Source: Agromyces sp. H17E-10
GTDB lineage: Bacteria > Actinomycetota > Actinomycetes > Actinomycetales > Microbacteriaceae
Direction: 5' to 3'
Length of the DNA: 64,000 nt
Assembly: GCF_022919715.1 (NCBI RefSeq)
Contig: NZ_CP095042.1
Location: 3,472,001 to 3,536,000, forward strand
Position numbers and translations under genes: made by a program. The first letter of the stretch is position 1. Each line of letters opens with the position of its first letter. Positions 1 to 64,000 of this stretch are shown here, in pieces. The notes under the pieces are model-generated. The model did no database searches. It worked only from the letters and a program-made list of their open reading frames with translations, and was not told where the DNA came from.

Positions 1-1565
1 CAGGGACGCAACGCGTCGGCGACCTGGGCGGTCGCGCGCTCGCCGAGCGCCGCGAGCTCGGGGGTCGGTGCCGCTGAGACGGCGAACAGCGCGTACTCGC
101 CGTCGAGGTGCGAGAGCGCACCGTCGTGCGGGCGGGCGAGCGCCCCGCCGAGGTGTCGGAGCTCTGCGGCCATGAGCGGGGTCGCGACGCCGGGGCCGGC
201 TGCGGCGAGCAGCGCGTCGATCGCCGACTGCGGGAGCCCGGCCAGCATCACGTGGTCGGAGACGCCGGGGGTCGGGGCCGGCGGGTCCATGTGCACGGCG
301 AGCAGCCCGGCCGACGGCATGCGGCCGAACGTGTCGAGCTCGGGCGCGAGGGCGCGCAGCGGCGCGAGCAGTTCGGCCGCCCGCTCATCGCCCTCGAGCA
401 GCGCGCCGTCGATGACGACGAGTTCTCGGCCGCTGAGGAACGGCGGCAGCTCGGGCAGCGGCGGGAACCGCATGAGGCGCAGCGCCGTCGTGACCGACTC
501 GGGCAGCGTGCCCGTCCACTCCGCCCACGCGCGGACGACGACGGGTGCCGCGGAGAGGTCCCAGAGCAGCATCCCCGCGACGACGTCGGCGACCGGCAGC
601 AGGTCGAGCTCGATCGCGACCACGACGCCGAGCCCGCCGCCACCGCCCCGCAGCGCCCAGAAGAGTGCGGTGTGCTCGTCGGCGCTCGCGCGGACCAGCT
701 CGCCGTCGGCGGTGACGAGCTCGATCGCCCGCACCGACGATGCGGCGAGGCCGTGCGCGCGACCGTAGAACGAGAGGCCGCCGCCGAGCACGTACCCCGC
801 GACCGCGACGTCACCGGCGCTGCCGTGCAACGCCGTCAGCCCGTGCGGCGCGGCGGCCGCGACGACGTCCTGCCAGAGCGCGCCGCCCGCGATGCGCGCG
901 ATGCGCGCCGCCGGATCGATCTCGACGCCCGTGAGCTCGTGCAGGCGCAGGAGGAGCAGGTCGTCGAAGGGTGCATCGGCGATGGCGGATGCCGCGTGGC
1001 CGGTGCTCTGCGGCGCGATGCGCAGCCCGTCGGCACGTGCCGCGACGACGGCGCTCACGACCTCGGCGGTGCTCTGCGGCACGGCGACGGCCGCCGGGCG
1101 CTGGGCGACCGCGAGGTTCCACGGACGGCATGCATCCGCGTAGCCCGCGTCATCGGGCAGGAGGACGTGCTCGAGTTCCCGCAGCGCGGTGAGGGTGGTC
1201 AGGGTCGGGTTCATGCTGGTTCCTTCGTGATGGCGCGGTTCAGGTGCGGCCACCGTGGCCTCGAGTCGCACGAGCATGCCGGCGGATCGACCGGGGTCGT
1301 CGGCGACGACCTCGACGACGACGCCGCGCGTGGCCGGGCCGAGTCGTTCGGCGAGGATGCCCAGGAGATCGGCGTCGGGCTCCGCCGACGCGTTACGCAC
1401 CCGGAGGCTCCGCAGCGTCGTGAGCGACAGGCCGCGGCCGACGATGTCGTGCTCGAGACGCACGAACGCGAGGCACAGCTGCGCGGTCGGATCGTCGGCG
1501 TGCACGAGGTCGCCGCGGTCGTCGACGGGTTCGGAGCGGATGGTGGTGGTCACGGATCCCAGCAT
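1..1565 (-). CDS. FAD-binding (PCMH/berberine-bridge type) oxidoreductase with in-frame RidA-like N-terminal segment; C-terminus cut by window edge
   Basis: The reading frame is open from position 1565 to the window edge. From an internal ATG at 1214 the protein looks like a complete start of a flavin oxidoreductase. It has a GHA motif (His73 of that numbering, in PQSTGHAAS), the usual site of covalent FAD attachment, then a glycine-rich FAD-binding segment (AGYVLGGGLSFYG) and a domain rich in WALRGGGGG-type turns. The ~115 codons upstream (1215-1565) stay in frame without a stop, use G/C-ending codons and resemble RidA/YjgF (pattern AQLCLAFVRLEHDI ... GMLVRLEATVA). A good ribosome site (GAAGGA, 6 nt) precedes the 1214 ATG, so the product may be a fusion, a shorter enzyme, or both. 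The substrate is unknown. It is divergent from the LuxR-type regulator at 1667 and shares operators with it. Confidence 0.7.
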   Translation of the reverse strand, partial: MLGSVTTTIRSEPVDDRGDLVHADDPTAQLCLAFVRLEHDIVGRGLSLTTLRSLRVRNASAEPDADLLGILAERLGPATRGVVVEVVADDPGRSAGMLVRLEATVAAPEPRHHEGTSMNPTLTTLTALRELEHVLLPDDAGYADACRPWNLAVAQRPAAVAVPQSTAEVVSAVVAARADGLRIAPQSTGHAASAIADAPFDDLLLLRLHELTGVEIDPAARIARIAGGALWQDVVAAAAPHGLTALHGSAGDVAVAGYVLGGGLSFYGRAHGLAASSVRAIELVTADGELVRASADEHTALFWALRGGGGGLGVVVAIELDLLPVADVVAGMLLWDLSAAPVVVRAWAEWTGTLPESVTTALRLMRFPPLPELPPFLSGRELVVIDGALLEGDERAAELLAPLRALAPELDTFGRMPSAGLLAVHMDPPAPTPGVSDHVMLAGLPQSAIDALLAAAGPGVATPLMAAELRHLGGALARPHDGALSHLDGEYALFAVSAAPTPELAALGERATAQVADALRP

Positions 1566-1588
1566 CGGGACGGCGGTCGCGGGCGACC

Positions 1589-1631
1589 ATCCCAGTTGTG
1601 GGGGGATTTCCGGATCCCAGTGATCTGGGAT
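1589..1631. promoter_or_regulatory. Two operator copies between divergent oxidoreductase and LuxR-type regulator
   Basis: A perfect inverted repeat ATCCCAG-TGAT-CTGGGAT lies at 1614-1631. A degenerate copy starting ATCCCAG lies at 1589-1607. The perfect copy sits just upstream of the expected -35 of the regulator promoter, so the regulator at 1667 probably binds here and controls both divergent genes. That binding is inferred. Confidence 0.6.
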
Positions 1632-1654
1632 GTCGCGGCGGCCGCGGCCGGGCG

Positions 1655-1660
1655 CATACT
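1655..1660 (+). promoter_or_regulatory. Putative -10 box, leaderless
   Basis: CATACT lies 6 nt before the ATG at 1667, the spacing expected for a leaderless actinobacterial transcript. No convincing -35 is visible. Confidence 0.4.
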
Positions 1661-1666
1661 GATCGC

Positions 1667-2800
1667 ATGCACAACCGGTTGCGCGCCGAACGCGCCCGCG
1701 GCGATCTCGACGTGCTCTCGCGCGCCGGGCTCGATCTCGACGACTTCATCGCCGAGGCGACCGAGACCGTCGGGCGGGCCACGCCGTGGGTCGGGGCCTG
1801 CGTCGGCACGCACGATCCGTCGACCATGATGCTCACGAGCGCCCGCAAGTACGGCTCGCTCGTCGCGAACAACGAGCACGACAGGCTCTTCGGCCTGCTC
1901 GAGTACGGCGCGGAGGAGCCGAGCTCGTTCCGCGCACTCGCGCGGTCGGAGTCGCGGGCGATCGGCATGCACGCATCCGACGACCTCGACGTCGAGCGGT
2001 CCGAGCGCACGAACCGGCTGATGCGGCCGATCTACGGGTTCGGCGACGAGGCCCGCCTCGTGTTCCGCGACGGCGCCGGGGTCTGGGGCTGTCTCGCGAT
2101 GTTCCGCGGCTCCGACGACGCGACGTTCTCGCGCGAGGAGATCGACTTCCTCGGCACGCTCTCGGAGTCGTTCGCGCGTGGGGTGCGCGCGGGCATGCTG
2201 ACGCGGCTCGCGTCGTCACCCGCCGCCGAGACCGACGTGTGCGGGCCGGCGGTCGTCATCGTCGGTGCCGACGACGCGGTGTCGCAGATCAGCCTCGGCG
2301 CCGAGGAACGGCTCGCTCAGCTCGCGACGACCGCGCACAGCGGCGACCCCCTGAGCCTCGTGACCGCGCTCGTCGGTGCTGCGCGCCGCATGCTCGCCGT
2401 GCCCGGTTCGCCCATTCCGCGGGCGCGCGTGCGCACGGCGGCGGGCACCTGGCTCGTGCTGCACGCCTCGCCGCTGTCGGGACCCGACGGTGCCGCGGGC
2501 GACGTCGTCATCACGATCGAGGAGGCACGCCCGCCAGAGATCGTCGCGCTCGTCGTCGCGGCCTTCGGGCTCACGCCGCGCGAGCGCGACGTCACGCGGC
2601 TCGTGCTGCAGGGCGTCGAGACGAAGGAGATCGCGGCGACGATGCACGTCTCGGCCTACACCGTGCAGGACCACCTGAAGTCGGTCTTCGAGAAGGCGGG
2701 CGTGCGCAGCCGTCGCGAGCTCATCTCGCGCATCTACTTCGACCAGTACGTGCCGCGGATGGGTTCCGAGGTCGCGCCGAGCGGCTGGTACGCAGGCTGA
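1667..2800 (+). CDS. LuxR-family transcriptional regulator
   Basis: The 377-residue protein ends in a typical LuxR/GerE helix-turn-helix (about residues 300-360): LTPRERDVTRLVLQG, then KEIAATMHVSAYTVQDHLK and VFEKAGVRSRRELI. The N-terminal ~190 residues look like a GAF-type sensory region with no recognisable ligand site. There is no receiver aspartate pattern, so it is more likely a one-component regulator than a response regulator. The start is placed at the ATG with a well-spaced -10 box. The gene is divergent from the FAD oxidoreductase and separated from it by palindromic operators, so it probably regulates that enzyme. Confidence 0.85.
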   Translation: MHNRLRAERARGDLDVLSRAGLDLDDFIAEATETVGRATPWVGACVGTHDPSTMMLTSARKYGSLVANNEHDRLFGLLEYGAEEPSSFRALARSESRAIGMHASDDLDVERSERTNRLMRPIYGFGDEARLVFRDGAGVWGCLAMFRGSDDATFSREEIDFLGTLSESFARGVRAGMLTRLASSPAAETDVCGPAVVIVGADDAVSQISLGAEERLAQLATTAHSGDPLSLVTALVGAARRMLAVPGSPIPRARVRTAAGTWLVLHASPLSGPDGAAGDVVITIEEARPPEIVALVVAAFGLTPRERDVTRLVLQGVETKEIAATMHVSAYTVQDHLKSVFEKAGVRSRRELISRIYFDQYVPRMGSEVAPSGWYAG

Positions 2801-2851
2801 GACCGAGCAGCGGAGCATCCGCCTCGATCAGACCCCTGCGGTGTGCCGGAC

Positions 2852-3616
2852 TCAGCGCTCGTCGTGCTTGGGGCCGCGGTCGAACACGTCGGCGTCGAGC
2901 ACGAGCTGGGCGGCCTCGGCCTCGTCGGTGACGACGTCGGCGCCGGCTGCGGCCGCCTTCTTCGCCTTCGAGCGCTCGCGCAGGTAGTGCCAGAGGGTCA
3001 CGACCGCGGTGCCGCCGACCGCGGCGAGCAGGATGAGGTCGATGTAGTTCTGCACGAAGGTCGCGACGGGCGGGATGAACCCGATCGCGTACCCGAACAT
3101 CGTGAGCCCGAAGCCCCAGAGCACGGCGCCGATGAAGTTGTAGAGGGTGTACATCCACTTGTTCATGTGGCCGACGCCCGCGGCGACGGGGGCGAAGGTG
3201 CGCACGATCGGCACGAAGCGGGCGAGGATGATCGTGATCCCGCCGAACCGGTCGAAGAAGGCGTTCGTGCGTTCGACGTTCTTGACGCTGAAGAGCCCGG
3301 ACTCCTTGCGTTCGAAGATCGCTGGGCCCGCCTTGTGGCCGATGTAGTAGCCCACCTCGCCGCCGATGAACGCGGCGACCCCGATGAGGAGCGCCACCCA
3401 CCACACGCTGATGCCGAACACGCCGTCGGGCGAGCCGTCGAGGGGGTGCGAGAGCAGGCCCGAGATGACGAGCAGCGTGTCGCCGGGCAGCAGGAAGCCG
3501 ACGAGCAGGCCGGTCTCGGCGAAGATGATCGCGCACACGACGAGCAGGGCCCATGGCCCGGCCGAGGCGATGATCGTCTCGGGGTCGAGCCACGGGATGA
3601 GGGCGGTGTGGACCAT
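2852..3616 (-). CDS. DedA family membrane protein
   Basis: The protein has 254 residues. It shows the DedA/SNARE-associated signature: FAETGLLVGFLLPGDTLL near the N-terminus, a GGEVGYYIGHKAG segment, and FGGITIILARFVPIVRTFAP followed by GxxxxxKWMYTLYN. These mark the two re-entrant loops of this integral membrane family, which is linked to lipid carrier (undecaprenyl phosphate/phospholipid) flipping. There are about five hydrophobic segments and a charged, Ala/Lys-rich cytoplasmic tail. The start at 3616 removes a basic, low-complexity upstream extension and has GGAG about 9 nt upstream. It converges with the LuxR-type gene. Confidence 0.9.
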   Translation of the reverse strand: MVHTALIPWLDPETIIASAGPWALLVVCAIIFAETGLLVGFLLPGDTLLVISGLLSHPLDGSPDGVFGISVWWVALLIGVAAFIGGEVGYYIGHKAGPAIFERKESGLFSVKNVERTNAFFDRFGGITIILARFVPIVRTFAPVAAGVGHMNKWMYTLYNFIGAVLWGFGLTMFGYAIGFIPPVATFVQNYIDLILLAAVGGTAVVTLWHYLRERSKAKKAAAAGADVVTDEAEAAQLVLDADVFDRGPKHDER

Positions 3617-3826
3617 TCGGAAGGCTCCAGTCGTCGGACCCCGGTGGTGACCGGGTCGGCGGGCGGCGGGGATACGACGCGAGTCTACCGAGCGGCCCCT
3701 GAGCGCAGCATCCGACTGCGGGATGACTCGCGTCTCACCCCGTGGGGTGAGGAGCGCCTGGAGCGCACGACGTCGTCGGGGTGCCGCCCGGGAAGGCACC
3801 GGTCGGCGGATGTCGGTCGTCGCGCG

Positions 3827-3832
3827 TAGGGT
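3827..3832 (+). promoter_or_regulatory. Putative -10 box, leaderless
   Basis: TAGGGT lies 7 nt before the ATG at 3840, consistent with a leaderless transcript. Confidence 0.45.
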
Positions 3833-3839
3833 CGCGGGC

Positions 3840-4715
3840 ATGCGATACGGGTTCATCTATCCGGGTTCCGATCCCGAGCTCGCGGTCGAACTGGCGGTGC
3901 TCGCCGAGCGACACGGGTGGCACGGCTTCTTCGTCTGGGAGGGAATCTGGGCGACCGACCCGTGGTCGGTGCTCGCGGCGGCGGCGATGCGCACGACGTC
4001 GATCCGACTCGGCACGATGCTCACGCCGGTGCCGCGGCGACGTCCGTGGGAGCTCGCCGGCCAGACGATGACGGTCGACCGCCTCTCGGGCGGTCGGGTC
4101 GTCCTGTCGGCGGGGCTCGGCGTGCCCGAGGACGTCGAGGAGCGGTTCTGGATCTTCGAGCACGATCCCGGTCGACGCGAGCGCGCCGAACTGCTCGACG
4201 AGTCGCTCGAGCTGCTTCCGAAGCTGTGGCGCGGCGAGCCGTTCGAGCACGAGGGTGCGCACTACACGGTGCGGCGCACCGAGCAGATGCTGCCCCTGCC
4301 GCCCGTGCAGCAGCCCGGCATCCCGATCTGGGCGGTCGGACTGTGGCCCCGACCGAAGTCGATGCGTCGCGTCGCACGACTCGACGGCTGGCTGCCGAAC
4401 TTCGCGCCGCCCGGCGAGGGCGCTGCCGGTCCCGATGCGCAACGAGAATTGTTCACCCCCGAGATCGGCGCCGAGGCGATGGCGTGGCTGCGCGCCGAGC
4501 GCGAGCGGCTGGGCGTCGCCGACCGCCCGTTCGACTGGGTGCAGGAGGGCACGACCGCCGGGCTCGACGCTGCCGCCGATGCAGCCGTCGTGCGGCCGTG
4601 GGCAGAGGCCGGTGCCACCTGGTGGCTCGACACGGACTGGTCGGTCCCGGCCGAGCGCATCGAGCCGTATGCGCGCGAGCGCGTGGCGGCCGGGCCGCCC
4701 GCCATCGAGGGCTGA
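3840..4715 (+). CDS. LLM class flavin-dependent oxidoreductase
   Basis: This is a 291-residue luciferase-like monooxygenase-fold protein. It has the N-terminal strand MRYGFIYP, then HGWHGFFVWEG, RLGTMLTPVPRRRPWELA, a DRLSGGRVVLSAGLG loop and the substrate-side IPIWAVGLWPR strand. Such proteins use FMN or F420. The TPVPRRRPWELAGQ stretch is common in the family and does not give a substrate. The start is set by a TAGGGT box 7 nt upstream of the ATG. It is transcribed alone and followed by a strong terminator hairpin at 4754-4790. Confidence 0.85.
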   Translation: MRYGFIYPGSDPELAVELAVLAERHGWHGFFVWEGIWATDPWSVLAAAAMRTTSIRLGTMLTPVPRRRPWELAGQTMTVDRLSGGRVVLSAGLGVPEDVEERFWIFEHDPGRRERAELLDESLELLPKLWRGEPFEHEGAHYTVRRTEQMLPLPPVQQPGIPIWAVGLWPRPKSMRRVARLDGWLPNFAPPGEGAAGPDAQRELFTPEIGAEAMAWLRAERERLGVADRPFDWVQEGTTAGLDAAADAAVVRPWAEAGATWWLDTDWSVPAERIEPYARERVAAGPPAIEG

Positions 4716-4753
4716 CGGGTCGTCGGTCGCCGTTCCGATCGACGGCACGGAGT

Positions 4754-4790
4754 CGGCCCGGGCTCGCGTCGATCTCGAGAGCCCGGGCCG
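4754..4790 (+). terminator. Intrinsic terminator after the LLM oxidoreductase
   Basis: A perfect 12-bp stem (CGGCCCGGGCTC) with a 13-nt loop is followed by TATTT. It lies 39 nt downstream of the stop at 4715. Confidence 0.7.
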
Positions 4791-4958
4791 TATTTCCCCT
4801 GATCCCGGTGACCGAACCACCGGGGGTTGTCGTCCCTACGACCATTTCAGGACATCACGATCGACGCCCCCGCGCGAGGGGTTGACGCGGGGCGAGCCGC
4901 GTGCAGTGGTGCGCAGTTCCGGCGTGCGCCGCCCGTGCACGAGGTGCTGTTCGACGTC

Positions 4959-4964
4959 TACGCT
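4959..4964 (+). promoter_or_regulatory. Putative -10 box, leaderless
   Basis: TACGCT lies 7 nt before the ATG at 4972. Confidence 0.4.
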
Positions 4965-4971
4965 CGGACCG

Positions 4972-6270
4972 ATGGAACCACCCTCTCGCGTCGTCGGCGC
5001 AGCACTGCATCCGGTCCGCACGGTCGAGCCCGACGGCGACGACTTCGCGGATCTCGCCCCGCTGGGTGAGCTCATCGGCGGCGCGCGCGTCGTCGCGCTC
5101 GGCGAGAGCATGCATCGCGTGCACGAGTTCCTCGCGCTGCGGCATCGGGTCTTCCGGTACCTGTCGCTGCACCATGGCTTCACCGCGCTCGCGCTCGAGT
5201 CGGGGTTCGCCGAGGGACTGCTCGTCCAGCGGTGGATCGACGGCGACGACGAGGGGTCGGCGGCCGAGGTCGCGCGTGCGGGCATGACCTACCACTTCGG
5301 CGACTGCGAGGAGTCCGAGGCGCTGCTCGACGCCATGCGCACCGATGGTGCCGCGCGGTACTACGGCCTCGACGTCGGTGCCTCGGGCGCGGGCGGCGCC
5401 CGTCCGATCCTCGAGATCGTGCGCCTCCTCGACCGAGTCGATCCCGGGTACGCGGCGGTCGTGCGCACCGGCGTCCTACCACTGTTCGACTACCTTCCCG
5501 ACGACGACGGCGGGATCGCCTGGGCTGCCCCGGCATTGCACGCCTACTTGGCGTTGCCGGGCGACCGCCGGGATGCGATCACCGCGGGAATCGCTCGACT
5601 CGCCTCCCGGATCGACGCGCTCTGGCCGCAGTACGCCGAGACCGCCGGCGCCGAGGCGGCCTGGACGCTGCGACGCCTCGCCGATACCGCTCGGCTCGGC
5701 GACGGCTTCCTCACGGCGATGATCGAACGTTCCGCGGGCGGGATCACTCCGTCGAGCACGCGCGACGCGCTCATGGCCCGCAGCGTCGAAGCGCTGCTCG
5801 AACGCGAGGAGCGGATCCTCGTCGTCGCTGCGAACGGCCACATCCAGCGTTCCCCGATGCTCGCGCCGCCGTTCGTCACCGAACCGTACCCGACGCTGGG
5901 TACGCACCTGGCCGCGTCGCTCGGCGACGGCTACGTGCCGATCGCGACGACGTTCGGCAGCGGGGAGGTCTGGCTGCACCGGCCGCGCCCCGACGGGCGA
6001 CCGGGGCATTCGGTACCGTTCACTGACTGGCTCGACGCGGCGACGCCCGACAGCCTCGACGCGCTCCTCGCGGCGGCCGGGGTCCCGCTCGGTCTGGTCG
6101 GCTGGCGCGGGCTCGACGACGACGCGCCGCTCTCGCGACTCCTCGACCGAACGCGATCGACGATGAACGGTGACGGCGAGATCCGCTCGACACCGCGGAC
6201 GGCCTTCGACGGCGCGATCCACGTCGACCGGATCAGCCCCTGGCGCACGGTGCTCACCGACGAGGGGTGA
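4972..6270 (+). CDS. Erythromycin-esterase family protein
   Basis: The 432-residue protein has the EreA/EreB-like layout: GARVVALGESMHRVHEFL near residue 45 (the GE..H..E catalytic/metal-like motif), then FTALALESGFAEG, and a C-terminal ILVVAANGHIQRS strand bearing the family histidine. Erythromycin esterases hydrolyse the macrolide lactone, but most family members in environmental actinobacteria have no demonstrated resistance role, so drug specificity is not claimed. The start at 4972 follows a -10-like TACGCT by 7 nt and removes a long unrelated upstream extension. It is monocistronic. Confidence 0.8.
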   Translation: MEPPSRVVGAALHPVRTVEPDGDDFADLAPLGELIGGARVVALGESMHRVHEFLALRHRVFRYLSLHHGFTALALESGFAEGLLVQRWIDGDDEGSAAEVARAGMTYHFGDCEESEALLDAMRTDGAARYYGLDVGASGAGGARPILEIVRLLDRVDPGYAAVVRTGVLPLFDYLPDDDGGIAWAAPALHAYLALPGDRRDAITAGIARLASRIDALWPQYAETAGAEAAWTLRRLADTARLGDGFLTAMIERSAGGITPSSTRDALMARSVEALLEREERILVVAANGHIQRSPMLAPPFVTEPYPTLGTHLAASLGDGYVPIATTFGSGEVWLHRPRPDGRPGHSVPFTDWLDAATPDSLDALLAAAGVPLGLVGWRGLDDDAPLSRLLDRTRSTMNGDGEIRSTPRTAFDGAIHVDRISPWRTVLTDEG

Positions 6271-6345
6271 CGTGCGTCGCGCACCGGATTCGTGGCCGAT
6301 GTCGTCGAGGGGGCGCCGGCGGCGGGTCGAGCCGAGCCGAGTCGA

Positions 6346-6367
6346 CTCGCGTCGCGTCGCGTCGCGT
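6346..6367. repeat. Short GTCGC tandem repeat
   Basis: Three exact GTCGC units and one near copy abut the 3' end of the tRNA-Leu gene. No role is evident. Confidence 0.5.
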
Positions 6368-6448
6368 GCGGAAGGAGGGACTTGAACCCTCACGCCCGAA
6401 GGCACAGGAACCTAAATCCTGCGTGTCTGCCGATTTCACCACTCCCGC
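6367..6448 (-). tRNA. tRNA-Leu(UAG)
   Basis: Read on the minus strand, the 82-nt gene has a 7-bp acceptor stem (GCGGGAG with CTTCCGC, one G-T pair). It also has a D arm with a GG pair, anticodon stem CAGGA/TCCTG around loop TTTAGGT (anticodon TAG), a short class II variable arm and a T arm with GTTCAAGTC. CCA is not encoded. It decodes CUA, a rare codon here. Confidence 0.95.
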
Positions 6449-6603
6449 GAGTGCCCGTTCAGTCTAAGCGGCGTTCTCCCCACCGCTCTCGGGCCCGGTA
6501 TGTCGGTGCCAGCACGGATCCGATCGAATCGACGTGCGCGTAGCGTTCGACGCATGAGCGCGGCTCGTCGGCCGTACTTCGACGTGATCACCCGGGGTGT
6601 GGC

Positions 6604-7392
6604 ATGGCGTGGCAGGAGTTCTATCGAGCGGGCGGCAACGAATTCGGCATCCTGCCGAATTCGAGGTACTACGGTCCGCAGGGGCATCGCGGTCGTGACT
6701 TCATCCAGCCGCGAGGCACGCCGATCCCGGCGTACCTTCCCGGCCGCGTCGAATCGATCGAGCACTCGCAGTTCATCGGCACCTGCGTGATCGTCCATCT
6801 CGACGAGGGCAGGTTCGCCGGGTGGGCTCACACGATGCGGGTCGCTGTCGATGCGGGCGATCGGGTGGCACCGGGCGACACCATCGCCGAGGTGGCTGGG
6901 CGCTTCGACGACCCCGGCGAATCGTGGGACGGCGAACATTCGCACACGACGCTGGGGCCGTTCGCGAGTTCGATCTTCGAAGGCGCAGTCGAAGACCCGA
7001 TGCATCTCATCGGACCGGCGATCGGCGCCGGGTTCATTGCCGCAGGATTGGGGAACGACATGTTCGAGAACACCGACCGGGATCGGCTGGGCAACGTCTG
7101 GGCGGGCCTGTTCACGGGTGCTTCCGTCGAGATCGACGGAGTGGTCAAGCGGTTCAACTACGGCGTCCTTCCGATCGTCGCGCACAATCAGACGTTGATC
7201 GCGCAGCAGGCCGGGCGCATCGCCGCTCTCGAGGAGATGGTGGCCCAGCTCACCGCGGCGTCGAACGTCTCACTCGATCTCACGCGCGTGGAGGCGGCGC
7301 GAATCGGCGGCGTCGATGACTTCGCCAACCAGAACACGATGCCCGTCTCAGAGGAACTCGACAACATCGACGGTGTCGATGTGATCCGCTAG
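6604..7392 (+). CDS. M23-type metallopeptidase resembling phage endolysins
   Basis: The 262-residue protein has the zinc ligands of LytM/M23 peptidases: HRGRD (H-x3-D, about residues 29-33) and HSH in GEHSHTT (about residues 112-114), with a beta-rich fold between them. M23 enzymes cut peptidoglycan cross-bridges. There is no signal peptide or membrane segment, which is unusual for a cell-wall hydrolase of the host but normal for phage lysins released by a holin. The C-terminal third contains a heptad-like helix (QQAGRIAALEEMVAQL). No other phage genes are nearby, so it may be an isolated phage-derived gene beside tRNA-Leu. Origin is inferred. Confidence 0.75.
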   Translation: MAWQEFYRAGGNEFGILPNSRYYGPQGHRGRDFIQPRGTPIPAYLPGRVESIEHSQFIGTCVIVHLDEGRFAGWAHTMRVAVDAGDRVAPGDTIAEVAGRFDDPGESWDGEHSHTTLGPFASSIFEGAVEDPMHLIGPAIGAGFIAAGLGNDMFENTDRDRLGNVWAGLFTGASVEIDGVVKRFNYGVLPIVAHNQTLIAQQAGRIAALEEMVAQLTAASNVSLDLTRVEAARIGGVDDFANQNTMPVSEELDNIDGVDVIR

Positions 7393-7396
7393 CGCC

Positions 7397-8701
7397 TCAC
7401 GTCGCGGCCGCAAGCGGCCCGATCACACGACGAGGACGCAGCAGCAGCAGCGCGAGCGCGACGAGCACCGTTCCGACGATCGCGAGCTGCAGGTCGAGGA
7501 ACCACTGCATGACGAGGAACGGCGGCACGATCGCGAGCACCATCGCGATCGCGGTCACGAGCGGCGAGGGGGCGCGCCGTCCGGCCGGGATCGTCGTCGG
7601 CAGGCGTTCGAAGCGCACGAGCAGCGGCGCGATCGCGAACACGACGGCGAGCACGACCACGAACATGATCGGCCGCGTGAGCCACCACGCCGGGCTGCCC
7701 GGCTCGGGTGCCGCGCCGGGAATGAGGAGCGAGAGCCCCTCGACCATGATGATGACCGGCAGGTGCCAGAGGTACACCGTCATCGCGCGGCTGCCGACGA
7801 GGTAGACGACCGCCTGGGCGGCCCGCCGGTGCATGAGTGCGTCGAGCGGGCGGTGCAGGGCGCTCAGCAGGCTGATCTGGGCGATGCCGAGCAGCAGGAG
7901 GGGCACGGTCGGCGGGTTGAGGTTCACGAGCATGTCGGGGGAGTACCAGCCCGCGGCGACGAGCGGCCAGATGACGAGGTAGGCCGCCGCCGCGATGCCG
8001 ACGAGCGTCGCGATGCGGCGGCGCCGGAACCATCCGTCGGCGTACCAGAAGCCGAGCTGCTGCACGAAGAGCCAGACGAACAGCAGGTTCACGAGACCGA
8101 TCTCGGTGATGCCCGTCGCGACGCGCACGGCGTCGACCACGACCGCGCCCGCCGCGAGCAGTGCGAGCGTTGCTCGTGGTGCGCGGGCGTGCAGCTGCGT
8201 CATCCACGGCACCGCGCACTGGGCGATGAGGAACGCGGCGAGGAACCAGAGCGGCGAGCCCGCCCCCGTGGCGACGGTGTCGAGCAGGGCCGGGTCGACG
8301 CCGGCGAGCGTCGCCGCGCCGAGCACGACCGCGAAGAAGGCGAACAGCGGCAGCGAGGGGCCGCTGAGCCGCAGCACCCGCCCGCGGACGAACGCCGTCG
8401 CGTCGCCGCCCCGGCGGCTGAGGCTGCGCCACGCCGCGAGCGCTGTGAAGCCGCCGACCGCGAAGAAGAGCGGCATGATCTGCCCGACCCAGGTGGCGGC
8501 GGCGAACCACGGCTGCGCCTCGAGCGGGCGTGAGACGACGAGCGCGCCGTCGGGTGCGTACCCGACGCCGATCATGAGCAGGTGGATGACGACGACGAGC
8601 AGGATGCACGCCACCCGGGCGAGGTCGACGACGAGATCGCGCGAGGCGAGGGCGGCGGCGCGCGCGGTGTCGGCGGGCGTGGATCGCGGCGATGCGGTCA
8701 A
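7397..8701 (-). CDS. Acyltransferase 3 family integral membrane protein
   Basis: The 434-residue protein has about ten hydrophobic segments. It starts with RDLVVDLARVACILLVVVIHL, the acyltransferase 3 signature (D..R....hhVhxxH) with its essential histidine, followed by PLFFAVGGFTAL. These enzymes O-acylate cell-surface sugars or lipids; the substrate cannot be read here. The start is a TTG at 8701 preceded by GGAG with a 5-nt gap. Upstream in-frame sequence is basic and unlike the family. The gene lies downstream of a terminator hairpin and is probably transcribed alone. Confidence 0.85.
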   Translation of the reverse strand: MTASPRSTPADTARAAALASRDLVVDLARVACILLVVVIHLLMIGVGYAPDGALVVSRPLEAQPWFAAATWVGQIMPLFFAVGGFTALAAWRSLSRRGGDATAFVRGRVLRLSGPSLPLFAFFAVVLGAATLAGVDPALLDTVATGAGSPLWFLAAFLIAQCAVPWMTQLHARAPRATLALLAAGAVVVDAVRVATGITEIGLVNLLFVWLFVQQLGFWYADGWFRRRRIATLVGIAAAAYLVIWPLVAAGWYSPDMLVNLNPPTVPLLLLGIAQISLLSALHRPLDALMHRRAAQAVVYLVGSRAMTVYLWHLPVIIMVEGLSLLIPGAAPEPGSPAWWLTRPIMFVVVLAVVFAIAPLLVRFERLPTTIPAGRRAPSPLVTAIAMVLAIVPPFLVMQWFLDLQLAIVGTVLVALALLLLRPRRVIGPLAAAT

Positions 8702-8779
8702 GTTCGCTCCGGGTTCGGCGGGTCGGTGGGTCCGGCGGCCGAGCCTCGGTCGGCGGTGAGCCGAGCCTAGCAACGCGAC

Positions 8780-8812
8780 GGCGCCCCTCCACGAAGGGTG
8801 TGGAGGGGCGCC
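8780..8812 (-). terminator. Hairpin terminator after the permease-prefix gene
   Basis: A perfect 13-bp stem (GGCGCCCCTCCAC) with a 7-nt loop lies 19 nt beyond the stop of the minus-strand gene ending at 8832. There is no clear U run. Confidence 0.55.
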
Positions 8813-8831
8813 CTGATGCCGCCGACGAGGG

Positions 8832-9818
8832 TCAGCGGGCGGCATCGCCCTTCGCGGCGGAGTCGTGTCCGAACAGCATGCGGGCGAGCACGAGCATCAT
8901 GGCGATGAACGCCGCGACGACCGGCAGCGGAGCCCACCACCAGCCGACCGTGAAGCCGAGCACGGGCACGAGCGCGAACGCGGTCAGCCAGATGACGGCG
9001 GAGTAGATGCCGAAGCGGGCGGCGGCGGCCGGGTCCTGCTCGAAGCGGTTGCCGACCTCGACGGCGTCGCGGTGCATCGCGAGCACCCACGGCTTGTGCC
9101 GGTTCGTCTGGGTCGCGCCGAGCGCGCTCAGCACGGCGATCGCGGCGACCGCCAGCACGGCGGCGAGCACGAGCCAGACGAGCTCGAGCCGCCAGACGAC
9201 GACGGCGGTGAACCCGAGGGATGCGACGAGCGTGCCGGTCGCGGCGCCGAACGCGACGGCGCGGCCGGTCGGCAGCGGGTAGTTCGTCGTGGTCTCCTGG
9301 CGGAGCGCGTCGGCGGTGACGACGCCGATCGAGAGTCCGAGCACCGCGGCGAGGGCGATGAGCGCGCCGGTCGCGAGCGGCATGAGCGGCGTGAGGCCCA
9401 GGGCGAGCAGCACGAGCGCGGCCGCCGCGACGATCGAGAGCACGACCGTGCGCACGACGAACGCGGGCTTCGGGCGCACCCGGTTGCGCAACGCGAGCTC
9501 GCTCGCCGTCGCGCCGCGACCGGTCGACGGCGCGGCGGCGCCGGCCGTGCGGGGAGCTCCGGCCGAGGCATCCGCCCCGTCGCCCGTGGCCGCGGCCACG
9601 AGCTCGCGCACGTCGCCGAGCTCGCCGATCGCCCGGCGCGCGGCGTCGGTGGGGGAGGCGCCTGCGACCTCGAGCTCGGCGACCCGCGAGAGCAGGTTGT
9701 CGCGGATCTCCTCCTTCAGGTCTTGCGCCTCGGGGGTGGGGTCGATGCCCGCGAAGGCCTCGTCGAGGAGTCGGTGCACCTCGGTCGAGGTGCGTGGGGT
9801 GCGGTTGGTCTCGCTCAT
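8832..9818 (-). CDS. Permease-prefix domain membrane protein
   Basis: The 328-residue protein begins with a soluble alpha-helical 'permease prefix' domain (about residues 10-75, with EIRDNLLSRVAELEVAGASP and AIGELGDVRELV). Six hydrophobic segments follow from about residue 125. Such proteins usually sit beside a PadR-family regulator and are membrane proteins of unknown transport role. The ATG at 9818 overlaps the stop of the upstream padR gene by 4 nt (ATGA), so the two are translationally coupled and the PadR protein probably controls both. Confidence 0.85.
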   Translation of the reverse strand: MSETNRTPRTSTEVHRLLDEAFAGIDPTPEAQDLKEEIRDNLLSRVAELEVAGASPTDAARRAIGELGDVRELVAAATGDGADASAGAPRTAGAAAPSTGRGATASELALRNRVRPKPAFVVRTVVLSIVAAAALVLLALGLTPLMPLATGALIALAAVLGLSIGVVTADALRQETTTNYPLPTGRAVAFGAATGTLVASLGFTAVVVWRLELVWLVLAAVLAVAAIAVLSALGATQTNRHKPWVLAMHRDAVEVGNRFEQDPAAAARFGIYSAVIWLTAFALVPVLGFTVGWWWAPLPVVAAFIAMMLVLARMLFGHDSAAKGDAAR

Positions 9819-10204
9819 CGCAGGGAGCCTTTCGTGTTCGCCGGCGCCGCCTGGCTGCCGAGCAGGGAGTCGATGATGGTGCGGGTCGCTACCCAGCTCG
9901 CCACGTTCTGGCGGAAGGCGGCGCGGCCCGCGTCGGTGATGCGGTAGTACTTGCGGCGGCCGCCCTGCGACTCGTCGCCCCAGTAGGCCTCGGCGAGGCC
10001 GTCGCGCACGAGCCGGCGGTAGCTGGCGTAGAGGGTGGCCTCTTTGATCTCGTAGCCGCCACCCGTCGCATCGCGGATGTGCTTGTAGATCTCGAAGCCG
10101 TAGCTGTCGTGCTCGCGCAGCACGCCGAGCACGATCGTGTCGGTGTGCCCGCGCAGCAGGTCGGCCGCGAAGGCGTCGCCGGTTGCCGCTGAATTTTGGA
10201 TCAT
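9815..10204 (-). CDS. PadR family transcriptional regulator
   Basis: The 129-residue protein has the winged-helix PadR pattern: DTIVLGVLREHDSYGFEIYK, EIKEATLYASYRRLVRDGL, and the wing GGRRKYYRITDAG. PadR proteins of this size repress a neighbouring membrane-protein gene in response to small molecules or envelope stress. It is the first gene of a two-gene unit with the permease-prefix protein (4-nt overlap). A -10-like TACAGT lies 7 nt before its ATG, suggesting a leaderless mRNA, with AAGTAC repeats around the promoter as possible autoregulatory sites. Confidence 0.9.
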   Translation of the reverse strand: MIQNSAATGDAFAADLLRGHTDTIVLGVLREHDSYGFEIYKHIRDATGGGYEIKEATLYASYRRLVRDGLAEAYWGDESQGGRRKYYRITDAGRAAFRQNVASWVATRTIIDSLLGSQAAPANTKGSLR

Positions 10205-10207
10205 GTG

Positions 10208-10230
10208 AAGTACTGTAACAGATCAAGTAC
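10208..10230 (-). promoter_or_regulatory. padR promoter with AAGTAC direct repeats
   Basis: AAGTAC occurs at 10208-10213 and 10225-10230, 17 bp apart, overlapping a minus-strand -10 box TACAGT at 10212-10217. This would suit an autoregulatory PadR site; binding is inferred. Confidence 0.35.
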
Positions 10231-10301
10231 CAGATGTGAACCAAATGAGCGTTGTGGATAACTTCGGGGCGTGCTGCTCGATCGCCCGCAAGATGGATGC
10301 C

Positions 10302-10592
10302 ATGTCCGACGCCGTCCGCACCATCGCCGAACGCGTGCGAACCCGGGTGCTGCGCGACGGCGTCGATCTCGCCGGTGCCGGCGACCTCGCCGCGCGCTAC
10401 GCGCACGAAGAGGTGCGCCGGTACAGCGAGCGTGCGCTCACCGGCACGCACGCGGCGCTCGCCGACGAGCTCGGCACGACGCACGAGGTCGTCGCCGAGC
10501 TCACCGGCTACGGTGCGCTGCAACCCTTCTTCGACGACGAGACGGTCGAGGAGATCTGGATCAACGGGCCCGCGCGCGTTTTGTCAAGCTGA
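10302..10592 (+). pseudogene. cpaF: cpaF/tadA pilus ATPase, N-terminal remnant
   Basis: About 92 residues match the start of the CpaF/TadA secretion ATPase: a helical N-terminus, then LADELGTTHEVVAELTGYG and FFDDETVEEIWINGPAR, which in intact CpaF leads on to the ATPase core of a ~400-residue protein. Similarity stops at about 10579 and the frame ends four codons later at 10592 in unrelated lower-G+C DNA. The Walker motifs are absent, so the product cannot power pilus assembly. A tadG remnant at 17802-18176 is the other edge of the same deletion. Start is the ATG at 10302. Confidence 0.85.
10562..10570. repeat. Left junction microhomology CAACGGGCC
   Basis: The 9-bp string CAACGGGCC within cpaF recurs at 17797-17805, at the other junction of the island. 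Confidence 0.5.
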
Positions 10593-10618
10593 CAGGGCCG
10601 GTTCAGTATGCTCACAAG

Positions 10619-11134
10619 GTGATCAATGCCGCCGCGAACGAGGACCTCTGGCACGCTGCCGAGTGGCTCTCGTTTTGGCAGCTTGTTGTAACCGTCATCG
10701 GCCTTGGGCTGGCAGTCGCCCAACTTTGGCGAACCGCTGATGCGACTGTTGCTTCGAAGGATCTGCTTGCACGGAGATTGCTGAGCAACGACCTTCTCGT
10801 GATGCTTCCCGAGATCCATACTCTGGAGGATGAGCTGCTCCAGTCCGTCAAGAGCAACGATCCGGATCTCGTCGTAAACGCTCTGCTTCATCTCTCCCGT
10901 CGTGCGGGGTCGATTCTCGGGCATCTCGCTGCGAACGACGGCACGAAGGATGAGAAGATCATCAAGCAGTTGAGAGCGGCGATGAAGGCAGCTCAGGCGG
11001 CGAAGTCAGAACTAGCGGGATCGCCGACCGGTCGACCGATTCAAGAAGTTGTGAGCCTGACCGTGTCGAAGTTGTCAACCGTTTCGACCGAAGCGAGTGA
11101 ACTCGTAGCACGGCTTCAGAAGGAGGCTAAGTAG
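10619..11134 (+). CDS. Hypothetical protein, single membrane segment plus helical domain
   Basis: I do not recognise this 171-residue protein. One hydrophobic segment (FWQLVVTVIGLGLAVAQLW, about residues 19-37) is followed by an all-helical, charged region. The start is taken as the GTG at 10619; earlier in-frame sequence belongs to the antisense context of cpaF. The stop codon overlaps the GTG of the next gene by one base, and a strong ribosome site (AAGGAGG) for that gene lies within its end. The two therefore form a coupled membrane/soluble pair. Codons such as AAG GAT, CTT and ACT mark it as island DNA. Confidence 0.6.
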   Translation: MINAAANEDLWHAAEWLSFWQLVVTVIGLGLAVAQLWRTADATVASKDLLARRLLSNDLLVMLPEIHTLEDELLQSVKSNDPDLVVNALLHLSRRAGSILGHLAANDGTKDEKIIKQLRAAMKAAQAAKSELAGSPTGRPIQEVVSLTVSKLSTVSTEASELVARLQKEAK

Positions 11135-11499
11135 TGGTCATTGATGACAGAGACCTGGCTGACATTGCGACGGGTCTGGTGGTGGCCACCAGAAGGGGTT
11201 CGCTCAAGTGGTCCGTTTATGATGCGGACTCGGGCGAATACACGGCGCAGAGTCAACGGTTTACGTACTATCTGAAGCCTCGAGACGAGGACGGTTCCGC
11301 GCCCTTCATCTTCGAGATTTATCGTCCCGCGAGTGAGTCAGCGCCGCAAGCTGTCCAGCTCGTTCAGGTCTCGTCCTCCAAGTCTCCGATACTGCTTCAA
11401 CCGATTGCCGAGCTATACAACCTTGCACGGCTCGATGCCCTTGGCATCACCAATCTCAAGGCCGATGTGCTGGGAGACCTTGGGATCGATCCGGTGTAA
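11134..11499 (+). CDS. Hypothetical soluble protein, partner of the preceding membrane protein
   Basis: I do not recognise this 121-residue protein. The first ~80 residues look beta-rich (TGLVVATRRGSLKWSVYD, RFTYYLKPRD, FIFEIYRP) and the end is helical (IAELYNLARLDALG). It has no membrane segment. The GTG start overlaps the preceding stop (TAGTG) and has the strong ribosome site AAGGAGG, so translation is coupled to the membrane protein. A membrane component with a small cytosolic partner inside a defence-type island would fit an abortive-infection or toxin-antitoxin pair, but nothing in the sequence proves it. Confidence 0.65.
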   Translation: MVIDDRDLADIATGLVVATRRGSLKWSVYDADSGEYTAQSQRFTYYLKPRDEDGSAPFIFEIYRPASESAPQAVQLVQVSSSKSPILLQPIAELYNLARLDALGITNLKADVLGDLGIDPV

Positions 11500-11539
11500 T
11501 AGCGGCCGAAACGTCGGAGGCGCCTCGTAACGTGCTCTC

Positions 11540-11806
11540 GTGATTGTGCCCCAGCCGCGACCGGTGCGCCGCCGACGCGAGTCGGAGCCATCGCGCTGGG
11601 GCGTCTACCTCGACGGTGTGCGCATCGGCGAGCTGCATGAGGTGCGCATGCCTGGTGCCCGATCGGTGTTCTACGAGGCGCTGGTACCGCACCCGGTGAC
11701 CGGCAAGCCCATCAGCCTCGAACTTCACCCCGACCGCGAGCAGCGACTGCGAGCCATCATCGCCTTTCATGAGGACCCGATGACGGGAAAACGGCACTGG
11801 TCGTAG
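11540..11806 (+). CDS. Small hypothetical protein
   Basis: The 88-residue protein has a basic N-terminus followed by a compact domain (RWGVYLDGVRIGELHEV, VFYEALVPHPVTGKPI, REQRLRAIIAFHED). I do not recognise the family. GTG starts at 11540 or 11546 are both possible, with GGAGG about 20 nt upstream of the first. It lies 40 nt after the preceding gene and 13 nt before the HEPN gene, which appears to have its own promoter overlapping this gene's end. Confidence 0.5.
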   Translation: MIVPQPRPVRRRRESEPSRWGVYLDGVRIGELHEVRMPGARSVFYEALVPHPVTGKPISLELHPDREQRLRAIIAFHEDPMTGKRHWS

Positions 11807-11807
11807 G

Positions 11808-11813
11808 TAGGGT
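11808..11813 (+). promoter_or_regulatory. Putative -10 box, leaderless
   Basis: TAGGGT lies 6 nt before the ATG at 11820 of the HEPN gene. Confidence 0.4.
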
Positions 11814-11819
11814 TCGAAC

Positions 11820-12596
11820 ATGGAGCCCGCCGAAGCTGTCAACATCATCGAGAGCGACCTGCGGTGGATTATGAGGGCGGTACTCAAGGGTGACTATGGA
11901 TTCACTACCGCGTTCCTCGCTGAGCTTCAGAAGCGATACGACTCCGAGGAAGAGAAGCGCCGACCGGCGAAGGTCAGCAGCGAGCTTCTCGACTACACCC
12001 ATCTTGGCGAGTTGAAGGACCTCATCGTCAAGCGAACCAATTGGCCGTCGTTCAAAGACGCTTTCCTCAACAAGGACGAGTTCAGTGCCCTCTGCGCCTT
12101 CGCGGGGCGATACCGAAACACAGTCGCTCACAGTCGCGAGCTACTCCCGTGGGAGCGAACACACCTCGAAGGAATCGCAGGCGTTCTCCGAGCGCAGGTG
12201 ACGGTCTTCATGAGCACGAAGGGTCCTGACATGGAGTATTACCCCGCGATTGAGCGCATCACAGACTCATTTGGCAACTCACGTGAGGGCTTACAGCAGC
12301 TCGGCGTGGTATTGACGGAGACTGCGCTCAGGGTCGGCGATATCGTGACGTTCAGTTGCCGAGGAAACGACCCTCAAGGTCGTGAACTGACGTGGACTCT
12401 CGGAACTTCGACCACGCGTGGATCGACTTCTGTAGTCGGGCCGGAGGTCACACTTTCGTGGGAGGTGACGGAGGACGACGTCTCGGACTCGACCATGGTG
12501 GCGATCTCGCTCAGTAGTGCAGGCAAGTACCACCGCAGCGTCACGTACGACGACAGGCTCAACTTCGTCTACAAGGTGATTCCTCCCATCGAGTGA
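11820..12596 (+). CDS. HEPN (Swt1-like) domain protein with C-terminal beta-sandwich domain
   Basis: The 258-residue protein carries an HEPN motif at Arg99-x4-His104 in GRYRNTVAHSRELLPWE, typical of Swt1-family HEPN domains. Catalytically active HEPN proteins are metal-independent RNases, common as toxins and in phage defence. From about residue 160 the sequence switches to a beta-rich domain (VGDIVTFSCRGNDPQG, LTWTLGTSTT, VTLSWEVTEDDVSDS) resembling an Ig/PKD-like fold, plausibly a binding or sensing module. It has no partner antitoxin in tight linkage and seems to have its own leaderless promoter. RNase activity is inferred. Confidence 0.7.
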   Translation: MEPAEAVNIIESDLRWIMRAVLKGDYGFTTAFLAELQKRYDSEEEKRRPAKVSSELLDYTHLGELKDLIVKRTNWPSFKDAFLNKDEFSALCAFAGRYRNTVAHSRELLPWERTHLEGIAGVLRAQVTVFMSTKGPDMEYYPAIERITDSFGNSREGLQQLGVVLTETALRVGDIVTFSCRGNDPQGRELTWTLGTSTTRGSTSVVGPEVTLSWEVTEDDVSDSTMVAISLSSAGKYHRSVTYDDRLNFVYKVIPPIE

Positions 12597-12599
12597 GAC

Positions 12600-12830
12600 C
12601 TACTGCCGTGCGTGGCGACCCTTCGCTGACTCCAGTTCGGCGAATCGTTCGTCATGCGCAGCGAGCTTGCGTTCGATGCGGTCCACGGCATCCTTCATCG
12701 TCGAGCCGCCGTTGTTCTTGCGGCTCTGGCGAATCGCAAACGGGAGCACGACGGCGCAGATAGATACGGGATGGGCCGGGGCCACTGAGCCGCAAGCTTC
12801 TGTCAGAGTCGAGGCCATGGGCATCAACAA
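12600..12830 (-). CDS. Possible small hypothetical protein, perhaps a remnant
   Basis: An up-to-76-residue frame has a short hydrophobic stretch (VSICAVVLPFAI) followed by a charged helix (KDAVDRIERKLAAHDERFAEL) that looks like a genuine coiled coil. The N-terminal part is poor and no ribosome site is visible, so this may be the end of a decayed membrane-anchored coiled-coil protein. It converges with the HEPN gene. Confidence 0.3.
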   Translation of the reverse strand: MLMPMASTLTEACGSVAPAHPVSICAVVLPFAIRQSRKNNGGSTMKDAVDRIERKLAAHDERFAELESAKGRHARQ

Positions 12831-13158
12831 ACTTGTGCGACTCCGACCCTGACGAGATGGACAGATGGAGCTCCGGAAAAGGACGCGATTGACCCTGACC
12901 AGATCCGCACCCAGCGGAAGGGCGAGGCCCGCTCAGGCCGGAGCCCGTGGACGCCGCGCCGATCCCTTCAACACCCGATGAGCTGGTCGGGTCCACGCGC
13001 TAGGTGCGGGACAGCCTGTCCACGGACGTTGAGCGCATGATGCTGGACACCGTAGCCATCCGACCATCCTGCCTGCGGGATCCGGAAGAGTGCTCGGTTT
13101 GGACTCGGTGCGGGTATTTTGGTGCAGCTCGTTCCCGCTCGCATTTCCGGCTGCTCCG
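12831..13158. other. Gene-free stretch inside the island
   Basis: I see no convincing coding region, RNA gene or repeat in these ~330 bases. Base composition is intermediate between island and chromosome. Confidence 0.5.
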
Positions 13159-13164
13159 TATGCT
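13159..13164 (+). promoter_or_regulatory. Putative -10 box, leaderless
   Basis: TATGCT lies 6 nt before the ATG at 13171. Confidence 0.45.
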
Positions 13165-13170
13165 GAGACC

Positions 13171-14421
13171 ATGCTGCACACGCCTCTACACAGAGCGCTC
13201 GGCGAGCGTCCTGGTCCCCTCACAGATCAGATGATCGACGACGCGGTCGCTCAGGGCATCGGGGAGAACGACGAACTCGACTGGAAGACGGCTCTTCCGC
13301 CCGAGAAGGAGTTTCGCGAATCCGACATCGTCAAAGACATCGCTGCCTTCGCCAACGCCGGTGGCGGGATCATCGTCTTCGGAGTAAGTGAGACGAACAA
13401 GGCTGCAGGCGGTCGACACGATGCCGGTGAACTCACCGAGGGATACGAGCGAACGATCCGACGGGTAACCATGGCGGCAATCACGCCCCCGGTGTTCGGC
13501 GTCGAAGTCGTCGCCATTCCCTCGACGACGGGGGCGCGGGCTGTGGCGCTCTTGATTCCCGCCAGCCCGGATGGTCCGCACCTTGTGTATCGCAACGACC
13601 AGTTCGGCGCACCGCTCCGTACCGGAGCGGATACACATTGGATGAAAGAACGCGAACTCGAAGCCGCCTACCGGTCACGCTTTGAAGGGGCACGCCGCGG
13701 CGAAGAGGCGTTGCACCAGATCTACGACGACATCGCAGCCGCCGCCGATCCAAGCGATCGCGCGGTGCTCGTCGGCGCCGCACGGCCTCGCAGCCGGCGA
13801 CCGCGCTCCGAGCCTCTCGAGAGTGTGGCTAGCACTGTCGATCGAGCCCAACTGGTCACCCGCTGGTGGCTTGGCGGACTTAAATACAGTCCGCTCGAAG
13901 ACGTGGAGATGTATCAAGCCCGCCCTACGCTCGGCGGGCAGTACCTACCCCCCAAGAGCCCGAACGACTACCGCGAAGCGCACGCAGTCCTCCTCGATGA
14001 CGGTTCGGTTGGCCTGTCGTGGCGCGCGGGTGGGCATGAGCGCGACAAGTCTGGGCGACATCACGAGCCGCACCAGATACCCACCCTCGCAGTCGATGCT
14101 TTCGCTGCCGCGCTCGTCGCGCTCATACATGCGGTGGCCGGTGAGAGTCCTGCCGGCGACTACGACGTCATCCTCGGTGTTGAAGCTGCTATGCCGCCCG
14201 AGTTCCATGATCGCAATGCCGCCCCGCCGTCTGGGGTGCACCGGTCACTGAGCGGCCGATTCCGCCCTGTGCGGGTCACCGTCGACCCGTCCGTCAATGA
14301 CACGCAGTTCATTAGCGCGGCCATTGATGTCGCGACCTTGGCCCTGAACCAGGTCGGGATCAAGAAGCCCACAAACCTCGACACCATGCTTCCCCCGCGT
14401 CCCGCTAACTGGACTTGGTGA
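13171..14421 (+). CDS. AlbA_2 (Schlafen-like) putative DNA/RNA-binding protein
   Basis: The 416-residue protein starts with an AlbA_2 domain (about residues 30-150): ENDELDWKTALPP (E35, D37, K39 in the position of the Schlafen E-x-D/E-x-K cluster), DIVKDIAAFANAGGGIIVFGV, and a later THWMKERELEAAYR. AlbA_2 proteins are prokaryotic relatives of eukaryotic Schlafen nucleases and are often found in mobile elements and defence loci. The C-terminal ~250 residues are unrecognised, with no ATPase motif. A TATGCT box 6 nt before the ATG suggests a separate leaderless transcript. Nuclease function is possible but unproven. Confidence 0.75.
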   Translation: MLHTPLHRALGERPGPLTDQMIDDAVAQGIGENDELDWKTALPPEKEFRESDIVKDIAAFANAGGGIIVFGVSETNKAAGGRHDAGELTEGYERTIRRVTMAAITPPVFGVEVVAIPSTTGARAVALLIPASPDGPHLVYRNDQFGAPLRTGADTHWMKERELEAAYRSRFEGARRGEEALHQIYDDIAAAADPSDRAVLVGAARPRSRRPRSEPLESVASTVDRAQLVTRWWLGGLKYSPLEDVEMYQARPTLGGQYLPPKSPNDYREAHAVLLDDGSVGLSWRAGGHERDKSGRHHEPHQIPTLAVDAFAAALVALIHAVAGESPAGDYDVILGVEAAMPPEFHDRNAAPPSGVHRSLSGRFRPVRVTVDPSVNDTQFISAAIDVATLALNQVGIKKPTNLDTMLPPRPANWTW

Positions 14422-14579
14422 TCCAGCCTGATGACTCCGCGAAGCGGGACACCTTGCCAGAAGGGTCCCCTTCAGGCATAGGCTCCCATGTGCCAGTGGC
14501 GGCGAGGGTCGGCAGCGGCGACAGGCGGACCAAGGCCTTGCTTCACCCGCCCCGAAGCAACAGCGCCGCGCCGCTCTGC

Positions 14580-14585
14580 CATAGT
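14580..14585 (+). promoter_or_regulatory. Putative -10 box, leaderless
   Basis: CATAGT lies 7 nt before the ATG at 14593. Confidence 0.4.
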
Positions 14586-14592
14586 CGAGATC

Positions 14593-15594
14593 ATGGGGAT
14601 CAATAACTGGTGGGACTCCGACTCCGATGAGATCTATTGGATGGAGATCCGAAAGGAGCCCGTCGGGTTGGGGGAGTATCTGCGCGCTCCGCAGGCAGCA
14701 TTCGACGGCAACCCATCGTGGTCCTACGAGCTGACTTCCTACGTGCAGCCGGGCGACCGAGTGTTCCACTGGCACGAGACGAGGACAGGTGAACCAGGCA
14801 TCCTTGGGTGGTCCGAGGCTGTAGGACCGCTTCAAACCATCACCTGGTCTTGGCAGGCGCGCGGTACTCGCGGGCGCGGGCGCGGGGTGCCTACGGTTGG
14901 ACCGACGTGGAACCTGCCGCTGTCGAACTACACCGAGCTCGAGACCCCCGTCACGCGGTCGGCCCTCAACGCCCGCCGTGCAGATGTCTTAGAGGTCCGA
15001 GACAGCCTGATCCGGGTATATGGCAAGCCGATCTACGCACCATTCCAGAACTACGGCGATCGCGAGCTGCGTGCTCAGCAGGGCTATCTCACCAAGTTCC
15101 CTGCCGCGCTTGTTGCCCTCCTCTTTGACCTGCCATCGGTCAGTGCATCTAAAGTGCCGAGCGACCGAAGAAGGACCGCTCGGGCGAGGCACGGTCAGGG
15201 CTACCTTGCCGACGCTGAGAAACGCACTGCACTTGAGCGCCACGCCGTCCACATGGCCATCGAGCACTACCGTGCCGCTGGCGCGACCGAGATTGAGGAG
15301 CTCGGCAAGCCGTACGATCTGCGTGTGACGTTGGATGGGATAGAGCGTCACGTCGAGGTCAAGGGTTCGGTCGGCGACGAGCTGGGCAGTGTGCAGCTCA
15401 CGCAGGGTGAAGTCGACCATGCCCGGACCTACCAACCGACCGACCTTTTCGTAGTCGATGGGATAGCTGCCTCCCGGGACGTTGACGGGGCCATTGCGAC
15501 GAAGGGAGGGGTCGTGCGTATATGGCTGGGCTGGATGCCTAGCGACAAGGCACTTCGTCCGACCCATCTGCGCTATACGCTCCCGGCTGTGTAG
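14593..15594 (+). CDS. EVE-like/DUF3883 protein, putative modified-DNA restriction nuclease
   Basis: The 333-residue protein opens like an EVE/PUA-type reader of modified bases: NNWWDSDSDEIYWMEI, GLGEYLRAP, VQPGDRVFHWHE, GILGWSEAVG. The C-terminal part is a DUF3883-type PD-(D/E)xK nuclease: an N-terminal helix ALERHAVHMAIEHYRAAG, Asp242 in PYDLRV, Glu255-Val-Lys257 in HVEVKGS, then LTQGEVDHAR. This combination suggests a type IV-like restriction enzyme that recognises modified DNA and cleaves it. An AMP/ATPase partner is not fused; the P-loop ATPase at 15805 follows 210 nt downstream in the same direction and could cooperate. Activity is inferred from motifs. Confidence 0.7.
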   Translation: MGINNWWDSDSDEIYWMEIRKEPVGLGEYLRAPQAAFDGNPSWSYELTSYVQPGDRVFHWHETRTGEPGILGWSEAVGPLQTITWSWQARGTRGRGRGVPTVGPTWNLPLSNYTELETPVTRSALNARRADVLEVRDSLIRVYGKPIYAPFQNYGDRELRAQQGYLTKFPAALVALLFDLPSVSASKVPSDRRRTARARHGQGYLADAEKRTALERHAVHMAIEHYRAAGATEIEELGKPYDLRVTLDGIERHVEVKGSVGDELGSVQLTQGEVDHARTYQPTDLFVVDGIAASRDVDGAIATKGGVVRIWLGWMPSDKALRPTHLRYTLPAV

Positions 15595-15804
15595 CGCGAG
15601 GAGGTCCCGTTCGACAGCATCGCTCGACCCGATTCCGGCCCGTCCCTGAGGACTTCGAATCTGATCGTGGGCGGTTTTGATTCCCGTCACCCCCTGCAAC
15701 GCCCTATACGGGGTCTCGGACTAGCGCCCCCAGGCGCGAATCGGGATCCCCGCGAAACGCCGTGCCCGCCGGGAACGCTGGTCGCGCTATGCCAAACTCG
15801 CCGT

Positions 15805-17235
15805 GTGGCTGATGACGAGAGCACCCGCGAGACGCTGTACGTCCCGGATCGCTTTGAGATGTTGCGCGACGTGGGCGAGGGAACGCTCAAGACCCTAGTG
15901 ATTGCGGTAGACAGCAGCCTTCACTTGCTCGATGACCGGTTTGAAGACCTCCAAGCGGCAGGGCGTGGCGGGCTCATGATTCTTCGAGGCGACCCCGGCA
16001 CAGGTAAGTCCACGTTCCTCGACACCGTTGGTCTCTTCAGGGACGGTGTGACCACAGTCCATATCTCAAACGACACGGACGTCGCGCAAGCCCTACAGAC
16101 TCTGCCTTCCACGGACGTGCCGCGAATCGTCGTCATTGAGGGAAGGGAAGCTCTTCTCGACGTTTCACAGGCTGCGCTTGAGGCTTTCATGCACAGTATC
16201 AACGGGTTCGTTAGATCCCCATCGGGGCGCTCAACGCTCGTCGTCTGGCCGACCAACACTGACGCGCTAGCGGAGGCGCTCGCCAATCTCGGAAAGCAGA
16301 TCGGGGGTTCGGCACTCCTCGGAGTAGGCGACTCGATCGTCCATTTTGACGGGCCGCCGAGGCCACAGTACATCCGCATCGGCGAGCTCACCGTCGCTGC
16401 CTTGAACGACAGCGCCTCGCTGCTCGCGTTAGGTGTCACAAACGACCGGGCCGAAGAGCTCGCCGCCCAGGCGGACTCTGTAGGCGACTTCCTCGCGCTC
16501 CTCCGAGGGGAACTGCGTAAGAACGGCGCCCGTGTCAAAAAGCTGCTGCAAGTCGAACAGCCTCGCGTGTGGGTCGTGGTGATAGCTGGCAATGACCCGG
16601 AGGGTGATGTGGCGGCGGTGACGCGAGGGGAGCAATCGCATGCCGACGTCCCACGGCTGATGTCATCAACCGGCGCCAACATCGTGGCGGAGCTAAAGGA
16701 GGAGCCTGACACGCTCGGAATCCTTGGCACTGTGCTCGATGCGCGGGTGATGCACGTGGAGCAGATTGCCGCGCTGGCGATCGCTCGCCAGTTTGGAAAT
16801 GAGAAGCTGCGTGCATTGATGAAGATGGAGGGTCTCTCCACCGCTCGCGATAAGAAGGCTGTGGAAAGAGTCCGTTCCAGCGAACTTGGTGTTCTCCTCG
16901 GGGGCGGCAAACTCGGAGTGAAGCGGCGCGGCAAGAAGGCAGGCGGAAGCACGACGACCGCGTTCGCGGGTCTCGCCAAGATCGCGCAGACAAATGACGG
17001 TCTGCTGAACCGCGCGATCGCGGATGCACTAGTCGAGGCCGGATTGGCAGACGCCTACGAACTGGAAAAGGAGCTGTCGGGACCCGTCAAGTACTTCAGC
17101 GACATCGCGGTACGCCAAGGGGATGACCTCATTCGCATAGAGGTGATGTGGCGTCTCAAGACTGGGCGAGCGCAGATTTCCAACTACGTGCTCTCCAAGC
17201 TTGGCAATTACGCGAAGGCTGTCGGCCTCTTATGA
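15805..17235 (+). CDS. P-loop ATPase with possible C-terminal nuclease-like segment
   Basis: The 476-residue protein has a Walker A motif GDPGTGKST (residues 62-70), a Walker B-like VVIEGRE (about 109-115) and a sensor-like WPTN (149-152), so it is an AAA/STAND-like NTPase. The middle region is helical. Residues 360-385 form a basic Gly/Lys-rich linker. The C-terminal segment (SDIAVRQGDDLIRIEVMWR, then SNYVLSKLGNYAKA) has an Asp433...Glu446 arrangement reminiscent of PD-(D/E)xK nucleases but lacks a clean ExK. I do not recognise the family. The start is a GTG at 15805; the upstream 46 in-frame codons look non-coding. It follows the EVE-DUF3883 gene. Confidence 0.6.
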   Translation: MADDESTRETLYVPDRFEMLRDVGEGTLKTLVIAVDSSLHLLDDRFEDLQAAGRGGLMILRGDPGTGKSTFLDTVGLFRDGVTTVHISNDTDVAQALQTLPSTDVPRIVVIEGREALLDVSQAALEAFMHSINGFVRSPSGRSTLVVWPTNTDALAEALANLGKQIGGSALLGVGDSIVHFDGPPRPQYIRIGELTVAALNDSASLLALGVTNDRAEELAAQADSVGDFLALLRGELRKNGARVKKLLQVEQPRVWVVVIAGNDPEGDVAAVTRGEQSHADVPRLMSSTGANIVAELKEEPDTLGILGTVLDARVMHVEQIAALAIARQFGNEKLRALMKMEGLSTARDKKAVERVRSSELGVLLGGGKLGVKRRGKKAGGSTTTAFAGLAKIAQTNDGLLNRAIADALVEAGLADAYELEKELSGPVKYFSDIAVRQGDDLIRIEVMWRLKTGRAQISNYVLSKLGNYAKAVGLL

Positions 17236-17625
17236 CCCGGGGTCGACGAGGGCTCAGACTGGCGGCAACTGATCCAAGGGAGAGTCACGTCGCCCCCTCG
17301 AAGTGATCGCTGGGACTGAGGCGCTGTTGCGCTTGCCACGGTGTTGACCGTCCACGGTGAGCCGGTAGCCGTGGTGAGGCCTTCTGCGTTGAGCGCGTCG
17401 GCGGTACCGGTCAGCGTGTGTGTGGTGCGAAGGGCGAGCAGCCGGTCGCCCGTGAACTGCGGCAGCGCGGACACCCGGCCCATGTGCTTACCCTGACGCT
17501 CGGCGGCCTGCATGGCGGCAGACGTGCGTTCGCCGATCACGCGGCGCTCCCACTTCGCTACCGACGTTGGCAACCAGCTCCCCGGTCGGGGTCGACGTGT
17601 CGACGGGGGCGTTCTTTGTGGCCAT
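17211..17625 (-). pseudogene. Serine recombinase/resolvase remnant, truncated and frameshifted
   Basis: One frame (17625-17563) reads MATKNAPVDTSTPTGELVANV, the region before helix E of serine recombinases. The next frame (from 17564) continues SVAKWERRVIGERTSAAM, KHMGRVSALPQF and a resolvase-type helix-turn-helix (TGTADALNAEGLTTATGSPW). The N-terminal catalytic region with the nucleophilic serine is missing and there is a frameshift at about 17563, so it cannot be active. The frame runs past its natural end into the 3' end of the ATPase gene. A ribosome-site-like AAGGAGAG and a perfect SOS box lie upstream. It is probably the decayed mobility gene of the island. Confidence 0.75.
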
Positions 17626-17653
17626 GATGCTCTCCTTGTCGGCCCAGTGGAAT

Positions 17654-17671
17654 CTCGAACGTATGTTCGAG
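17654..17671. promoter_or_regulatory. LexA/SOS box
   Basis: CTCGAAC-GTAT-GTTCGAG is a perfect palindrome and fits the Gram-positive LexA consensus CGAAC-RNRY-GTTYG exactly. It lies about 30 nt upstream of the ATG of the recombinase remnant (17625, minus strand). Confidence 0.65.
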
Positions 17672-17796
17672 TGGAATGGAACTTTGCCTGACGGGGACCC
17701 TTCGAGCAAACGGGCCATGAGACGGTGCGCGGCGGGGTGTCGCTTGCGTGGCAGCGGGTGTCCTCGCCCGCGTCGTTGAGAGACCGCAGGGGTCGC

Positions 17797-17805
17797 CAAC
17801 GGGCC
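17797..17805. repeat. Right junction microhomology CAACGGGCC
   Basis: Identical to 10562-10570 in the cpaF remnant. It lies where tadG-like sequence resumes. Confidence 0.5.
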
Positions 17806-18176
17806 GGGGCTACGCCCTCGTGCTCGTCGTGGCGTCGGCGACCTCGCTCTACCTCGACCGCAAGCGCCTCTTCACCCTCGCCGACGGTGCCGCGCTCGCC
17901 GGTGCCGAGATCTGGAACCTCGACGAGGTCCGCGTCGACGGTGGAGAGCTCGCGGTCGAACTCGACGACACCGGCGTCCGGCGAGCGGCGAGCGAATACC
18001 TCGGCGACGCCGTGCGCGAACTCGACGAACTCGAACTCGTCTCGGCCGGCTCGGGCGACGGTCGAACGGCGACCGTGACGCTCCGCGCCGTCTGGCACGC
18101 ACCGATCTCCACCGAACTCGTGCCGATCACGGTGCCCATCGAGGTCACGGCGACGGCGCGCTCGGTGTTCCACTGA
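17802..18176 (+). pseudogene. TadG-like pilus assembly protein, C-terminal remnant
   Basis: About 125 residues match the TadE/TadG-like family: hydrophobic GYALVLVVASATSLYL, then the family motif DRKRLFTLADGAALAGA, and a beta-rich extracellular end. The N-terminus and any start codon have been lost at the island boundary (about 17800). Upstream in-frame sequence to 17748 does not resemble the family. Together with the cpaF remnant it shows that a tad/Flp pilus locus once stood here and has been deleted from the inside. Confidence 0.75.
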
Positions 18177-18270
18177 GCCGACGGCTACGCAGGGCCACCG
18201 CGGCGGCATCGGACTCGTCGTTCTCGCCCGCGTGGGAATGCGGGCCGCCCGCGACTGCTTGACTTGGAGC

Positions 18271-18669
18271 ATGACGATCGAGATCTCAGACCACTTCGCC
18301 CGCATCCTCGAAGCGCCCGTGTTCGCCTTCCTCGGCACCACCCGCCCGAACGGCGAGGTGCAGGTCAACCCGATGTGGTTCGAGTTCGACGCCGAGACGC
18401 AGACCATCCGGTTCACGCACACGACGAAGCGCGCGAAGTTCCGCAACCTGCAGCAGAACCCGGCCATGACGCTCGCGATGACCGACCCCGAGAACGCGCA
18501 CAAGTACGTCGAGGTGCGCGGTCGCCTCGCCGAGGTCGTCCCCGACCCCGAGGGCGCCTTCTACGTGCACCTCGGGCAGCGCTACGGCGACGCCGACACC
18601 CCCGTTCCCGCCGACCACCCCGACCGCGTCATCCTCGTCATGCAGATCGAGAAGGTCAACGGCCGCTGA
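18271..18669 (+). CDS. PPOX class F420-dependent oxidoreductase
   Basis: The 132-residue split-barrel protein has the pyridoxamine-oxidase-like pattern APVFAFLGTTRPNGEVQVNPMW, FTHTTKRAKFRNLQQNP, and KYVEVRGRLAEVV. Actinobacterial members of this size bind F420 or flavins and reduce unknown substrates. The ATG at 18271 is preceded by GGAG only 1-2 nt away, so translation initiation may be weak; no in-frame alternative fits the family better. It is transcribed alone and ends facing the MFS gene across an inverted-repeat structure. Confidence 0.85.
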   Translation: MTIEISDHFARILEAPVFAFLGTTRPNGEVQVNPMWFEFDAETQTIRFTHTTKRAKFRNLQQNPAMTLAMTDPENAHKYVEVRGRLAEVVPDPEGAFYVHLGQRYGDADTPVPADHPDRVILVMQIEKVNGR

Positions 18670-18698
18670 GCTGTGCGGGCGGCTTCGCCGCCGAGAGC

Positions 18699-18770
18699 GT
18701 TCCGGGGGTGCATTTCCGCAAGAATCGGCCCGATCGGGCAAGTCAAGTTACGCGAATACACCCCCGAAAC
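18699..18770. repeat. Imperfect 23-nt inverted repeat with central palindrome
   Basis: Left arm 18699-18721 and right arm 18748-18770 match at 18 of 23 positions. The centre holds the perfect 12-nt palindrome GCCCGATCGGGC (18728-18739). It sits between convergent genes, so it may act as a bidirectional terminator. Confidence 0.55.
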
Positions 18771-18825
18771 GCGTGAACTTGCGGGGCGGTTGCGTGCGCG
18801 GCGCGCGCTGCAAACACAGCGCGGC

Positions 18826-20097
18826 TCAGCGCAGCCGGCGCGGCACGTACTTCGGGATGTAGCGCCAGAGCACGCCCGCGCCGATCAACCCGACGACGCC
18901 CATCGTGGCGCTCGCGGCCATGATCGACACGAGTGACGTCACGCCCGCGACGACGAGCGGCGCGACCGCCTGCCCCGCGTCGCCGATCGTGCGGTAGCCC
19001 GCGAGGAACGGCGCCGGGTTCGCCTTCGGGGCGAGGTCGGCGCCGAGCGTGAGGATCACCCCGCTCGACAGCCCGTTCGCGACGCCGAACAGCAGCGCCA
19101 CCGCCGTGAACCATGCGGCGGCGGCGGGCACGTCGTGGGTGAACGCGAGCACGAGGTGCCCGATCGCGAGTCCGAGGAGGCCGGGGATGGCGCTCCACAT
19201 GCGGCCGAACCGGTCCATCACCTGGCCGCTCACGTAGAACAGGGCGAAGTCGATCGTCGCCGAGATGCCGATCACGAGCGCGGCCTGCTCGGGCGGCATG
19301 CCGATCGACACCGCCCACAGCGGCAGGATCATCGTGCGGCTCGCGCGCAGCGCCGCGAGGATGCCGATGCCCGTGCCGATGCGCGCGAGCACCTCGCGGT
19401 GTACGACGATCGCGCGGAAGACGCCCTGCGAGGCGGCCGCCGCCTCCGCCTCGCCCGCGGTCGGCGCGTCGGGGTCGGTCGCGGATGCCTCGCGCGCGAG
19501 CCGCGCAGCGCCGAACGCCCGCTCGGGGTCGGGCAGCAGCACGAGCACGACGACGACCGCGAAGCAGCTCGCGACGAGCACCCAGAACACCGGCTCCGAC
19601 GTGCCCGCGACGGCGATGATCGCCGCGGCGATGAACGGCCCGATCGCCCAGCCCGCGCGGAACACCCCCGCGAGCGTCGAGAGCGCGCGGGCGCGCACCC
19701 GCTCCGGCACGTAGCTCGTGAGGAACGCGTGCCGGGCGAGCCCGAACACCGCCGTCGCGAGCCCGAGCAGGAACACCCCGACGCCGAGCGCAACCGTCGT
19801 CGGCGACGCGAGCGCGACGAGCACGCCCGTGACGGCGATGAGCGCCGCCCCGATCATGGCGTTGCGCTCGCCGATGCGGGCGACGACCCATCCGGCCGGC
19901 AGATCACCGACGAGTTCGCCGACCATGAGCATCGCCGCGATGAGCCCCGCGAGCGCGAGCGACGCCCCGCGCTCGGTCGCGACGACCGGGATGACGGGGA
20001 TGATCGCGCCCTCGCCGAGCGAGAACAGCAGCGTCGGCAGGTAGGCCGGGAGGATGATGCCGCGCCACGAGAACGGGGTGGCGGAGACGGGCATCAT
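18826..20097 (-). CDS. MFS transporter
   Basis: The 423-residue protein has twelve hydrophobic segments and major-facilitator loops: AGWVVARIGERNAMI after TM2 (the DRxGRR-like motif A) and a matching QVMDRFGRMW in the second half. It resembles drug/solute exporters of the 12-TM group; no substrate can be read. Two adjacent ATGs (20097 and 20094) are possible starts. Tandem hydrophobic halves are joined by a cytoplasmic loop rich in Ala/Glu/Asp. It is downstream of the subtilase terminator, so it probably has its own promoter. Confidence 0.85.
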   Translation of the reverse strand: MMPVSATPFSWRGIILPAYLPTLLFSLGEGAIIPVIPVVATERGASLALAGLIAAMLMVGELVGDLPAGWVVARIGERNAMIGAALIAVTGVLVALASPTTVALGVGVFLLGLATAVFGLARHAFLTSYVPERVRARALSTLAGVFRAGWAIGPFIAAAIIAVAGTSEPVFWVLVASCFAVVVVLVLLPDPERAFGAARLAREASATDPDAPTAGEAEAAAASQGVFRAIVVHREVLARIGTGIGILAALRASRTMILPLWAVSIGMPPEQAALVIGISATIDFALFYVSGQVMDRFGRMWSAIPGLLGLAIGHLVLAFTHDVPAAAAWFTAVALLFGVANGLSSGVILTLGADLAPKANPAPFLAGYRTIGDAGQAVAPLVVAGVTSLVSIMAASATMGVVGLIGAGVLWRYIPKYVPRRLR

Positions 20098-20165
20098 CGA
20101 TTCGACGCTACACCCGAGGCGGCTCGCGATCGTGTGCGCGCACGCGAACGGCGCCGGGACGCGAC

Positions 20166-20197
20166 CGAGGGGCCCGGCCGTACGGCCGAGCCCCTCG
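20166..20197 (-). terminator. Hairpin terminator after the subtilase gene
   Basis: CGAGGGGC pairs with GCCCCTCG around an inner GGCCG/CGGCC stem. It lies 25 nt beyond the stop of the gene ending at 20222. Confidence 0.55.
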
Positions 20198-20221
20198 TCG
20201 TTCTCACTGGGGGAGTGAGTC

Positions 20222-23200
20222 TCAGCGGACGCCCTTGGCGGGAGCCGCCTCGAACGCCTTCTCGATCTCCTGCGAGAAGGTGTTGCCCGCGGCATCCTTC
20301 GCGGTCACCCGCAGGTCGACCCAGCCGCCCTTGTCGGAGACCGGGATCTTCGCGGCATAACCGCTCACCCAGGCGCGGCTCTTCACGAAGATGTCGCCGT
20401 CGCCCTCGACCGCACCCGTCGGGTAGTCGGTCTTCGCGGGCTTCAAGGCGATCTCGACCCACTCGCCGCCGGCGCTGCGCGCCTCGAGCTTCGCGTCGGT
20501 GATCGCACCCGCCGGTGCACTGCCGGCGACGTGGCCGAGCTCGAGCCCGAGCTCGATGCCCGTGCCCTTGCGTCGATCTGCGCCCGCCTGGTTCGCGACG
20601 TCGACGTCGAGGTCGTAGTACGCCTGGATCATCGGCAGGAGCCGGTTCGTCCAGTCGCCGAGCTTGCCGTCGCTCGTGAACGTCCAGTCGCTCACCGTCT
20701 TCGTCGAACCCTCGAGGTGCGAACCGTCGTGCGTCGCCGTGCTCACGACGCGCCACTGCTGCTCGCCGTCGCGCAGGTCGAAGATGTTCGCACCCTGGTG
20801 CTCGGCCTGCTTGACGAGCTCGCCGTCGATGTAGACGTCGGTCGTCTGCTTCACGGTCGACGGCTCGATCCAGGTGTCGAACGTGCCGGTGTGGTCGGCG
20901 TCACCGCCGTCGGCCCAGCTCGGCACGTTGATCTGGGTCCAGTCGGACGTGCGGTAGGGCACCCAGAATCCGGTGGCGACGTACGGGCGCACGATGCCGC
21001 CGAAGTACTCCTCGTTCGTGCGCTCGCCGGCCTCGTACGTGCGCTGGAGGTCGCGGATCTCCCACATCACCGACATGACGGCGACCCACTGGTTCCAGCG
21101 GAGGCCTTCGGTGTTGACCCATTCGGTGCGGTCCATGCCGCGCTGCGCGATCATCGGGAAGCCGCTGCCGTACTCGGCACCCGGCACGAAGTCGTAGCGG
21201 AACTCGCCCAGCTGCTCCTTCTGGCCGTGGAACCGGGTGTCGATGCGGGCGAGGTCCTTCTTCGAGTGGGTGTACGAGAGGTCGGTCGGGATCACGCCGT
21301 CGCCGTACTCCGCGATGTCGTACACGACGTCGGAGTAGTGGGTGCCGATGGCCGACACCGAGAGCTTCGGCTTCTTCGCGAGCTGCGCGAGCAGCTCGCG
21401 CCCCTGGACGCCGCTGATGAGCGCGACGGGGATCGCGACGTCGGAGAAGTCCGTCTCCGAGCCGACCCACGCGTTGAACTCGGGGTCGGCGTCGTTCGCG
21501 AGGATGAGCAGCTTCGCACCGGCGGCGACCGCGTCGGCGGCCTGCTGCGAGGCCGATCGCTCGGGCGTGCGGGTCACGACGACGATCTTGCCGGCGGCGC
21601 CGGCCGCGGCGAGCTCGTCGGGGGTGCCGGTGCCGGCGTCGACGGCGGTCGCCTTCAGCGAACCGTCGATCAGGGCGGAGCCGCCGGGCACGATCAGGTC
21701 GAGCTGCTGCTTGCCGGCGGTGACCGCGAGGAGCGGCTTCTGCAGGCGCCAGCGCGTCGTGAAGTCGAAGTCGGCGTCGTCGACCGTCATGGGCTGCGCC
21801 CACATCTCGTCGGTCCAGATCGGCATCATCGCGCTCGCGAGGAAGTCGTCGACCTTCATGTCCATGCGGCGGAACACCTGGTCGAGGCCGTCTTCGCCGA
21901 CATCGAGCGTGACCTGCTCCGTGGTGCGCGCGTCGAGCGCGACCATCTGGTCCTTGTCCAGCTCGACGATCGGCTCGCCGACCATCACGCTCGCGAGCGT
22001 GTCGGCGGTGCGCTGCAGCTCCATGAACGACATGACGGTGTAGTCGCCCTTCATGAGGCGCAGCGTCGTCTCACCGTCGACCCACACCGGCTCGGCGAAC
22101 TGGGTCGCCGGGTTCCAGAGGTACGCGTAGGTCGCGGTCGGGTTGCCCTCGAAGTCGGTCGCCGTGATCGTGAGGTCGTAGCGCTCGGCCTCGGCGATGG
22201 TGCCGAGCGCCGTGCGCGTGACCGGCGTTCCGTCGATCGAGCCCACGAGCGCGCCCGAGAGCTGCGTGCCCGCCGGCACCTTCGAGGGGTCGACCGTCAT
22301 CGTGACCGACCGGGTCTCGCCCGCCGGGATCGTGAGCGACTCGGCGTCGACCGTGAGTGCGTCGAACGCGACGCCGGCCGTCGCCGAGAGGGGGCCGGGG
22401 TCGCCGCCCCCGTCACCGGGCGTGGTGTCGGCGAGGGTCGGCTCGAGCGCCACCGTGACCTCGGCGTCGGTGCGGTTCGTGTACTCGACGGTGCGGGTGA
22501 CGGGTGCCGGCTCCTCGCCCCAGGCGAGCATGCCGAAGTCGCCCGAACCCGAGGCGACCACAGGTGCGTCGAGGGCAGCTGCGACGTTGATGACGCCCGT
22601 TCCGCCCTGGTACGGCGTGTAGCCGAGGTCGACGGCCGTGCTCGCGAGCGCCGCCTTCAGCTGGTCGGCCGTGAGGTCGGGGTGCGCGCCGAGCAGGATG
22701 GCGGCGGCGCCGGCGACGTGCGGCGTGGCCATCGAGGTGCCGCTCATCGAGATGTACGGGCCCTCGCCGTTGCTGTCGGCCGAGCGGGCCGCGGTGACGT
22801 CGTTGCCCGGGCCGGTGACGTCGGGCTTCATCGCGCCCGATCGTGCGAGCGGGCCCTGGCTCGTGAAGTACGAGAGGTACCCCGACGGGTCGTCCACGGA
22901 GCCGACGGTGAGGGCGTCGGCCGCCGAACCCGGGGCGCCGATCGTCTCGGCCGCACCGGCGTTGCCGGCTGCGACGACGAACAGCGCACCGGTCTCCTCC
23001 GAGATGCGGTTGAGCGACTCGGCCATGAGGTCCTTGCCGTCGGATGCCTCCGACGAGCCGAGGCTCATCGACACGATCGGCGCGTTCTGGCCGGCCCATT
23101 CCATGGCCTCGATGATCCACGAGTCCTGGCCGTAGCCGTCGTCGCCGAGCACCTTGCCGACGAGGAGGTCGGCGCCGTCGGCCACGCCGCGGTGGGTGCC

Positions 23201-24088
23201 GCCGCTCGCGGCGCCCGTGCCGGCGATGGTCGAGGCGACGTGCGTGCCGTGGCCGTTGACGTCGGTCGCGACATCCCCACCGGGCACGAAGCTCTTCGAC
23301 CCGGGCAGCACGTGGCCGGCGAGGTCGGGGTGGGTGTCGTCGTAGCCGGTGTCGAGCACCGCGACCGTGACGCCCTCACCCGTGTAGCCCTCGGCCCACG
23401 CCTTCGGGGCGTCGATGTAGGGCACGCTCGAGTCGAGGGTCGCCTGCACCTTGCCGTCGAGGTGGATCGCCGAGATGCCGTCGGCGAGCGTCGGCGTCGC
23501 CGAGAGGCTGCGCGCAGACGGACCGGTCGACGCGGTGAGCGCCTGCCAGGCCGAGGCCGAGTCGTCGTGGCCGAGGGTCGCGGCCGCGCCGCCGATGCTC
23601 TCGAGCTGCGCCTGGACGTCGAGTCCGGGAACCGGAGCGGCGAAGGTGCGCGCGGTGGGTGCGGCCTGCTCGACGATGATCGGCGTCGCGTCGACCGACG
23701 CATCGTCGTAGCCGAACTCGATGAGCTTGGTCACGTTGAACAGGTCGCCGTCGAGGGAGCCCGACGCGAGGTAGGGCATCGCGTCCTGGGGAACGACGTG
23801 CAACTGCCCCGCCGCCTCGTACGTCTGCACGCCGGCGCCGTCGACGGCGGTGTCGACGGAGACGGTGTGGGTGCCGTCGGTGAGGTCCGTCACCGTGACG
23901 CGATCGCCGGTGATCAGCGTGACGGTGTGGGCACTGCCGGCGGCCGCGCTCGCGTGGGGAACGCTGGCCGCGGGGGCGGCGGCCGCCGGCAGAGACGCGA
24001 GGCCGATACCCGCGATGCCGATCGCCAGGCCGCTTGTGGCGGCGACGATCGGCAGCAGGCGGCGGCCCGAGGGTTGGGGTCGTGACAT
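20222..24088 (-). CDS. Secreted S8 family serine peptidase (subtilase), 1288 aa
   Basis: A signal peptide (residues 1-38: RR, hydrophobic core, AAAAPA) is followed by a pro-region. The subtilisin triad is Asp246 (VAVLDTGYDDTHPDL), His280 (NGHGTHVAST) and Ser452 (SGTSMATPHVAG), with the oxyanion Asn376 in AAGNAGA. The rest, about 750 residues, is beta-rich. It includes a region like a PA domain (AAGAAGKIVVVTRTPE ... AAGAKLLILANDAD), which often shapes substrate access, and Fn3-like segments. It is far longer than simple subtilisins and probably degrades proteins outside the cell. No sortase signal or C-terminal anchor is visible. GAGAGG precedes the ATG. It is divergent from a regulator gene. 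Confidence 0.92.
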   Translation of the reverse strand: MSRPQPSGRRLLPIVAATSGLAIGIAGIGLASLPAAAAPAASVPHASAAAGSAHTVTLITGDRVTVTDLTDGTHTVSVDTAVDGAGVQTYEAAGQLHVVPQDAMPYLASGSLDGDLFNVTKLIEFGYDDASVDATPIIVEQAAPTARTFAAPVPGLDVQAQLESIGGAAATLGHDDSASAWQALTASTGPSARSLSATPTLADGISAIHLDGKVQATLDSSVPYIDAPKAWAEGYTGEGVTVAVLDTGYDDTHPDLAGHVLPGSKSFVPGGDVATDVNGHGTHVASTIAGTGAASGGTHRGVADGADLLVGKVLGDDGYGQDSWIIEAMEWAGQNAPIVSMSLGSSEASDGKDLMAESLNRISEETGALFVVAAGNAGAAETIGAPGSAADALTVGSVDDPSGYLSYFTSQGPLARSGAMKPDVTGPGNDVTAARSADSNGEGPYISMSGTSMATPHVAGAAAILLGAHPDLTADQLKAALASTAVDLGYTPYQGGTGVINVAAALDAPVVASGSGDFGMLAWGEEPAPVTRTVEYTNRTDAEVTVALEPTLADTTPGDGGGDPGPLSATAGVAFDALTVDAESLTIPAGETRSVTMTVDPSKVPAGTQLSGALVGSIDGTPVTRTALGTIAEAERYDLTITATDFEGNPTATYAYLWNPATQFAEPVWVDGETTLRLMKGDYTVMSFMELQRTADTLASVMVGEPIVELDKDQMVALDARTTEQVTLDVGEDGLDQVFRRMDMKVDDFLASAMMPIWTDEMWAQPMTVDDADFDFTTRWRLQKPLLAVTAGKQQLDLIVPGGSALIDGSLKATAVDAGTGTPDELAAAGAAGKIVVVTRTPERSASQQAADAVAAGAKLLILANDADPEFNAWVGSETDFSDVAIPVALISGVQGRELLAQLAKKPKLSVSAIGTHYSDVVYDIAEYGDGVIPTDLSYTHSKKDLARIDTRFHGQKEQLGEFRYDFVPGAEYGSGFPMIAQRGMDRTEWVNTEGLRWNQWVAVMSVMWEIRDLQRTYEAGERTNEEYFGGIVRPYVATGFWVPYRTSDWTQINVPSWADGGDADHTGTFDTWIEPSTVKQTTDVYIDGELVKQAEHQGANIFDLRDGEQQWRVVSTATHDGSHLEGSTKTVSDWTFTSDGKLGDWTNRLLPMIQAYYDLDVDVANQAGADRRKGTGIELGLELGHVAGSAPAGAITDAKLEARSAGGEWVEIALKPAKTDYPTGAVEGDGDIFVKSRAWVSGYAAKIPVSDKGGWVDLRVTAKDAAGNTFSQEIEKAFEAAPAKGVR

Positions 24089-24234
24089 GCGCGAGCCTCT
24101 CGGTGTAGGGGGAATCCGTGTGACCACCTTCGCCTCCCGCTCGCCTAAAGTGGTGGCGGAGTCCCGCCATGGCTGCGATCCGCCACGGTCCGTGGGTTTC
24201 CGACCGGGGCGAAGCGGGAGACGAGGAGGCCACC

Positions 24235-25194
24235 GTGCTCGAGGCACTCGGACTCGACGAGGCGCACACCGCCGTGTATCGCTGCGTGCTGCAGCAGCGG
24301 GTGGCGTCGACTGCCGAGATCGCGGCGGCGCTCGGCATGTCGCTGCCGCGCGTGCGCTCCATCTCGAGCGAGCTCGAGGGACTGGGGCTGCTCGCCCGCC
24401 AGGCGTCGAACGCCGACCGGTTCGTGGCCTCGCCGCCGTCGATCTCGCTGCGACCGCTGCTGCTCGAACGCGAACGCGGCCTCACCCGGGCGCACGAGGC
24501 GCTCGCCGAACTGGGGGAGCTCTATCGGCGCTCCGCCGACCAGCGCACCGTCGCGGATGTCGTCGACGTCGTGGTCGGCGACGACGCGGTGCGCCAGCGC
24601 GTCGCGCAGCTGCAGGCCGCCTCGACCGAGCAGGTGCGGGCGCTCGTGCTGCACGAGGTCGCGCTCGTGAGCAACGACGAGAACGTCGAGGAGGATCGCG
24701 CGCTCGAACGCGGCGTGCGGTACCGCGTCATCGTCGAGAGCGGCGTGCTCGAGCGACCGGGCTGGCTCGCCGCGGCGCGCGAGATGACGCAGATCGGCGA
24801 GGAGATCCGGGTGCTGCCCTCGCTGCCCACGCGCATGTTCATCGCCGACGACCAGATGGCGCTCGTGCCGATGCGCTCCCAGGGCGACGACCAGGGATTC
24901 GGCGCACTCCTCATCCACCCGAGCGGCCTGCTCGACCTCGTGAGCGCGATCTTCGAGGAGTACTGGCGCAGCGCCACCGCGTTCCTGCCGGTGGCCGCGC
25001 CGCCGAGCGAGGAGGCCGTCGACCGCGACCTCATCCGCCTGCTGCTGCTCGGCGCGACCGACGCGGGCGCCGCGGCGCAGCTCGGCATCTCGCTGCGCAC
25101 GCTCCAGCGCCGCGTCTCGGAGCTCATGGAGACGGCGGGGGTCACCACCCGGATGCAGCTCGGGGCCGAGGCCGTGCGCCGGTCGTGGGTCTGA
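24235..25194 (+). CDS. TrmB-like/LuxR-tailed transcriptional regulator
   Basis: The 319-residue protein starts with a TrmB-type winged helix ([46 protein letters not shown]). It ends in a second helix-turn-helix resembling LuxR-type domains ([32 protein letters not shown]). The GTG at 24235 is preferred because GAGGAGG lies 5 nt upstream; an ATG at 24169 is also in frame. The intergenic region of 146 nt is shared with the divergent subtilase, so it probably controls that gene. The signal it senses is unknown. Confidence 0.75.
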
Positions 25195-25306
25195 ATGCGG
25201 TCGGATGCCGCGACCGGCGACGTCCGCGATGCCCCGCGCCGCTCCGATCGTCCGAGGGCGCCTGCGCGAGGCATCCGCGTCGCAGCCGACTAGGCTGGAG
25301 GGCGCC

Positions 25307-26416
25307 ATGCTGGAACTTGACCTGTCGCCCGAGATCTCGGCGCTCCGCGCCACCTTCAACGACATCCGCGCCGTCGTCGACGTCGATGCCCTCGAAGCCG
25401 ACATCGCCCGCCTCTCGGAGGCGGCCGGCGCCCCCGACCTGTGGGACGACACGGCGAACGCGCAGAAGGTGACGAGCGCGCTCAGCCATCGCCAGGCCGA
25501 GCTCAAGCGCATCACCGAGGTCGAGCAGCGGCTCGACGACCTCGACGTGCTCGTCGAGCTCGCGCTCGAGATGGACGACGAGGAGAGCGCGGCCGAGGCG
25601 CGCGCCGAGCTCGCCGCCCTGCAGAAGACGGTCGGCGACCTCGAGGTGCAGACCCTCCTCGACGGCGAGTACGACGATCGCGGCGCGGTCGTGACGATCC
25701 GGTCGGGCGCCGGCGGCGACGACGCGACCGACTTCGCCGAGATGCTCATGCGCATGTACCTGCGGTGGGCCGAGCGGCACAACTACCCGGTCAAGGTGCT
25801 CGACACCTCGTACGCCGAGGGGGCCGGCATCAAGTCGGCGACCTTCGAGATCGACGCCCCGTACGCCTACGGCACGCTCTCGGTCGAGGCGGGCACGCAC
25901 CGTCTCGCACGCATCAGCCCGTTCGGCGGCGCCGACAAGCGGCAGACGAGCTTCGCCGCGGTCGAGGTCATCCCGGTCATGGAGGAGGCGACCGAGGTCG
26001 ACGTGCCCGAGAACGACATCCGGGTCGACGTCTTCCGCTCCTCGGGCCCCGGCGGCCAGTCGGTCAACACGACCGACTCGGCGGTGCGCATCACGCACAT
26101 CCCGACGGGCATCGTCGTCTCGATGCAGAACGAGAAGTCGCAGATCCAGAACCGCGCCGCCGCCATGCGCGTGCTGCAGACCCGCCTCTTGCTGCTGAAG
26201 AAGGAGGAGGAGGCCGCCCAGAAGAAGGAGCTCGCAGGCACCATCACCGCGAGCTGGGGCGACCAGATGCGCTCCTACTTCCTCTACGGCCAGCAGCTCG
26301 TGAAGGACCTGCGCACGGGCTACGAGGTCGGCAACCCGGCGATCGTGTTCGACGGCGACCTCGACGGCCTCATCGCGGCCGGCATCAAGTGGCGCAAGCG
26401 CAAGGACGACGACTAA
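25307..26416 (+). CDS. prfB: Peptide chain release factor 2
   Basis: The 369-residue protein has the class I release factor GGQ motif ([20 protein letters not shown], about residues 240-260), the anticodon-like [13 protein letters not shown] region in the RF2 position, and the RF2-type N-terminal helical domain. RF2 reads UGA and UAA stops. Unlike Escherichia coli prfB there is no in-frame UGA near the start, so no programmed frameshift is needed. The ATG is preceded by GGAGGG. It ends in a 4-nt convergent overlap with the TetR gene. ftsEX, smpB and ssrA follow a few kb downstream, the usual actinobacterial order with an insertion. Confidence 0.97.
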
Positions 26417-27123
26417 CGCGACGCGGCGTCGCCCTCGCGCTCGTCGTGCCCGCCGTCGGCGAGCATCGCGCGGAGTCCGGCGACCAGGGCGGCGACGCCC
26501 AGTTCGAAGGTGCGGTCTGCGGCCGGGATGCCTCGGGCCGCCGCATCGGCCGCACGTCGGGCTTCGGCGCGGCTGAAGTGCGGTGCGCTCGGCGCGGCGT
26601 CGCCCGGTGACATGATGTCGGCCGGCGCGAGCGAGTCGAGCGCCGACCCGATGATGAACGACTCGAGCGCGACGAGCGCGTCGACCGCACGATCGGCACG
26701 CCAGCCCTCGCGCAGCAGTCGCGCGACGATCGTCTCGTAGTTCGCCACTGAGCGCGTCTGGCCGTCGATCGCCGTCGTGGCGAGCAGGGCGATGCCCGCG
26801 GGGTTGGCGGCGAACGCGTCGCGATACGACCTGGCCCAGCGCAGCACGGCCTCGTCGAGGGGCGTGGAGGCGTCGTCGAAGCCCGCGACGTCGAGCAGTT
26901 CGGCGATGCGCCCGCGCATCGCGCGCACGACGTCGGCCTTGCCGCGGAAGTAGTGGTAGAGCGCCGGCGGGTGCACCGACAGCGAGCGGGCGAGCGCGGC
27001 CATCGTGAACCCCTCGGGCCCGGCCGTCTTCGCGAGCGCGAACGCGGCGTCGACGATCTGCTCGGCGCTCAGCACGGGCGTGCGGGGGCGGCCTGCGGTG
27101 CGTTTCGTCGGGGTCGGGCTCAC
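26413..27123 (-). CDS. TetR family transcriptional regulator
   Basis: The 236-residue protein has the TetR N-terminal helix-turn-helix ([42 protein letters not shown]) and a helical C-terminal ligand domain of the TetR_C_33-like kind. It is divergent from the amidohydrolase gene across a 136-nt gap holding an AT-rich palindrome, and is most likely its repressor. Its stop overlaps that of prfB by 4 nt on the other strand. Confidence 0.88.
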
Positions 27124-27198
27124 GGGCTCCTCGGGTTCGTTCGTTCGTCGTGGGTCGTCGATTTGTTCGCGCGCGTCGGGCGGAGTAACGTGTGCCCG

Positions 27199-27217
27199 AA
27201 TTTAATCACGTTAAATT
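27199..27217. promoter_or_regulatory. TetR operator
   Basis: AATTTAA-N5-TTAAATT is a perfect inverted repeat and strikingly AT-rich for this genome. It is centred between the divergent TetR and amidohydrolase genes, 42 nt from the latter's start. Confidence 0.7.
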
Positions 27218-27259
27218 GCGCAGCCGGCCAACGAGGGCGACGGCGCGGAAACGAGCAGC

Positions 27260-28924
27260 ATGCAGCGCATCTTCGCCGACACCATTCTCGTCGGTGCCCG
27301 GGTCATCACGATGAATCCGCGCCAGCCGGTCGCCGAGGCGATCGCGATCCGGGGCGGCCGCATCCTCGCCGTCGGCGACGCCGCGACCCTCGCCGAGTTC
27401 CGCGGCTCGGCGACGGTCGTCGAGGACCTCCACGGCGCCTCGGTGACACCCGGGCTGATCGACGCGCACATGCACCCGATCCAGGGCGTCGAGCTCGCCG
27501 TCGGCATCGACTTCGGGGGAGTGCGCGAGCCCGAGCGATTCCTCGAACTGCTCCGCACCGAGGCGTCGCGCGTGGCCGACGGCGCGGCGGGCGGCTGGGT
27601 GCGCGGCTGGAACATCGACTACGACGTGTTCGCGACCCTGCCGATGACGGCCGCTGCGATCGACGAGGCGACCGCCGGCGCCCCGGCGTTCCTGCTGTTC
27701 TTCGACGGGCACACCGCCCTCGCCAATACCGAGGCGCTGCGCCGGTCGGGCATCACGGGCGCCCGCACCTTCGGCGACACCTCCGAGATCGTCGTCGACG
27801 AGGCGGGCCGCCCGACGGGCGCGCTCCGCGAGGACTCGGCCTTCGACATCGTGCTGCGTACCGCTCCGGAGTACACCCGCGAGGAGACGCTCGAACGGGT
27901 TCGCGAGATCCTCGGCGGGCTCACCTCGTCGGGCATCACGGGCGGCTGCATCATGGACGGTAACCCCGGCACCCTCGACCTCCTCGACGAACTCGACGGC
28001 GAGGCATCCGCGGCGCCCGGCGACCCCGACGCGCGCAGCCTCCTGCCCGTGCGCATCGTCTCGGCGATGGCGCACAACCCCGGCTACGACGAGGAGCGCA
28101 CGCAGCATCAGCTGGCCCAGCGCGACCGGCGCGGCCGGCGTTGGCGCGGCGGGCTCGTGAAGCTCTTCAACGACGGCGTCATCGACACGGGCACGGCCTG
28201 GCTCTACGAGCCCGACACGCACGGCGAGGGACTGCACTCGTTCTGGACCGACCCCGACGAGTTCGAGCGCGTCGTCGCCCGCTACAGCGAGGCGGGCTTC
28301 CAGATCGCGACCCACGCCATCGGCGACCGGGCCATCGGCACCACGATCGACGCCTACCTCAAGGCGGGCGTGCAGTCGGCGCAGGGCGCGCCGCATCGCA
28401 TCGAGCACCTCGAGCTGCTCGCCGACCGCGACCTCGCCCGCCTCGCCCAGACCGGCATCACCGCGTCGGTGCAGCCGCTGCACATGCAGTGGCGCAAGGC
28501 CGACGGCTCCGACTTCTGGGCTGAACGGCTCGGGCCCGATCGCGCCGCGCTCGGCTGGCGCGTGCGCGACCTGGTCGACGCCGGTGCGCCCGTCGCGCTC
28601 GGCTCCGACTGGCCGGTCGCGCAGACCGACGCGCGCATCGGCCTCGCCTGGGCGCGCCTGCGCCGCGAGCCCGGCAACCCCGACGCCCCGGTGTTCGAGC
28701 CCGACCAGGTGCTCACGCCGTACGAGGCCCTACAGGGCTACACCGTCTGGGCGGCGCTCGCCCAGGGCGACCACGACCTCGGCGTCATCGCGCCCGGGTA
28801 CCGCGCCGACCTCGTCGTCTGGGCCGACAGCCCGCTCGACGTCGGGGCCGACGAACTGCTCGACCTCCCCGTCGTGACGACGATCGTCGACGGGCGACCC
28901 CTGACCGCGGCCCCCGCCGCCTGA
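27260..28924 (+). CDS. YtcJ-like metal-dependent amidohydrolase
   Basis: The 554-residue protein has the amidohydrolase fold: TPGLIDAHMHP (the HxH metal site), GLVKLFNDGVIDTGT, FQIATHAIGDRAI, HRIEHLELL and GSDWPV (the metal-binding Asp). It matches the YtcJ/Amidohydro_3 branch, whose members deacylate or hydrolyse C-N bonds of varied small molecules. No signal peptide is seen, so it is cytosolic. It begins an operon with the antiporter-like gene 23 nt downstream and is controlled from the AATTTAA operator. The substrate is probably imported or exchanged by that transporter; this is inference. Confidence 0.85.
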   Translation: MQRIFADTILVGARVITMNPRQPVAEAIAIRGGRILAVGDAATLAEFRGSATVVEDLHGASVTPGLIDAHMHPIQGVELAVGIDFGGVREPERFLELLRTEASRVADGAAGGWVRGWNIDYDVFATLPMTAAAIDEATAGAPAFLLFFDGHTALANTEALRRSGITGARTFGDTSEIVVDEAGRPTGALREDSAFDIVLRTAPEYTREETLERVREILGGLTSSGITGGCIMDGNPGTLDLLDELDGEASAAPGDPDARSLLPVRIVSAMAHNPGYDEERTQHQLAQRDRRGRRWRGGLVKLFNDGVIDTGTAWLYEPDTHGEGLHSFWTDPDEFERVVARYSEAGFQIATHAIGDRAIGTTIDAYLKAGVQSAQGAPHRIEHLELLADRDLARLAQTGITASVQPLHMQWRKADGSDFWAERLGPDRAALGWRVRDLVDAGAPVALGSDWPVAQTDARIGLAWARLRREPGNPDAPVFEPDQVLTPYEALQGYTVWAALAQGDHDLGVIAPGYRADLVVWADSPLDVGADELLDLPVVTTIVDGRPLTAAPAA

Positions 28925-28947
28925 CCCCCTTCGAATCCGAGGCAACC

Positions 28948-30408
28948 ATGCAAGACGTCGGCGCGCTCGCGCTCCTCCCCGTCGTCACCATCCTGCTCGT
29001 CGCGGTGCTCACGCGACGCACCCTCTTCGCCATGCTCTGCGGCACCGTCGTCGGTGCCGTGCTGCTCGGCGGCTGGGGCTTCTTCGACTCCTGGATCGGC
29101 TACTTCGGCACCGCGATGGCCGACGAGACGCTGCAGTGGCTCATGCTCGTCGTCGTGCTCTTCGGCATCCTGATCACGCTCTTCGAGCGGTCGGGTGCGG
29201 TGCGCGAGTTCGCCGCGTGGGCCGAGCGCTTCGTCAACTCGCGGCGCAAGTCGACCGTGCTGAGCTTCCTGCTCAGCATCGTGCTGTTCGTCGACGACTA
29301 CCTCAACGTGCTCACCGTCGGCACGTCGATGAAGGGCGTGACCGACCGCTACCGGGTGCCGCGCACCGAGCTCGGCACGATCATGAAGATGACCGCCGCG
29401 CCGATCGCCGTCGTCGTGCCGTTCTCGACGTGGGCGCTGTTCTTCGCGGGCCTCCTCGAGGCGCAGGGAGTCACGGTCGACGGCTCGGGCTTCGGCGCCT
29501 ACCTGCAGGCGATCCCGTTCATCTTCTTCGGCTGGATCGCGCTCGTCATCGCCGCGCTCGTCGCATTCGGGGTGTTCCCGCGCCTCGGTGCGCTCAAGAA
29601 GGACGCCAAGCGCGCCGACGAGACGGGCGACGTCTTCCCGGCCGGAACGACCGAGGAGGAGCGCCTCGCCGAAGGCGCACTGCCGGCGGTCGCCGAGGTG
29701 GGCGAGTTCGCCGCCGCCGGCGACGGGGCCGAGCGCGCCGTGTCGGCAGCGCCCGTCGCGGTCGCCACCCGGGCACCGGAGATCGCGAAGCCGCGCCCGT
29801 GGAACTTCCTCGTGCCGATCGCCGTGATGATCGCCGTCACGATCTTCACCGAGGTCGACGTGCTGAAGGGCACGGTCGCCGCCCTCGTCGTCGCGATCGT
29901 CATGTACACGGTGCAGCGTCGCCTCGACATCAAGGCCGTCTTCGATGCCGCGTTCGACGGCGTCGGCAGCATGCTGTTCGTCATCGTGCTCACCGCGCTC
30001 GCGTTCATGGTGCAGCACATGAACATCGACCTGAAGCTCGCCGACTTCGTGATCGCCTCGACCGAGCCCGTCATGATCGGCGCGCTGCTGCCCGCCATGG
30101 TGTTCCTCGTGTGCGGCGTGTACGCCTACGCGACCGGGTCGTTCTGGGACCTGGCCGCGGTCATCACGCCGATCGTGATCCCGCTCGCGCTCGCGATGGA
30201 CGTGAATCCGATCATCGCCGGTGCCGCCGTGTTCTCGGGCGCCGCCCTCGGGTCGACCACGTGCCTCTACGGCGACGGCATCATCCTCGCGTCGCGCTCG
30301 ACCGGCATCAAGCCGCTCAACCTCATGACGGCGATCCTGCCGTACGCGGCGATCGCGGCCGCACTGAGCCTCGTCGGCTACCTCGTCGTCGGGTTCCTCG
30401 GGCTCTGA
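28948..30408 (+). CDS. NhaC-type Na+/H+ antiporter or antiporter-like carrier
   Basis: The 486-residue protein has about eleven hydrophobic segments and the NhaC family pattern [44 protein letters not shown], and [16 protein letters not shown]. NhaC-family members include sodium/proton antiporters and amino- or organic-acid antiporters (for example malate/lactate exchangers). A central, poorly conserved cytoplasmic loop of ~70 residues follows TM5. It is co-transcribed with the amidohydrolase (23-nt gap) and followed by a terminator. The pairing with a catabolic hydrolase favours substrate exchange rather than pure sodium homeostasis. Confidence 0.8.
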
Positions 30409-30429
30409 CCGGGCCGGTCGTCCCGATCG

Positions 30430-30471
30430 AGTGGGCGGCGGCACCGAATTCCGGTGTCGCTGCCCACTTTT
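30430..30471 (+). terminator. Intrinsic terminator after the antiporter gene
   Basis: AGTGGGC pairs with GCCCACT around an inner CACCG/CGGTG stem and is followed by TTTT. It starts 22 nt after the stop at 30408. Confidence 0.65.
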
Positions 30472-30499
30472 GCGTGCGCCCTGCCTAGGCTCGAACACG

Positions 30500-31729
30500 A
30501 TGATCCGCTTCGACTCCGTCACCAAGTCCTACCCCGGTCAATCGAGGCCCGCCCTGAACGACATCGGGGTCGAGATCCTGCGGGGCGAGTTCGTGTTCCT
30601 CGTCGGCGCCTCGGGCTCGGGCAAGTCGAGCTTCCTCCGGTTGATCCTCAAGGAGGAGAAGCCGACGAAGGGCAAGATCCACGTGCTCGGGCAGGACCTG
30701 GGCAAGATCTCGACCCGCAAGGTGCCGTACTTCCGTCGCGATCTCGGCGTCGTGTTCCAGGACTTCCGCCTGCTGCCGAACAAGACGGTCTTCGAGAACG
30801 TCGCGTTCACGCTGCGGGTCATCGGAAAGTCGCGCGGCTTCGTGCAATCGGCCGTGCCCGAGACGCTCAAGCTCGTCGGGCTCGACGGCAAGGCGAAGCG
30901 CATGCCGCACGAGCTCTCGGGCGGCGAGCAGCAGCGCGTCGCGATCGCGCGCGCGATCGTCAACAAGCCGCAGATCCTGCTCGCCGACGAGCCCACGGGC
31001 AACCTCGACCCCGTCACGAGCGCGGGCATCATGACGCTCCTCGAACGCATCAACGCGGGTGGCACGACGGTCGTCATGGCCACGCACGAGGCGGGCATCG
31101 TGGATCAGATGCGCCGCCGCGTCATCGAGCTGTCGGCGGGCGACATCGTGCGCGACGAGCGCAGCGCCGGCTACGACGGCCAGACGGTGCGCGACGTCGA
31201 CTACGTGCCCGAGCAGGGCGAGCCGGTTCAGGATGTCGCGACCGACGCCGAGCGCGTGGCCGCCGCGGTTCCGCCCGCGGAGGCAGCCGCAGCCGCCGGC
31301 ACCGCAACCGCTCCCGCTGCCGCTGCGACCAAGCCCGCGAAGGCGGCGAAGCCCGCCAAGGCGGCGAAGCCGTCGAAGGGCGCGAAGGCCGACCCGGTCG
31401 AAGACGCACCTGCGGCGCCCCCGGTCGCTCCCGCGCCCACGATGTCGGCCACCACCGCGGCCGCCCCCAAGGTCACGGCCGAGGTCATGCGCGACGCCGA
31501 ACCCCTCTACGTCGAGCCCGAGGCGACCGACGAGGTCACCGAGGCCGCCGCCGAGATCACGAAGGCCGCGACCGGCGCCATCGAGGTCGACCCCGAGAAG
31601 CTCGTGCCGAAGGAGAAGCCCGACGCCGAGGCTTCCGCCCCCATGACGCTCGCCGAACGGCTCGGGCTCAGGGCACCGGGAGGCCCCCGGGAAGGCGACG
31701 CCGACCAGGAAGTGGGGCCCACCAAATGA
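30500..31729 (+). CDS. ftsE: Cell division ATP-binding protein FtsE with long C-terminal extension
   Basis: Residues 1-225 are a standard FtsE ABC ATPase: Walker [12 protein letters not shown]-loop VVFQDFRLL, signature [16 protein letters not shown], Walker [13 protein letters not shown] and the H-loop MATHEAG. FtsE with FtsX activates peptidoglycan hydrolases at the septum. The remaining ~180 residues are Ala/Pro/Lys/Glu-rich, without a fold I recognise, and are absent from FtsE of most bacteria. The end [19 protein letters not shown] looks more ordered. A TAGGCT box lies 8 nt before the ATG. The stop overlaps the ftsX ATG by 4 nt. Confidence 0.95.
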
Positions 31730-32637
31730 GGTTCGGTCTCGTCCTGCGCGAGGCGGCCAACGGTCTGCGGCGCAACATCACGATGGTCATCTCCGTCGTG
31801 CTCGTCACGTTCATCTCCCTCACGTTCGTCGGCACGGCCGCGCTCATGCAGCTGCAGATCGCCCAGATGAAGGGCTTCTGGTACGACCGTGCGCAGGTCG
31901 CGGTGTACCTGTGCACGTCGATGTCGACGGCTGCGGGATGCACCGACGGAGAGGCCACCGAGGAGCAGAAGGCCGCCGTCGAGGCGCAGCTGAAGTCCGA
32001 CACGCTCAAGCCGTTCATCGACGAGTTCTACTTCGAGGACCACGAGCAGGCGTACGAGAACTTCCAGAAGCAGTTCGAGGGCACGCCGTCGGCCGACTAC
32101 GTGACACCCGACGTGCTGCCCGAGGCGTTCTGGGTCAACCTCATCGACCCGTCGCAGTCCGACGTCATCGTCGAGAGCCTCGCCGGAATGCCGGGGGTCG
32201 AGCAGGTGGTCGACCAACGCAAGTACCTCGATCCGATCTTCGACGCGCTCAACGCGGCGAGCTACACGGCGATCGCGATCGCGGCGATCATGCTCGTCGC
32301 GGCGGCGCTGCTCATCGCGACGACGATCCGGCTGTCGGCGTTCTCGCGACGGCGCGAGCTCGGCATCATGCGGCTCGTCGGCGCCTCGAACCGGTTCATC
32401 CAGACACCGTTCGTGCTCGAGGGCGTGTTCGCGGGACTCGTCGGGTCGTTGCTCGCCGGGGGTGCGGTCGTCGCGATCGTCATCTTCTTCGTGCAGGGGT
32501 ACCTCGCGAAGAACCTGTCGCTCACGTTCGTCGACACGAGCGACGCGCTGCTCGTCGTACCCCTGCTCGTGGTGGTCGGCGTGCTGCTCGCGGCGGTCTC
32601 GGCGGGCATCGCGATCAGGCGCTACCTGCGGGTCTGA
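31726..32637 (+). CDS. ftsX: Cell division permease FtsX
   Basis: The 303-residue protein has the FtsX layout: a cytoplasmic start [18 protein letters not shown]1 ([16 protein letters not shown]), a periplasmic domain of ~140 residues with [10 protein letters not shown] and [11 protein letters not shown], then TM2-TM4 with [19 protein letters not shown] and the coupling helix to FtsE. It forms the membrane half of the FtsEX complex that opens cell-wall hydrolases. The extracellular loop carries two cysteines (YLCTS, AAGCTDG), possibly a disulfide. ATGA overlap with ftsE shows translational coupling. Confidence 0.95.
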
Positions 32638-32687
32638 GCGTCGCGCGCGCAACGCATCGGTCGGGTGGCCTGCCCGTCGTGATCGGA

Positions 32688-32693
32688 TAGACT
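32688..32693 (+). promoter_or_regulatory. Putative -10 box for smpB
   Basis: TAGACT lies 66 nt upstream of the smpB start. Confidence 0.35.
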
Positions 32694-32759
32694 GAACGGC
32701 TCGCCCGGCGTCGCCGGGCGGCATCCGTCATCGTCAGCTCGATTCGCAAGGAGATCGCC

Positions 32760-33236
32760 GTGCCCAGGGAACGCGGACAGAAGGTCGTCGCGACCAACCG
32801 CAAGGCGCGGCACGAATACCTCATCGAGGACACGTACGAGGCCGGCCTCGTGCTGCAGGGCACCGAAGTGAAGTCGCTGCGCGAGGGGCGTGCGTCGCTC
32901 GTCGACGGCTACGCGTTCATCGACGGCGGCGAGATGTGGCTCGACGCGGTGCACATCCCCGAGTACACCGAGGGCACGTGGAACAACCACGCACCCCGGC
33001 GCAAGCGCAAGCTGCTGCTGCACAAGCAGGAGATCGTGAAGATCAGCCACCGCATCAAGGACGGCGGGTACACCCTCATCCCGCTGTCGATCTACTTCAG
33101 CGACGGCCGGGCGAAGGTCGAGCTCGCGATCGCCCGAGGCAAGCGCGAGTACGACAAGCGCCAGGCGCTGCGCGAGCGGCAGGACAAGCGCGAGGCCGAC
33201 CGCGCGATGTCGAGCCGGCGGCACCTGGGGGAGTGA
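32760..33236 (+). CDS. smpB: SsrA-binding protein SmpB
   Basis: The 158-residue protein matches SmpB throughout: [60 protein letters not shown] and the basic tail [19 protein letters not shown]. SmpB binds tmRNA and delivers it to stalled ribosomes; the tmRNA gene itself is at 34874. The start is a GTG with AAGGAG 6 nt upstream. It follows ftsX by 122 nt with its own -10-like TAGACT. Confidence 0.97.
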
Positions 33237-33276
33237 GGCTGGGCGCCCGCTGAGCGGGCGGCTCGGTCGTGCGGAG

Positions 33277-33282
33277 TAGGCT
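33277..33282 (+). promoter_or_regulatory. Putative -10 box, leaderless
   Basis: TAGGCT lies 7 nt before the ATG at 33290. Confidence 0.4.
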
Positions 33283-33289
33283 CGTCGCG

Positions 33290-34027
33290 ATGAAGACGTC
33301 GATGCGCATCCCCGTTCCCGGCACGTACAACTTCCGCGACGTCGGCGGCCTGCCGGCACGCACGGGGGTCGTGCGCGGGGGCGTGCTCTACCGCTCCGAC
33401 GGGCTGTTCCGGCTCGGTGACGACGGCAGGGCCGAGCTGCGCGACCTCGGCGTCGGCATCGTCATCGACCTGCGCGACGACAACGAGGCGCGCTCGATGC
33501 CCGACGACCTCGACGGGCTCGACGTCGAGGTGCTGCGCCTGCCCGTTTTCGAGGGGTCGGGCGCGTCGCAGGGCATGGCCGGCATCTCGCTCGAGGCGCT
33601 CTACGACCGCATCGTGACCCAGCATGCGAGCGTCGTGGTGTCGGCGCTCCGCGAGATCGCGAGCGCCGGCGATCGCTCGGTGATCGTGCACTGCACGGCC
33701 GGCAAGGATCGCACCGGCGTCGTGGTGGCGCTCGCGCTCCTCGCGGTCGGCGTCGATCGCGAAGCCGTCGTCGACGACTACGCGCAGACCGAGTCGAACC
33801 TCGCCGGGGAGTGGCTCGAAGGCATGGTCGCCGTCGTCTCGAAGTACGGCGTGCCCGACACCCCCGAACTGCGCACGCTCATGGGCGGCAGCCCGCGTGA
33901 GGCGATCGAAGGCGTGCTCGACACCATCGAGCGGGCGCACGGATCGGTGCGCGAGTACCTGCTCGCGTCGGGACTCCACCTCGGCGACCTCGCGGCGCTC
34001 GAACGGCTGCTCATCGTCGCCGACTGA
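33290..34027 (+). CDS. Tyrosine-protein phosphatase (PtpB-like)
   Basis: The 245-residue protein has the phosphatase loop HCTAGKDRTGV (Cys-x5-Arg) at about residue 140, preceded by NFRDVGG and GVLYRSDGLFRL, the pattern of the MptpB/triple-specificity group (Y_phosphatase3). These act on phosphotyrosine, phosphoserine or phosphoinositides. There is no signal peptide. A leaderless -10 box TAGGCT sits 7 nt before the ATG. Its stop is 10 nt from the stop of the convergent SIMPL-domain gene. Confidence 0.88.
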   Translation: MKTSMRIPVPGTYNFRDVGGLPARTGVVRGGVLYRSDGLFRLGDDGRAELRDLGVGIVIDLRDDNEARSMPDDLDGLDVEVLRLPVFEGSGASQGMAGISLEALYDRIVTQHASVVVSALREIASAGDRSVIVHCTAGKDRTGVVVALALLAVGVDREAVVDDYAQTESNLAGEWLEGMVAVVSKYGVPDTPELRTLMGGSPREAIEGVLDTIERAHGSVREYLLASGLHLGDLAALERLLIVAD

Positions 34028-34036
34028 GCGGCTCGC

Positions 34037-34711
34037 TCAGGCCGATTCGGCGTGGAACCTCGCGTCGACGGACGCCTCGACCACGAGCTCGGCGGGCGCG
34101 AACTCCGTGCCCGCGCCGTCGGCGCCGCCGCCATCGAACGAGGCCATGGCGAGCTTCATGCCGACGCGCGGTGCCGGCGGTGCCGGCTGCGCCGTGAGCA
34201 GCCCCGTGTCGGCGAGCTCGACGGGCGTCGGCGTGCCGAGCCCGAGCGCCGAGGCGTAGACGCGGGCCTTCGCGACCGCATCGGCGACGGCGGCCCGCTG
34301 CGCCAGCTCCTGCACCCGACGGCGCGTCGGTTCGGTGAGGCGCCAGTCGACGCCGTTGAGGTCGACGCCCTCCGCGTCGGCCACGCGGCTGACCCACTCG
34401 CCGAGCCGGTCGAGGTCGGTGAACACGATCTCGATCTCCGAACTCGTCTGGTGCACGAGCGGCAGCTGCCTGCCCTCGTTGTTCCACGGTCGATGCGACC
34501 AGATCCGCAACTGCCCCGCCGCCCAGCTGTCGAGTGCACCGGCCGCGTCGAGGTCGCGGATCTCGGCGATGACCCGCTCGCGCAGCTGCGCCGTGCGCGC
34601 GAGCGCCGTGTCGCGTTCGGGCTCGGAGACGCCCACCGTCAGGGTCACGGCGGCGAGCTCGGGGTCGGTGCGTTCCTCGGCGTTGCCGCGAACGGCGATG
34701 ACAGTGGCCAT
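34037..34711 (-). CDS. SIMPL domain-containing protein
   Basis: The 224-residue protein starts TVIAVRGNAEERTDPELAAVTLTVG and contains AVADAVAKARVYASALGLG and a beta-rich end, the SIMPL (DUF541) pattern. SIMPL proteins are mostly periplasmic and of unclear function, but this one has no signal peptide. GGAGG precedes the ATG at 34711 by 4 nt, which decides the start over upstream in-frame codons. Confidence 0.8.
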   Translation of the reverse strand: MATVIAVRGNAEERTDPELAAVTLTVGVSEPERDTALARTAQLRERVIAEIRDLDAAGALDSWAAGQLRIWSHRPWNNEGRQLPLVHQTSSEIEIVFTDLDRLGEWVSRVADAEGVDLNGVDWRLTEPTRRRVQELAQRAAVADAVAKARVYASALGLGTPTPVELADTGLLTAQPAPPAPRVGMKLAMASFDGGGADGAGTEFAPAELVVEASVDARFHAESA

Positions 34712-34780
34712 GGGTCCTCCACGAGGCATCCGCTCATGATCGAAGCCCGGACGGGAATGGCGGAGCGGCGGCGCCTGTTC

Positions 34781-34786
34781 TAGACT
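34781..34786 (+). promoter_or_regulatory. Putative -10 box upstream of ssrA
   Basis: TAGACT lies about 88 nt upstream of the mature tmRNA 5' end, which would leave a processed 5' leader containing the hairpin at 34849-34868. Confidence 0.3.
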
Positions 34787-34848
34787 GTAAGGCCGCGCAC
34801 CGTCACAGGGGCGCGACTCTTGGAAACTCCACAGCGTACGACAACGGC

Positions 34849-34868
34849 ACATCGAATTCGTTCGATGT
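34849..34868 (+). other. Perfect hairpin just upstream of tmRNA 5' end
   Basis: ACATCGAA-TTCG-TTCGATGT forms an 8-bp stem with a UUCG tetraloop. It ends 5 nt before the mature 5' end of ssrA, so it may sit in the precursor leader removed by RNase P. Confidence 0.55.
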
Positions 34869-34873
34869 CACAT

Positions 34874-35242
34874 GGGGATGATCGGTTTCGACATCGCCTG
34901 TGTGCCCACGAGAAGCGGGCCGAGGATGCAGGGTTATCTCGTGAACGCTCCCTGCGAACAAATAACTGCCAATAAGACGCAGTCTGACTTCGCCCTCGCT
35001 GCCTAAGCGAGCTCGATAGTCCGTCAGTCCGGGTTCGTTCCCGCCCCGGTGCCTGACGTCATCTAGGGAACTTGCTGCGCGTCGTCGCCTGAGCGACGTG
35101 CGGGACTTCTTCAGGCTGGGCCCGTCGACTCAGGTGCCTGTGGCAAGAGTCGGGGCCGAGCAGAACGCCTTCACAGGCTGCGCCCGGAGAAGACGTGGAA
35201 TCTCAGCGATGGACGGGGGTTCAATTCCCCCCATCTCCACCA
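34874..35242 (+). ncRNA. ssrA: tmRNA (10Sa RNA)
   Basis: The 5' end GGGGATG pairs with CATCTCC before the 3' terminal ACCA, forming the tRNA-like acceptor stem; the 3' T arm has GGTTCAATTCC. The tag frame (34968-35006) reads ANKTQSDFALAA then TAA, with the ALAA end recognised by ClpXP. The length is 369 nt and CCA is encoded. It rescues stalled ribosomes with SmpB, encoded 1.6 kb upstream. A strong terminator follows. Confidence 0.97.
34968..35006 (+). other. tmRNA tag-peptide reading frame
   Basis: The resume codon GCC at 34968 begins ANKTQSDFALAA, with TAA at 35004-35006. Confidence 0.92.
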
Positions 35243-35274
35243 CCAGGCCGTTGTCGTACGCTGCGGAACATCGA

Positions 35275-35306
35275 ACGCCCGGTGACTCGTCGGAGTCACC
35301 GGGCGT
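35275..35306 (+). terminator. Intrinsic terminator after ssrA
   Basis: A perfect 14-bp stem (ACGCCCGGTGACTC) with a GTCG loop is followed by TTCGG, 33 nt after the tmRNA. Confidence 0.65.
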
Positions 35307-35346
35307 TTCGGTGTTCGGGGGATGGATTCGTCCGGAGCGGCCGCGG

Positions 35347-35427
35347 TCAGTCGGTGAACGCGCCCCCGCAGTAATCGCAGTCGGGCTCGGGGCAGAACCA
35401 GGCTTCGGGCTGGTGCTCGTCCATCAT
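35347..35427 (-). CDS. 26-residue cysteine-containing small protein
   Basis: A short frame encodes MMDEHQPEAWFCPEPDCDYC then GGAFTD. The CPxPxCxYCGG arrangement of three cysteines looks like a rubredoxin- or zinc-ribbon-type knuckle. The sequence AAGGA lies 5-6 nt before the ATG at 35427 (a second ATG at 35424 is possible). It stands alone between the tmRNA terminator and the aldo/keto reductase gene, on the opposite strand. The cysteine pattern and ribosome site support a real gene; function is unknown. Confidence 0.5.
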   Translation of the reverse strand: MMDEHQPEAWFCPEPDCDYCGGAFTD

Positions 35428-35626
35428 CGGATCCTTCGTCGGGGCTGCGCGCGTGGGGGATGCGTCGCGTGGACACGATCCTGCCAGTCAGCGAACGGTG
35501 CGCAACATGGCCGCCCCGGTGAAGTTCTCGGAGCCGATTGTCCATGATGTCCATCTGGCGCCCATGCCGCTGCGGGCATATCGGCCGGTCGACCGGGATG
35601 CGACGATGCGAGTCGGTCGTGCTGAT

Positions 35627-35632
35627 TAGCAT
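35627..35632 (+). promoter_or_regulatory. Putative -10 box, leaderless
   Basis: TAGCAT lies 7 nt before the ATG at 35640. Confidence 0.4.
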
Positions 35633-35639
35633 GATCACC

Positions 35640-36692
35640 ATGCCGTACCTCGCCGACCTCGCCCGCTACGACCGCATGCCCCACCGCCGCTCGGGCCGAT
35701 CGGGATTGCAGCTGCCGCTGCTCTCGCTCGGGCTCTGGCAGAACTTCGGCGACGACCGGCCGCTCGAGGCGCAGCGCGCGATCGTGCGCCGCGCCTTCGA
35801 TCTCGGCATCACCCACTTCGACCTCGCGAACAACTACGGCCCGCCCTACGGTGCCGCCGAGGAGAACTTCGGGCGCATCCTCGCGAGCGACTTCGCACCC
35901 TATCGCGACGAGATCGTCGTCTCGACGAAGGCCGGCTGGGACATGTGGCCCGGTCCGCACGGGGTCGGCGGCAGCCGCAAGTACCTCGTCGCGAGCCTCG
36001 ACCGCTCGCTCGCGGCCCTCGGCCTCGACTACGTCGACGTCTTCTACCACCACCGGCCCGACCCCGGCACGCCGCTCGAGGAGACGGCGGCGGCGCTCGA
36101 CCAGGTAGTCCGCCAGGGCAAGGCGCTCTACGTCGGCATCTCGTCGTACTCGGCCGAACAGAGCCGCGAGATGGCTCGCCTGCTCGCCGAGCGTGGCACG
36201 CCGCTCACCATCCACCAGCCGTCGTACTCGATGCTCAACCGCTGGATCGAGACCGAGGGCCTCCTCGATGCCGCCGCCGAGGAGGGCTTCGGCGTCATCG
36301 GGTTCACGGCGCTCGCGCAGGGTCTCCTGACCGGCAAGTACCTCGGCGGCATTCCCGAGGGCTCGCGCGCGGCGGGCGACGGCTCCCTCGACCGCTCGAT
36401 GCTCTCCGACGAGACGCTCGAGCGCATCCGCGGGCTCGACGCCGTCGCGCGTGGTCGCGGCCAGTCGCTCGCGCAGCTCGCACTCGCCTGGGCGCTCCGC
36501 GACGAGCGGGTGACGAGCCTCGTGGTCGGAGCGTCGAGCGTGCGACAGCTCGAGGAGAACGTCGCAGCGGTCGACCGGCTCGACTTCTCGACAGACGAGC
36601 TCGCCGAGATCGACCGGTTCGCGGGCGACGCGGGCATCGACCTGTGGGCCGACGCGCGGGGTGGCGGGCCGCTGCCCGAGCTGCGTCCCTGA
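35640..36692 (+). CDS. Aldo/keto reductase
   Basis: The 350-residue protein is an AKR of the YghZ (L-glyceraldehyde 3-phosphate reductase)/Kv-beta-like branch: FDLGITHFDLANNYGPPYGAAEENFG with Asp and Tyr of the tetrad, VVSTKAG with the catalytic Lys, YVDVFYHHRPDPGTP with the His, and TSLVVGASS near the NADPH site. Such enzymes reduce aldehydes, including methylglyoxal-type products. A TAGCAT box 7 nt before the ATG fixes the start. It converges with the LysR gene. Confidence 0.9.
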   Translation: MPYLADLARYDRMPHRRSGRSGLQLPLLSLGLWQNFGDDRPLEAQRAIVRRAFDLGITHFDLANNYGPPYGAAEENFGRILASDFAPYRDEIVVSTKAGWDMWPGPHGVGGSRKYLVASLDRSLAALGLDYVDVFYHHRPDPGTPLEETAAALDQVVRQGKALYVGISSYSAEQSREMARLLAERGTPLTIHQPSYSMLNRWIETEGLLDAAAEEGFGVIGFTALAQGLLTGKYLGGIPEGSRAAGDGSLDRSMLSDETLERIRGLDAVARGRGQSLAQLALAWALRDERVTSLVVGASSVRQLEENVAAVDRLDFSTDELAEIDRFAGDAGIDLWADARGGGPLPELRP

Positions 36693-36734
36693 CGTCGGCC
36701 GCGCGGGGCGGGTGGCGTCGACCGTCGGGCCGCA

Positions 36735-37649
36735 TCACCCCCGCGCGGCGGCAGTGCGCAGGAGCTCGACGGCGCGCTGCACGGCGGGGTTGGTGCGCAT
36801 CGAGCGCTTCACGCGCAGCATGATGCGGCGCCGGGCCGCCTCGTCGGAGATCGGGCGCATCACGACCGTCGACGGCAGGTCGATCGCCCCGAGGCGCGGC
36901 AGCACCGTGACCCCGACCCCGTGCTCGACGTAGTCGAACGCACTCGCGTAGTCGGGCGCCTGCAGCCGGAACTGCGGAACGAACCCGACCGCCGCGCACG
37001 CGGCGAGCACGATCTCACGACAGGGTCCGTGCTCGTCGTCGTTGTCGATCCACGGCTCCGACTCGAGGTCGGCGAGGGCGACCTCCGCGCGCGAGGCGAG
37101 CGGATGCGTCGACGGGAGCACGACGACGTAACCCTCGGTGCGCAGCTCTTCGAGGTCGTAGCCGTCGGGGGACCCCTCGGCGACCGCCGGGTCGCGGTCG
37201 CCGCGCACCGACTCCGCGATGTAGAGCTCGAGATCGGGATCGCCCGCATGCTGCCCGCGCCGCTCGACCATCGTGAGCTCGAGCCGCAGGTCGGGGTGCC
37301 GTCGTGCGAGATCGGCGATGACGGGCGGCATCCACGCCCGGTTCGCCGACATGAAGCTGCCGATGTGCAGGGTGCCGCTGCGACCGGCGCGGAGATCGTC
37401 GATCGCGCCGTCGAAGTCGGCCAGATGGTCGAGCACGCGTCGCGCCCGCTCGGCCACCGCGATGCCCGCTGAGGTCGGCACGATGCCGCGCCCGCGCCGT
37501 TCGACGAGCGTGAGGCCGGTCTCGCGTTGCAGGGCGCTGACGTGCTGGCTCACTGCCGAGGATGTGTAGCCGAGACGCATCGCCGCCTGGTTGATGGAGC
37601 CGGTGGCGACGACCGTGCGGAAGACCTGCAGTCGGTGGGGATCGACCAT
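36735..37649 (-). CDS. LysR family transcriptional regulator
   Basis: The 304-residue protein has a LysR N-terminal helix-turn-helix (LQVFRTVVATGSINQAAMRLGYTSSAVSQHVSALQ, split here as two overlapping motifs: QAAMRLGYTSSAVSQHV) and the periplasmic-binding-like effector domain from about residue 90 (GTLHIGSF). It is divergent from the EamA exporter gene across 81 nt, a typical regulator/target pair; the intergenic region is AT-richer than its surroundings, with CTTAAG and CGCTT repeats, but a clear T-N11-A site cannot be fixed. Confidence 0.88.
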   Translation of the reverse strand: MVDPHRLQVFRTVVATGSINQAAMRLGYTSSAVSQHVSALQRETGLTLVERRGRGIVPTSAGIAVAERARRVLDHLADFDGAIDDLRAGRSGTLHIGSFMSANRAWMPPVIADLARRHPDLRLELTMVERRGQHAGDPDLELYIAESVRGDRDPAVAEGSPDGYDLEELRTEGYVVVLPSTHPLASRAEVALADLESEPWIDNDDEHGPCREIVLAACAAVGFVPQFRLQAPDYASAFDYVEHGVGVTVLPRLGAIDLPSTVVMRPISDEAARRRIMLRVKRSMRTNPAVQRAVELLRTAAARG

Positions 37650-37730
37650 GGCGCAATCGTACAGCGACGCTTAAGAGAAGCCAAGAATCATTCGCTTGTG
37701 CTCAGTGGTTTCGTCATCGAGGCTTGACTG

Positions 37731-38687
37731 GTGCCGACCACCGACCTCACCCAGCCGACCAACGCGCCCACGCCGTCGACGCCCACGCCGCCGACGCCGA
37801 CGACCGCAGCACCGACGAACCGGTGGAAGGTGCTCGCGGCCATGCTCGTCGTGCTCGTCCTCTGGGCCTCGGCGTTCATCGCGATCCGCTTCGTCGGCGA
37901 CGATCTCTCGCCCGGGCCGCTTGCGCTCGGCCGGCAGGTCGTCGGCACCGCGGCGCTCGTCGTGGTCGCGCTGATCCGTCGCCCGCCACTGCCGCGCGGG
38001 CGCACGCTCGCGCTCGTCGCTCTGTACGGGGTGCTCTGGTTCGCGGGCTACACGCTCGTGCTCAACCTCGCCGAACGGCACCTCGACGCGGGCACCGCGG
38101 CCATGCTCGTGAACGTCGCCCCGCTGATCGTTGCCGTGGCTGCCGGCGCCTTCCTCAAGGAGGGGTTCCCCCGGTCGCTCGTCGTCGGCATGCTCGTCGC
38201 GTTCGCGGGCGTCGTGCTCATCGCGACGGGGGGCGTCGGCAACCACGCCGACGTGCTCGGCATCGTGCTCGGGCTGCTCGCCGCGCTGCTCTACGCGCTC
38301 GGCGTGCTCGTGCAGAAGGTGGCGCTGCGCGACGCCGATGCGCTGAGCGCCACGTGGCTCGGCTGCGCCGTCGGTGCCGCGGCGCTGCTGCCGTTCGCGC
38401 CCCAAGCGGTGGGCGAACTCGGTTCGGCGCCCGCGCCCGCGGTCTGGGCGATGGTCTACCTCGGCATCTTCCCGTCGGCGGTGGCGTTCCTGCTCTGGGC
38501 GTATGTGCTGAAGCGCAGCCCGGCCGGCGTCACCGCGTCGGCGACCCTCGCGGTGCCGGCGATCGTCGTGATCCTCGGCTGGGTGCTGCTCGGGGAGCTT
38601 CCGACGACCCTCGGCATGGTCGGCGGCGCCCTGTGCCTCATCGGCGTCGCCTGGAGCCGCAGGCCGGCACGGCCGCGTCGCGGTTGA
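37731..38687 (+). CDS. EamA family transporter (DMT exporter)
   Basis: The 318-residue protein has ten hydrophobic segments in two EamA repeats: WKVLAAMLVVLVLWASAFIAIRF and a second with LGIVLGLLAALLYALGVL. The conserved G..SP.....L...... end is PSAVAFLLWAYVLKRSPAGV. Such proteins export amino acids or other metabolites. A Thr/Pro-rich N-terminal tail of about 28 residues precedes TM1. The start is a GTG at 37731 with GAGG 7 nt upstream. It is divergent from, and probably controlled by, the LysR protein; a strong hairpin ends it. Confidence 0.85.
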   Translation: MPTTDLTQPTNAPTPSTPTPPTPTTAAPTNRWKVLAAMLVVLVLWASAFIAIRFVGDDLSPGPLALGRQVVGTAALVVVALIRRPPLPRGRTLALVALYGVLWFAGYTLVLNLAERHLDAGTAAMLVNVAPLIVAVAAGAFLKEGFPRSLVVGMLVAFAGVVLIATGGVGNHADVLGIVLGLLAALLYALGVLVQKVALRDADALSATWLGCAVGAAALLPFAPQAVGELGSAPAPAVWAMVYLGIFPSAVAFLLWAYVLKRSPAGVTASATLAVPAIVVILGWVLLGELPTTLGMVGGALCLIGVAWSRRPARPRRG

Positions 38688-38692
38688 ACGTC

Positions 38693-38735
38693 ACGGATGC
38701 CTCGTGGCCGGCGTCGTCGGCCACGAGGCATCCGT
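38693..38735. terminator. Bidirectional terminator between EamA and LLM genes
   Basis: A perfect 17-bp stem beginning ACGGATGCCTCG lies between the convergent stops at 38687 and 38743. Confidence 0.65.
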
Positions 38736-38742
38736 CATCGAC

Positions 38743-39564
38743 TCAACGGAGCGCCGGCAGCACCTCGGTGCCGATGAGCTCGAGGTGGTCGAGGTCGCGC
38801 ACGTCGACGAGCTGCAGGTACACGCGATCGGCGCCGAGCTCGCGCAGGCGCCCGATCTTCTCGATCGCCGCGGCCGGCGTACCGGCGATGTTGACCTCGG
38901 CGAACTCGTCGGGGTCCTCGTCGATCGCCGCCAGGCGTCGCAGGTAGTCGGCGTCGTTCTCGGCGACGACCGTCGGCAGGGCGACCGAGGTGCGCATGGT
39001 GGCCGGGTCGCGATCGATGTCCTCGCAGGCGCGACGTACGCGCTCGAAGGCGGCGGCGATCTCGTCCTCCGAGCGGAAGCCGAGGTTGAACTCGGTCGCG
39101 AAGCGGGCCGCGATCTGCGGGGTGCGGCTGGGGCCGGCGCCGCCGATGATGACCGGCACGCGCGACTGCACGGGCTTCGGCAGTGCGGGGGCGCCCGCGA
39201 GCGTGTAGTGCTCGCCCGTGTAGTCGAACGTCGAGCCGGCCGGGGCCGACCAGAGACCCGTGACGACCTCCAGCTGCTCCTCGAGCAGGCCGAAGCGCTT
39301 CGGCGGGAACGGGATGCCGTAGGCCGTGTGCTCCTCGGCGAACCAGCCCGTGCCGAGTCGGATGCGCTCGGTCTCGCGGGCGAGGCCCGCGAGCGTCACC
39401 CAGGAGTCGGTGGGGCCCGGCTGCGGATCGCCGTCGCCCATGCGCAGGAAGTGGTCGGACCGGAACCAGCCGTCGAACCCGAGCCGCTCGGCGGCGCGCG
39501 CCTGGGCGAGCTGCTCGTCATAGCTCGCGCCCTGCTGGGGCTCGGTGAAGACGACGAACTCCAT
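38743..39564 (-). CDS. LLM class flavin-dependent oxidoreductase
   Basis: The 273-residue protein is a luciferase-like (F420/FMN) enzyme: MEFVVFTEPQQGASYDEQL, AERLGFDGWFRSDHFLRMG, LGTGWFAEEHTAYGIPFP, and PVIIGGAGPSRTPQIAARFATEFNL split across the barrel. It is closer to F420-dependent dehydrogenase-type LLMs than to the protein at 3840. The ATG at 39564 is used; a GTG at 39573 overlaps the upstream stop (GTGA) and is an alternative. It follows the HisN-like gene by 5 nt, so they form an operon. Confidence 0.85.
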   Translation of the reverse strand: MEFVVFTEPQQGASYDEQLAQARAAERLGFDGWFRSDHFLRMGDGDPQPGPTDSWVTLAGLARETERIRLGTGWFAEEHTAYGIPFPPKRFGLLEEQLEVVTGLWSAPAGSTFDYTGEHYTLAGAPALPKPVQSRVPVIIGGAGPSRTPQIAARFATEFNLGFRSEDEIAAAFERVRRACEDIDRDPATMRTSVALPTVVAENDADYLRRLAAIDEDPDEFAEVNIAGTPAAAIEKIGRLRELGADRVYLQLVDVRDLDHLELIGTEVLPALR

Positions 39565-39569
39565 GGCGG

Positions 39570-40385
39570 TCACGCCTGCTCGCGCAGCGCGTCGAGCACG
39601 ACGTCGTGCAGCCGACCGTTGGTCGCGAGTGCCGAGCCGTGCCACGGCCCCGGTTCGCCCGTGATCGACGTGAACCGGCCGCCCGCCTCTTCGACGATCG
39701 GCACGAGCGCCGCGAGGTCGTAGGGCTTGACGTCGAACTCGCCCGTGACGTCGATGAGTCCCTCCGCGAGCAGCATGTACGACCACAGGTCGCCGTAGGC
39801 GCGGTCGCGCCACACGCGCTCGGCGAGGGCCAGCAGGCGGTCGAGGTAGCCGGCGTCGCGCCACTGCGCGATGCTCTGGAAGCTGAGCGACGCGTCGGCG
39901 AGGTCGGCGACGGCCGACACGGCGATGCGGCGCGGTGCCTGCCCCGGGGCATCCGTGGTGAATGCGCCCGCACCGCGCGAGCCCCACCAGCGGCGCCCCA
40001 TCGCGGGAGAGGAGGCGACGCCGACGACCGGGACGCCGTCGATCGCGAGCGAGATGAGCGCGCCCCACACGGGCACGCCGCGCATGAAGTTGGAGGTGCC
40101 GTCGATCGGGTCGATGATCCACTGCCGGGCCGTGTCGCCCGAGGTGCCGAACTCCTCGCCGAGGATGCCGTCGGCCGGGCGCGCCTCGGCGAGCCGCTCG
40201 CGGATCGCGCGCTCGACGGCGAGGTCGGCCTCGGTCACGAACGTGCGGTCGGGCTTCGTCGACACGTCGAGGTCGACGGCGCGGAACTTCGCGATCGCCA
40301 CCGCGTCGGCGAGGTCGGCCAGTTCGAGGGCGAGCGCGAGGTCGGCGGCGAGATCTGGAGTGGTGGAGTCGACGGGTTCGGTCAC
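39570..40385 (-). CDS. Inositol-phosphatase superfamily protein, likely histidinol-phosphatase
   Basis: The 271-residue protein has the family metal motifs GEEFG, WIIDPIDGTSNFMRG and the C-terminal VKPYDLAALVPIVEEAGG. The DVSTKPDRTFVTEADLAVE segment fits actinobacterial HisN (histidinol-phosphatase) better than SuhB, but a general inositol monophosphatase cannot be excluded. The start is uncertain: a GTG at 40385 fits family length; upstream in-frame codons to 40508 look non-native. It is first in a two-gene unit with the LLM enzyme. Confidence 0.82.
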   Translation of the reverse strand: MTEPVDSTTPDLAADLALALELADLADAVAIAKFRAVDLDVSTKPDRTFVTEADLAVERAIRERLAEARPADGILGEEFGTSGDTARQWIIDPIDGTSNFMRGVPVWGALISLAIDGVPVVGVASSPAMGRRWWGSRGAGAFTTDAPGQAPRRIAVSAVADLADASLSFQSIAQWRDAGYLDRLLALAERVWRDRAYGDLWSYMLLAEGLIDVTGEFDVKPYDLAALVPIVEEAGGRFTSITGEPGPWHGSALATNGRLHDVVLDALREQA

Positions 40386-40504
40386 GTCGATCAGGCTATC
40401 GGGCGAGGGTGAACACGCCGTGTCGTGCTCGATTGGCGCCGCGGCGATCGACCTGATAACGTTGACGCTCGGTTCGGTTGTTGAAAAACAGACCGAAATC
40501 GTAC

Positions 40505-40580
40505 GCACCTCTAGCTCAATCGGCAGAGCAACTGACTCTTAATCAGTGGGTTCAGGGTTCAAGTCCCTGGGGGTGCACCA
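40505..40580 (+). tRNA. tRNA-Lys(CUU)
   Basis: The 76-nt gene has acceptor GCACCTC/GGGGTGC, anticodon stem ACTGA/TCAGT around CTCTTAA (anticodon CTT), T loop GTTCAAGTC and encoded CCA. It is followed at once by a terminator. Confidence 0.97.
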
Positions 40581-40582
40581 CT

Positions 40583-40612
40583 GAAAGCCCCGGCGCTCGC
40601 GCCGGGGCTTTC
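40583..40612 (+). terminator. Intrinsic terminator after tRNA-Lys
   Basis: A 14-bp stem (GAAAGCCCCGGCGC) with a 2-nt gap closes into an effective tetraloop and ends in CTTTC. Confidence 0.7.
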
Positions 40613-40653
40613 GTCGTCTCCGGGCTGAAATCTCCGCGGTCGCGCCGGGCGAC

Positions 40654-40851
40654 TCACGGCATCATGCCGCCCTTCATCTGCCGCATCGACTTCTCGCGCT
40701 CGACGTCGGCCGAGTTCGCGACACTCGAGCCGTCGTAACCGAGTCGCGGCGAGCCCATGCGACCGGCGCGCCGCCGCCGCGTGTACAGCCATTGGCCCAC
40801 TGCCCATACGGCGATCAGAACAGCGATCGCCAGCCAACCGGTCCAGTCCAT
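40654..40851 (-). CDS. Small single-span membrane protein
   Basis: The 65-residue protein has one membrane segment (GWLAIAVLIAVWAVGQWLY, residues 5-23) followed by a basic patch RRRRAGR and a charged, Met-rich tail (EKSMRQMKGGMMP). GGAGG lies 8 nt before the ATG. I do not recognise a family, though similar short proteins are common in these bacteria. It is isolated from the biotin operon by 85 nt. Confidence 0.65.
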   Translation of the reverse strand: MDWTGWLAIAVLIAVWAVGQWLYTRRRRAGRMGSPRLGYDGSSVANSADVEREKSMRQMKGGMMP

Positions 40852-40936
40852 CTCGCACCTCCGAGTTGCGCTCACTGTACGCGGTGCGCGGAGGTTCGCG
40901 ACAGCGAGTCTGCCGGCGATCCGCGACGGCGTCGCG

Positions 40937-41530
40937 TCAGTCGTCGAACCCCCGCGCGATGAGCGCCTCGCCGAGGTGGTCGGCGGTCTGCAGGGCACGC
41001 ACGATCACGGGCACGGCGAGCGCGACGACCGAGCCTTCGGCGCCGCGCGCCTTGCGGGCTTCGACGACCTCGCGCACGATCTCGGCGAGCAACGGCACGC
41101 AGCGGATCGCGAGGGCGAGCGCGAGCCCGACACGGTCGGCGTCGACCCAGCGGCGCAGCGGGCGCAGCAGCAGTTGCATCGCGTCGAGGGTTGCCGTGAC
41201 CGGGGTCGTGAGCGTGTAGAGGGCGGCGAGCGCGACGGCGATGAGCAGCCTGATCGCCATCGTCGCCGCGGCCTCCCACCCGGAGAAGATCCACTGCACG
41301 GGGACGACGAACGCGAGCACCCAGAGGATCGGCGCGATCTGGCGCCACACGGCGCCGAACGGCAGCCGCGCGAGGGGGAAGAGCAGCGCTGTGACCCCGG
41401 CGGCGATGCCGAGCACGACCAGCGAGCTCTGCACCGCCACGACCGTGACGAACACCGCGAGCAGCCCCAGCTTCAGGAGCGCCGGCGCGCGGTGCACGAG
41501 GGAGGTTCCCGGGTGATAGACGCCGATCAT
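40937..41530 (-). CDS. bioN: Biotin ECF transporter T component
   Basis: The 197-residue protein is an EcfT/CbiQ-type transmembrane coupling protein with four to five hydrophobic segments. The start YHPGTSLVHRAPALLKL and the cytoplasmic motifs VEARKARG and ALIARGFDD correspond to the two Ala-Arg-Gly-like coupling helices that contact the ATPase. It completes an energy-coupling-factor biotin uptake complex with BioM and BioY encoded upstream. It lies 31 nt after bioM on the same strand and is the last gene of the operon. Confidence 0.9.
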   Translation of the reverse strand: MIGVYHPGTSLVHRAPALLKLGLLAVFVTVVAVQSSLVVLGIAAGVTALLFPLARLPFGAVWRQIAPILWVLAFVVPVQWIFSGWEAAATMAIRLLIAVALAALYTLTTPVTATLDAMQLLLRPLRRWVDADRVGLALALAIRCVPLLAEIVREVVEARKARGAEGSVVALAVPVIVRALQTADHLGEALIARGFDD

Positions 41531-41561
41531 CGCAGCATGCCGTTCATCAGAGTCGCGCCCG

Positions 41562-42242
41562 TCATCCGATGAGCGCCCGGTAGGCGTCGAGCGCGGTTGT
41601 TGGCTCGTCGTCGGCGACGATTCGGCCGGCCTCGACGACGATGACGCGGTCGAAGTCCTCGACGAGGTCGAGTTGGTGGGTCACGACGACGAGCTGCTGG
41701 TCGAGCGCGGCGAAGTGGTCGGCCACCATGCGGGCGTTGCGCGCGTCGAGGAGCGTCGTAGGTTCATCGGCGACGACGATCGACGGCTCGGCGACGAGCA
41801 CCGACGCGAGGGCGAGCAGCTGCTTCTGCCCGCCGGAGAGGCGGTGCGCCGGTCGGTCGGCGAGCGGGCTGAGCCCGAAGCGGTCGAGCACCGCGTCGAC
41901 GCGGGCCTCGGCTTCGTCGCGGGGCAGCTTGTGCCGTCGCAGCGTGAACGCGACGTCCTCGCGCACCGTCGGCATCACGATCTGGTTGTCGGCGTTCGTG
42001 AAGACGAAGCCGACCTTGCGGCGGACGTCACGGCCCCGGCGGGCGACGTCGAGCCCGTCGACGGACACGCGGCCGCGCTTGGGCACGATGAGCCCGTTCA
42101 CCATGCGGGCGAGCGTCGACTTGCCCGAGCCGTTCGCGCCGACGATGCCGATGCGCCGCTCGCCGAGCACGAGCGAGACGTCGTCGACGACGGTCTCGCC
42201 GTCGAAGTCGTGGCCGACGCGGTCGAAGACGATCTCGCTCAT
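41562..42242 (-). CDS. bioM: Biotin ECF transporter ATPase component
   Basis: The 226-residue ABC ATPase has Walker A VGANGSGKST, Q-loop FTNADNQIVMPTV (typical of ECF A components), signature HRLSGGQKQLLALA, Walker B IVVADEPTTLLD and H-loop VVTHQLD. It powers BioY-dependent biotin import through the T component BioN. Its ATG overlaps the stop of the upstream thiolase by 4 nt. Confidence 0.92.
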   Translation of the reverse strand: MSEIVFDRVGHDFDGETVVDDVSLVLGERRIGIVGANGSGKSTLARMVNGLIVPKRGRVSVDGLDVARRGRDVRRKVGFVFTNADNQIVMPTVREDVAFTLRRHKLPRDEAEARVDAVLDRFGLSPLADRPAHRLSGGQKQLLALASVLVAEPSIVVADEPTTLLDARNARMVADHFAALDQQLVVVTHQLDLVEDFDRVIVVEAGRIVADDEPTTALDAYRALIG

Positions 42243-43399
42243 GCGACCCGCTCCACGATCATCGCGATGCCCTGGCCGCCGCCGATCGAGCAGGCGGCGA
42301 GGGCGGGCCGGTCGTCGTCGGAAGCTGCGAGCCGCGCCGCGAGCCGCACGAGCAGCACGGCGCCCGAGGCGCCCCAGGGGTGGCCGAGCGCGATCGCCCC
42401 GCCGTCGGCGTTCACGATCGCCTCGTCGAGCCCGAGCTCGTCGACGACGGCGATCACCTGCGCGGCGAACGCCTCGGTGATCTCCACGGCCCCGAGATCG
42501 CGGGCGGTGAGGCCTGCACGTTCGAGCGCGCGGGCGGCCGCCGGCGCCGCGCCGATGCCCGGAAGGGCCGGATCACCGGCGGCGACCGCGGACGCGCGCA
42601 CGCGGAGGCCGGGCAGCCCGAGCTCGCGGGCGACCTCGGGCAGCGTGACCGCCATGGCGGCGGCGCCGTCGGAGAATCCGCACGAGTTGCCGGCGGTGAC
42701 GGTGCCGCGCGGTGTCGCGGCGCCCTCGCCGGCGAGGTCGTCGATCGCGAAGGCGGGTGCGAACCGAGCCAGCACCTCGGCGCTCATCGCGCGCGGCCGG
42801 TCGTCGCTGTCGACGGCGTCGACGGCGACGAGTTCGGCGTCGAAGGCGCCCGCCGACCGGGCGCGCAGCGCTGCGGCGTGCGAGCGCAGCGCCCACGCGT
42901 CCTGCCTCGCCCGTGAGATGTCGCGGACCCGGGCGAGGTGCTCGGCGGCGGGGCCCATGTCGGGGTCGGCGAAGCCGACGGGCGCGAAGGGTGCGCGGGC
43001 GTAACGCGCACCCGTGTCGGGCCACACCCGGTGCGGTGCGGTCGACGCCGACTCGGCGCCTCCCGCGAGCACGAGGCGCGCATCGCCCGAGCTGACACGC
43101 GCAGCCGCCTGCATGACGGCATCGAGACCCGATCCGCACTGCCGGTCGACCGTCACGCCCGGCACCGACGTGCCGAGCCCGGCGCGCAGCGCCGCCACAC
43201 GGGCGAGGTCGCCCCCGGGGCCCATGCAGTTGCCGAGCACGACGTCGTCGACGGGCAGTCCGGATGACGCGACCGAGCCCGCGACGGCCGCGAGCACGGG
43301 CGCGGCGAGCGCGTCGACCGAGTGCCGGGCGAAGCCCCGCCCGGCCGTGCCGATGGGGGTGCGCCGGGCGGCGACGATCACGGGGGCAGTCGACGTCAT
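42239..43399 (-). CDS. Thiolase family protein (YhfS-like) in the biotin operon
   Basis: The 386-residue protein carries the thiolase catalytic set: nucleophilic Cys in VDRQCGSGLDA, His in GGAIALGHPWGASG and the second Cys in ACSIGGGQG. Thiolases condense or cleave acyl-CoA. Here it lies between an acyl-CoA ligase and the BioM ATPase, with 4-nt ATGA overlaps on both sides. The same bioY-ligase-thiolase trio occurs in Bacillus subtilis as yhfUTS, which is repressed by BirA. A role in making or scavenging a biotin precursor such as pimeloyl-CoA is plausible but unproven. Confidence 0.88.
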   Translation of the reverse strand: MTSTAPVIVAARRTPIGTAGRGFARHSVDALAAPVLAAVAGSVASSGLPVDDVVLGNCMGPGGDLARVAALRAGLGTSVPGVTVDRQCGSGLDAVMQAAARVSSGDARLVLAGGAESASTAPHRVWPDTGARYARAPFAPVGFADPDMGPAAEHLARVRDISRARQDAWALRSHAAALRARSAGAFDAELVAVDAVDSDDRPRAMSAEVLARFAPAFAIDDLAGEGAATPRGTVTAGNSCGFSDGAAAMAVTLPEVARELGLPGLRVRASAVAAGDPALPGIGAAPAAARALERAGLTARDLGAVEITEAFAAQVIAVVDELGLDEAIVNADGGAIALGHPWGASGAVLLVRLAARLAASDDDRPALAACSIGGGQGIAMIVERVA

Positions 43400-44766
43400 G
43401 CTTGCTCGCTCTCGGTGTGGTGTCCGGCCGCGAACTCGGCGGCCGCATCTTCGTCGGCCACGTGCTCGGCGGCCACGTGCTCGGCGGCCGCATCGTCGGC
43501 TGCCGTGCGCGCCTGCGCCTCGCCGAAGTCCCCGGCGACGACGGCGGCGCGCACCCGGCCGCGCGCCACCTTGCCGGAGGCCGTGCGCGGAAGCGGCCGG
43601 AAGATCCACCGGCGCGGAAGCTCGGCTGCGTCGAGATGCCGCCGTGCGGCCGCGGCGAGGGCGGTCGCGGTCGCCGCGGCATCGACCGGTGCCGTGGCGT
43701 CACTCGTCGCATCGCCCGGTGCACCGCCCGCCGACTCGGGCCGCTCGAGCTCGACGACCGCCACGACGCGCTCGCCGAGCAGCGCGTGCGGTTCGCCGAC
43801 GACGGCGGCCGATGCGACGCCCGGCAGCGTCTCGAGCACGCGTTCGACGCGCTCGGCGATCACGGTCGCACCCGCGGTCGTGATCGCCGAATCCCCCCGG
43901 CCGAGCACCGTGAACGCTCCGTCGTGCGTCGGCTCGACGAGGTCGCCGACCGTGGCGAACCCGGCGGCGTCGCGCCGGAGCATCCCGCCGCCGGTCGTGC
44001 CGAGTGCGAGGTAGGGCGACCGCGCCCAGAGCTCCAGCCCGGCGGCGACGGGGCGCAGGTCGAGCTCGACGCCCGGGAACGCGGTGAGCCCGTCGGGTCC
44101 GCCGGCGGCGACGAACGAGAGTTCAGCGGCCCCGTAGTACTCCACGAGCCGCAGTCGGCGGCCGGCGCGCTCGCGCAGCGAATCGTCGAGCACGGCACCG
44201 GCGACGACGACGGTGCGAGCGGTCAGCGGTCCGTCGAGCAGGCGCGCGAGCCGGGTCGGCGTGGCGTGCACGACCGTCGCGTCCGCGACCCGGTCGCCGA
44301 CCGAGGCACCGGCCCACAGTGCGTGCAGCGCCGCGTAGAGATGCATGGAGACGTGCAGGGGGCCGGTGACCGCGACCCGGTCGGCTGCCTCGAGCCCGAC
44401 GATCTGGGCGAGCGGAGCCGCCGACGCGAGCCATGAATGCTCGGTGCGCGCGACCGCGCGCGGGGTCGAGCGCGGGCCCGACGAGCCCGAGGTGAGCAGC
44501 ACCAGTTCGGCACCGGCCGGCAGGTCGCGTGCGATGTTGCTGGCGTCGTCGTCGTCACCGCCGACGAGCACGGGCCGGCCCCGTTCGAGCGCGGCGAGCA
44601 CGGTCGTGATGAGGGCTGCGGGCGGCATGCCGGCGGGGCATCCGATCGGGCCGTCGCCCGGCAGATCGACCGCGGCGACCGCGTCGGCCAACTCGCCCAT
44701 GCGCACGACGTCGCCGTCGAACGCGAGGGCGACGGCCTCGTGCGGTCCCCGCAGCCACCCGCTCAC
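43396..44766 (-). CDS. AMP-dependent acyl-CoA ligase (YhfT/MenE-like)
   Basis: The 456-residue adenylate-forming enzyme has the A3 loop LLTSGSSGP (then RSTPRA, so the usual Lys is displaced), LRLVEYYGAAE, the motif TVGDLVEP, and the C-terminal catalytic Lys in LPRTASGKVARG. The N-terminal part is short, as in MenE-like ligases. An Ala/Glu/His-rich tail with repeats of AAEHV follows the C-terminal domain. It starts with a GTG overlapping the bioY stop by 4 nt and likely activates a carboxylate for the neighbouring thiolase. Confidence 0.85.
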   Translation of the reverse strand: MSGWLRGPHEAVALAFDGDVVRMGELADAVAAVDLPGDGPIGCPAGMPPAALITTVLAALERGRPVLVGGDDDDASNIARDLPAGAELVLLTSGSSGPRSTPRAVARTEHSWLASAAPLAQIVGLEAADRVAVTGPLHVSMHLYAALHALWAGASVGDRVADATVVHATPTRLARLLDGPLTARTVVVAGAVLDDSLRERAGRRLRLVEYYGAAELSFVAAGGPDGLTAFPGVELDLRPVAAGLELWARSPYLALGTTGGGMLRRDAAGFATVGDLVEPTHDGAFTVLGRGDSAITTAGATVIAERVERVLETLPGVASAAVVGEPHALLGERVVAVVELERPESAGGAPGDATSDATAPVDAAATATALAAAARRHLDAAELPRRWIFRPLPRTASGKVARGRVRAAVVAGDFGEAQARTAADDAAAEHVAAEHVADEDAAAEFAAGHHTESEQA

Positions 44767-45449
44767 GCGGCGTCGACCTCCCGGCCGCGCGCCGCGTCGA
44801 CGGCCGCCGCGCGGCGGGCCCACGGCCACGGCTTGGGCTCGATGAGGCCCGGCCAGGCGCGGTGCACGCCCTTCGCGACGAGCACGGTGATGACGACCTT
44901 GATCGCATCGCCCGGCAGGAACAGCAGGGCGCCCGCGGCGGCCACGCCGATCGGGGTGCCCGTGATGACGGCCAGCACGGGAACGCCGACGGCGTAGATC
45001 GCGACGATGCCGCCGAGGGCGGTCCAGAGCAGCGCCGGCAGGAGGCGGTAGCGGGGGAGCAGGCGGGCGGTCGCCCAGCCGATGACGACGACGCCGACGA
45101 GCCAACCGAGCAGGTAGCCGACCGACGGCCCCACGAAGACGCCGAGTCCGCCTCGACCACCCGAGAGCAGCGGCAGCCCGGCCGCGACGAGCGCGATGAG
45201 CAGCAGCACCGAGAGGAAGCCCTTGCGCACGCCGAGGATGGCGCCCGCGAGCATGACGCCGAGCGTCTGGAACGTGATCGGCACGGCCGTGCTGCCGAGA
45301 TAGATCGCCCCGGGCAGTCCGAGCGCCGCGATGAGGCCCGTGAAGACGGCGATCTGGGCGAGGTCGCGGGCGGTGTGGCGACGCTGCGGTGCGGCGGCCG
45401 CGACCGCCTCGTCTGCGGCGGGCGGGGTGCTGCTCGGTGCGGTGCTCAT
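44763..45449 (-). CDS. bioY: Biotin transporter substrate-binding component
   Basis: The 228-residue protein is an S component: six hydrophobic segments and the BioY pattern FTGLIAALGLPGAIYLGSTAVPITFQTLGVMLAG (read as adjoining motifs), then GGRGGLGVFVGPSVGYLLG and the biotin-site FLPGDAIK. Its N-terminal cytoplasmic tail is Ala/Pro-rich. The ATG at 45449 has AAGGGGAAC upstream; another ATG at 45467 is in frame but lacks a ribosome site. It heads a five-gene operon bioY, ligase, thiolase, bioM, bioN. Confidence 0.92.
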   Translation of the reverse strand: MSTAPSSTPPAADEAVAAAAPQRRHTARDLAQIAVFTGLIAALGLPGAIYLGSTAVPITFQTLGVMLAGAILGVRKGFLSVLLLIALVAAGLPLLSGGRGGLGVFVGPSVGYLLGWLVGVVVIGWATARLLPRYRLLPALLWTALGGIVAIYAVGVPVLAVITGTPIGVAAAGALLFLPGDAIKVVITVLVAKGVHRAWPGLIEPKPWPWARRAAAVDAARGREVDAA

Positions 45450-45573
45450 CGGGTTCCCCTTACTCAAGGCGTGCGGGCGGAGTGCCCGTGAATCACGCTA
45501 TGAGCGCGGGGGAGTGCCGCGTCGCCCCAGCCGTACAAGAATCGGGGGTCGATTTTGGAACGGCGCCAGGCTC

Positions 45574-45610
45574 GGGTTTCGAGACGCTCGCTGCGCTCGC
45601 TCCTCGACCC
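45574..45610 (+). repeat. Dispersed palindromic (REP-like) repeat, copy 1
   Basis: GGGTTTCGAGACGCTCG forms a stem with the complementary tail ending TCCTCGACCC around GCTGCG. Related copies lie at 52143-52214 and 60174-60215. Confidence 0.6.
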
Positions 45611-45622
45611 GCCAGGCCGGCG

Positions 45623-46084
45623 TCAGGCGGCGCGCGCCTCGAGCTCGGTGAGCGGTCCGATGGGGCGCACCTCCGCTTCGACCGCGGATGCCTCGGCGCC
45701 GGCCTCGACCGCACCGTCGGTCTCGACGGGGTCGGCCCAGACGATGAGCGGCGCGGGCTCCCAGCCGAGCACCATCGACTCCTCGCCGGCGGGCACGACG
45801 ACGGCGACCGAGTCGCGCTCGTCGAGGATCGCGCGGGTGAGCTCGGCGGCGATCTGGTGGGTGAGCATCGCGTGGAAGATGCGGTCGGTGTCACCGTCGC
45901 TGCGACGAACGAGCGACCATCCGCCGCCGGGGCCGATGAACTCCGAGAGACGTGCGTTCAGCAGTTCGAAGATGTGCTCGCCGCGCAGGTCGGCGGCGGC
46001 GTCCGCGGTGGGGCGCGGTGCGGGAGCGGCAGCATGTGCAGAGGCCTGGGCGGCAAGCCGAGCGCGTCGCCAGCGGCGGAACAT
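45623..46084 (-). CDS. Hypothetical protein
   Basis: The 153-residue protein has no family I recognise. It has an Arg/Ala-rich start, then a compact region (GEHIFELLNARLSEFIGPGGG, LVRRSDGDTDRIFHAMLTHQIA, LTRAILDERD) and an acidic tail. G/C-ending codons throughout suggest it is real and native. It has no signal peptide or membrane segment. It lies upstream of bioY on the same strand, separated by 173 nt and the REP-like repeat, so it is probably a separate unit. Confidence 0.6.
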   Translation of the reverse strand: MFRRWRRARLAAQASAHAAAPAPRPTADAAADLRGEHIFELLNARLSEFIGPGGGWSLVRRSDGDTDRIFHAMLTHQIAAELTRAILDERDSVAVVVPAGEESMVLGWEPAPLIVWADPVETDGAVEAGAEASAVEAEVRPIGPLTELEARAA

Positions 46085-46226
46085 CGGTGGCCCCTCTCGT
46101 CGTGGTGCAGCAGGTCGCGTAGGGCGGAGCCTGCGATATTCGGGTCGTTCGCTCCAGTCTCACGGCACGACCGAGCGGATTCCGAACTGACACGCCGGAG
46201 TGCCCAGGGTAGGGCCGCGGATTCGC

Positions 46227-46415
46227 CTATTCGCCGAGCTCGGGGCGCTTCGTCTCTTCGGCGACGGTGCCGATCGCGATCGCGAGGCTCGCGGCCCACG
46301 ACACCCAGAGCAGCAGCAGCCGCCAGTCGCGCGGGCCCGACGTGGTGGCCTTGATCACGCTGATGCCGCTCACGGCTGCGGAGATCACGGCACCGCTGAA
46401 GAGGTACTTGCGCAT
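46227..46415 (-). CDS. Small two-span membrane protein
   Basis: The 62-residue protein has two hydrophobic segments (YLFSGAVISAAVSGISVI and LLLLWVSWAASLAIAIG) flanking the loop KATTSGPRDWR. It resembles small conserved membrane proteins of Microbacteriaceae, function unknown. The ATG at 46415 is divergent from the TetR gene, 98 nt away. Confidence 0.65.
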   Translation of the reverse strand: MRKYLFSGAVISAAVSGISVIKATTSGPRDWRLLLLWVSWAASLAIAIGTVAEETKRPELGE

Positions 46416-46463
46416 GCCGCCACGCTACCGCGCACGCGCGGTCCGCTGGGAGTCATCCGTGAA

Positions 46464-46498
46464 TCTGACCGATCGTGCAGGATCTGACCGATCGGTCA
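46464..46498. promoter_or_regulatory. TetR operators upstream of the export cassette
   Basis: The perfect 14-nt palindrome TGACCGATCGGTCA spans 46485-46498, 14 nt before the TetR ATG. A half-site copy TCTGACCGATCG sits at 46464-46475. The TetR product at 46513 is the likely ligand. Confidence 0.65.
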
Positions 46499-46512
46499 AT
46501 TACCGTCGAGAC

Positions 46513-47127
46513 ATGCCCTCCGATGCGACCCTACCGACGCGCGCCCGCGCCTCCGACGAGCTGCTGCACGCCGCGCTCGAGCAGTTCGCGACCGTCGGGT
46601 TCACCGGCACGTCGCTGCAGCAGATCGCCGACCACGCCGGCTACTCGAAGTCGAGCGTGCTCTACCACTACGCCTCGAAGGAGGCGCTGCTCGAGGCCGG
46701 CATCACGCCCGCGATCGAACGGCTCGAGGTGCTCGTCGCCGAGTTCGCCGAGGGGCGCCGCTCCGACGCCGCGCGCGGCGCGTTCATCGGACGCTTCGTC
46801 GACCTGCTGCTCGGTGAGCGCCTCGCCGTGCACCTCTTCGTGAGCCAGGGCTACTCGCTCGGGGACATCCCGATCGTCGAACGCGGCAACGCCGCGATCC
46901 GCGTGCTCGCCGACGCGATCTGCACGGGCGCCTCGCTCGCCGAGCAGATGCGCTTCGGCGTCGCGCTCGCGGGCGCGACCTATGCGCTCGTCGCCGGGGC
47001 GACGTTCTTCGACGACGACGAGATGAGCGCCCTGATGAACACCCACTCCGACGACGAGGTGCGCGAAGCGCTCGTCGAGGTCCTCACCGAACTGCTGATC
47101 CCGGCCGACGGCCGGCCGACCCGATAA
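46513..47127 (+). CDS. TetR family transcriptional regulator
   Basis: The 204-residue protein has the TetR helix-turn-helix ELLHAALEQFATVGFTGTSLQ, IADHAGYSKSSVLYHYASKEALL, and a helical effector domain. It opens a three-gene cassette with the MMPL transporter (9-nt gap) and the YhgE protein. The palindrome TGACCGATCGGTCA in its promoter suggests autoregulation and control of the whole cassette. Confidence 0.9.
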   Translation: MPSDATLPTRARASDELLHAALEQFATVGFTGTSLQQIADHAGYSKSSVLYHYASKEALLEAGITPAIERLEVLVAEFAEGRRSDAARGAFIGRFVDLLLGERLAVHLFVSQGYSLGDIPIVERGNAAIRVLADAICTGASLAEQMRFGVALAGATYALVAGATFFDDDEMSALMNTHSDDEVREALVEVLTELLIPADGRPTR

Positions 47128-47136
47128 GGCCCGCGC

Positions 47137-50016
47137 ATGGCTCTGCTCCTCCACCGCATCGGTCGATTCGCCTACCGGCGCGCCTGGCTCGTGATCGTCG
47201 CCTGGGTCGTCGCACTCGGCGCGATGCTCGGCACGGGCGTCGCGCTCGGCGGCCAGCTGCAGGACTCGTTCGCCATCCCCGGCACCGAGTCGCAGCAGGC
47301 CATCGACCAGCTCGCCGCCGTCTTCCCGCAGACGGCGGGCGCGCAGGCGAAGGCCGTCGTCGAAGCCCCCGAAGGGGCATCCGTCGAGGATGCGACCTCG
47401 AAGGGCGCCATCGAGGACATGGAGGCCGCCCTCGAGGACATCGACGGCATCTCGAGCGTGCTCGGGCCGTTCGACGAGTACGCGGGCGACCAGATCTCGG
47501 GCGACGAGCGCACCGCGTACATCCAGATCACGTTCGACGGCCAGGTCACCGACGTGACCCCCGAGACGCTCGACGCCGTCACCGCGACGGGCGAGATCGG
47601 CACCGACGCGGGCCTGAAGGTCGCCTTCGGCGGCGACGTCTTCCAGGAGACGAGCTTCGGCCTCACCATCACCGAGGCGCTCGGCGTCCTGTTCGCCGCG
47701 GTCGTGCTCATCATCACGTTCGGGTCGCTGCTGGCGGCCGGGATGCCGCTGCTCACGGCCCTCGTGGGCGTGGGCACCGCCGTCGGCGGCATCACGATCG
47801 TCGCCGCGTTCGCCACGGTCTCGTCGACCGCGCCCATGCTCGCCGTCATGATCGGACTCGCGGTCGGCATCGACTACGCGCTGTTCATCCTGTCGCGGCA
47901 CCGCAACCAGCTCGCTCGCGGCCAGGACCCCGAGGAGAGCGCCGCCGAGGCGGTCGCGACGGCGGGCGGCGCGGTCGTCTTCGCCGGCCTCACCGTCATC
48001 ATCGCCCTCCTCGGCCTGCTCGTCGTCGGCATCCCGTTCCTCAGCGTCATGGGCGTCGGCGCCGCGTTCGCCGTGTTCATCGCAGTCGCAGGCGCGGTCA
48101 CGCTCCTGCCGGCCCTGCTCGGCGTCTTCAAGCGCAAGCTCACGCCGAAGCCCGGCAGCCGGGCGCACCGCCGGGCGAACACCGCCGACGAAGGCGGCAA
48201 GCGCACGATGGGCCGCCGCTGGGTCGACCTCGTGCTGAAGGCGCCCGTCGTGTTCGTGATCGCCGTCGTCGGCATCCTCGGCGCGGCCGCCGTGCCCGCA
48301 CTCAGCCTCGACCTCAACCTGCCGAACGGCTCGGGCGAGGCGGGGTCGACGCAGCGCGAGGCCTACGAGATGATCGACGACGGATTCGGACCCGGGTACA
48401 ACGGTCCCCTCATCGTCACGGTCGACATCACCCAGACGACCGACATCTTCGGCGACCTCGACGCGATCGGCGCCCGCATCGGCGAGCTCGACGACGTCGC
48501 CTTCGTCGGCGACGGCCTGCCGAACGAGACGGTCGACACGGCCATCATCCAGGTCGTCCCCGAGTCGGCGCCCGACTCGCCGCAGACGAAGGAGCTGGTC
48601 GCCTCGATCCGCGATCTCGCGCCGTCGATCGAGCAGGACTTCGGCACACCGATCGCGGTGACCGGCTTCACCGCCGTCGCGATCGACATCTCGAACCGCC
48701 TCGCCGACGCGCTCGTGCCGTTCGCGCTCATCGTGGTCGGGCTCTCGATCGTGCTGCTGCTCATGGTGTTCCGCTCGGTCTTCGTGCCGATCAAGGCCGC
48801 GCTCGGCTTCCTGCTGTCGGCGTTCGGCGCCATCGGCGTGACGGTCGCGATCTTCCAGTGGGGATGGTTCGCCGACCTCCTGCACGTCGAGCCGGGGCCG
48901 ATCCTGAGCTTCCTCCCGATCCTGCTCATGGCGGTGCTGTTCGGCCTCGCGATGGACTACGAGGTGTTCCTCGTCTCGGGCATGCGCGAGGAGTTCGTGA
49001 AGACGAAGGAGCCGCGCACGTCGATCGTGCACGGATTCCAGCACGCGGCTCGTGTCGTCACGGCCGCCGCGCTCATCATGTTCTTCGTCTTCTTCGCGTT
49101 CGTGCCCGAGGGCTCGGGCGTGATCAAGGGCATCGCGTTCGCGCTCGCGATCGGCGTCGCATTCGACGCCTTCCTCGTGCGCATGACGCTCGTGCCGGCA
49201 GCCATGGCGCTCGCCGGCAAGGCGGCGTGGTGGCTGCCGAAGTGGCTCGCCCGCATCCTGCCCGACGTCGACATCGAGGGTGAGGGCCTGCGCGCCCACC
49301 TCGAGCAGGCGGAATGGGCGGCGGCGCGACCGGCCGCGGTCAACCTCGACGAGGCCGTGTTCGGCCTGCCCGAGCGGCCGATCGGCCCACTCACGACGGA
49401 GGTGCCCGCAGGCGGCGTTCTCGTCGTGCGCGGCGAGGCCGTCGACCGGCGCGTCGTCGCGGCCACGCTCGCGGGCCGGCTCGCCCCCGTCTCGGGCCGG
49501 GTCGCCGTGCAGGGGATGCCGCTGCCGACGGGTGCCGGACAGGTGATGCGCCAGGTCGCGATGGCCGAGCTCGCCTCCGACGCCCCGACCGGGTCGACCG
49601 TCGGCGAGCTCGTCGCGACCAGGCTCGACGCCACCCGCCCGTGGTACCGCCTCTCGCCGTCGAACGCGCTCGTGCGCGAGTGGGTCGATCGCGCGGCGGC
49701 CGCACTCGGCGCCGACCGCACCCGTCTCGGCGTCGACACGCCGCTCGCCGCACTCGGTGCGGAGGCCCGCACGGTCGTCGCCGTGGCGGCCGCGCTCGCC
49801 GAACGACCGAAGGCCGTCGTCCTCGACATCGACGACGACCCGGGCGACGCGAGCGACGAACTGTGGGCCGCGCTCGGTCGGCTCGTGCCGGCGCAGGTCA
49901 CCCTCGTCGTCGGGCTCGGCGACGGGGCGTGCGCACCCGACAACACGCCCGAGCTCGCGGCTCGCGGCATCCGAACCATCACCCCCGTCTCTCGCACCCT
50001 GGAGGCACAGCGATGA
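47137..50016 (+). CDS. MMPL family transporter with C-terminal degenerate ABC-ATPase-like domain
   Basis: Residues 1-720 form an MMPL/RND transporter: TM1 AWLVIVAWVVALGAM, periplasmic loop with GTESQQAIDQLAAVFP, a cluster of TM segments with IGLAVGIDYALFILSRHRNQLARG, a second half with MAVLFGLAMDYEVFLVSGMREEF, and twelve spans in all. Such proteins export lipids or hydrophobic compounds. Residues ~735-959 look like an ABC ATPase whose motifs have decayed: RGEAVDRRVVAATLAGRL where a Walker A lysine would be, LGAEARTVVAVAAALAERP at the signature and VVLDIDDDPGD at Walker B. It may be a regulatory scaffold rather than an ATPase. The stop overlaps the next ATG by 4 nt. Confidence 0.85.
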   Translation: MALLLHRIGRFAYRRAWLVIVAWVVALGAMLGTGVALGGQLQDSFAIPGTESQQAIDQLAAVFPQTAGAQAKAVVEAPEGASVEDATSKGAIEDMEAALEDIDGISSVLGPFDEYAGDQISGDERTAYIQITFDGQVTDVTPETLDAVTATGEIGTDAGLKVAFGGDVFQETSFGLTITEALGVLFAAVVLIITFGSLLAAGMPLLTALVGVGTAVGGITIVAAFATVSSTAPMLAVMIGLAVGIDYALFILSRHRNQLARGQDPEESAAEAVATAGGAVVFAGLTVIIALLGLLVVGIPFLSVMGVGAAFAVFIAVAGAVTLLPALLGVFKRKLTPKPGSRAHRRANTADEGGKRTMGRRWVDLVLKAPVVFVIAVVGILGAAAVPALSLDLNLPNGSGEAGSTQREAYEMIDDGFGPGYNGPLIVTVDITQTTDIFGDLDAIGARIGELDDVAFVGDGLPNETVDTAIIQVVPESAPDSPQTKELVASIRDLAPSIEQDFGTPIAVTGFTAVAIDISNRLADALVPFALIVVGLSIVLLLMVFRSVFVPIKAALGFLLSAFGAIGVTVAIFQWGWFADLLHVEPGPILSFLPILLMAVLFGLAMDYEVFLVSGMREEFVKTKEPRTSIVHGFQHAARVVTAAALIMFFVFFAFVPEGSGVIKGIAFALAIGVAFDAFLVRMTLVPAAMALAGKAAWWLPKWLARILPDVDIEGEGLRAHLEQAEWAAARPAAVNLDEAVFGLPERPIGPLTTEVPAGGVLVVRGEAVDRRVVAATLAGRLAPVSGRVAVQGMPLPTGAGQVMRQVAMAELASDAPTGSTVGELVATRLDATRPWYRLSPSNALVREWVDRAAAALGADRTRLGVDTPLAALGAEARTVVAVAAALAERPKAVVLDIDDDPGDASDELWAALGRLVPAQVTLVVGLGDGACAPDNTPELAARGIRTITPVSRTLEAQR

Positions 50017-52118
50017 ACTCCCGACTCGCCCGCCTGTTCGGCTCGACCCCCGCCCAGCGCCGCGTGCGCTACGGCGTGCTCGTCGGCGCCGTGATCGCCG
50101 TGCCCCTCGCCGTGGCCGGCCTCGTCTCCGGTGCGCTCGGCGACACCGGTGAGAACCTCGAGCAGATCCCGGCCATCGTCGTGAACAACGACGAGATGGT
50201 CACGATGACCCTGCCCGACGGCACCGACCAGCCCGTACTCGCCGGTCGCCAGCTCGTGACCGAGCTCACCGGGCCCGACACGGCCGGATTCGACTGGACC
50301 ATCTCGAACGACGAGGAGGCGGCCGACAAGCTCGCCTCCGGCGAGGCGTACGCGGTGCTCACCATCCCCGCCGACTTCTCGAAGTCGGTCACGTCGATCT
50401 CGGGCGAGTCGCCGACGCGCGCGAACCTCGACATCCGCACCGACGACGCGCACGGCTACCTCACCGGCTCGGTCGCCCAGTCGGTGGGCGACGCCATGTC
50501 GACCGCGTTCGGGCGCGAGCTCACGACCCAGTACCTCGAGGGCTTCTACGGCAACCTCGCGAAGATGGGCGGGTCGCTCGGCGACGCCGCCGACGGTGCG
50601 GCGCAGCTCTCGAGCGGCGCCGGGTCGCTCTCGACCGGAATCGGCCAGCTCGCCGACGGCGTCGGGCAGTCGGCCGCCGGCGCCTCGGATGCCGCGGCCG
50701 GGGCTTCCGCGTACGCCGACGGCGTCGCGCAGTACACCGACGGCGTCGACGGCATCGCGAGCGGGCTCTCGAGCTACTCGAGCGGCGTGGCGCAGTACAC
50801 GCAGGGCGTCGACGGCATCGCCGGCGGGCTCTCCGACCTCGCGCAGCAGACCGCCACGCTCGGCGAGTTCGGAACCGGTGTCGTCGGCTACACGGCCGGC
50901 GTCACCGACCTCTCCGACAACTACGCGGCGCTCGAGCCGGGGCTGCTCGGACTCATCGACCAGAACGTCAAGGCAGCGACGGGCGGAACGGCCAACTGCA
51001 CAGCCGACCCGCGGCCCGAGGCTCTCAAGCAGATCTGCAAGCTGAGGGACGGCGTCGTCGGCATCGGCGAGGGCGCGGAGGCGCTCTCGGCTTCTGGCGC
51101 GCAGCTCGCCCAGGGCGGGGCCGGGATGCCGGCGCTCCAGACCGGGATCGCCCAGCTCTCCGCAGGCGCGACGAAGCTCGCCGAAGGATCGGCAGGCGTG
51201 TCGGGCGGCGCCGCTCAGCTCGCCTCTGGCGCGCAGCAGCTCTCGGCGGGATCCGCAGGGCTCAGCGACGGTGCGACCGGACTCGCGTCCGGCATCGGCC
51301 AGCTCGCGGGCGGTCTCGACCAGCTCGCGACGGGCGCCGACGGCGCGGCGACGGGCGCGACGAAGCTCGCGACCGGGGCCGACTCGCTCGCCGACGGCCT
51401 CGCGTCGGGGGCGAAGGAGGCGCAGAAGCTCGGCGACATCGACGCCGAGAAGACGGCCGACGTCGTGGCCGAGCCCGTGAGCGTCGACACGTCGCGTGAG
51501 AACGAGATCGGCTCGACGAGCGAGGTCATCGGCATGCTCTTCGTGCCGATCGGGCTCTGGCTCGGTGCGATGGCGCTCTTCCTCGTCTTCCGGCCGTTCG
51601 GCCGAGAGGCACTGCGCAGCACCGCCTCGACCGGTGGACTGGTCTGGCGTGCACTCGCACGCGCCGGCCTCATCGCCCTCGCCCAGGCCGTCGCAGTGGT
51701 GCTGCTGCTGCACGCCGGCATGGGCGTCTCGTGGAGCCTGCTGCCGCAGACGCTCGCGTTCTCCGCCCTGCTCGCCCTCGCGTTCACGGCCCTGCACGCG
51801 TTCTTCACGGCGTGGCTCGGCCGGGCCGGACTGCTCGTCTCGCTCGTGCTCGTGGCGCTGCAGCTCACCTCGACGGGCGGGCTCGTGCCGATCGAGGTGT
51901 TGAGCGGGCCCTACCAGGCGATCAGCCCGTTCCTGCCGCTCACCTGGGCGGTGCAGGGCATGCAGGCCATCGTGTCGGGCGCGGGCGGGGGAGCGGTCGC
52001 GGGCGCAGCCGGCGTGATCGCCCTCTTCGGGGTCATCGGCGTGGTCGGCACTGCGATCGTGGTCGGCCGGCGCCGAGGCATCCGCTCGATCGGATTCGCC
52101 GCCGCCGCGCTCGGCTGA
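50013..52118 (+). CDS. YhgE/Pip domain-containing membrane protein
   Basis: The 701-residue protein has TM1 near residues 22-42 and a large extracellular region. It contains many heptad-like repeats of the YhgE/Pip family (SGAGSLSTGIGQLADGV, GVAQYTDGVDGIASGL, GVAQYTQGVDGIAGGL, SAGATKLAEGSAGVSGG). A C-terminal block of five spans follows from about residue 510. In Gram-positive bacteria such proteins sit with MMPL or ABC exporters and bind phage or envelope ligands; several are linked to type VII-like or lipid export. It is coupled to the MMPL gene by an ATGA overlap with GGAGG upstream. Confidence 0.85.
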   Translation: MNSRLARLFGSTPAQRRVRYGVLVGAVIAVPLAVAGLVSGALGDTGENLEQIPAIVVNNDEMVTMTLPDGTDQPVLAGRQLVTELTGPDTAGFDWTISNDEEAADKLASGEAYAVLTIPADFSKSVTSISGESPTRANLDIRTDDAHGYLTGSVAQSVGDAMSTAFGRELTTQYLEGFYGNLAKMGGSLGDAADGAAQLSSGAGSLSTGIGQLADGVGQSAAGASDAAAGASAYADGVAQYTDGVDGIASGLSSYSSGVAQYTQGVDGIAGGLSDLAQQTATLGEFGTGVVGYTAGVTDLSDNYAALEPGLLGLIDQNVKAATGGTANCTADPRPEALKQICKLRDGVVGIGEGAEALSASGAQLAQGGAGMPALQTGIAQLSAGATKLAEGSAGVSGGAAQLASGAQQLSAGSAGLSDGATGLASGIGQLAGGLDQLATGADGAATGATKLATGADSLADGLASGAKEAQKLGDIDAEKTADVVAEPVSVDTSRENEIGSTSEVIGMLFVPIGLWLGAMALFLVFRPFGREALRSTASTGGLVWRALARAGLIALAQAVAVVLLLHAGMGVSWSLLPQTLAFSALLALAFTALHAFFTAWLGRAGLLVSLVLVALQLTSTGGLVPIEVLSGPYQAISPFLPLTWAVQGMQAIVSGAGGGAVAGAAGVIALFGVIGVVGTAIVVGRRRGIRSIGFAAAALG

Positions 52119-52142
52119 GCCGGCCGGCTCGTCGACGGGGGA

Positions 52143-52214
52143 GCGTATCGAGACCAGCGCTGGTGGTCTCGATACGCTGGTTTCGAGACGGCGCTGGCGC
52201 GCCTCCTCAACCCA
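52143..52214 (+). repeat. Dispersed palindromic (REP-like) repeat, copy 2
   Basis: GCGTATCGAGACCA and its complement GGTCTCGATACGC form one stem (52143-52178). An adjoining GGTTTCGAGACGGCGCTGG unit ending CTCAACCCA is related to the repeats at 45574 and 60174. It follows the YhgE gene. Confidence 0.55.
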
Positions 52215-52226
52215 CCGCCTTCGTCG

Positions 52227-52637
52227 CTACTCGACCGACGATGCGGGCAGTGCCGCGATCGCGCTCACCTCGATGAGGGCGCCCGGCACGCCGAGTCCTG
52301 CGACCGTCGCCGCGGTCACGAGCGGCGGTGCGCCACCCGTCGCGAGGCGCGGTGCGATCGCGCCGTAGGCGGCGCGCAGGTCGGCGCCCTCGACGAAGAG
52401 CACGGTCCACTGCACGACGTCGGCGAGCGACGCACCCGCCGCGGCGAGTGCGACGCTCGCATTGTCCATCGTGCGCACCGCCTGCTCGGCGATGTCGCCC
52501 GAGACGACCGCCCCCGACTCGTCGACGCCGTTCTGGCCGCCGAGATAGACGGTCGTCGCACCGGGCGGCACGATCGCGACGTGGCTGAAGGCCGGGCTGA
52601 CGACGAGCCCTGCGGGTTGAAGGCGTTGGATGTCCAT
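52227..52637 (-). CDS. RidA family protein
   Basis: The 136-residue protein matches RidA/YjgF: AIVPPGATTVYLGGQNGVDESG, EQAVRTMDNASVALAAAGASL, DVVQWTVLFVEG, and the end PGALIEVSAIAAL. RidA proteins hydrolyse reactive enamine/imine products of PLP enzymes. The ATG at 52637 is followed by a typical start; upstream in-frame codons look unrelated. It converges with the YhgE gene and is divergent from otsA-otsB. Confidence 0.85.
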   Translation of the reverse strand: MDIQRLQPAGLVVSPAFSHVAIVPPGATTVYLGGQNGVDESGAVVSGDIAEQAVRTMDNASVALAAAGASLADVVQWTVLFVEGADLRAAYGAIAPRLATGGAPPLVTAATVAGLGVPGALIEVSAIAALPASSVE

Positions 52638-52758
52638 GCCGTGAGACTGCCACGAGCCGCCGACACGGCGCCCACGTGTTACGCACGGAACCCGACGGCG
52701 GTCGTCGCGGAGCCCGAACCGATAGCCTGAGGGGAGCGCGAGGAGGGACATCCGCTCT

Positions 52759-55005
52759 ATGAACGCCCCCGAACCAGCACGCGACGACCTCTACGTCGAC
52801 GCCGCCTACGACATGATCGTGGTCTCCAACCGGCTGCCCGTCGACTACCAGGCCGGACCCGACGGCGAGACGCAGTGGAAGAGCTCGCCGGGCGGGCTCG
52901 TGACCGCCCTCGAGCCGGTCATGCGGGCCGCCGACGGCGCGTGGATCGGCTGGGCCGGCGTCGCCGACCGCGAGTTCGAACCGTTCGACAACGACGGCAT
53001 CTCGATCATCCCCGTTCCGCTCAGCGAGTCGGAGCTCGAGGAGTACTACGAGGGATTCTCGAACGACACCCTCTGGCCGCTCTACCACGACGTCATCGCG
53101 CCGCCCTCCTTCCACCGCGAGTGGTGGGACGCGTACGTGCGCGTCAACCGCCGGTTCGCCGAAGCCGCAGCCCGGGCGGCCGCGCCGGGTGCGGTGGTCT
53201 GGGTGCAGGACTACCAGCTGCAACTCGTGCCGAAGATGCTGCGCGAGAGCCGACCCGACCTCGTGATCGGGTTCTTCAACCACATCCCGTTCCCGGCGTA
53301 CGGCATCTACTCGCAGCTGCCGTGGCGCCGCCAGGTCGTCGACGGCCTGCTCGGTGCCGACGTCATCGGCTTCCAGCGGGCGGCCGACGCGGGCAACTTC
53401 TCGCGGGCGGTGCGGCGGCTGTTCGGCTACACGACGCGCGGCACCCTGATCGAGGTGCCGGCCGACGACGGCGAGGTGCGGCACGTGGTCGCCCGGCACT
53501 TCCCGATCTCGATCGACGCGGCCGGCTTCGAGGAGATCGCCCGGCGCCCCGAGGTCCAGGCCCGGGCGCGCGAGATCCGCGAGAGCCTCGGCAACCCCGA
53601 GACGATCATGCTCGGCGTCGACCGCCTCGACTACACCAAGGGCATCCGGCACCGGCTGAAGGCGTTCGGCGAATTGCTGCGCGACGGGCGCCTCTCGGTC
53701 GAGCAGGCGACGCTCGTGCAGGTCGCGAGCCCCTCGCGCGAACGCGTCGAGACGTACCGTCAGCTGCGCGACGAGATCGAGCTCATGGTCGGTCGCCTCA
53801 ACGGCGACCACTCGACGCTCGGCCACCAGGCCATCGCCTACCTCCATCACGGCTACCCGCGCGAGGAGATGGTCGCGCTCTACCTCGCCGCCGACGTCAT
53901 GCTCGTCACCGCACTCCGCGACGGCATGAACCTCGTCGCGAAGGAGTACGTCGCCTGCCGGTTCGACGAGGACGGCGCGTTGCTGCTCAGCGAGTTCACC
54001 GGCGCGAGCGACGAACTGCGTCAGGCGATCCTGGTGAACCCGCACGACATCGAGGGCCTCAAGGACGCGATGGTCGAGGCCGCGTCGATGCCGCGGCGCG
54101 AACGCGCCCGGCGCATGCGAGCCCTGCGCAAGCGCGTGCGCGACAACGACGTGGCGAACTGGTCGGCGACGTTCCTCAAGACGCTGACGGGCGCCGGGAT
54201 CATCGCGCCGGGCGTGCCTGATGCGCTCGTGGCGGGCCTGCGCCGCATCGCCTCGACGGAGCGCCTGCTCGTCGCACTCGACTTCGACGGCACGCTCGCG
54301 CCCCTCGTCGACCGGCCCGAGGACGCCCGTGCGACCGGGCGGGCACGGGCGGCGATCGAACGGCTTGCGGCGGCCGACGACACGCGCGTGGCGATCGTGT
54401 CGGGCCGAGCGCTCGAGAGCCTCCGCACGGTCGCGGACCCGCCCCACGGGGCGCTGCTCAGCGGTTCGCACGGCGTCGAACTCCAGCTCGACGGCGGTGG
54501 CGTCACGATCGACCTCCGCGACGGCGAGCTCGCCGAGCTGCAGCAACTCACGCGCGTGCTCGAGGAGTCCGCGTCCTCGGTCGACGGTGCATGGGTCGAG
54601 TGGAAGCCGGCCGGTCTCGCACTGCACACCCGCCGGGTCGACCAGGCGCAGGCGGCCGAGCTCCAGCGCAGCGTGCGCGAACGGGTCGCGTCCGAGCTGC
54701 CGGAGCTCACCGTGCGGGCTGGCAAGAACGTGCTCGAGTTCTCGGTGCGACCGAGCGACAAGGGAGAGGCGCTCACGCGGCTCCGCCAGCACGCGGGCGC
54801 GAGCGCCGTCGTCTACGTCGGCGACGACGTGACCGACGAAGACGCGTTCGCGGCCCTCGAGAACGACGACCTGGGCGTGAAGGTGGGCCAGGGCAAGTCG
54901 CTCGCGGCGTACCGCGTGCGCAGCCCCGAGGACGTCGCGCTGCTGCTCGAGCGCCTCGCCGATGAGCGCGACGTCGCGCGTAACGGCGTATCCCGCTGGC
55001 CATAG
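52759..55005 (+). CDS. Bifunctional trehalose-6-phosphate synthase/phosphatase (OtsA-OtsB fusion)
   Basis: The 748-residue protein joins two enzymes. Residues ~15-480 are a GT20 trehalose-6-phosphate synthase: [52 protein letters not shown] and [19 protein letters not shown]. Residues ~495-740 are an HAD trehalose-6-phosphatase: [11 protein letters not shown] (D508xD510), [17 protein letters not shown] and [12 protein letters not shown]. Together they make trehalose from an NDP-glucose and glucose 6-phosphate, an osmoprotectant pathway. Separate otsA and otsB genes are the more usual bacterial arrangement. GGAGGG precedes the ATG; a TAGCCT box lies upstream. Confidence 0.95.
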
Positions 55006-55008
55006 ACT
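55003..55008 (+). promoter_or_regulatory. Putative -10 box for ilvD, leaderless
   Basis: TAGACT overlaps the otsA-otsB stop codon and lies 6 nt before the ilvD ATG, so ilvD may start a new leaderless transcript. Confidence 0.45.
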
Positions 55009-55014
55009 CGATGC

Positions 55015-56709
55015 ATGTCGGAGTTCGATCCCAAACCGCGTAGTCGTACCGTCACCGATGGCATCGAGGCCATGACGAGCCGGGGCATGCTCCGAGCCGT
55101 CGGCATGGGCGATGCCGACTGGGACAAGCCGCAGATCGGCATCGCGAGCTCGTGGAACGAGATCACCCCCTGCAACCTCTCACTCGGCCGCCTCGCACAG
55201 GCCGCGAAAGAGGGCGTGCACGGCGGCGGCGGCTACCCGCTGCAGTTCGGCACCGTCTCCGTCTCCGACGGCATCTCGATGGGCCACGAGGGCATGCACT
55301 TCTCGCTCGTGTCGCGCGAGGTCATCGCCGACTCGGTCGAGGTCGTCATGCAGGCCGAGCGCCTCGACGGCTCGGTGCTGCTCGCGGGTTGTGACAAGTC
55401 GATCCCGGGCATGCTCATGGCTGCCGCCCGCCTCGACCTCGCGAGCGTCTTCCTCTACGCAGGCTCGATCGCGCCCGGCTGGGTGCGCCTCTCCGACGGC
55501 ACCGAGAAGGACATCACGATCATCGACTCGTTCGAGGCCGTCGGCGCGGTCAAGGCCGGCACGATGAGCGAGGCCGACGCCAAGCGCATCGAGTGCGCCT
55601 TCGCGCCCGGCGAGGGCGCCTGCGGCGGCATGTACACCGCCAACACGATGGCCTCCGTCGCCGAGGCCCTCGGCCTCTCGCTGCCCGGCTCGGCGTCGCC
55701 CGCGTCGGCCGACCGCCGGCGCGACTACTACGCCCACCGCTCGGGAGAGGCCGTCGTCAACCTCCTCAACAAGGGCATCACCGCCCGCCAGATCCTCACG
55801 AAGAAGGCGTTCGAGAACGCCATCGCGGTGGGCATGGCGCTCGGCGGCTCGACGAACATCGTGCTGCACCTGCTCGCGATCGCGCGCGAGGCCGAGGTCG
55901 ACCTCACGCTCGACGACTTCAACCGCATCGGCTCCAAGGTGCCCCACATCGGCGACCTCAAGCCGTTCGGCAAGTACGTCATGAACGACGTCGACCGCCG
56001 CGGCGGAGTGCCCGTGCTCATGAAGGCCCTGCTCGACGCGGGCCTCCTGCACGGTGACGTGCTCACCGTCACGGGCAAGACCATGGCCGAGAACCTCGAA
56101 GAGCTCGACCTGCCGCCGCTCGACGGCGAGGTGCTGCACACGCTCGACGACCCGATCCACGAGACCGGCGGCCTCACGATCCTGCACGGCACGCTCGCGC
56201 CCGAGGGCGCCGTCGTGAAGACGGCCGGCTTCGACGCCGCCGTGTTCGAGGGGCCCGCGCGCGTGTTCGAGCGCGAGCGCGGCGCGATGGACGCGCTCAC
56301 GAACGGCGAGATCAAGCACGGCGACGTCGTGGTGATCCGCTACGAGGGCCCCAAGGGCGGCCCCGGCATGCGCGAGATGCTCGCCATCACCGCGGCCATC
56401 AAGGGCGCCGGGCTCGGAAAAGATGTACTACTCTTGACGGACGGTCGATTCTCAGGCGGCACAACCGGCCTGTGCATCGGCCATCTGGCACCCGAAGCAG
56501 TCGACGCAGGTCCGATTGCTCTCGTGCGCGATGGTGATCTGATTCGGGTCGATATCGCAGCCCGGTCCATCGACCTACTTGTCGACGAGGCCGAGCTGGC
56601 TGCCCGCCGTGACGGCTGGGCTCCGCTTCCCCCGCGCTACACCCGAGGCGTCCTCGCGAAGTACTCCAAGCTCGTGCGCTCCGCTGCCGAAGGCGCGACG
56701 ACGGGCTGA
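55015..56709 (+). CDS. ilvD: Dihydroxy-acid dehydratase
   Basis: The 564-residue enzyme has the iron-sulfur/Mg motifs [18 protein letters not shown] and [13 protein letters not shown] (cluster cysteines), [13 protein letters not shown] with the carbamoylated-Lys region, and the C-terminal [14 protein letters not shown] and [11 protein letters not shown]. It dehydrates dihydroxy acids in isoleucine and valine synthesis. Codons from about 56416 to 56640 switch abruptly to A/T endings (GAT GTA CTA, GCA GTC, GGT CCG ATT) though the protein stays conserved, suggesting a recombinant 3' segment. It starts the ilvD-ilvB-ilvN-ilvC cluster. Confidence 0.97.
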
Positions 56710-56753
56710 GTGCTGCGCATCCTTCGCAATCACCGTCCACAGTAAGGAACCGC

Positions 56754-58556
56754 ATGCCCACGGAATCGACCCCCGTGCCGACGCCTGCGGCCGTGCCGTC
56801 AGCAGCCCCCGTGGAGATCACGGGCGCCGAGGCGGTCGTCCGCTCGCTCGAGATGCTCGGGATCACCGACGTCTTCGGACTCCCCGGCGGGGCCATCCTC
56901 CCCGTCTACGACCCGCTGTTCGAGAGCAAGAAGCTCCGCCACATCCTCGTTCGCCACGAACAGGGCGGTGGCCACGCCGCGCAGGGCTACGCCTCGTCGA
57001 GCGGCAAGCTCGGCGTCACGATCGCGACCTCGGGCCCCGGCGCGACGAACCTCGTCACCGCCATCGCCGACGCCCACATGGACTCGGTGCCGCTGCTCGC
57101 GATCACCGGCCAGGTGTTCTCGACGCTCATGGGCACCGACGCCTTCCAGGAAGCCGACATCGTCGGCATCACGATGCCGATCACGAAGCACTCGTTCCTC
57201 GTGAAGAACGCGGAGGAGATCCCGGCGACGATCGCCGCCGCCGTGCACATCGCGACGACCGGTCGCCCCGGCCCCGTGCTCGTCGACATCACGAAGGACG
57301 CGCAGCAGGCGAAGTTCCCGTTCCGCTGGCCGCCGAAGGTCGACCTGCCCGGGTACCGCCCGATCACGAAGGCCCACGGCAAGCAGGTCACCGCCGCGGC
57401 ACAGCTCATCGCTGCCGCGAAGCGCCCGGTGCTCTACGTCGGCGGCGGCGTGATCCGCGGCCGCGCATCCGAGGAGCTGCTCGCGCTCGCCGAGGCCACC
57501 AAGGCGCCAGTCGTGACGACCCTCATGGCCCGCGGCGCGTTCCCCGACTCGCACCCGCAGCACCTCGGCATGCCCGGCATGCACGGCACGGTGCCCGCGG
57601 TGCTCGCCCTCCAGGAGAGCGACCTCATCGTCGCCCTCGGCGCCCGGTTCGACGACCGCGTGACCGGCAAGGCCGCGCTCTTCGCCCCCGAGGCGAAGGT
57701 CGTGCACGTCGACATCGACCCCGCCGAGATCTCGAAGATCCGCACGGCCGACGTGCCGATCGTGGGCGACCTGAAGGAGGTGCTCGTCGACCTCGGCGCC
57801 GCCTACCGCGACGCGATCCGTGAGACCACGCCCGACCTCGACGAGTGGTGGGCGACGCTCGACGGCCTGCGCAACGAGTACCCGCTCGGCTACTCCGAGC
57901 CGAGCGACGGGCTGCTCGCCCCGCAGTACGTCATCGAGCGCATCGGCGAGCTGACCGGCCCCGAGGGCGTCTACGCCGCGGGCGTCGGCCAGCACCAGAT
58001 GTGGGCCGCCCAGTTCATCAAGTACGAGCGGCCGAACTCGTGGCTCAACTCCGGCGGCGCCGGCACGATGGGCTACGCCGTCCCGGCCGCGATGGGCGCG
58101 AAGGTCGCCCAGCCCGACCGCGACGTGTGGGCGATCGACGGCGACGGCTGCTTCCAGATGACGAACCAGGAGCTCGCGACGTGCGCCCTGAACGACATCC
58201 CGATCAAGGTCGCGGTCATCAACAACTCGTCGCTCGGCATGGTGCGCCAGTGGCAGACCCTGTTCTACGACGGCCGGTACTCGAACACCGACCTCAACAC
58301 CGGCCATGACACGGTGCGCATCCCCGACTTCGTGACGCTCGCCGAGGCGTACGGCGCCCTCGGCATCCGCGTCACGAAGAAGGAGGAGGTCGACGATGCC
58401 ATCAAGCTCGCGCTCGAGACGAACGACCGCCCGGTCGTGATCGACTTCGTCGTCTCGGCCGACGCGATGGTGTGGCCGATGGTGCCGCAGGGCGTGTCGA
58501 ACAGCTACATCCAGTACGCGCGCGACCACGCGCCGGCGTTCAGCGAGGAGGACTGA
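56754..58556 (+). CDS. ilvB: Acetolactate synthase large subunit
   Basis: The 600-residue ThDP enzyme has the catalytic Glu region [15 protein letters not shown], the FAD/ThDP segments [16 protein letters not shown] and [18 protein letters not shown], and the ThDP-binding [14 protein letters not shown] ... NNSSLGM. It makes acetolactate and acetohydroxybutyrate, the first common step of branched-chain amino acid synthesis. A Thr/Pro-rich N-terminal tail precedes the domain. It starts 44 nt after ilvD and is joined to ilvN by a 2-nt gap. Confidence 0.97.
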
Positions 58557-58558
58557 CC

Positions 58559-59068
58559 ATGTCGACCCACGTGCTCTCGCTCCTCGTCGAGGACAAGCCC
58601 GGCCTCCTGACCCGCGTCGCGGGCCTCTTCGCCCGTCGCGGCTTCAACATCGAGTCCCTCGCGGTCGGCCACTCCGAGATCGACGGCCTCAGCCGCATCA
58701 CGGTCGTCGTCGATGTCGAGGACCTGCCGCTCGAGCAGGTGACGAAGCAGCTCAACAAGCTCGTCAACGTCATCAAGATCGTCGAGCTCGACCCCGCCCA
58801 GTCGGTGCAGCGTGAGCACCTTCTGATCAAGGTGCGCGTCGACAACACGACCCGCTCGCAGGTGCTCGAGGCGGTCAACCTCTTCCGCGCCCGCGTCGTC
58901 GACGTCTCGACCGACGCGCTCGTGATCGAGGTCACCGGCGACTCGGGCAAGACCCAGGCGCTGCTCAAGGTGCTCGAACCGTACGGCATCAAGGAGATCG
59001 CCCAGTCGGGCCTCCTCGCGATCGGCCGCGGCGGCAAGAGCATCACCGAACGCGTCTTCAAGAACTGA
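58559..59068 (+). CDS. ilvN: Acetolactate synthase small (regulatory) subunit
   Basis: The 169-residue protein starts with an ACT domain (HVLSLLVEDKPGLLTRVAGLF, RRGFNIESLAVGHSEIDGLS), the valine-binding feedback site, followed by the small-subunit C-terminal domain. It activates and confers valine inhibition on IlvB. GAGGAG precedes the ATG; only two bases separate it from the ilvB stop, so the two are probably translated together. Confidence 0.96.
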   Translation: MSTHVLSLLVEDKPGLLTRVAGLFARRGFNIESLAVGHSEIDGLSRITVVVDVEDLPLEQVTKQLNKLVNVIKIVELDPAQSVQREHLLIKVRVDNTTRSQVLEAVNLFRARVVDVSTDALVIEVTGDSGKTQALLKVLEPYGIKEIAQSGLLAIGRGGKSITERVFKN

Positions 59069-60163
<1,095 letters not shown>

Positions 60164-60173
60164 CGCGACTCGC

Positions 60174-60215
60174 TGGTTGAGGAGCGCCGGGCGAAGCCCG
60201 ACGCGTCTCGAAACC
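60174..60215 (-). repeat. Dispersed palindromic (REP-like) repeat, copy 3
   Basis: The unit GGTTTCGAGACGCGTCGGGC with a complementary tail ending CTCAACCAG (minus strand) is related to copies at 45574 and 52143. Confidence 0.6.
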
Positions 60216-60219
60216 TCAC

Positions 60220-60255
60220 ACGGCCCGTTCCGGAAATCGCTCCGGAACGGGCCGT
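60220..60255 (+). terminator. Intrinsic terminator after ilvC
   Basis: A perfect 15-bp stem (ACGGCCCGTTCCGGA) with loop AATCGC is followed by TCGTCGT. Confidence 0.65.
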
Positions 60256-60338
60256 TCGTCGTCGTGCGCGAATGAGCACGAGGAATTCGACTGCAAACCC
60301 TTGCACAGGGGCATCCCGACGTGGTCGGATTCGGTGCC

Positions 60339-62231
60339 ATGAGCGATCACTCGAATCACGAACCCGTCCCCCGCTGGTGCTCATGCGCAGAACCCGACGA
60401 CGCGGTCGGGCACACGCACTCCGGCTTCACCCGACGCAACGTCCTCATCGGTGCGAGCGCGGCGACCGCGCTCGCCGCGGCCGGATGGTCGGCCGCCCCC
60501 GCGACGGCCGCGACGAACGGCACGACGGCCAAGATCACGATCATGGGCACGAGCGACCTGCACGCGAACGTCGTGAACTGGGACTACTACAAGGACGCGG
60601 TCTACTACGACGGCAAGCCCGACGTGCCGACGAACGCGGTCGGCCTCTCGCGCGTCGCGAGCCTCGTGAAGCACATCCGCTCCGTCCGCGGACGCCAGAA
60701 CACGCTCCTGTTCGATGCGGGCGACACCATCCAGGGCACGCCGCTCGGCTTCTACTACGCGACCGTGGAGCCCGTCACCGAGACGGGGGTGACCCACCCG
60801 ATGGCGGCGCAGATGAACGCCCTCGAGTACGACGCCGTCGCCCTCGGCAACCACGAGTTCAACTATGGGCTCGACTTCCTCGACAACTGGATCTCGCAGA
60901 TGGACGCGCCGGTGCTCGCCGCGAACGCCGTGCACGCCGACACGAAGGTGCCGCGGTTCACGCCGTACACGATCACGCAGCTGAAGGTCGCCAAGGGGCA
61001 CCCGCCGGTCAAGGTCGGCGTGCTCGGCCTCACGAACCCGGGCGTCGTCATCTGGGACAAGGCGAACGTGTCGGGCAAGGTCGAGGTGCTCGACCTCGTC
61101 GAGACCGCCAAGCGCTGGGTGCCGGTGATGAAGGCCGAGGGCGCGCACATCATCGTCGTCAGCGCCCACTCGGGCGACAGCGGAAAGTCCACCTACGGGT
61201 CCGAGCTCCCGGTCGAGAACGCGGCCGCACTGGTCGCCGAGCAGGTGCCCGACGTCGACGTGATCCTGTTCGGCCACGCGCACCTCGAGATCCCGCAGCG
61301 CCTCGTCACGAACAAGGTGACCGGGGCCGAGGTGATCATGAGCGAGCCGAAGAACTGGGGTCAGCGACTCAGCGTCTTCGACCTCGAGATCAGCTACTCG
61401 CGCGGCAAGTGGAAGGTCGACAAGCACTCCGCGACGACGATGAACACGAACACCGTGGTCGACGACCCCGAGTTCGTCGCGCTCGTGCGCGACCAGCACG
61501 ACGCCGTCGTCGACTACATGCACTCGAAGGTCGCGATCTCGACTGAAGAGATGCTCGCTGCCGAGTCCTGCTGGAAGGACACGGCGATCCTCGACTACGT
61601 CAACAAGGTGCAGGTCGAGACGGTCGCGGCGGCGATCGCCGGCACGCCAGAGGCATCCCTGCCGATCATCTCGATCGCGGCGCCGTTCAACCGGGCGGCG
61701 AGCTTCCCGAAGGGCGAGGTGACCATCAAGGACGTCGCGGGCCTCTACATCTACGACAACACGCTCATGGCCTCGGTGCTGACCGGCGCGCAGCTGAAGG
61801 CGTACCTCGAGTTCTCGGCGGAGTACTTCAAGACGGTCGCGCCCGATGCTCCGGTGAAGCCCGAGGACTGGACGAACGCGCCCACGCCGCGGGCCGCGTT
61901 CACGCCCGACTACAACTACGACCAGTTCTCGGGCATCGAGTACACGATCGACATCTCGAAGCCGGTCGGTCAGCGCATCTCCGACCTCGTCTACGACGGG
62001 CAGATCGTGGGTCCCGACAAGCAGTTCGTCGTCGCGGTCAACAACTACCGGCAGTCGGGCGGCGGCGGGTTCCCGCACATCGCGTCGGCACCGGTCGTGT
62101 ACAACGCGCAGGTCGCGATCCGCGAGGCGATCGTCGCGTACGCGTCGGCACAGGGCACGATCGACCCGTCGACGTTCCACGTCGAGAACTGGAGGCTCGT
62201 GCGCAACGGGGTGCCCGTGGTGTTCCCCTGA
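60339..62231 (+). CDS. Tat-exported bifunctional metallophosphatase/5'-nucleotidase
   Basis: The 630-residue protein has a twin-arginine signal (GFTRRNVLIGASAATALAAAG). The calcineurin-like metal motifs follow: GTSDLHANVV (DxH), FDAGDTIQG (GDxx), LGNHEFNYG (GNHE), AHSGDSG, and GHAHLEIP (GHxH). A 5'-nucleotidase C-terminal domain is next (SIAAPFNRAASFPKG, YDNTLMASVLTGAQLK). Such enzymes hydrolyse nucleotides or cyclic nucleotides outside the membrane to salvage nucleosides and phosphate. No wall anchor is visible. ATG at 60339 is used; a GTG at 60321 is also in frame with AGGGG upstream. Confidence 0.92.
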   Translation: MSDHSNHEPVPRWCSCAEPDDAVGHTHSGFTRRNVLIGASAATALAAAGWSAAPATAATNGTTAKITIMGTSDLHANVVNWDYYKDAVYYDGKPDVPTNAVGLSRVASLVKHIRSVRGRQNTLLFDAGDTIQGTPLGFYYATVEPVTETGVTHPMAAQMNALEYDAVALGNHEFNYGLDFLDNWISQMDAPVLAANAVHADTKVPRFTPYTITQLKVAKGHPPVKVGVLGLTNPGVVIWDKANVSGKVEVLDLVETAKRWVPVMKAEGAHIIVVSAHSGDSGKSTYGSELPVENAAALVAEQVPDVDVILFGHAHLEIPQRLVTNKVTGAEVIMSEPKNWGQRLSVFDLEISYSRGKWKVDKHSATTMNTNTVVDDPEFVALVRDQHDAVVDYMHSKVAISTEEMLAAESCWKDTAILDYVNKVQVETVAAAIAGTPEASLPIISIAAPFNRAASFPKGEVTIKDVAGLYIYDNTLMASVLTGAQLKAYLEFSAEYFKTVAPDAPVKPEDWTNAPTPRAAFTPDYNYDQFSGIEYTIDISKPVGQRISDLVYDGQIVGPDKQFVVAVNNYRQSGGGGFPHIASAPVVYNAQVAIREAIVAYASAQGTIDPSTFHVENWRLVRNGVPVVFP

Positions 62232-62376
62232 CACGGTCACAACCCTGAGGGGTGTCGCGGCGGCCCGCACCGAGGATGGATGCCTCGGGGCGGGCCGCCG
62301 TCGCGTTGCTGAGGTTCGGCGACGTACCGCGCGAACGGTGCGCGGCGCAGCGACAGCCGAGCGGCTGCGCGACCGC

Positions 62377-62382
62377 TACGCT
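62377..62382 (+). promoter_or_regulatory. Putative -10 box, leaderless
   Basis: TACGCT lies 7 nt before the ATG at 62390. Confidence 0.4.
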
Positions 62383-62389
62383 GTCGAGA

Positions 62390-63142
62390 ATGGTCGCCTA
62401 CCCGCTCCCCGTCGAGATCGCCGTTCAGGATGCCGCGGGCACGCGCATCGCGCTCGCGGGAGGCGCCACTCGCATCGAGCTCTGCCAGGCGCTCGACCTC
62501 GGCGGGCTCACCCCGTCGATCGGGCTCGTCGAGTCGGCGGTGCAGCTCGCGGCCGAGGCACAGGCGCCGTCGTTCGTGCACGTGCTCGTACGGCCGCGCG
62601 GCGGCGGGTTCGTGTACGACGCCGACGAGCTCGCGACGATCGAGCGCGACATCCGCGCGGTGATCTCGGCAGGGGCCGACGGCGTCGTGGTCGGCGCGCT
62701 CGCGGAATCGGGCGAGCTCGACGTCGAGGCCGTGCACCGGTTCGTCGAGGCTGCGGGCGCGGCCGACGTCACGGTGCACCGGGCGGTCGATGCCGCCGGT
62801 GACCCGCGTGCCGCGGTCTCGGCGCTCGCCCGGCTCGGGGTGCGACGCGTGCTCACCTCGGGTGGCGCCGCCGACTGCCGCACGGGCCTCGCGACGCTCG
62901 AGGCGATGGCTGCGGCATCGGGCGTGCTCGAGGTCATGGCCGGCGGCGGCGTCAAGGTCGACGACATCGCGGCCCTTGCGGCGGCCGGCGTCGACGCCGT
63001 GCACCTGTCGGCACGCGGACGTGCGCTGCGCGGGGGAGCGAGCGGCCCGGGCGGCGGCGTCGACGGATTCGACGAGACCGACGCCGTGCTCGTCGCGGCG
63101 GCCGTCGAGGCGGCCCGACTGGCGGCGACCGCGGGCGTATGA
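62390..63142 (+). CDS. Copper homeostasis protein CutC family
   Basis: The 250-residue TIM-barrel protein matches CutC: LPVEIAVQDAAGTRIAL, GATRIELCQALDLGGLTPS, HVLVRPRGGGFVYDADEL, GADGVVVGAL, TVHRAVDAAGDP and the end LEVMAGGGVKVDDI. The family was named for copper tolerance in Escherichia coli, but that role is doubtful and its substrate is unknown. A leaderless -10 box lies 7 nt before the ATG. Its stop overlaps the ATG of the next gene by 4 nt. Confidence 0.9.
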   Translation: MVAYPLPVEIAVQDAAGTRIALAGGATRIELCQALDLGGLTPSIGLVESAVQLAAEAQAPSFVHVLVRPRGGGFVYDADELATIERDIRAVISAGADGVVVGALAESGELDVEAVHRFVEAAGAADVTVHRAVDAAGDPRAAVSALARLGVRRVLTSGGAADCRTGLATLEAMAAASGVLEVMAGGGVKVDDIAALAAAGVDAVHLSARGRALRGGASGPGGGVDGFDETDAVLVAAAVEAARLAATAGV

Positions 63143-64000
63143 CGACGCAGACGGCGGTCCACGAGCGCGAGGAGGCGCTCGCGCCGCTCGCCCGCACGGT
63201 GAGGGCGGCCGAGGCGATGCGGCTCGTCGCGCGCGCGACGTTCTGGGCGGCCGTCGTCGGGATCGTCGCGGTCTTCGTCTCGCTCGCGTACCCGCTCTTC
63301 CTCTTCATCACGCTGCCGTTCGCGACGGGCCTCGTGCTCTCGTCGTGGGCGGCCGCAACCGGTGCGGGGCTCGGGAGCGTGCTCTGGAGTTCGGCCCGCG
63401 CCCGCCGAATCGGCACCGTGCTCGGGGCGCTCGCGGGCGTCACCGCCGTCGCCGTCGTCGACTACGCGCTGCGGCCGTGGGCCGGCAGCGACGTGCTCGG
63501 CGCCCTGACCTGGGCCGGCGGCCCGGCGCTCGCGGCACTCGCCCTCGTCGCGATCGTCGCGGCGAATCCGTCGCGCGGCCTCCGAGCCGGTCGGGATGCC
63601 GCGGGGGCGGCGTTGCTCGCGTCGGCGATGGCGTCGGGCGTGGTCGGCGCGTCCGCGGCCGTCGTGGGCGGGCTCGCGATCTCGACCACGACGCTCGACT
63701 CATCGCGCTCGGTCGCGCTGGCCGCGCTGCAGTTCGGCGGCATCGCGACCATGGTCGTGCTGCTCGCGGGTGCGCTCGTCGTGAGCTGCACGCCCCGCCG
63801 CGTCGCCCGTGTCGCCGCCGTCGCGAGCACGGTCGCCGCCGTGCTGCTCGCGAGCGCCGCGGTCACGATCGCGCTCGTGGCGCCGCCGATCGAGACGTTC
63901 GTGCCGAGGCCCGACGCGGAGGCGCTGCCACCGTACGCCGACGGGCAGGGCGGCGGTGACGAGAACGGTGGTGAGGGCGCCGCCGGCGGTACGAGCGGAG
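63139..64000 (+). CDS. Integral membrane protein, truncated by the window edge
   Basis: The visible 287 residues have about seven hydrophobic segments (first at residues 37-58, VVGIVAVFVSLAYPLFLFI), with short loops and a Gly/Asn/Glu-rich stretch after residue 270. Both the family and the function are unrecognised. The ATG overlaps the cutC-like stop (ATGA) and the two are probably co-transcribed. Confidence 0.7.
   Translation, partial: MTTQTAVHEREEALAPLARTVRAAEAMRLVARATFWAAVVGIVAVFVSLAYPLFLFITLPFATGLVLSSWAAATGAGLGSVLWSSARARRIGTVLGALAGVTAVAVVDYALRPWAGSDVLGALTWAGGPALAALALVAIVAANPSRGLRAGRDAAGAALLASAMASGVVGASAAVVGGLAISTTTLDSSRSVALAALQFGGIATMVVLLAGALVVSCTPRRVARVAAVASTVAAVLLASAAVTIALVAPPIETFVPRPDAEALPPYADGQGGGDENGGEGAAGGTSG

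Follow-up and report, generated by a model that had tools for sequence, protein, structure and literature searches.

The 7.2-kb island that occupies a tad operon of Agromyces sp. H17E-10 is likely to be what is left, after wear and rearrangement, of one or more integrative mobile elements driven by a large serine integrase of a family that enters tadC, and it lies in an operon, here termed tad-1, that has been hit repeatedly. The window, namely the whole stretch of 64,000 nucleotides that was analysed (contig NZ_CP095042.1, positions 3,472,001 to 3,536,000), retains at this site the beginning of cpaF and the end of a tadE/G-like gene, tadE3, between conserved flanking genes. In order, the features are:

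9815..10204, minus strand: PadR-like regulator (named by eye), the left-flank anchor; the same-site neighbour is 98, 96, 96 and 89% identical in G013, G032, G028 and G022, respectively
10302..10582, plus strand: cpaF fragment, codons 1-94, aligned to residues 1-94 of the G028 CpaF
10619..11134, plus strand: i1, 171 aa, an apparent membrane segment and helical (by eye), with no convincing family match
11134..11499, plus strand: i2, 121 aa, with no family match
11540..11806, plus strand: i3, 88 aa, with a 47-48% identical homologue on an element within flp of G027
11820..12596, plus strand: i4, 258 aa, HEPN/Swt1-like (PADLOC candidate PDC-M34B, E 5.6e-9; Pfam HEPN_Swt1 below the cut-off)
12932..13128, plus strand: frameshifted remnant of a large serine integrase, comprising its final ~65 codons (50-55% identity with the end of the L127 integrase, E 1e-8)
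13231..14421, plus strand: i5, 396 aa, AlbA_2 (Schlafen-like; Pfam PF04326, E 1.9e-10)
14593..15594, plus strand: i6, 333 aa, NOV_C (DUF3883-like; Pfam PF13020, E 2.9e-6)
15805..17235, plus strand: i7, 476 aa, AAA ATPase-like (weak, sub-threshold AAA matches)
17318..17604, minus strand: remnant of a short resolvase that carries a frameshift and has lost the N-terminal half (72% identical over 79 aa to the L127 resolvase, six-frame view)
17811..18176, plus strand: tadE3 (tadE/G-like) fragment, the last ~120 codons (homology and Pfam Tad)
18271..18669, plus strand: right-flank anchor, which we take to be a pyridoxamine-oxidase-like gene; 94-95% identical in G013, G032 and G028

Alignment to the loci of relatives shows that cpaF homology is lost after about 10582, the remnant being 80% identical in amino acids to the intact CpaF of G028, and that tadE/G-like homology is regained at about 17807-17817 and continues up to the stop at 18176. 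The 142-aa frame of the latter fragment matches the Pfam Tad model (PF13400) with an E-value of 4e-5, just above the cut-off. The preliminary description of this DNA had recognized the two tad fragments and their replacement by lower-G+C DNA, and both observations are borne out, with its estimates of about 92 and 125 surviving codons corrected to about 94 and 120; GC3 is 0.65-0.80 in the island genes versus 0.88-0.97 in the neighbours and both fragments. A chance likeness of the site was rejected on the basis of the flanks, which share 82-93% DNA identity with G013, G032 and G028, as was a tRNA-linked island, the nearest tRNA lying at 6366-6448.

The close relative G028 (locus L041) preserves the intact counterpart of the site, with seven genes, cpaF, tadB, tadC, flp, tadE1, tadE2 and tadE3, within the same flanking genes and with no island; 3.9 kb separates the points equivalent to the two breaks in the window. 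Within this operon only CpaF and TadE3 have NCBIfam matches, both sub-threshold, and the remaining genes are named by order, size and eye. The genes missing from the window are accordingly the remainder of cpaF, tadB, tadC, flp, tadE1, tadE2 and the beginning of tadE3. None of the other 55 evaluable genus genomes carries the same fragments without an island. The genome of H17E-10 contains two further intact tad loci of other types, with its other two full cpaF genes at 717 kb and 1490 kb. A translocated tad-1 was rejected, as these genes are paralogues common across the genus: by hand count among the matches listed, cpaF genes in the score band of the 717-kb copy occur in at least 54 of 60 genomes and those in the band of the 1490-kb copy in at least 37 of 60. 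Hence, of the earlier proposal that one event deleted the pilus machinery, the loss of the tad operon at this site and the presence of foreign DNA in its place stand, but the machinery has not been lost as a whole.

Both the integrase and the resolvase relics find their best match in L127. This element comes from another genus, where it sits within the tadC gene of an operon of the same type, and its integrase is still whole. The two islands share the order integrase tail, AlbA_2 gene, resolvase, and the segment comprising the integrase tail and the AlbA_2 gene shows 72% DNA identity over 1,488 bp. One integrase family is found at the same tadC codon (the MLVP site) in 9 genomes of 7 genera, and in a 701-bp search the integrase relic matched 8 of these 9 integrases (E 1e-8 to 0.03), the lone exception being that of G034, versus none of 6 integrases of other sites (best E 0.22). 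The integrase of L127 has near-full-length relatives in actinophages, such as phiScoe3 and phiCAM of Streptomyces (identities of 33-38% among the best 15 of 376 matching phage records), and one scanned element gene each matches a phage capsid and a prohead protease, both genes being assigned to the G034 element by eye. These features are reminiscent of actinophage serine integrases and phage satellites; unlike those, however, none of the 376 phage records reaches 60% identity, and the other elements scanned yielded no capsid match.

The window island departs from a simple insertion in several respects. Neither end carries a complete integrase gene, the flanking fragments belong to different genes rather than being the two halves of one target, and the block shared with L127 is oriented, with respect to the tad genes, opposite to its counterpart in L127. 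The truncated and frameshifted state of the integrase and resolvase, together with this inversion, makes several steps likelier than the single event of the preliminary description. In the order that we infer, site-specific recombination would first have placed an element in the operon and split a tad gene. The integrase and resolvase of this element would next have decayed, and part of it would have been turned round with respect to the operon; further cargo would have been added, L127 having no equivalent of i1-i4; and a deletion would have removed the tad genes between about codon 94 of cpaF and about codon 26 of tadE3. A search for a tad remnant or att site within the island returned only chance-level matches of 13-15 bases, so that the original insertion point cannot be shown.

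The cargo of the island is plausibly of the defence type, as suggested earlier, given its HEPN-like, AlbA_2, NOV_C and AAA proteins; nevertheless, no island gene could be matched to a proven defence system, and PADLOC, Pfam and NCBIfam detected no complete known system in it, PADLOC returning the PDC-M34B candidate and weak matches. Several of these genes have relatives associated with recombinases. The AlbA_2 protein i5 is 79-80% identical to the product of a gene adjoining the integrase in L127 (the L127 copy is frameshifted) and has a 39% identical homologue on the G034 element. In G274 about 4 kb separates a partial homologue of i6 (51-52%) from a serine recombinase abutting a cut cpaF, and in G073 a 60% homologue of i7 likewise has a serine recombinase gene in its vicinity; a scan of genome contigs with the i7 protein recovered one locus, on a Streptomyces contig. 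No homologue of i1, i2, i4 or i7 was found on the tad-inserted elements examined. At tad-1 loci elsewhere the cargo includes type IIG restriction enzymes (G063 and G357), PDC-S53 (G315), a TIR protein (G021) and an AriA-like ATPase (G013). An assignment of the last to PARIS was dropped, as the ATPase matches AriA (E 3.5e-34) while its partner has no PADLOC model at E 0.001.

The tad-1 site could be located in 57 of 60 genus genomes (that of H17E-10 included), of which 45 are intact, 11 are interrupted and one is cut by a contig end. Interruption thus affects 11 of 56 evaluable genomes, versus none of 41 control loci (0/20 of the tad-2 type and 0/21 of the tad-3 type; Fisher p 0.002, or 0.057 against tad-2 alone). 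The weaker cases among the 11 are G021, with a divergent cpaF, and G026, with a cut tadB and no clear mobile gene. In six genomes (G016, G023, G027, G032, G034 and G076) the target gene is still represented by both its halves. Different sites, lying in cpaF, tadC (at two codons) and flp, are targeted by different integrases, indicating repeated, independent insertion into the genes of one operon, whose common pathway is presumably competence.

It is possible, though somewhat doubtful, that the locus is simply non-essential, such that tad-1 decays under relaxed selection and gathers mobile DNA without advantage to the elements. The complete or nearly complete loss of the operon in G013 and G063 is in keeping with this, and the present data do not separate benefit from tolerance. 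On the other hand, the tad genes that remain beside a clean insertion still match over nearly their full length in five cases of six (the G016 sequence examined ends inside tadC), implying that insertion precedes decay; moreover, the operon is intact in most evaluable genomes, the sampled loci of both other tad types are unhit, and distinct integrases aim at distinct sites. A second and unlikely alternative is that one homologous recombination brought the composite island and its shortened flanks from a donor in which tad-1 had already been replaced. The conserved flanks would permit such a replacement, and the loss in this strain would then be the single event originally envisaged. However, the island is absent from all other tad-1 loci examined (beyond these loci, the AAA gene was sought across all 60 genus genomes and the other genes in a family sample including six of them), and among the loci compared G032 and G028 are the nearest to both fragments and also to the flanks, as judged by alignment. 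That the pilus was lost as a phage receptor, with defence genes arriving along with the loss, as first proposed, is very improbable: although the cargo at tad-1 often looks defensive, site choice by the integrases accounts for the insertions, cpaF, tadB and tadC stay together in all 21 sampled copies of the other tad locus that has an RcpC-like gene (identified by eye), nothing encountered in the analysis points to tad-1 as a phage receptor, and the layout of the operon is instead that of a transformation cluster, tad-1 of Micrococcus luteus.

In M. luteus, knock-out of the intact tad-1 operon (Mlut_07500-07560) established it as essential for natural transformation (PMC4322843). The operon described here resembles it in the order tadA-tadB-tadC-pilin-like genes-tadG-like, with seven locus tags if counted in tens, and in TadE-like pilins with a G/XXXXE[FS] site; the likeness is one of layout rather than of sequence comparison, and the operon is intact there but replaced here. 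The second M. luteus cluster, like L061, carries a single fused tadBC gene together with a Flp bearing a G/XXXXEY site. This tad-2-like cluster is also essential for transformation in M. luteus (PMC4322843), and its being unhit in 20 evaluable loci here is a counterpoint to a pure "block transformation" idea. Given the shared layout with M. luteus tad-1, insertion into or loss of tad-1 probably abolishes DNA uptake, in which case the elements would be protected from removal by transformation. A ComEC-type gene (PF03772) is retained in H17E-10 and in 9 of the 10 other genomes with an interrupted tad-1.

In Firmicutes and Proteobacteria, mobile elements have been described that enter competence genes (comYC, comFA, comK, comM) and thereby block transformation (Croucher et al. 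2016, PMC4774983). The elements in tad-1 parallel these in that related integrases occupy an orthologous site of one gene across species and genera, and in that unrelated elements enter different genes of one pathway, with a DNA-uptake pilus among the targets; they differ in involving large serine integrases, a Tad/Flp operon and an actinobacterial family. The words Micrococcus, Actinobacteria and tad do not occur as whole words in the main text of that article. No report of elements in the tad operon of Actinobacteria was found in the PMC literature, as represented by the titles and abstract openings of the best matches, with most subscription journals lying outside; PMC6563490, which mentions tadC and a serine recombinase, was ruled out as a precedent, being unrelated in the passages checked.

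A broader reading, which we advance tentatively, is that the Tad uptake operon may be a family-wide, multi-site attachment hotspot, where several integrase lineages converge on cpaF, tadC (at two codons) and flp, and where elements, frequently bearing defence genes, shut down transformation time and again and thereby escape curing, the window representing an end state in which the operon is permanently lost. The analysis supplies an integrase family with one defined, conserved chromosomal site, and points to tad-1 as a place to seek new defence genes. The recurrent interruption of this operon in related genera hints that mobile DNA may be repeatedly switching off DNA uptake; if so, this actinobacterial parallel, involving serine integrases and an uptake pilus of the quite different Tad/Flp kind, would render the idea of intragenomic conflict testable in a phylum whose competence has been little studied.

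In Agromyces sp. H17E-10, whose genome is a single contig of 4.25 Mb that includes the window, the tad-1 operon has been reduced to two terminal fragments enclosing an island of ~7.2 kb:

10302-10582, cpaF fragment, first 94 codons
17318-17604, broken resolvase, within the island
~17811 to 18176, tadE/G-like fragment, last ~120 codons

The close relative G028 has the same pair of flanks around an intact operon of seven genes (cpaF, tadB, tadC, flp, tadE1, tadE2 and tadE3), of which CpaF and TadE3 alone gave NCBIfam matches, both below the curated cut-off, the remaining names being assigned from gene order, from size and by visual inspection. The GC3 of the island genes is 0.65-0.80, as against 0.88-0.97 in their surroundings. 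The preliminary description of cpaF and tadG-like fragments around a low-G+C island is thereby borne out. The neighborhood also contains prfB-, ftsE-, ftsX- and smpB-like genes (by eye) with a tmRNA at 25307-35242, and a 1341-residue open frame at 20222-24247 resembling, by eye, a secreted subtilisin-type (S8) protease; a prfB-like gene likewise lies near the tad-1-type operon of G187, a member of another genus.

Two full cpaF genes are present elsewhere in this genome, at loci whose gene names are partly by eye. The locus at 717 kb is a small cluster whose TadA passes the TIGR03819 cut-off and which also has a single TadBC-like gene and a Flp-like gene bearing a G/AATAEY site, while that at 1490 kb has RcpC-, TadG-, TadE- and Flp-like genes. 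The corresponding cpaF score bands are represented, among the matches listed, in at least 54 and at least 37 of 60 genus genomes, respectively. As both loci are of types widespread in the genus, one of the genome's three tad loci is lost, and relocation of tad-1 within the genome is ruled out.

A tad-1 cpaF or its site could be located in 57 of the 60 genus genomes, of which 45 are intact (seven genes on one strand, in order, with gaps <600 bp and coverage limits met), 11 are interrupted, and one (G079) starts at a contig end; in the cpaF search of the 60 genomes no tad-1-type cpaF was found in G014, G065 and G078 among the matches listed. Six interrupted genomes retain both halves of the target gene and, G016 apart, the remainder of their operon was also seen (MLVP and IAF are tadC sites named after residues at the junction):

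G016, insertion in cpaF; the fetched stretch ends inside tadC
G023 and G034, insertion in tadC at MLVP
G032, insertion in tadC at IAF
G027, insertion in flp
G076, insertion in cpaF; element with a tyrosine-recombinase-like gene (by eye)

In G000, G063 and G013 tad-1 genes have been replaced. In G013, which has the most similar PadR (98%), the entire operon has given way to two genes, one of them for an AriA/PtuA-like ATPase (L039 4117-6426), and this replacement is a separate event from that in the window. Two cases are weaker, namely G021, with a TIR gene within a divergent cpaF (L046 8475-9572) on a contig that terminates nearby, and G026, with tadB cut at codon 57 without a clear mobile gene. 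Codons 207-213 of the G021 cpaF are matched on both sides of the TIR gene.

Loci of the tad-2 and tad-3 types served as controls, 20 of each being fetched, among them those of nine and eight, respectively, of the ten other interrupted genomes. With the genome's own locus counted in each, interruption was seen in none of 20 evaluable tad-2 loci (L143 of G026, cut by a contig end, being excluded) and none of 21 tad-3 loci; single pilin genes were unmatched in L155, L161 and L163, where the gene spacing is too small for an insert. The excess at tad-1 (11/56 against 0/41) gives a Fisher p of 0.002, or 0.004 with one interrupted genome omitted (10/55), and 0.057 against tad-2 alone; these values are a guide only, since the control genomes were hand-picked and the genomes are related.

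Across the wider family, tadC was matched at E 1e-8 in at least 211 of 299 sampled genomes. Seven of the matches listed stop at codon 289-301 where the contig continues (G302, G315, G158, G200, G190, G195 and G357; G339 was excluded as its match ends at a contig end), and in all seven a junction carries a serine recombinase of the large-integrase kind. An element lies at the same tadC codon in nine genomes, which belong to seven genera and include G023, G034 and G187, between MLVP and L(V/I)F or a close variant, with both junctions seen in seven and one in G158 and G195. The second site, IAF, is occupied in G357 and G032, and G158 appears to contain two serine-integrase elements in tandem in one tadC, at MLVP and IAF (L179, L180). 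The nine MLVP-site integrases share 38-80% identity, those at other sites being mostly near 30%, and the flp-site integrase of G027 shows 40-45% to some of them. Wherever the new frame was read to its stop (G302, G200, G034, G195 and G023; 10-30 codons were read in the rest), the frame does not recover TadC's last hydrophobic segment, and therefore, as judged from sequence, these insertions should inactivate the gene.

Defence genes are common at the tad-1 locus among the hand-chosen genes scanned (63 of 121 element genes and one more). Examples are, in G063 and G357, type IIG restriction enzymes, in G315 a PDC-S53 protein, in G023 an EcoRI-type type II methylase together with a GmrSD-like gene, in G187 a cytosine methylase and Vsr, in G013 an AriA-like ATPase and in G021 a TIR protein; capsid and prohead protease genes of phage type occur in G034. 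The scans were counted per family, and matches to methylase, GmrSD, Vsr and capsid families were assigned to genes partly by eye. Of ten cargo genes picked, seven matched a PADLOC model at 0.001 and three matched none. The element in tadC of G034 is small (~8.8 kb; L095, L113) and brings its own integrase, a 39% AlbA_2 homologue and genes resembling those for capsid and prohead protease, so that it looks like a phage satellite that codes for capsid.

The island codes for i1-i4, an AlbA_2 protein, a NOV_C protein and an AAA protein, i4 being HEPN-like (PADLOC PDC-M34B, E 5.6e-9). AlbA_2 homologues occur in nine of the 299 family genomes, the present one counted; the nearest (79%) lies directly 3' of a large serine integrase on the ~14 kb element (L127) within tadC of the tad-1-type operon of G187. 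In the window the AlbA_2 gene is directly preceded by the terminal ~65 codons of such an integrase, in a block with 72% DNA identity to L127 over 1,488 bp that, by comparison with L127, is inverted relative to the tad genes, and the broken resolvase has 72% identity over 79 aa to that of L127. The integrase tail matches eight of the nine MLVP-site integrases (G034 excepted) and none of six others, with E-values made lenient by a search space of 701 bp. Homologues of other island genes are scattered. That of i3 is on the element inside flp of G027, and that of the AAA gene is near a serine recombinase elsewhere in the genome of G073. G274 has a partial NOV_C homologue on the same side as a serine recombinase abutting a cpaF cut at ~codon 82, a case with one junction seen and the cpaF start beyond the fetched stretch. 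No tad locus was found in the fetched stretches beside the NOV_C homologues of G004, G243 and G343 or the i4 homologues of G102, G178 and G305. Given these relics and scattered homologues, the simplest view of the island is as a mosaic of decayed pieces of mobile elements. The single event originally proposed is thus less favored, with the worn mosaic, the integrase and resolvase relics and the inverted block making several steps more likely; the order of events in the window is one that we infer.

Thus, the operon is lost, relics of an integrase family that enters tadC are present in its place, and insertion into this operon is repeated. Natural transformation of M. luteus is reported to require two clusters (PMC4322843): tad-1 (Mlut_07500 to 07560), whose pilin-like sites read G/XXXXE[FS], and tad-2 (Mlut_18150 to 18190), in which tadBC is fused and the Flp is of the G/XXXXEY form. 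The former is matched in layout by the lost operon type (G028 TadE1 G/SAVAEF, TadE2 G/SASLEF) and the latter by the 717 kb locus, the likeness in both cases being one of layout alone. The ComEC family (PF03772) is matched in 58 of the 60 genus genomes, including this one; among the 11 interrupted genomes G026 alone, a draft of ~810 contigs, gave no match. By this likeness, tad-1 has a putative role in transformation in this family. In other phyla mobile elements are described as disrupting competence genes (PMC4774983), a parallel to the insertions in tad-1, by which elements might hypothetically benefit from blocking transformation. The sparing of tad-2 in the sampled loci argues against an explanation by competence alone, or at any rate restricts it, although it may merely reflect which sites the integrases recognise.
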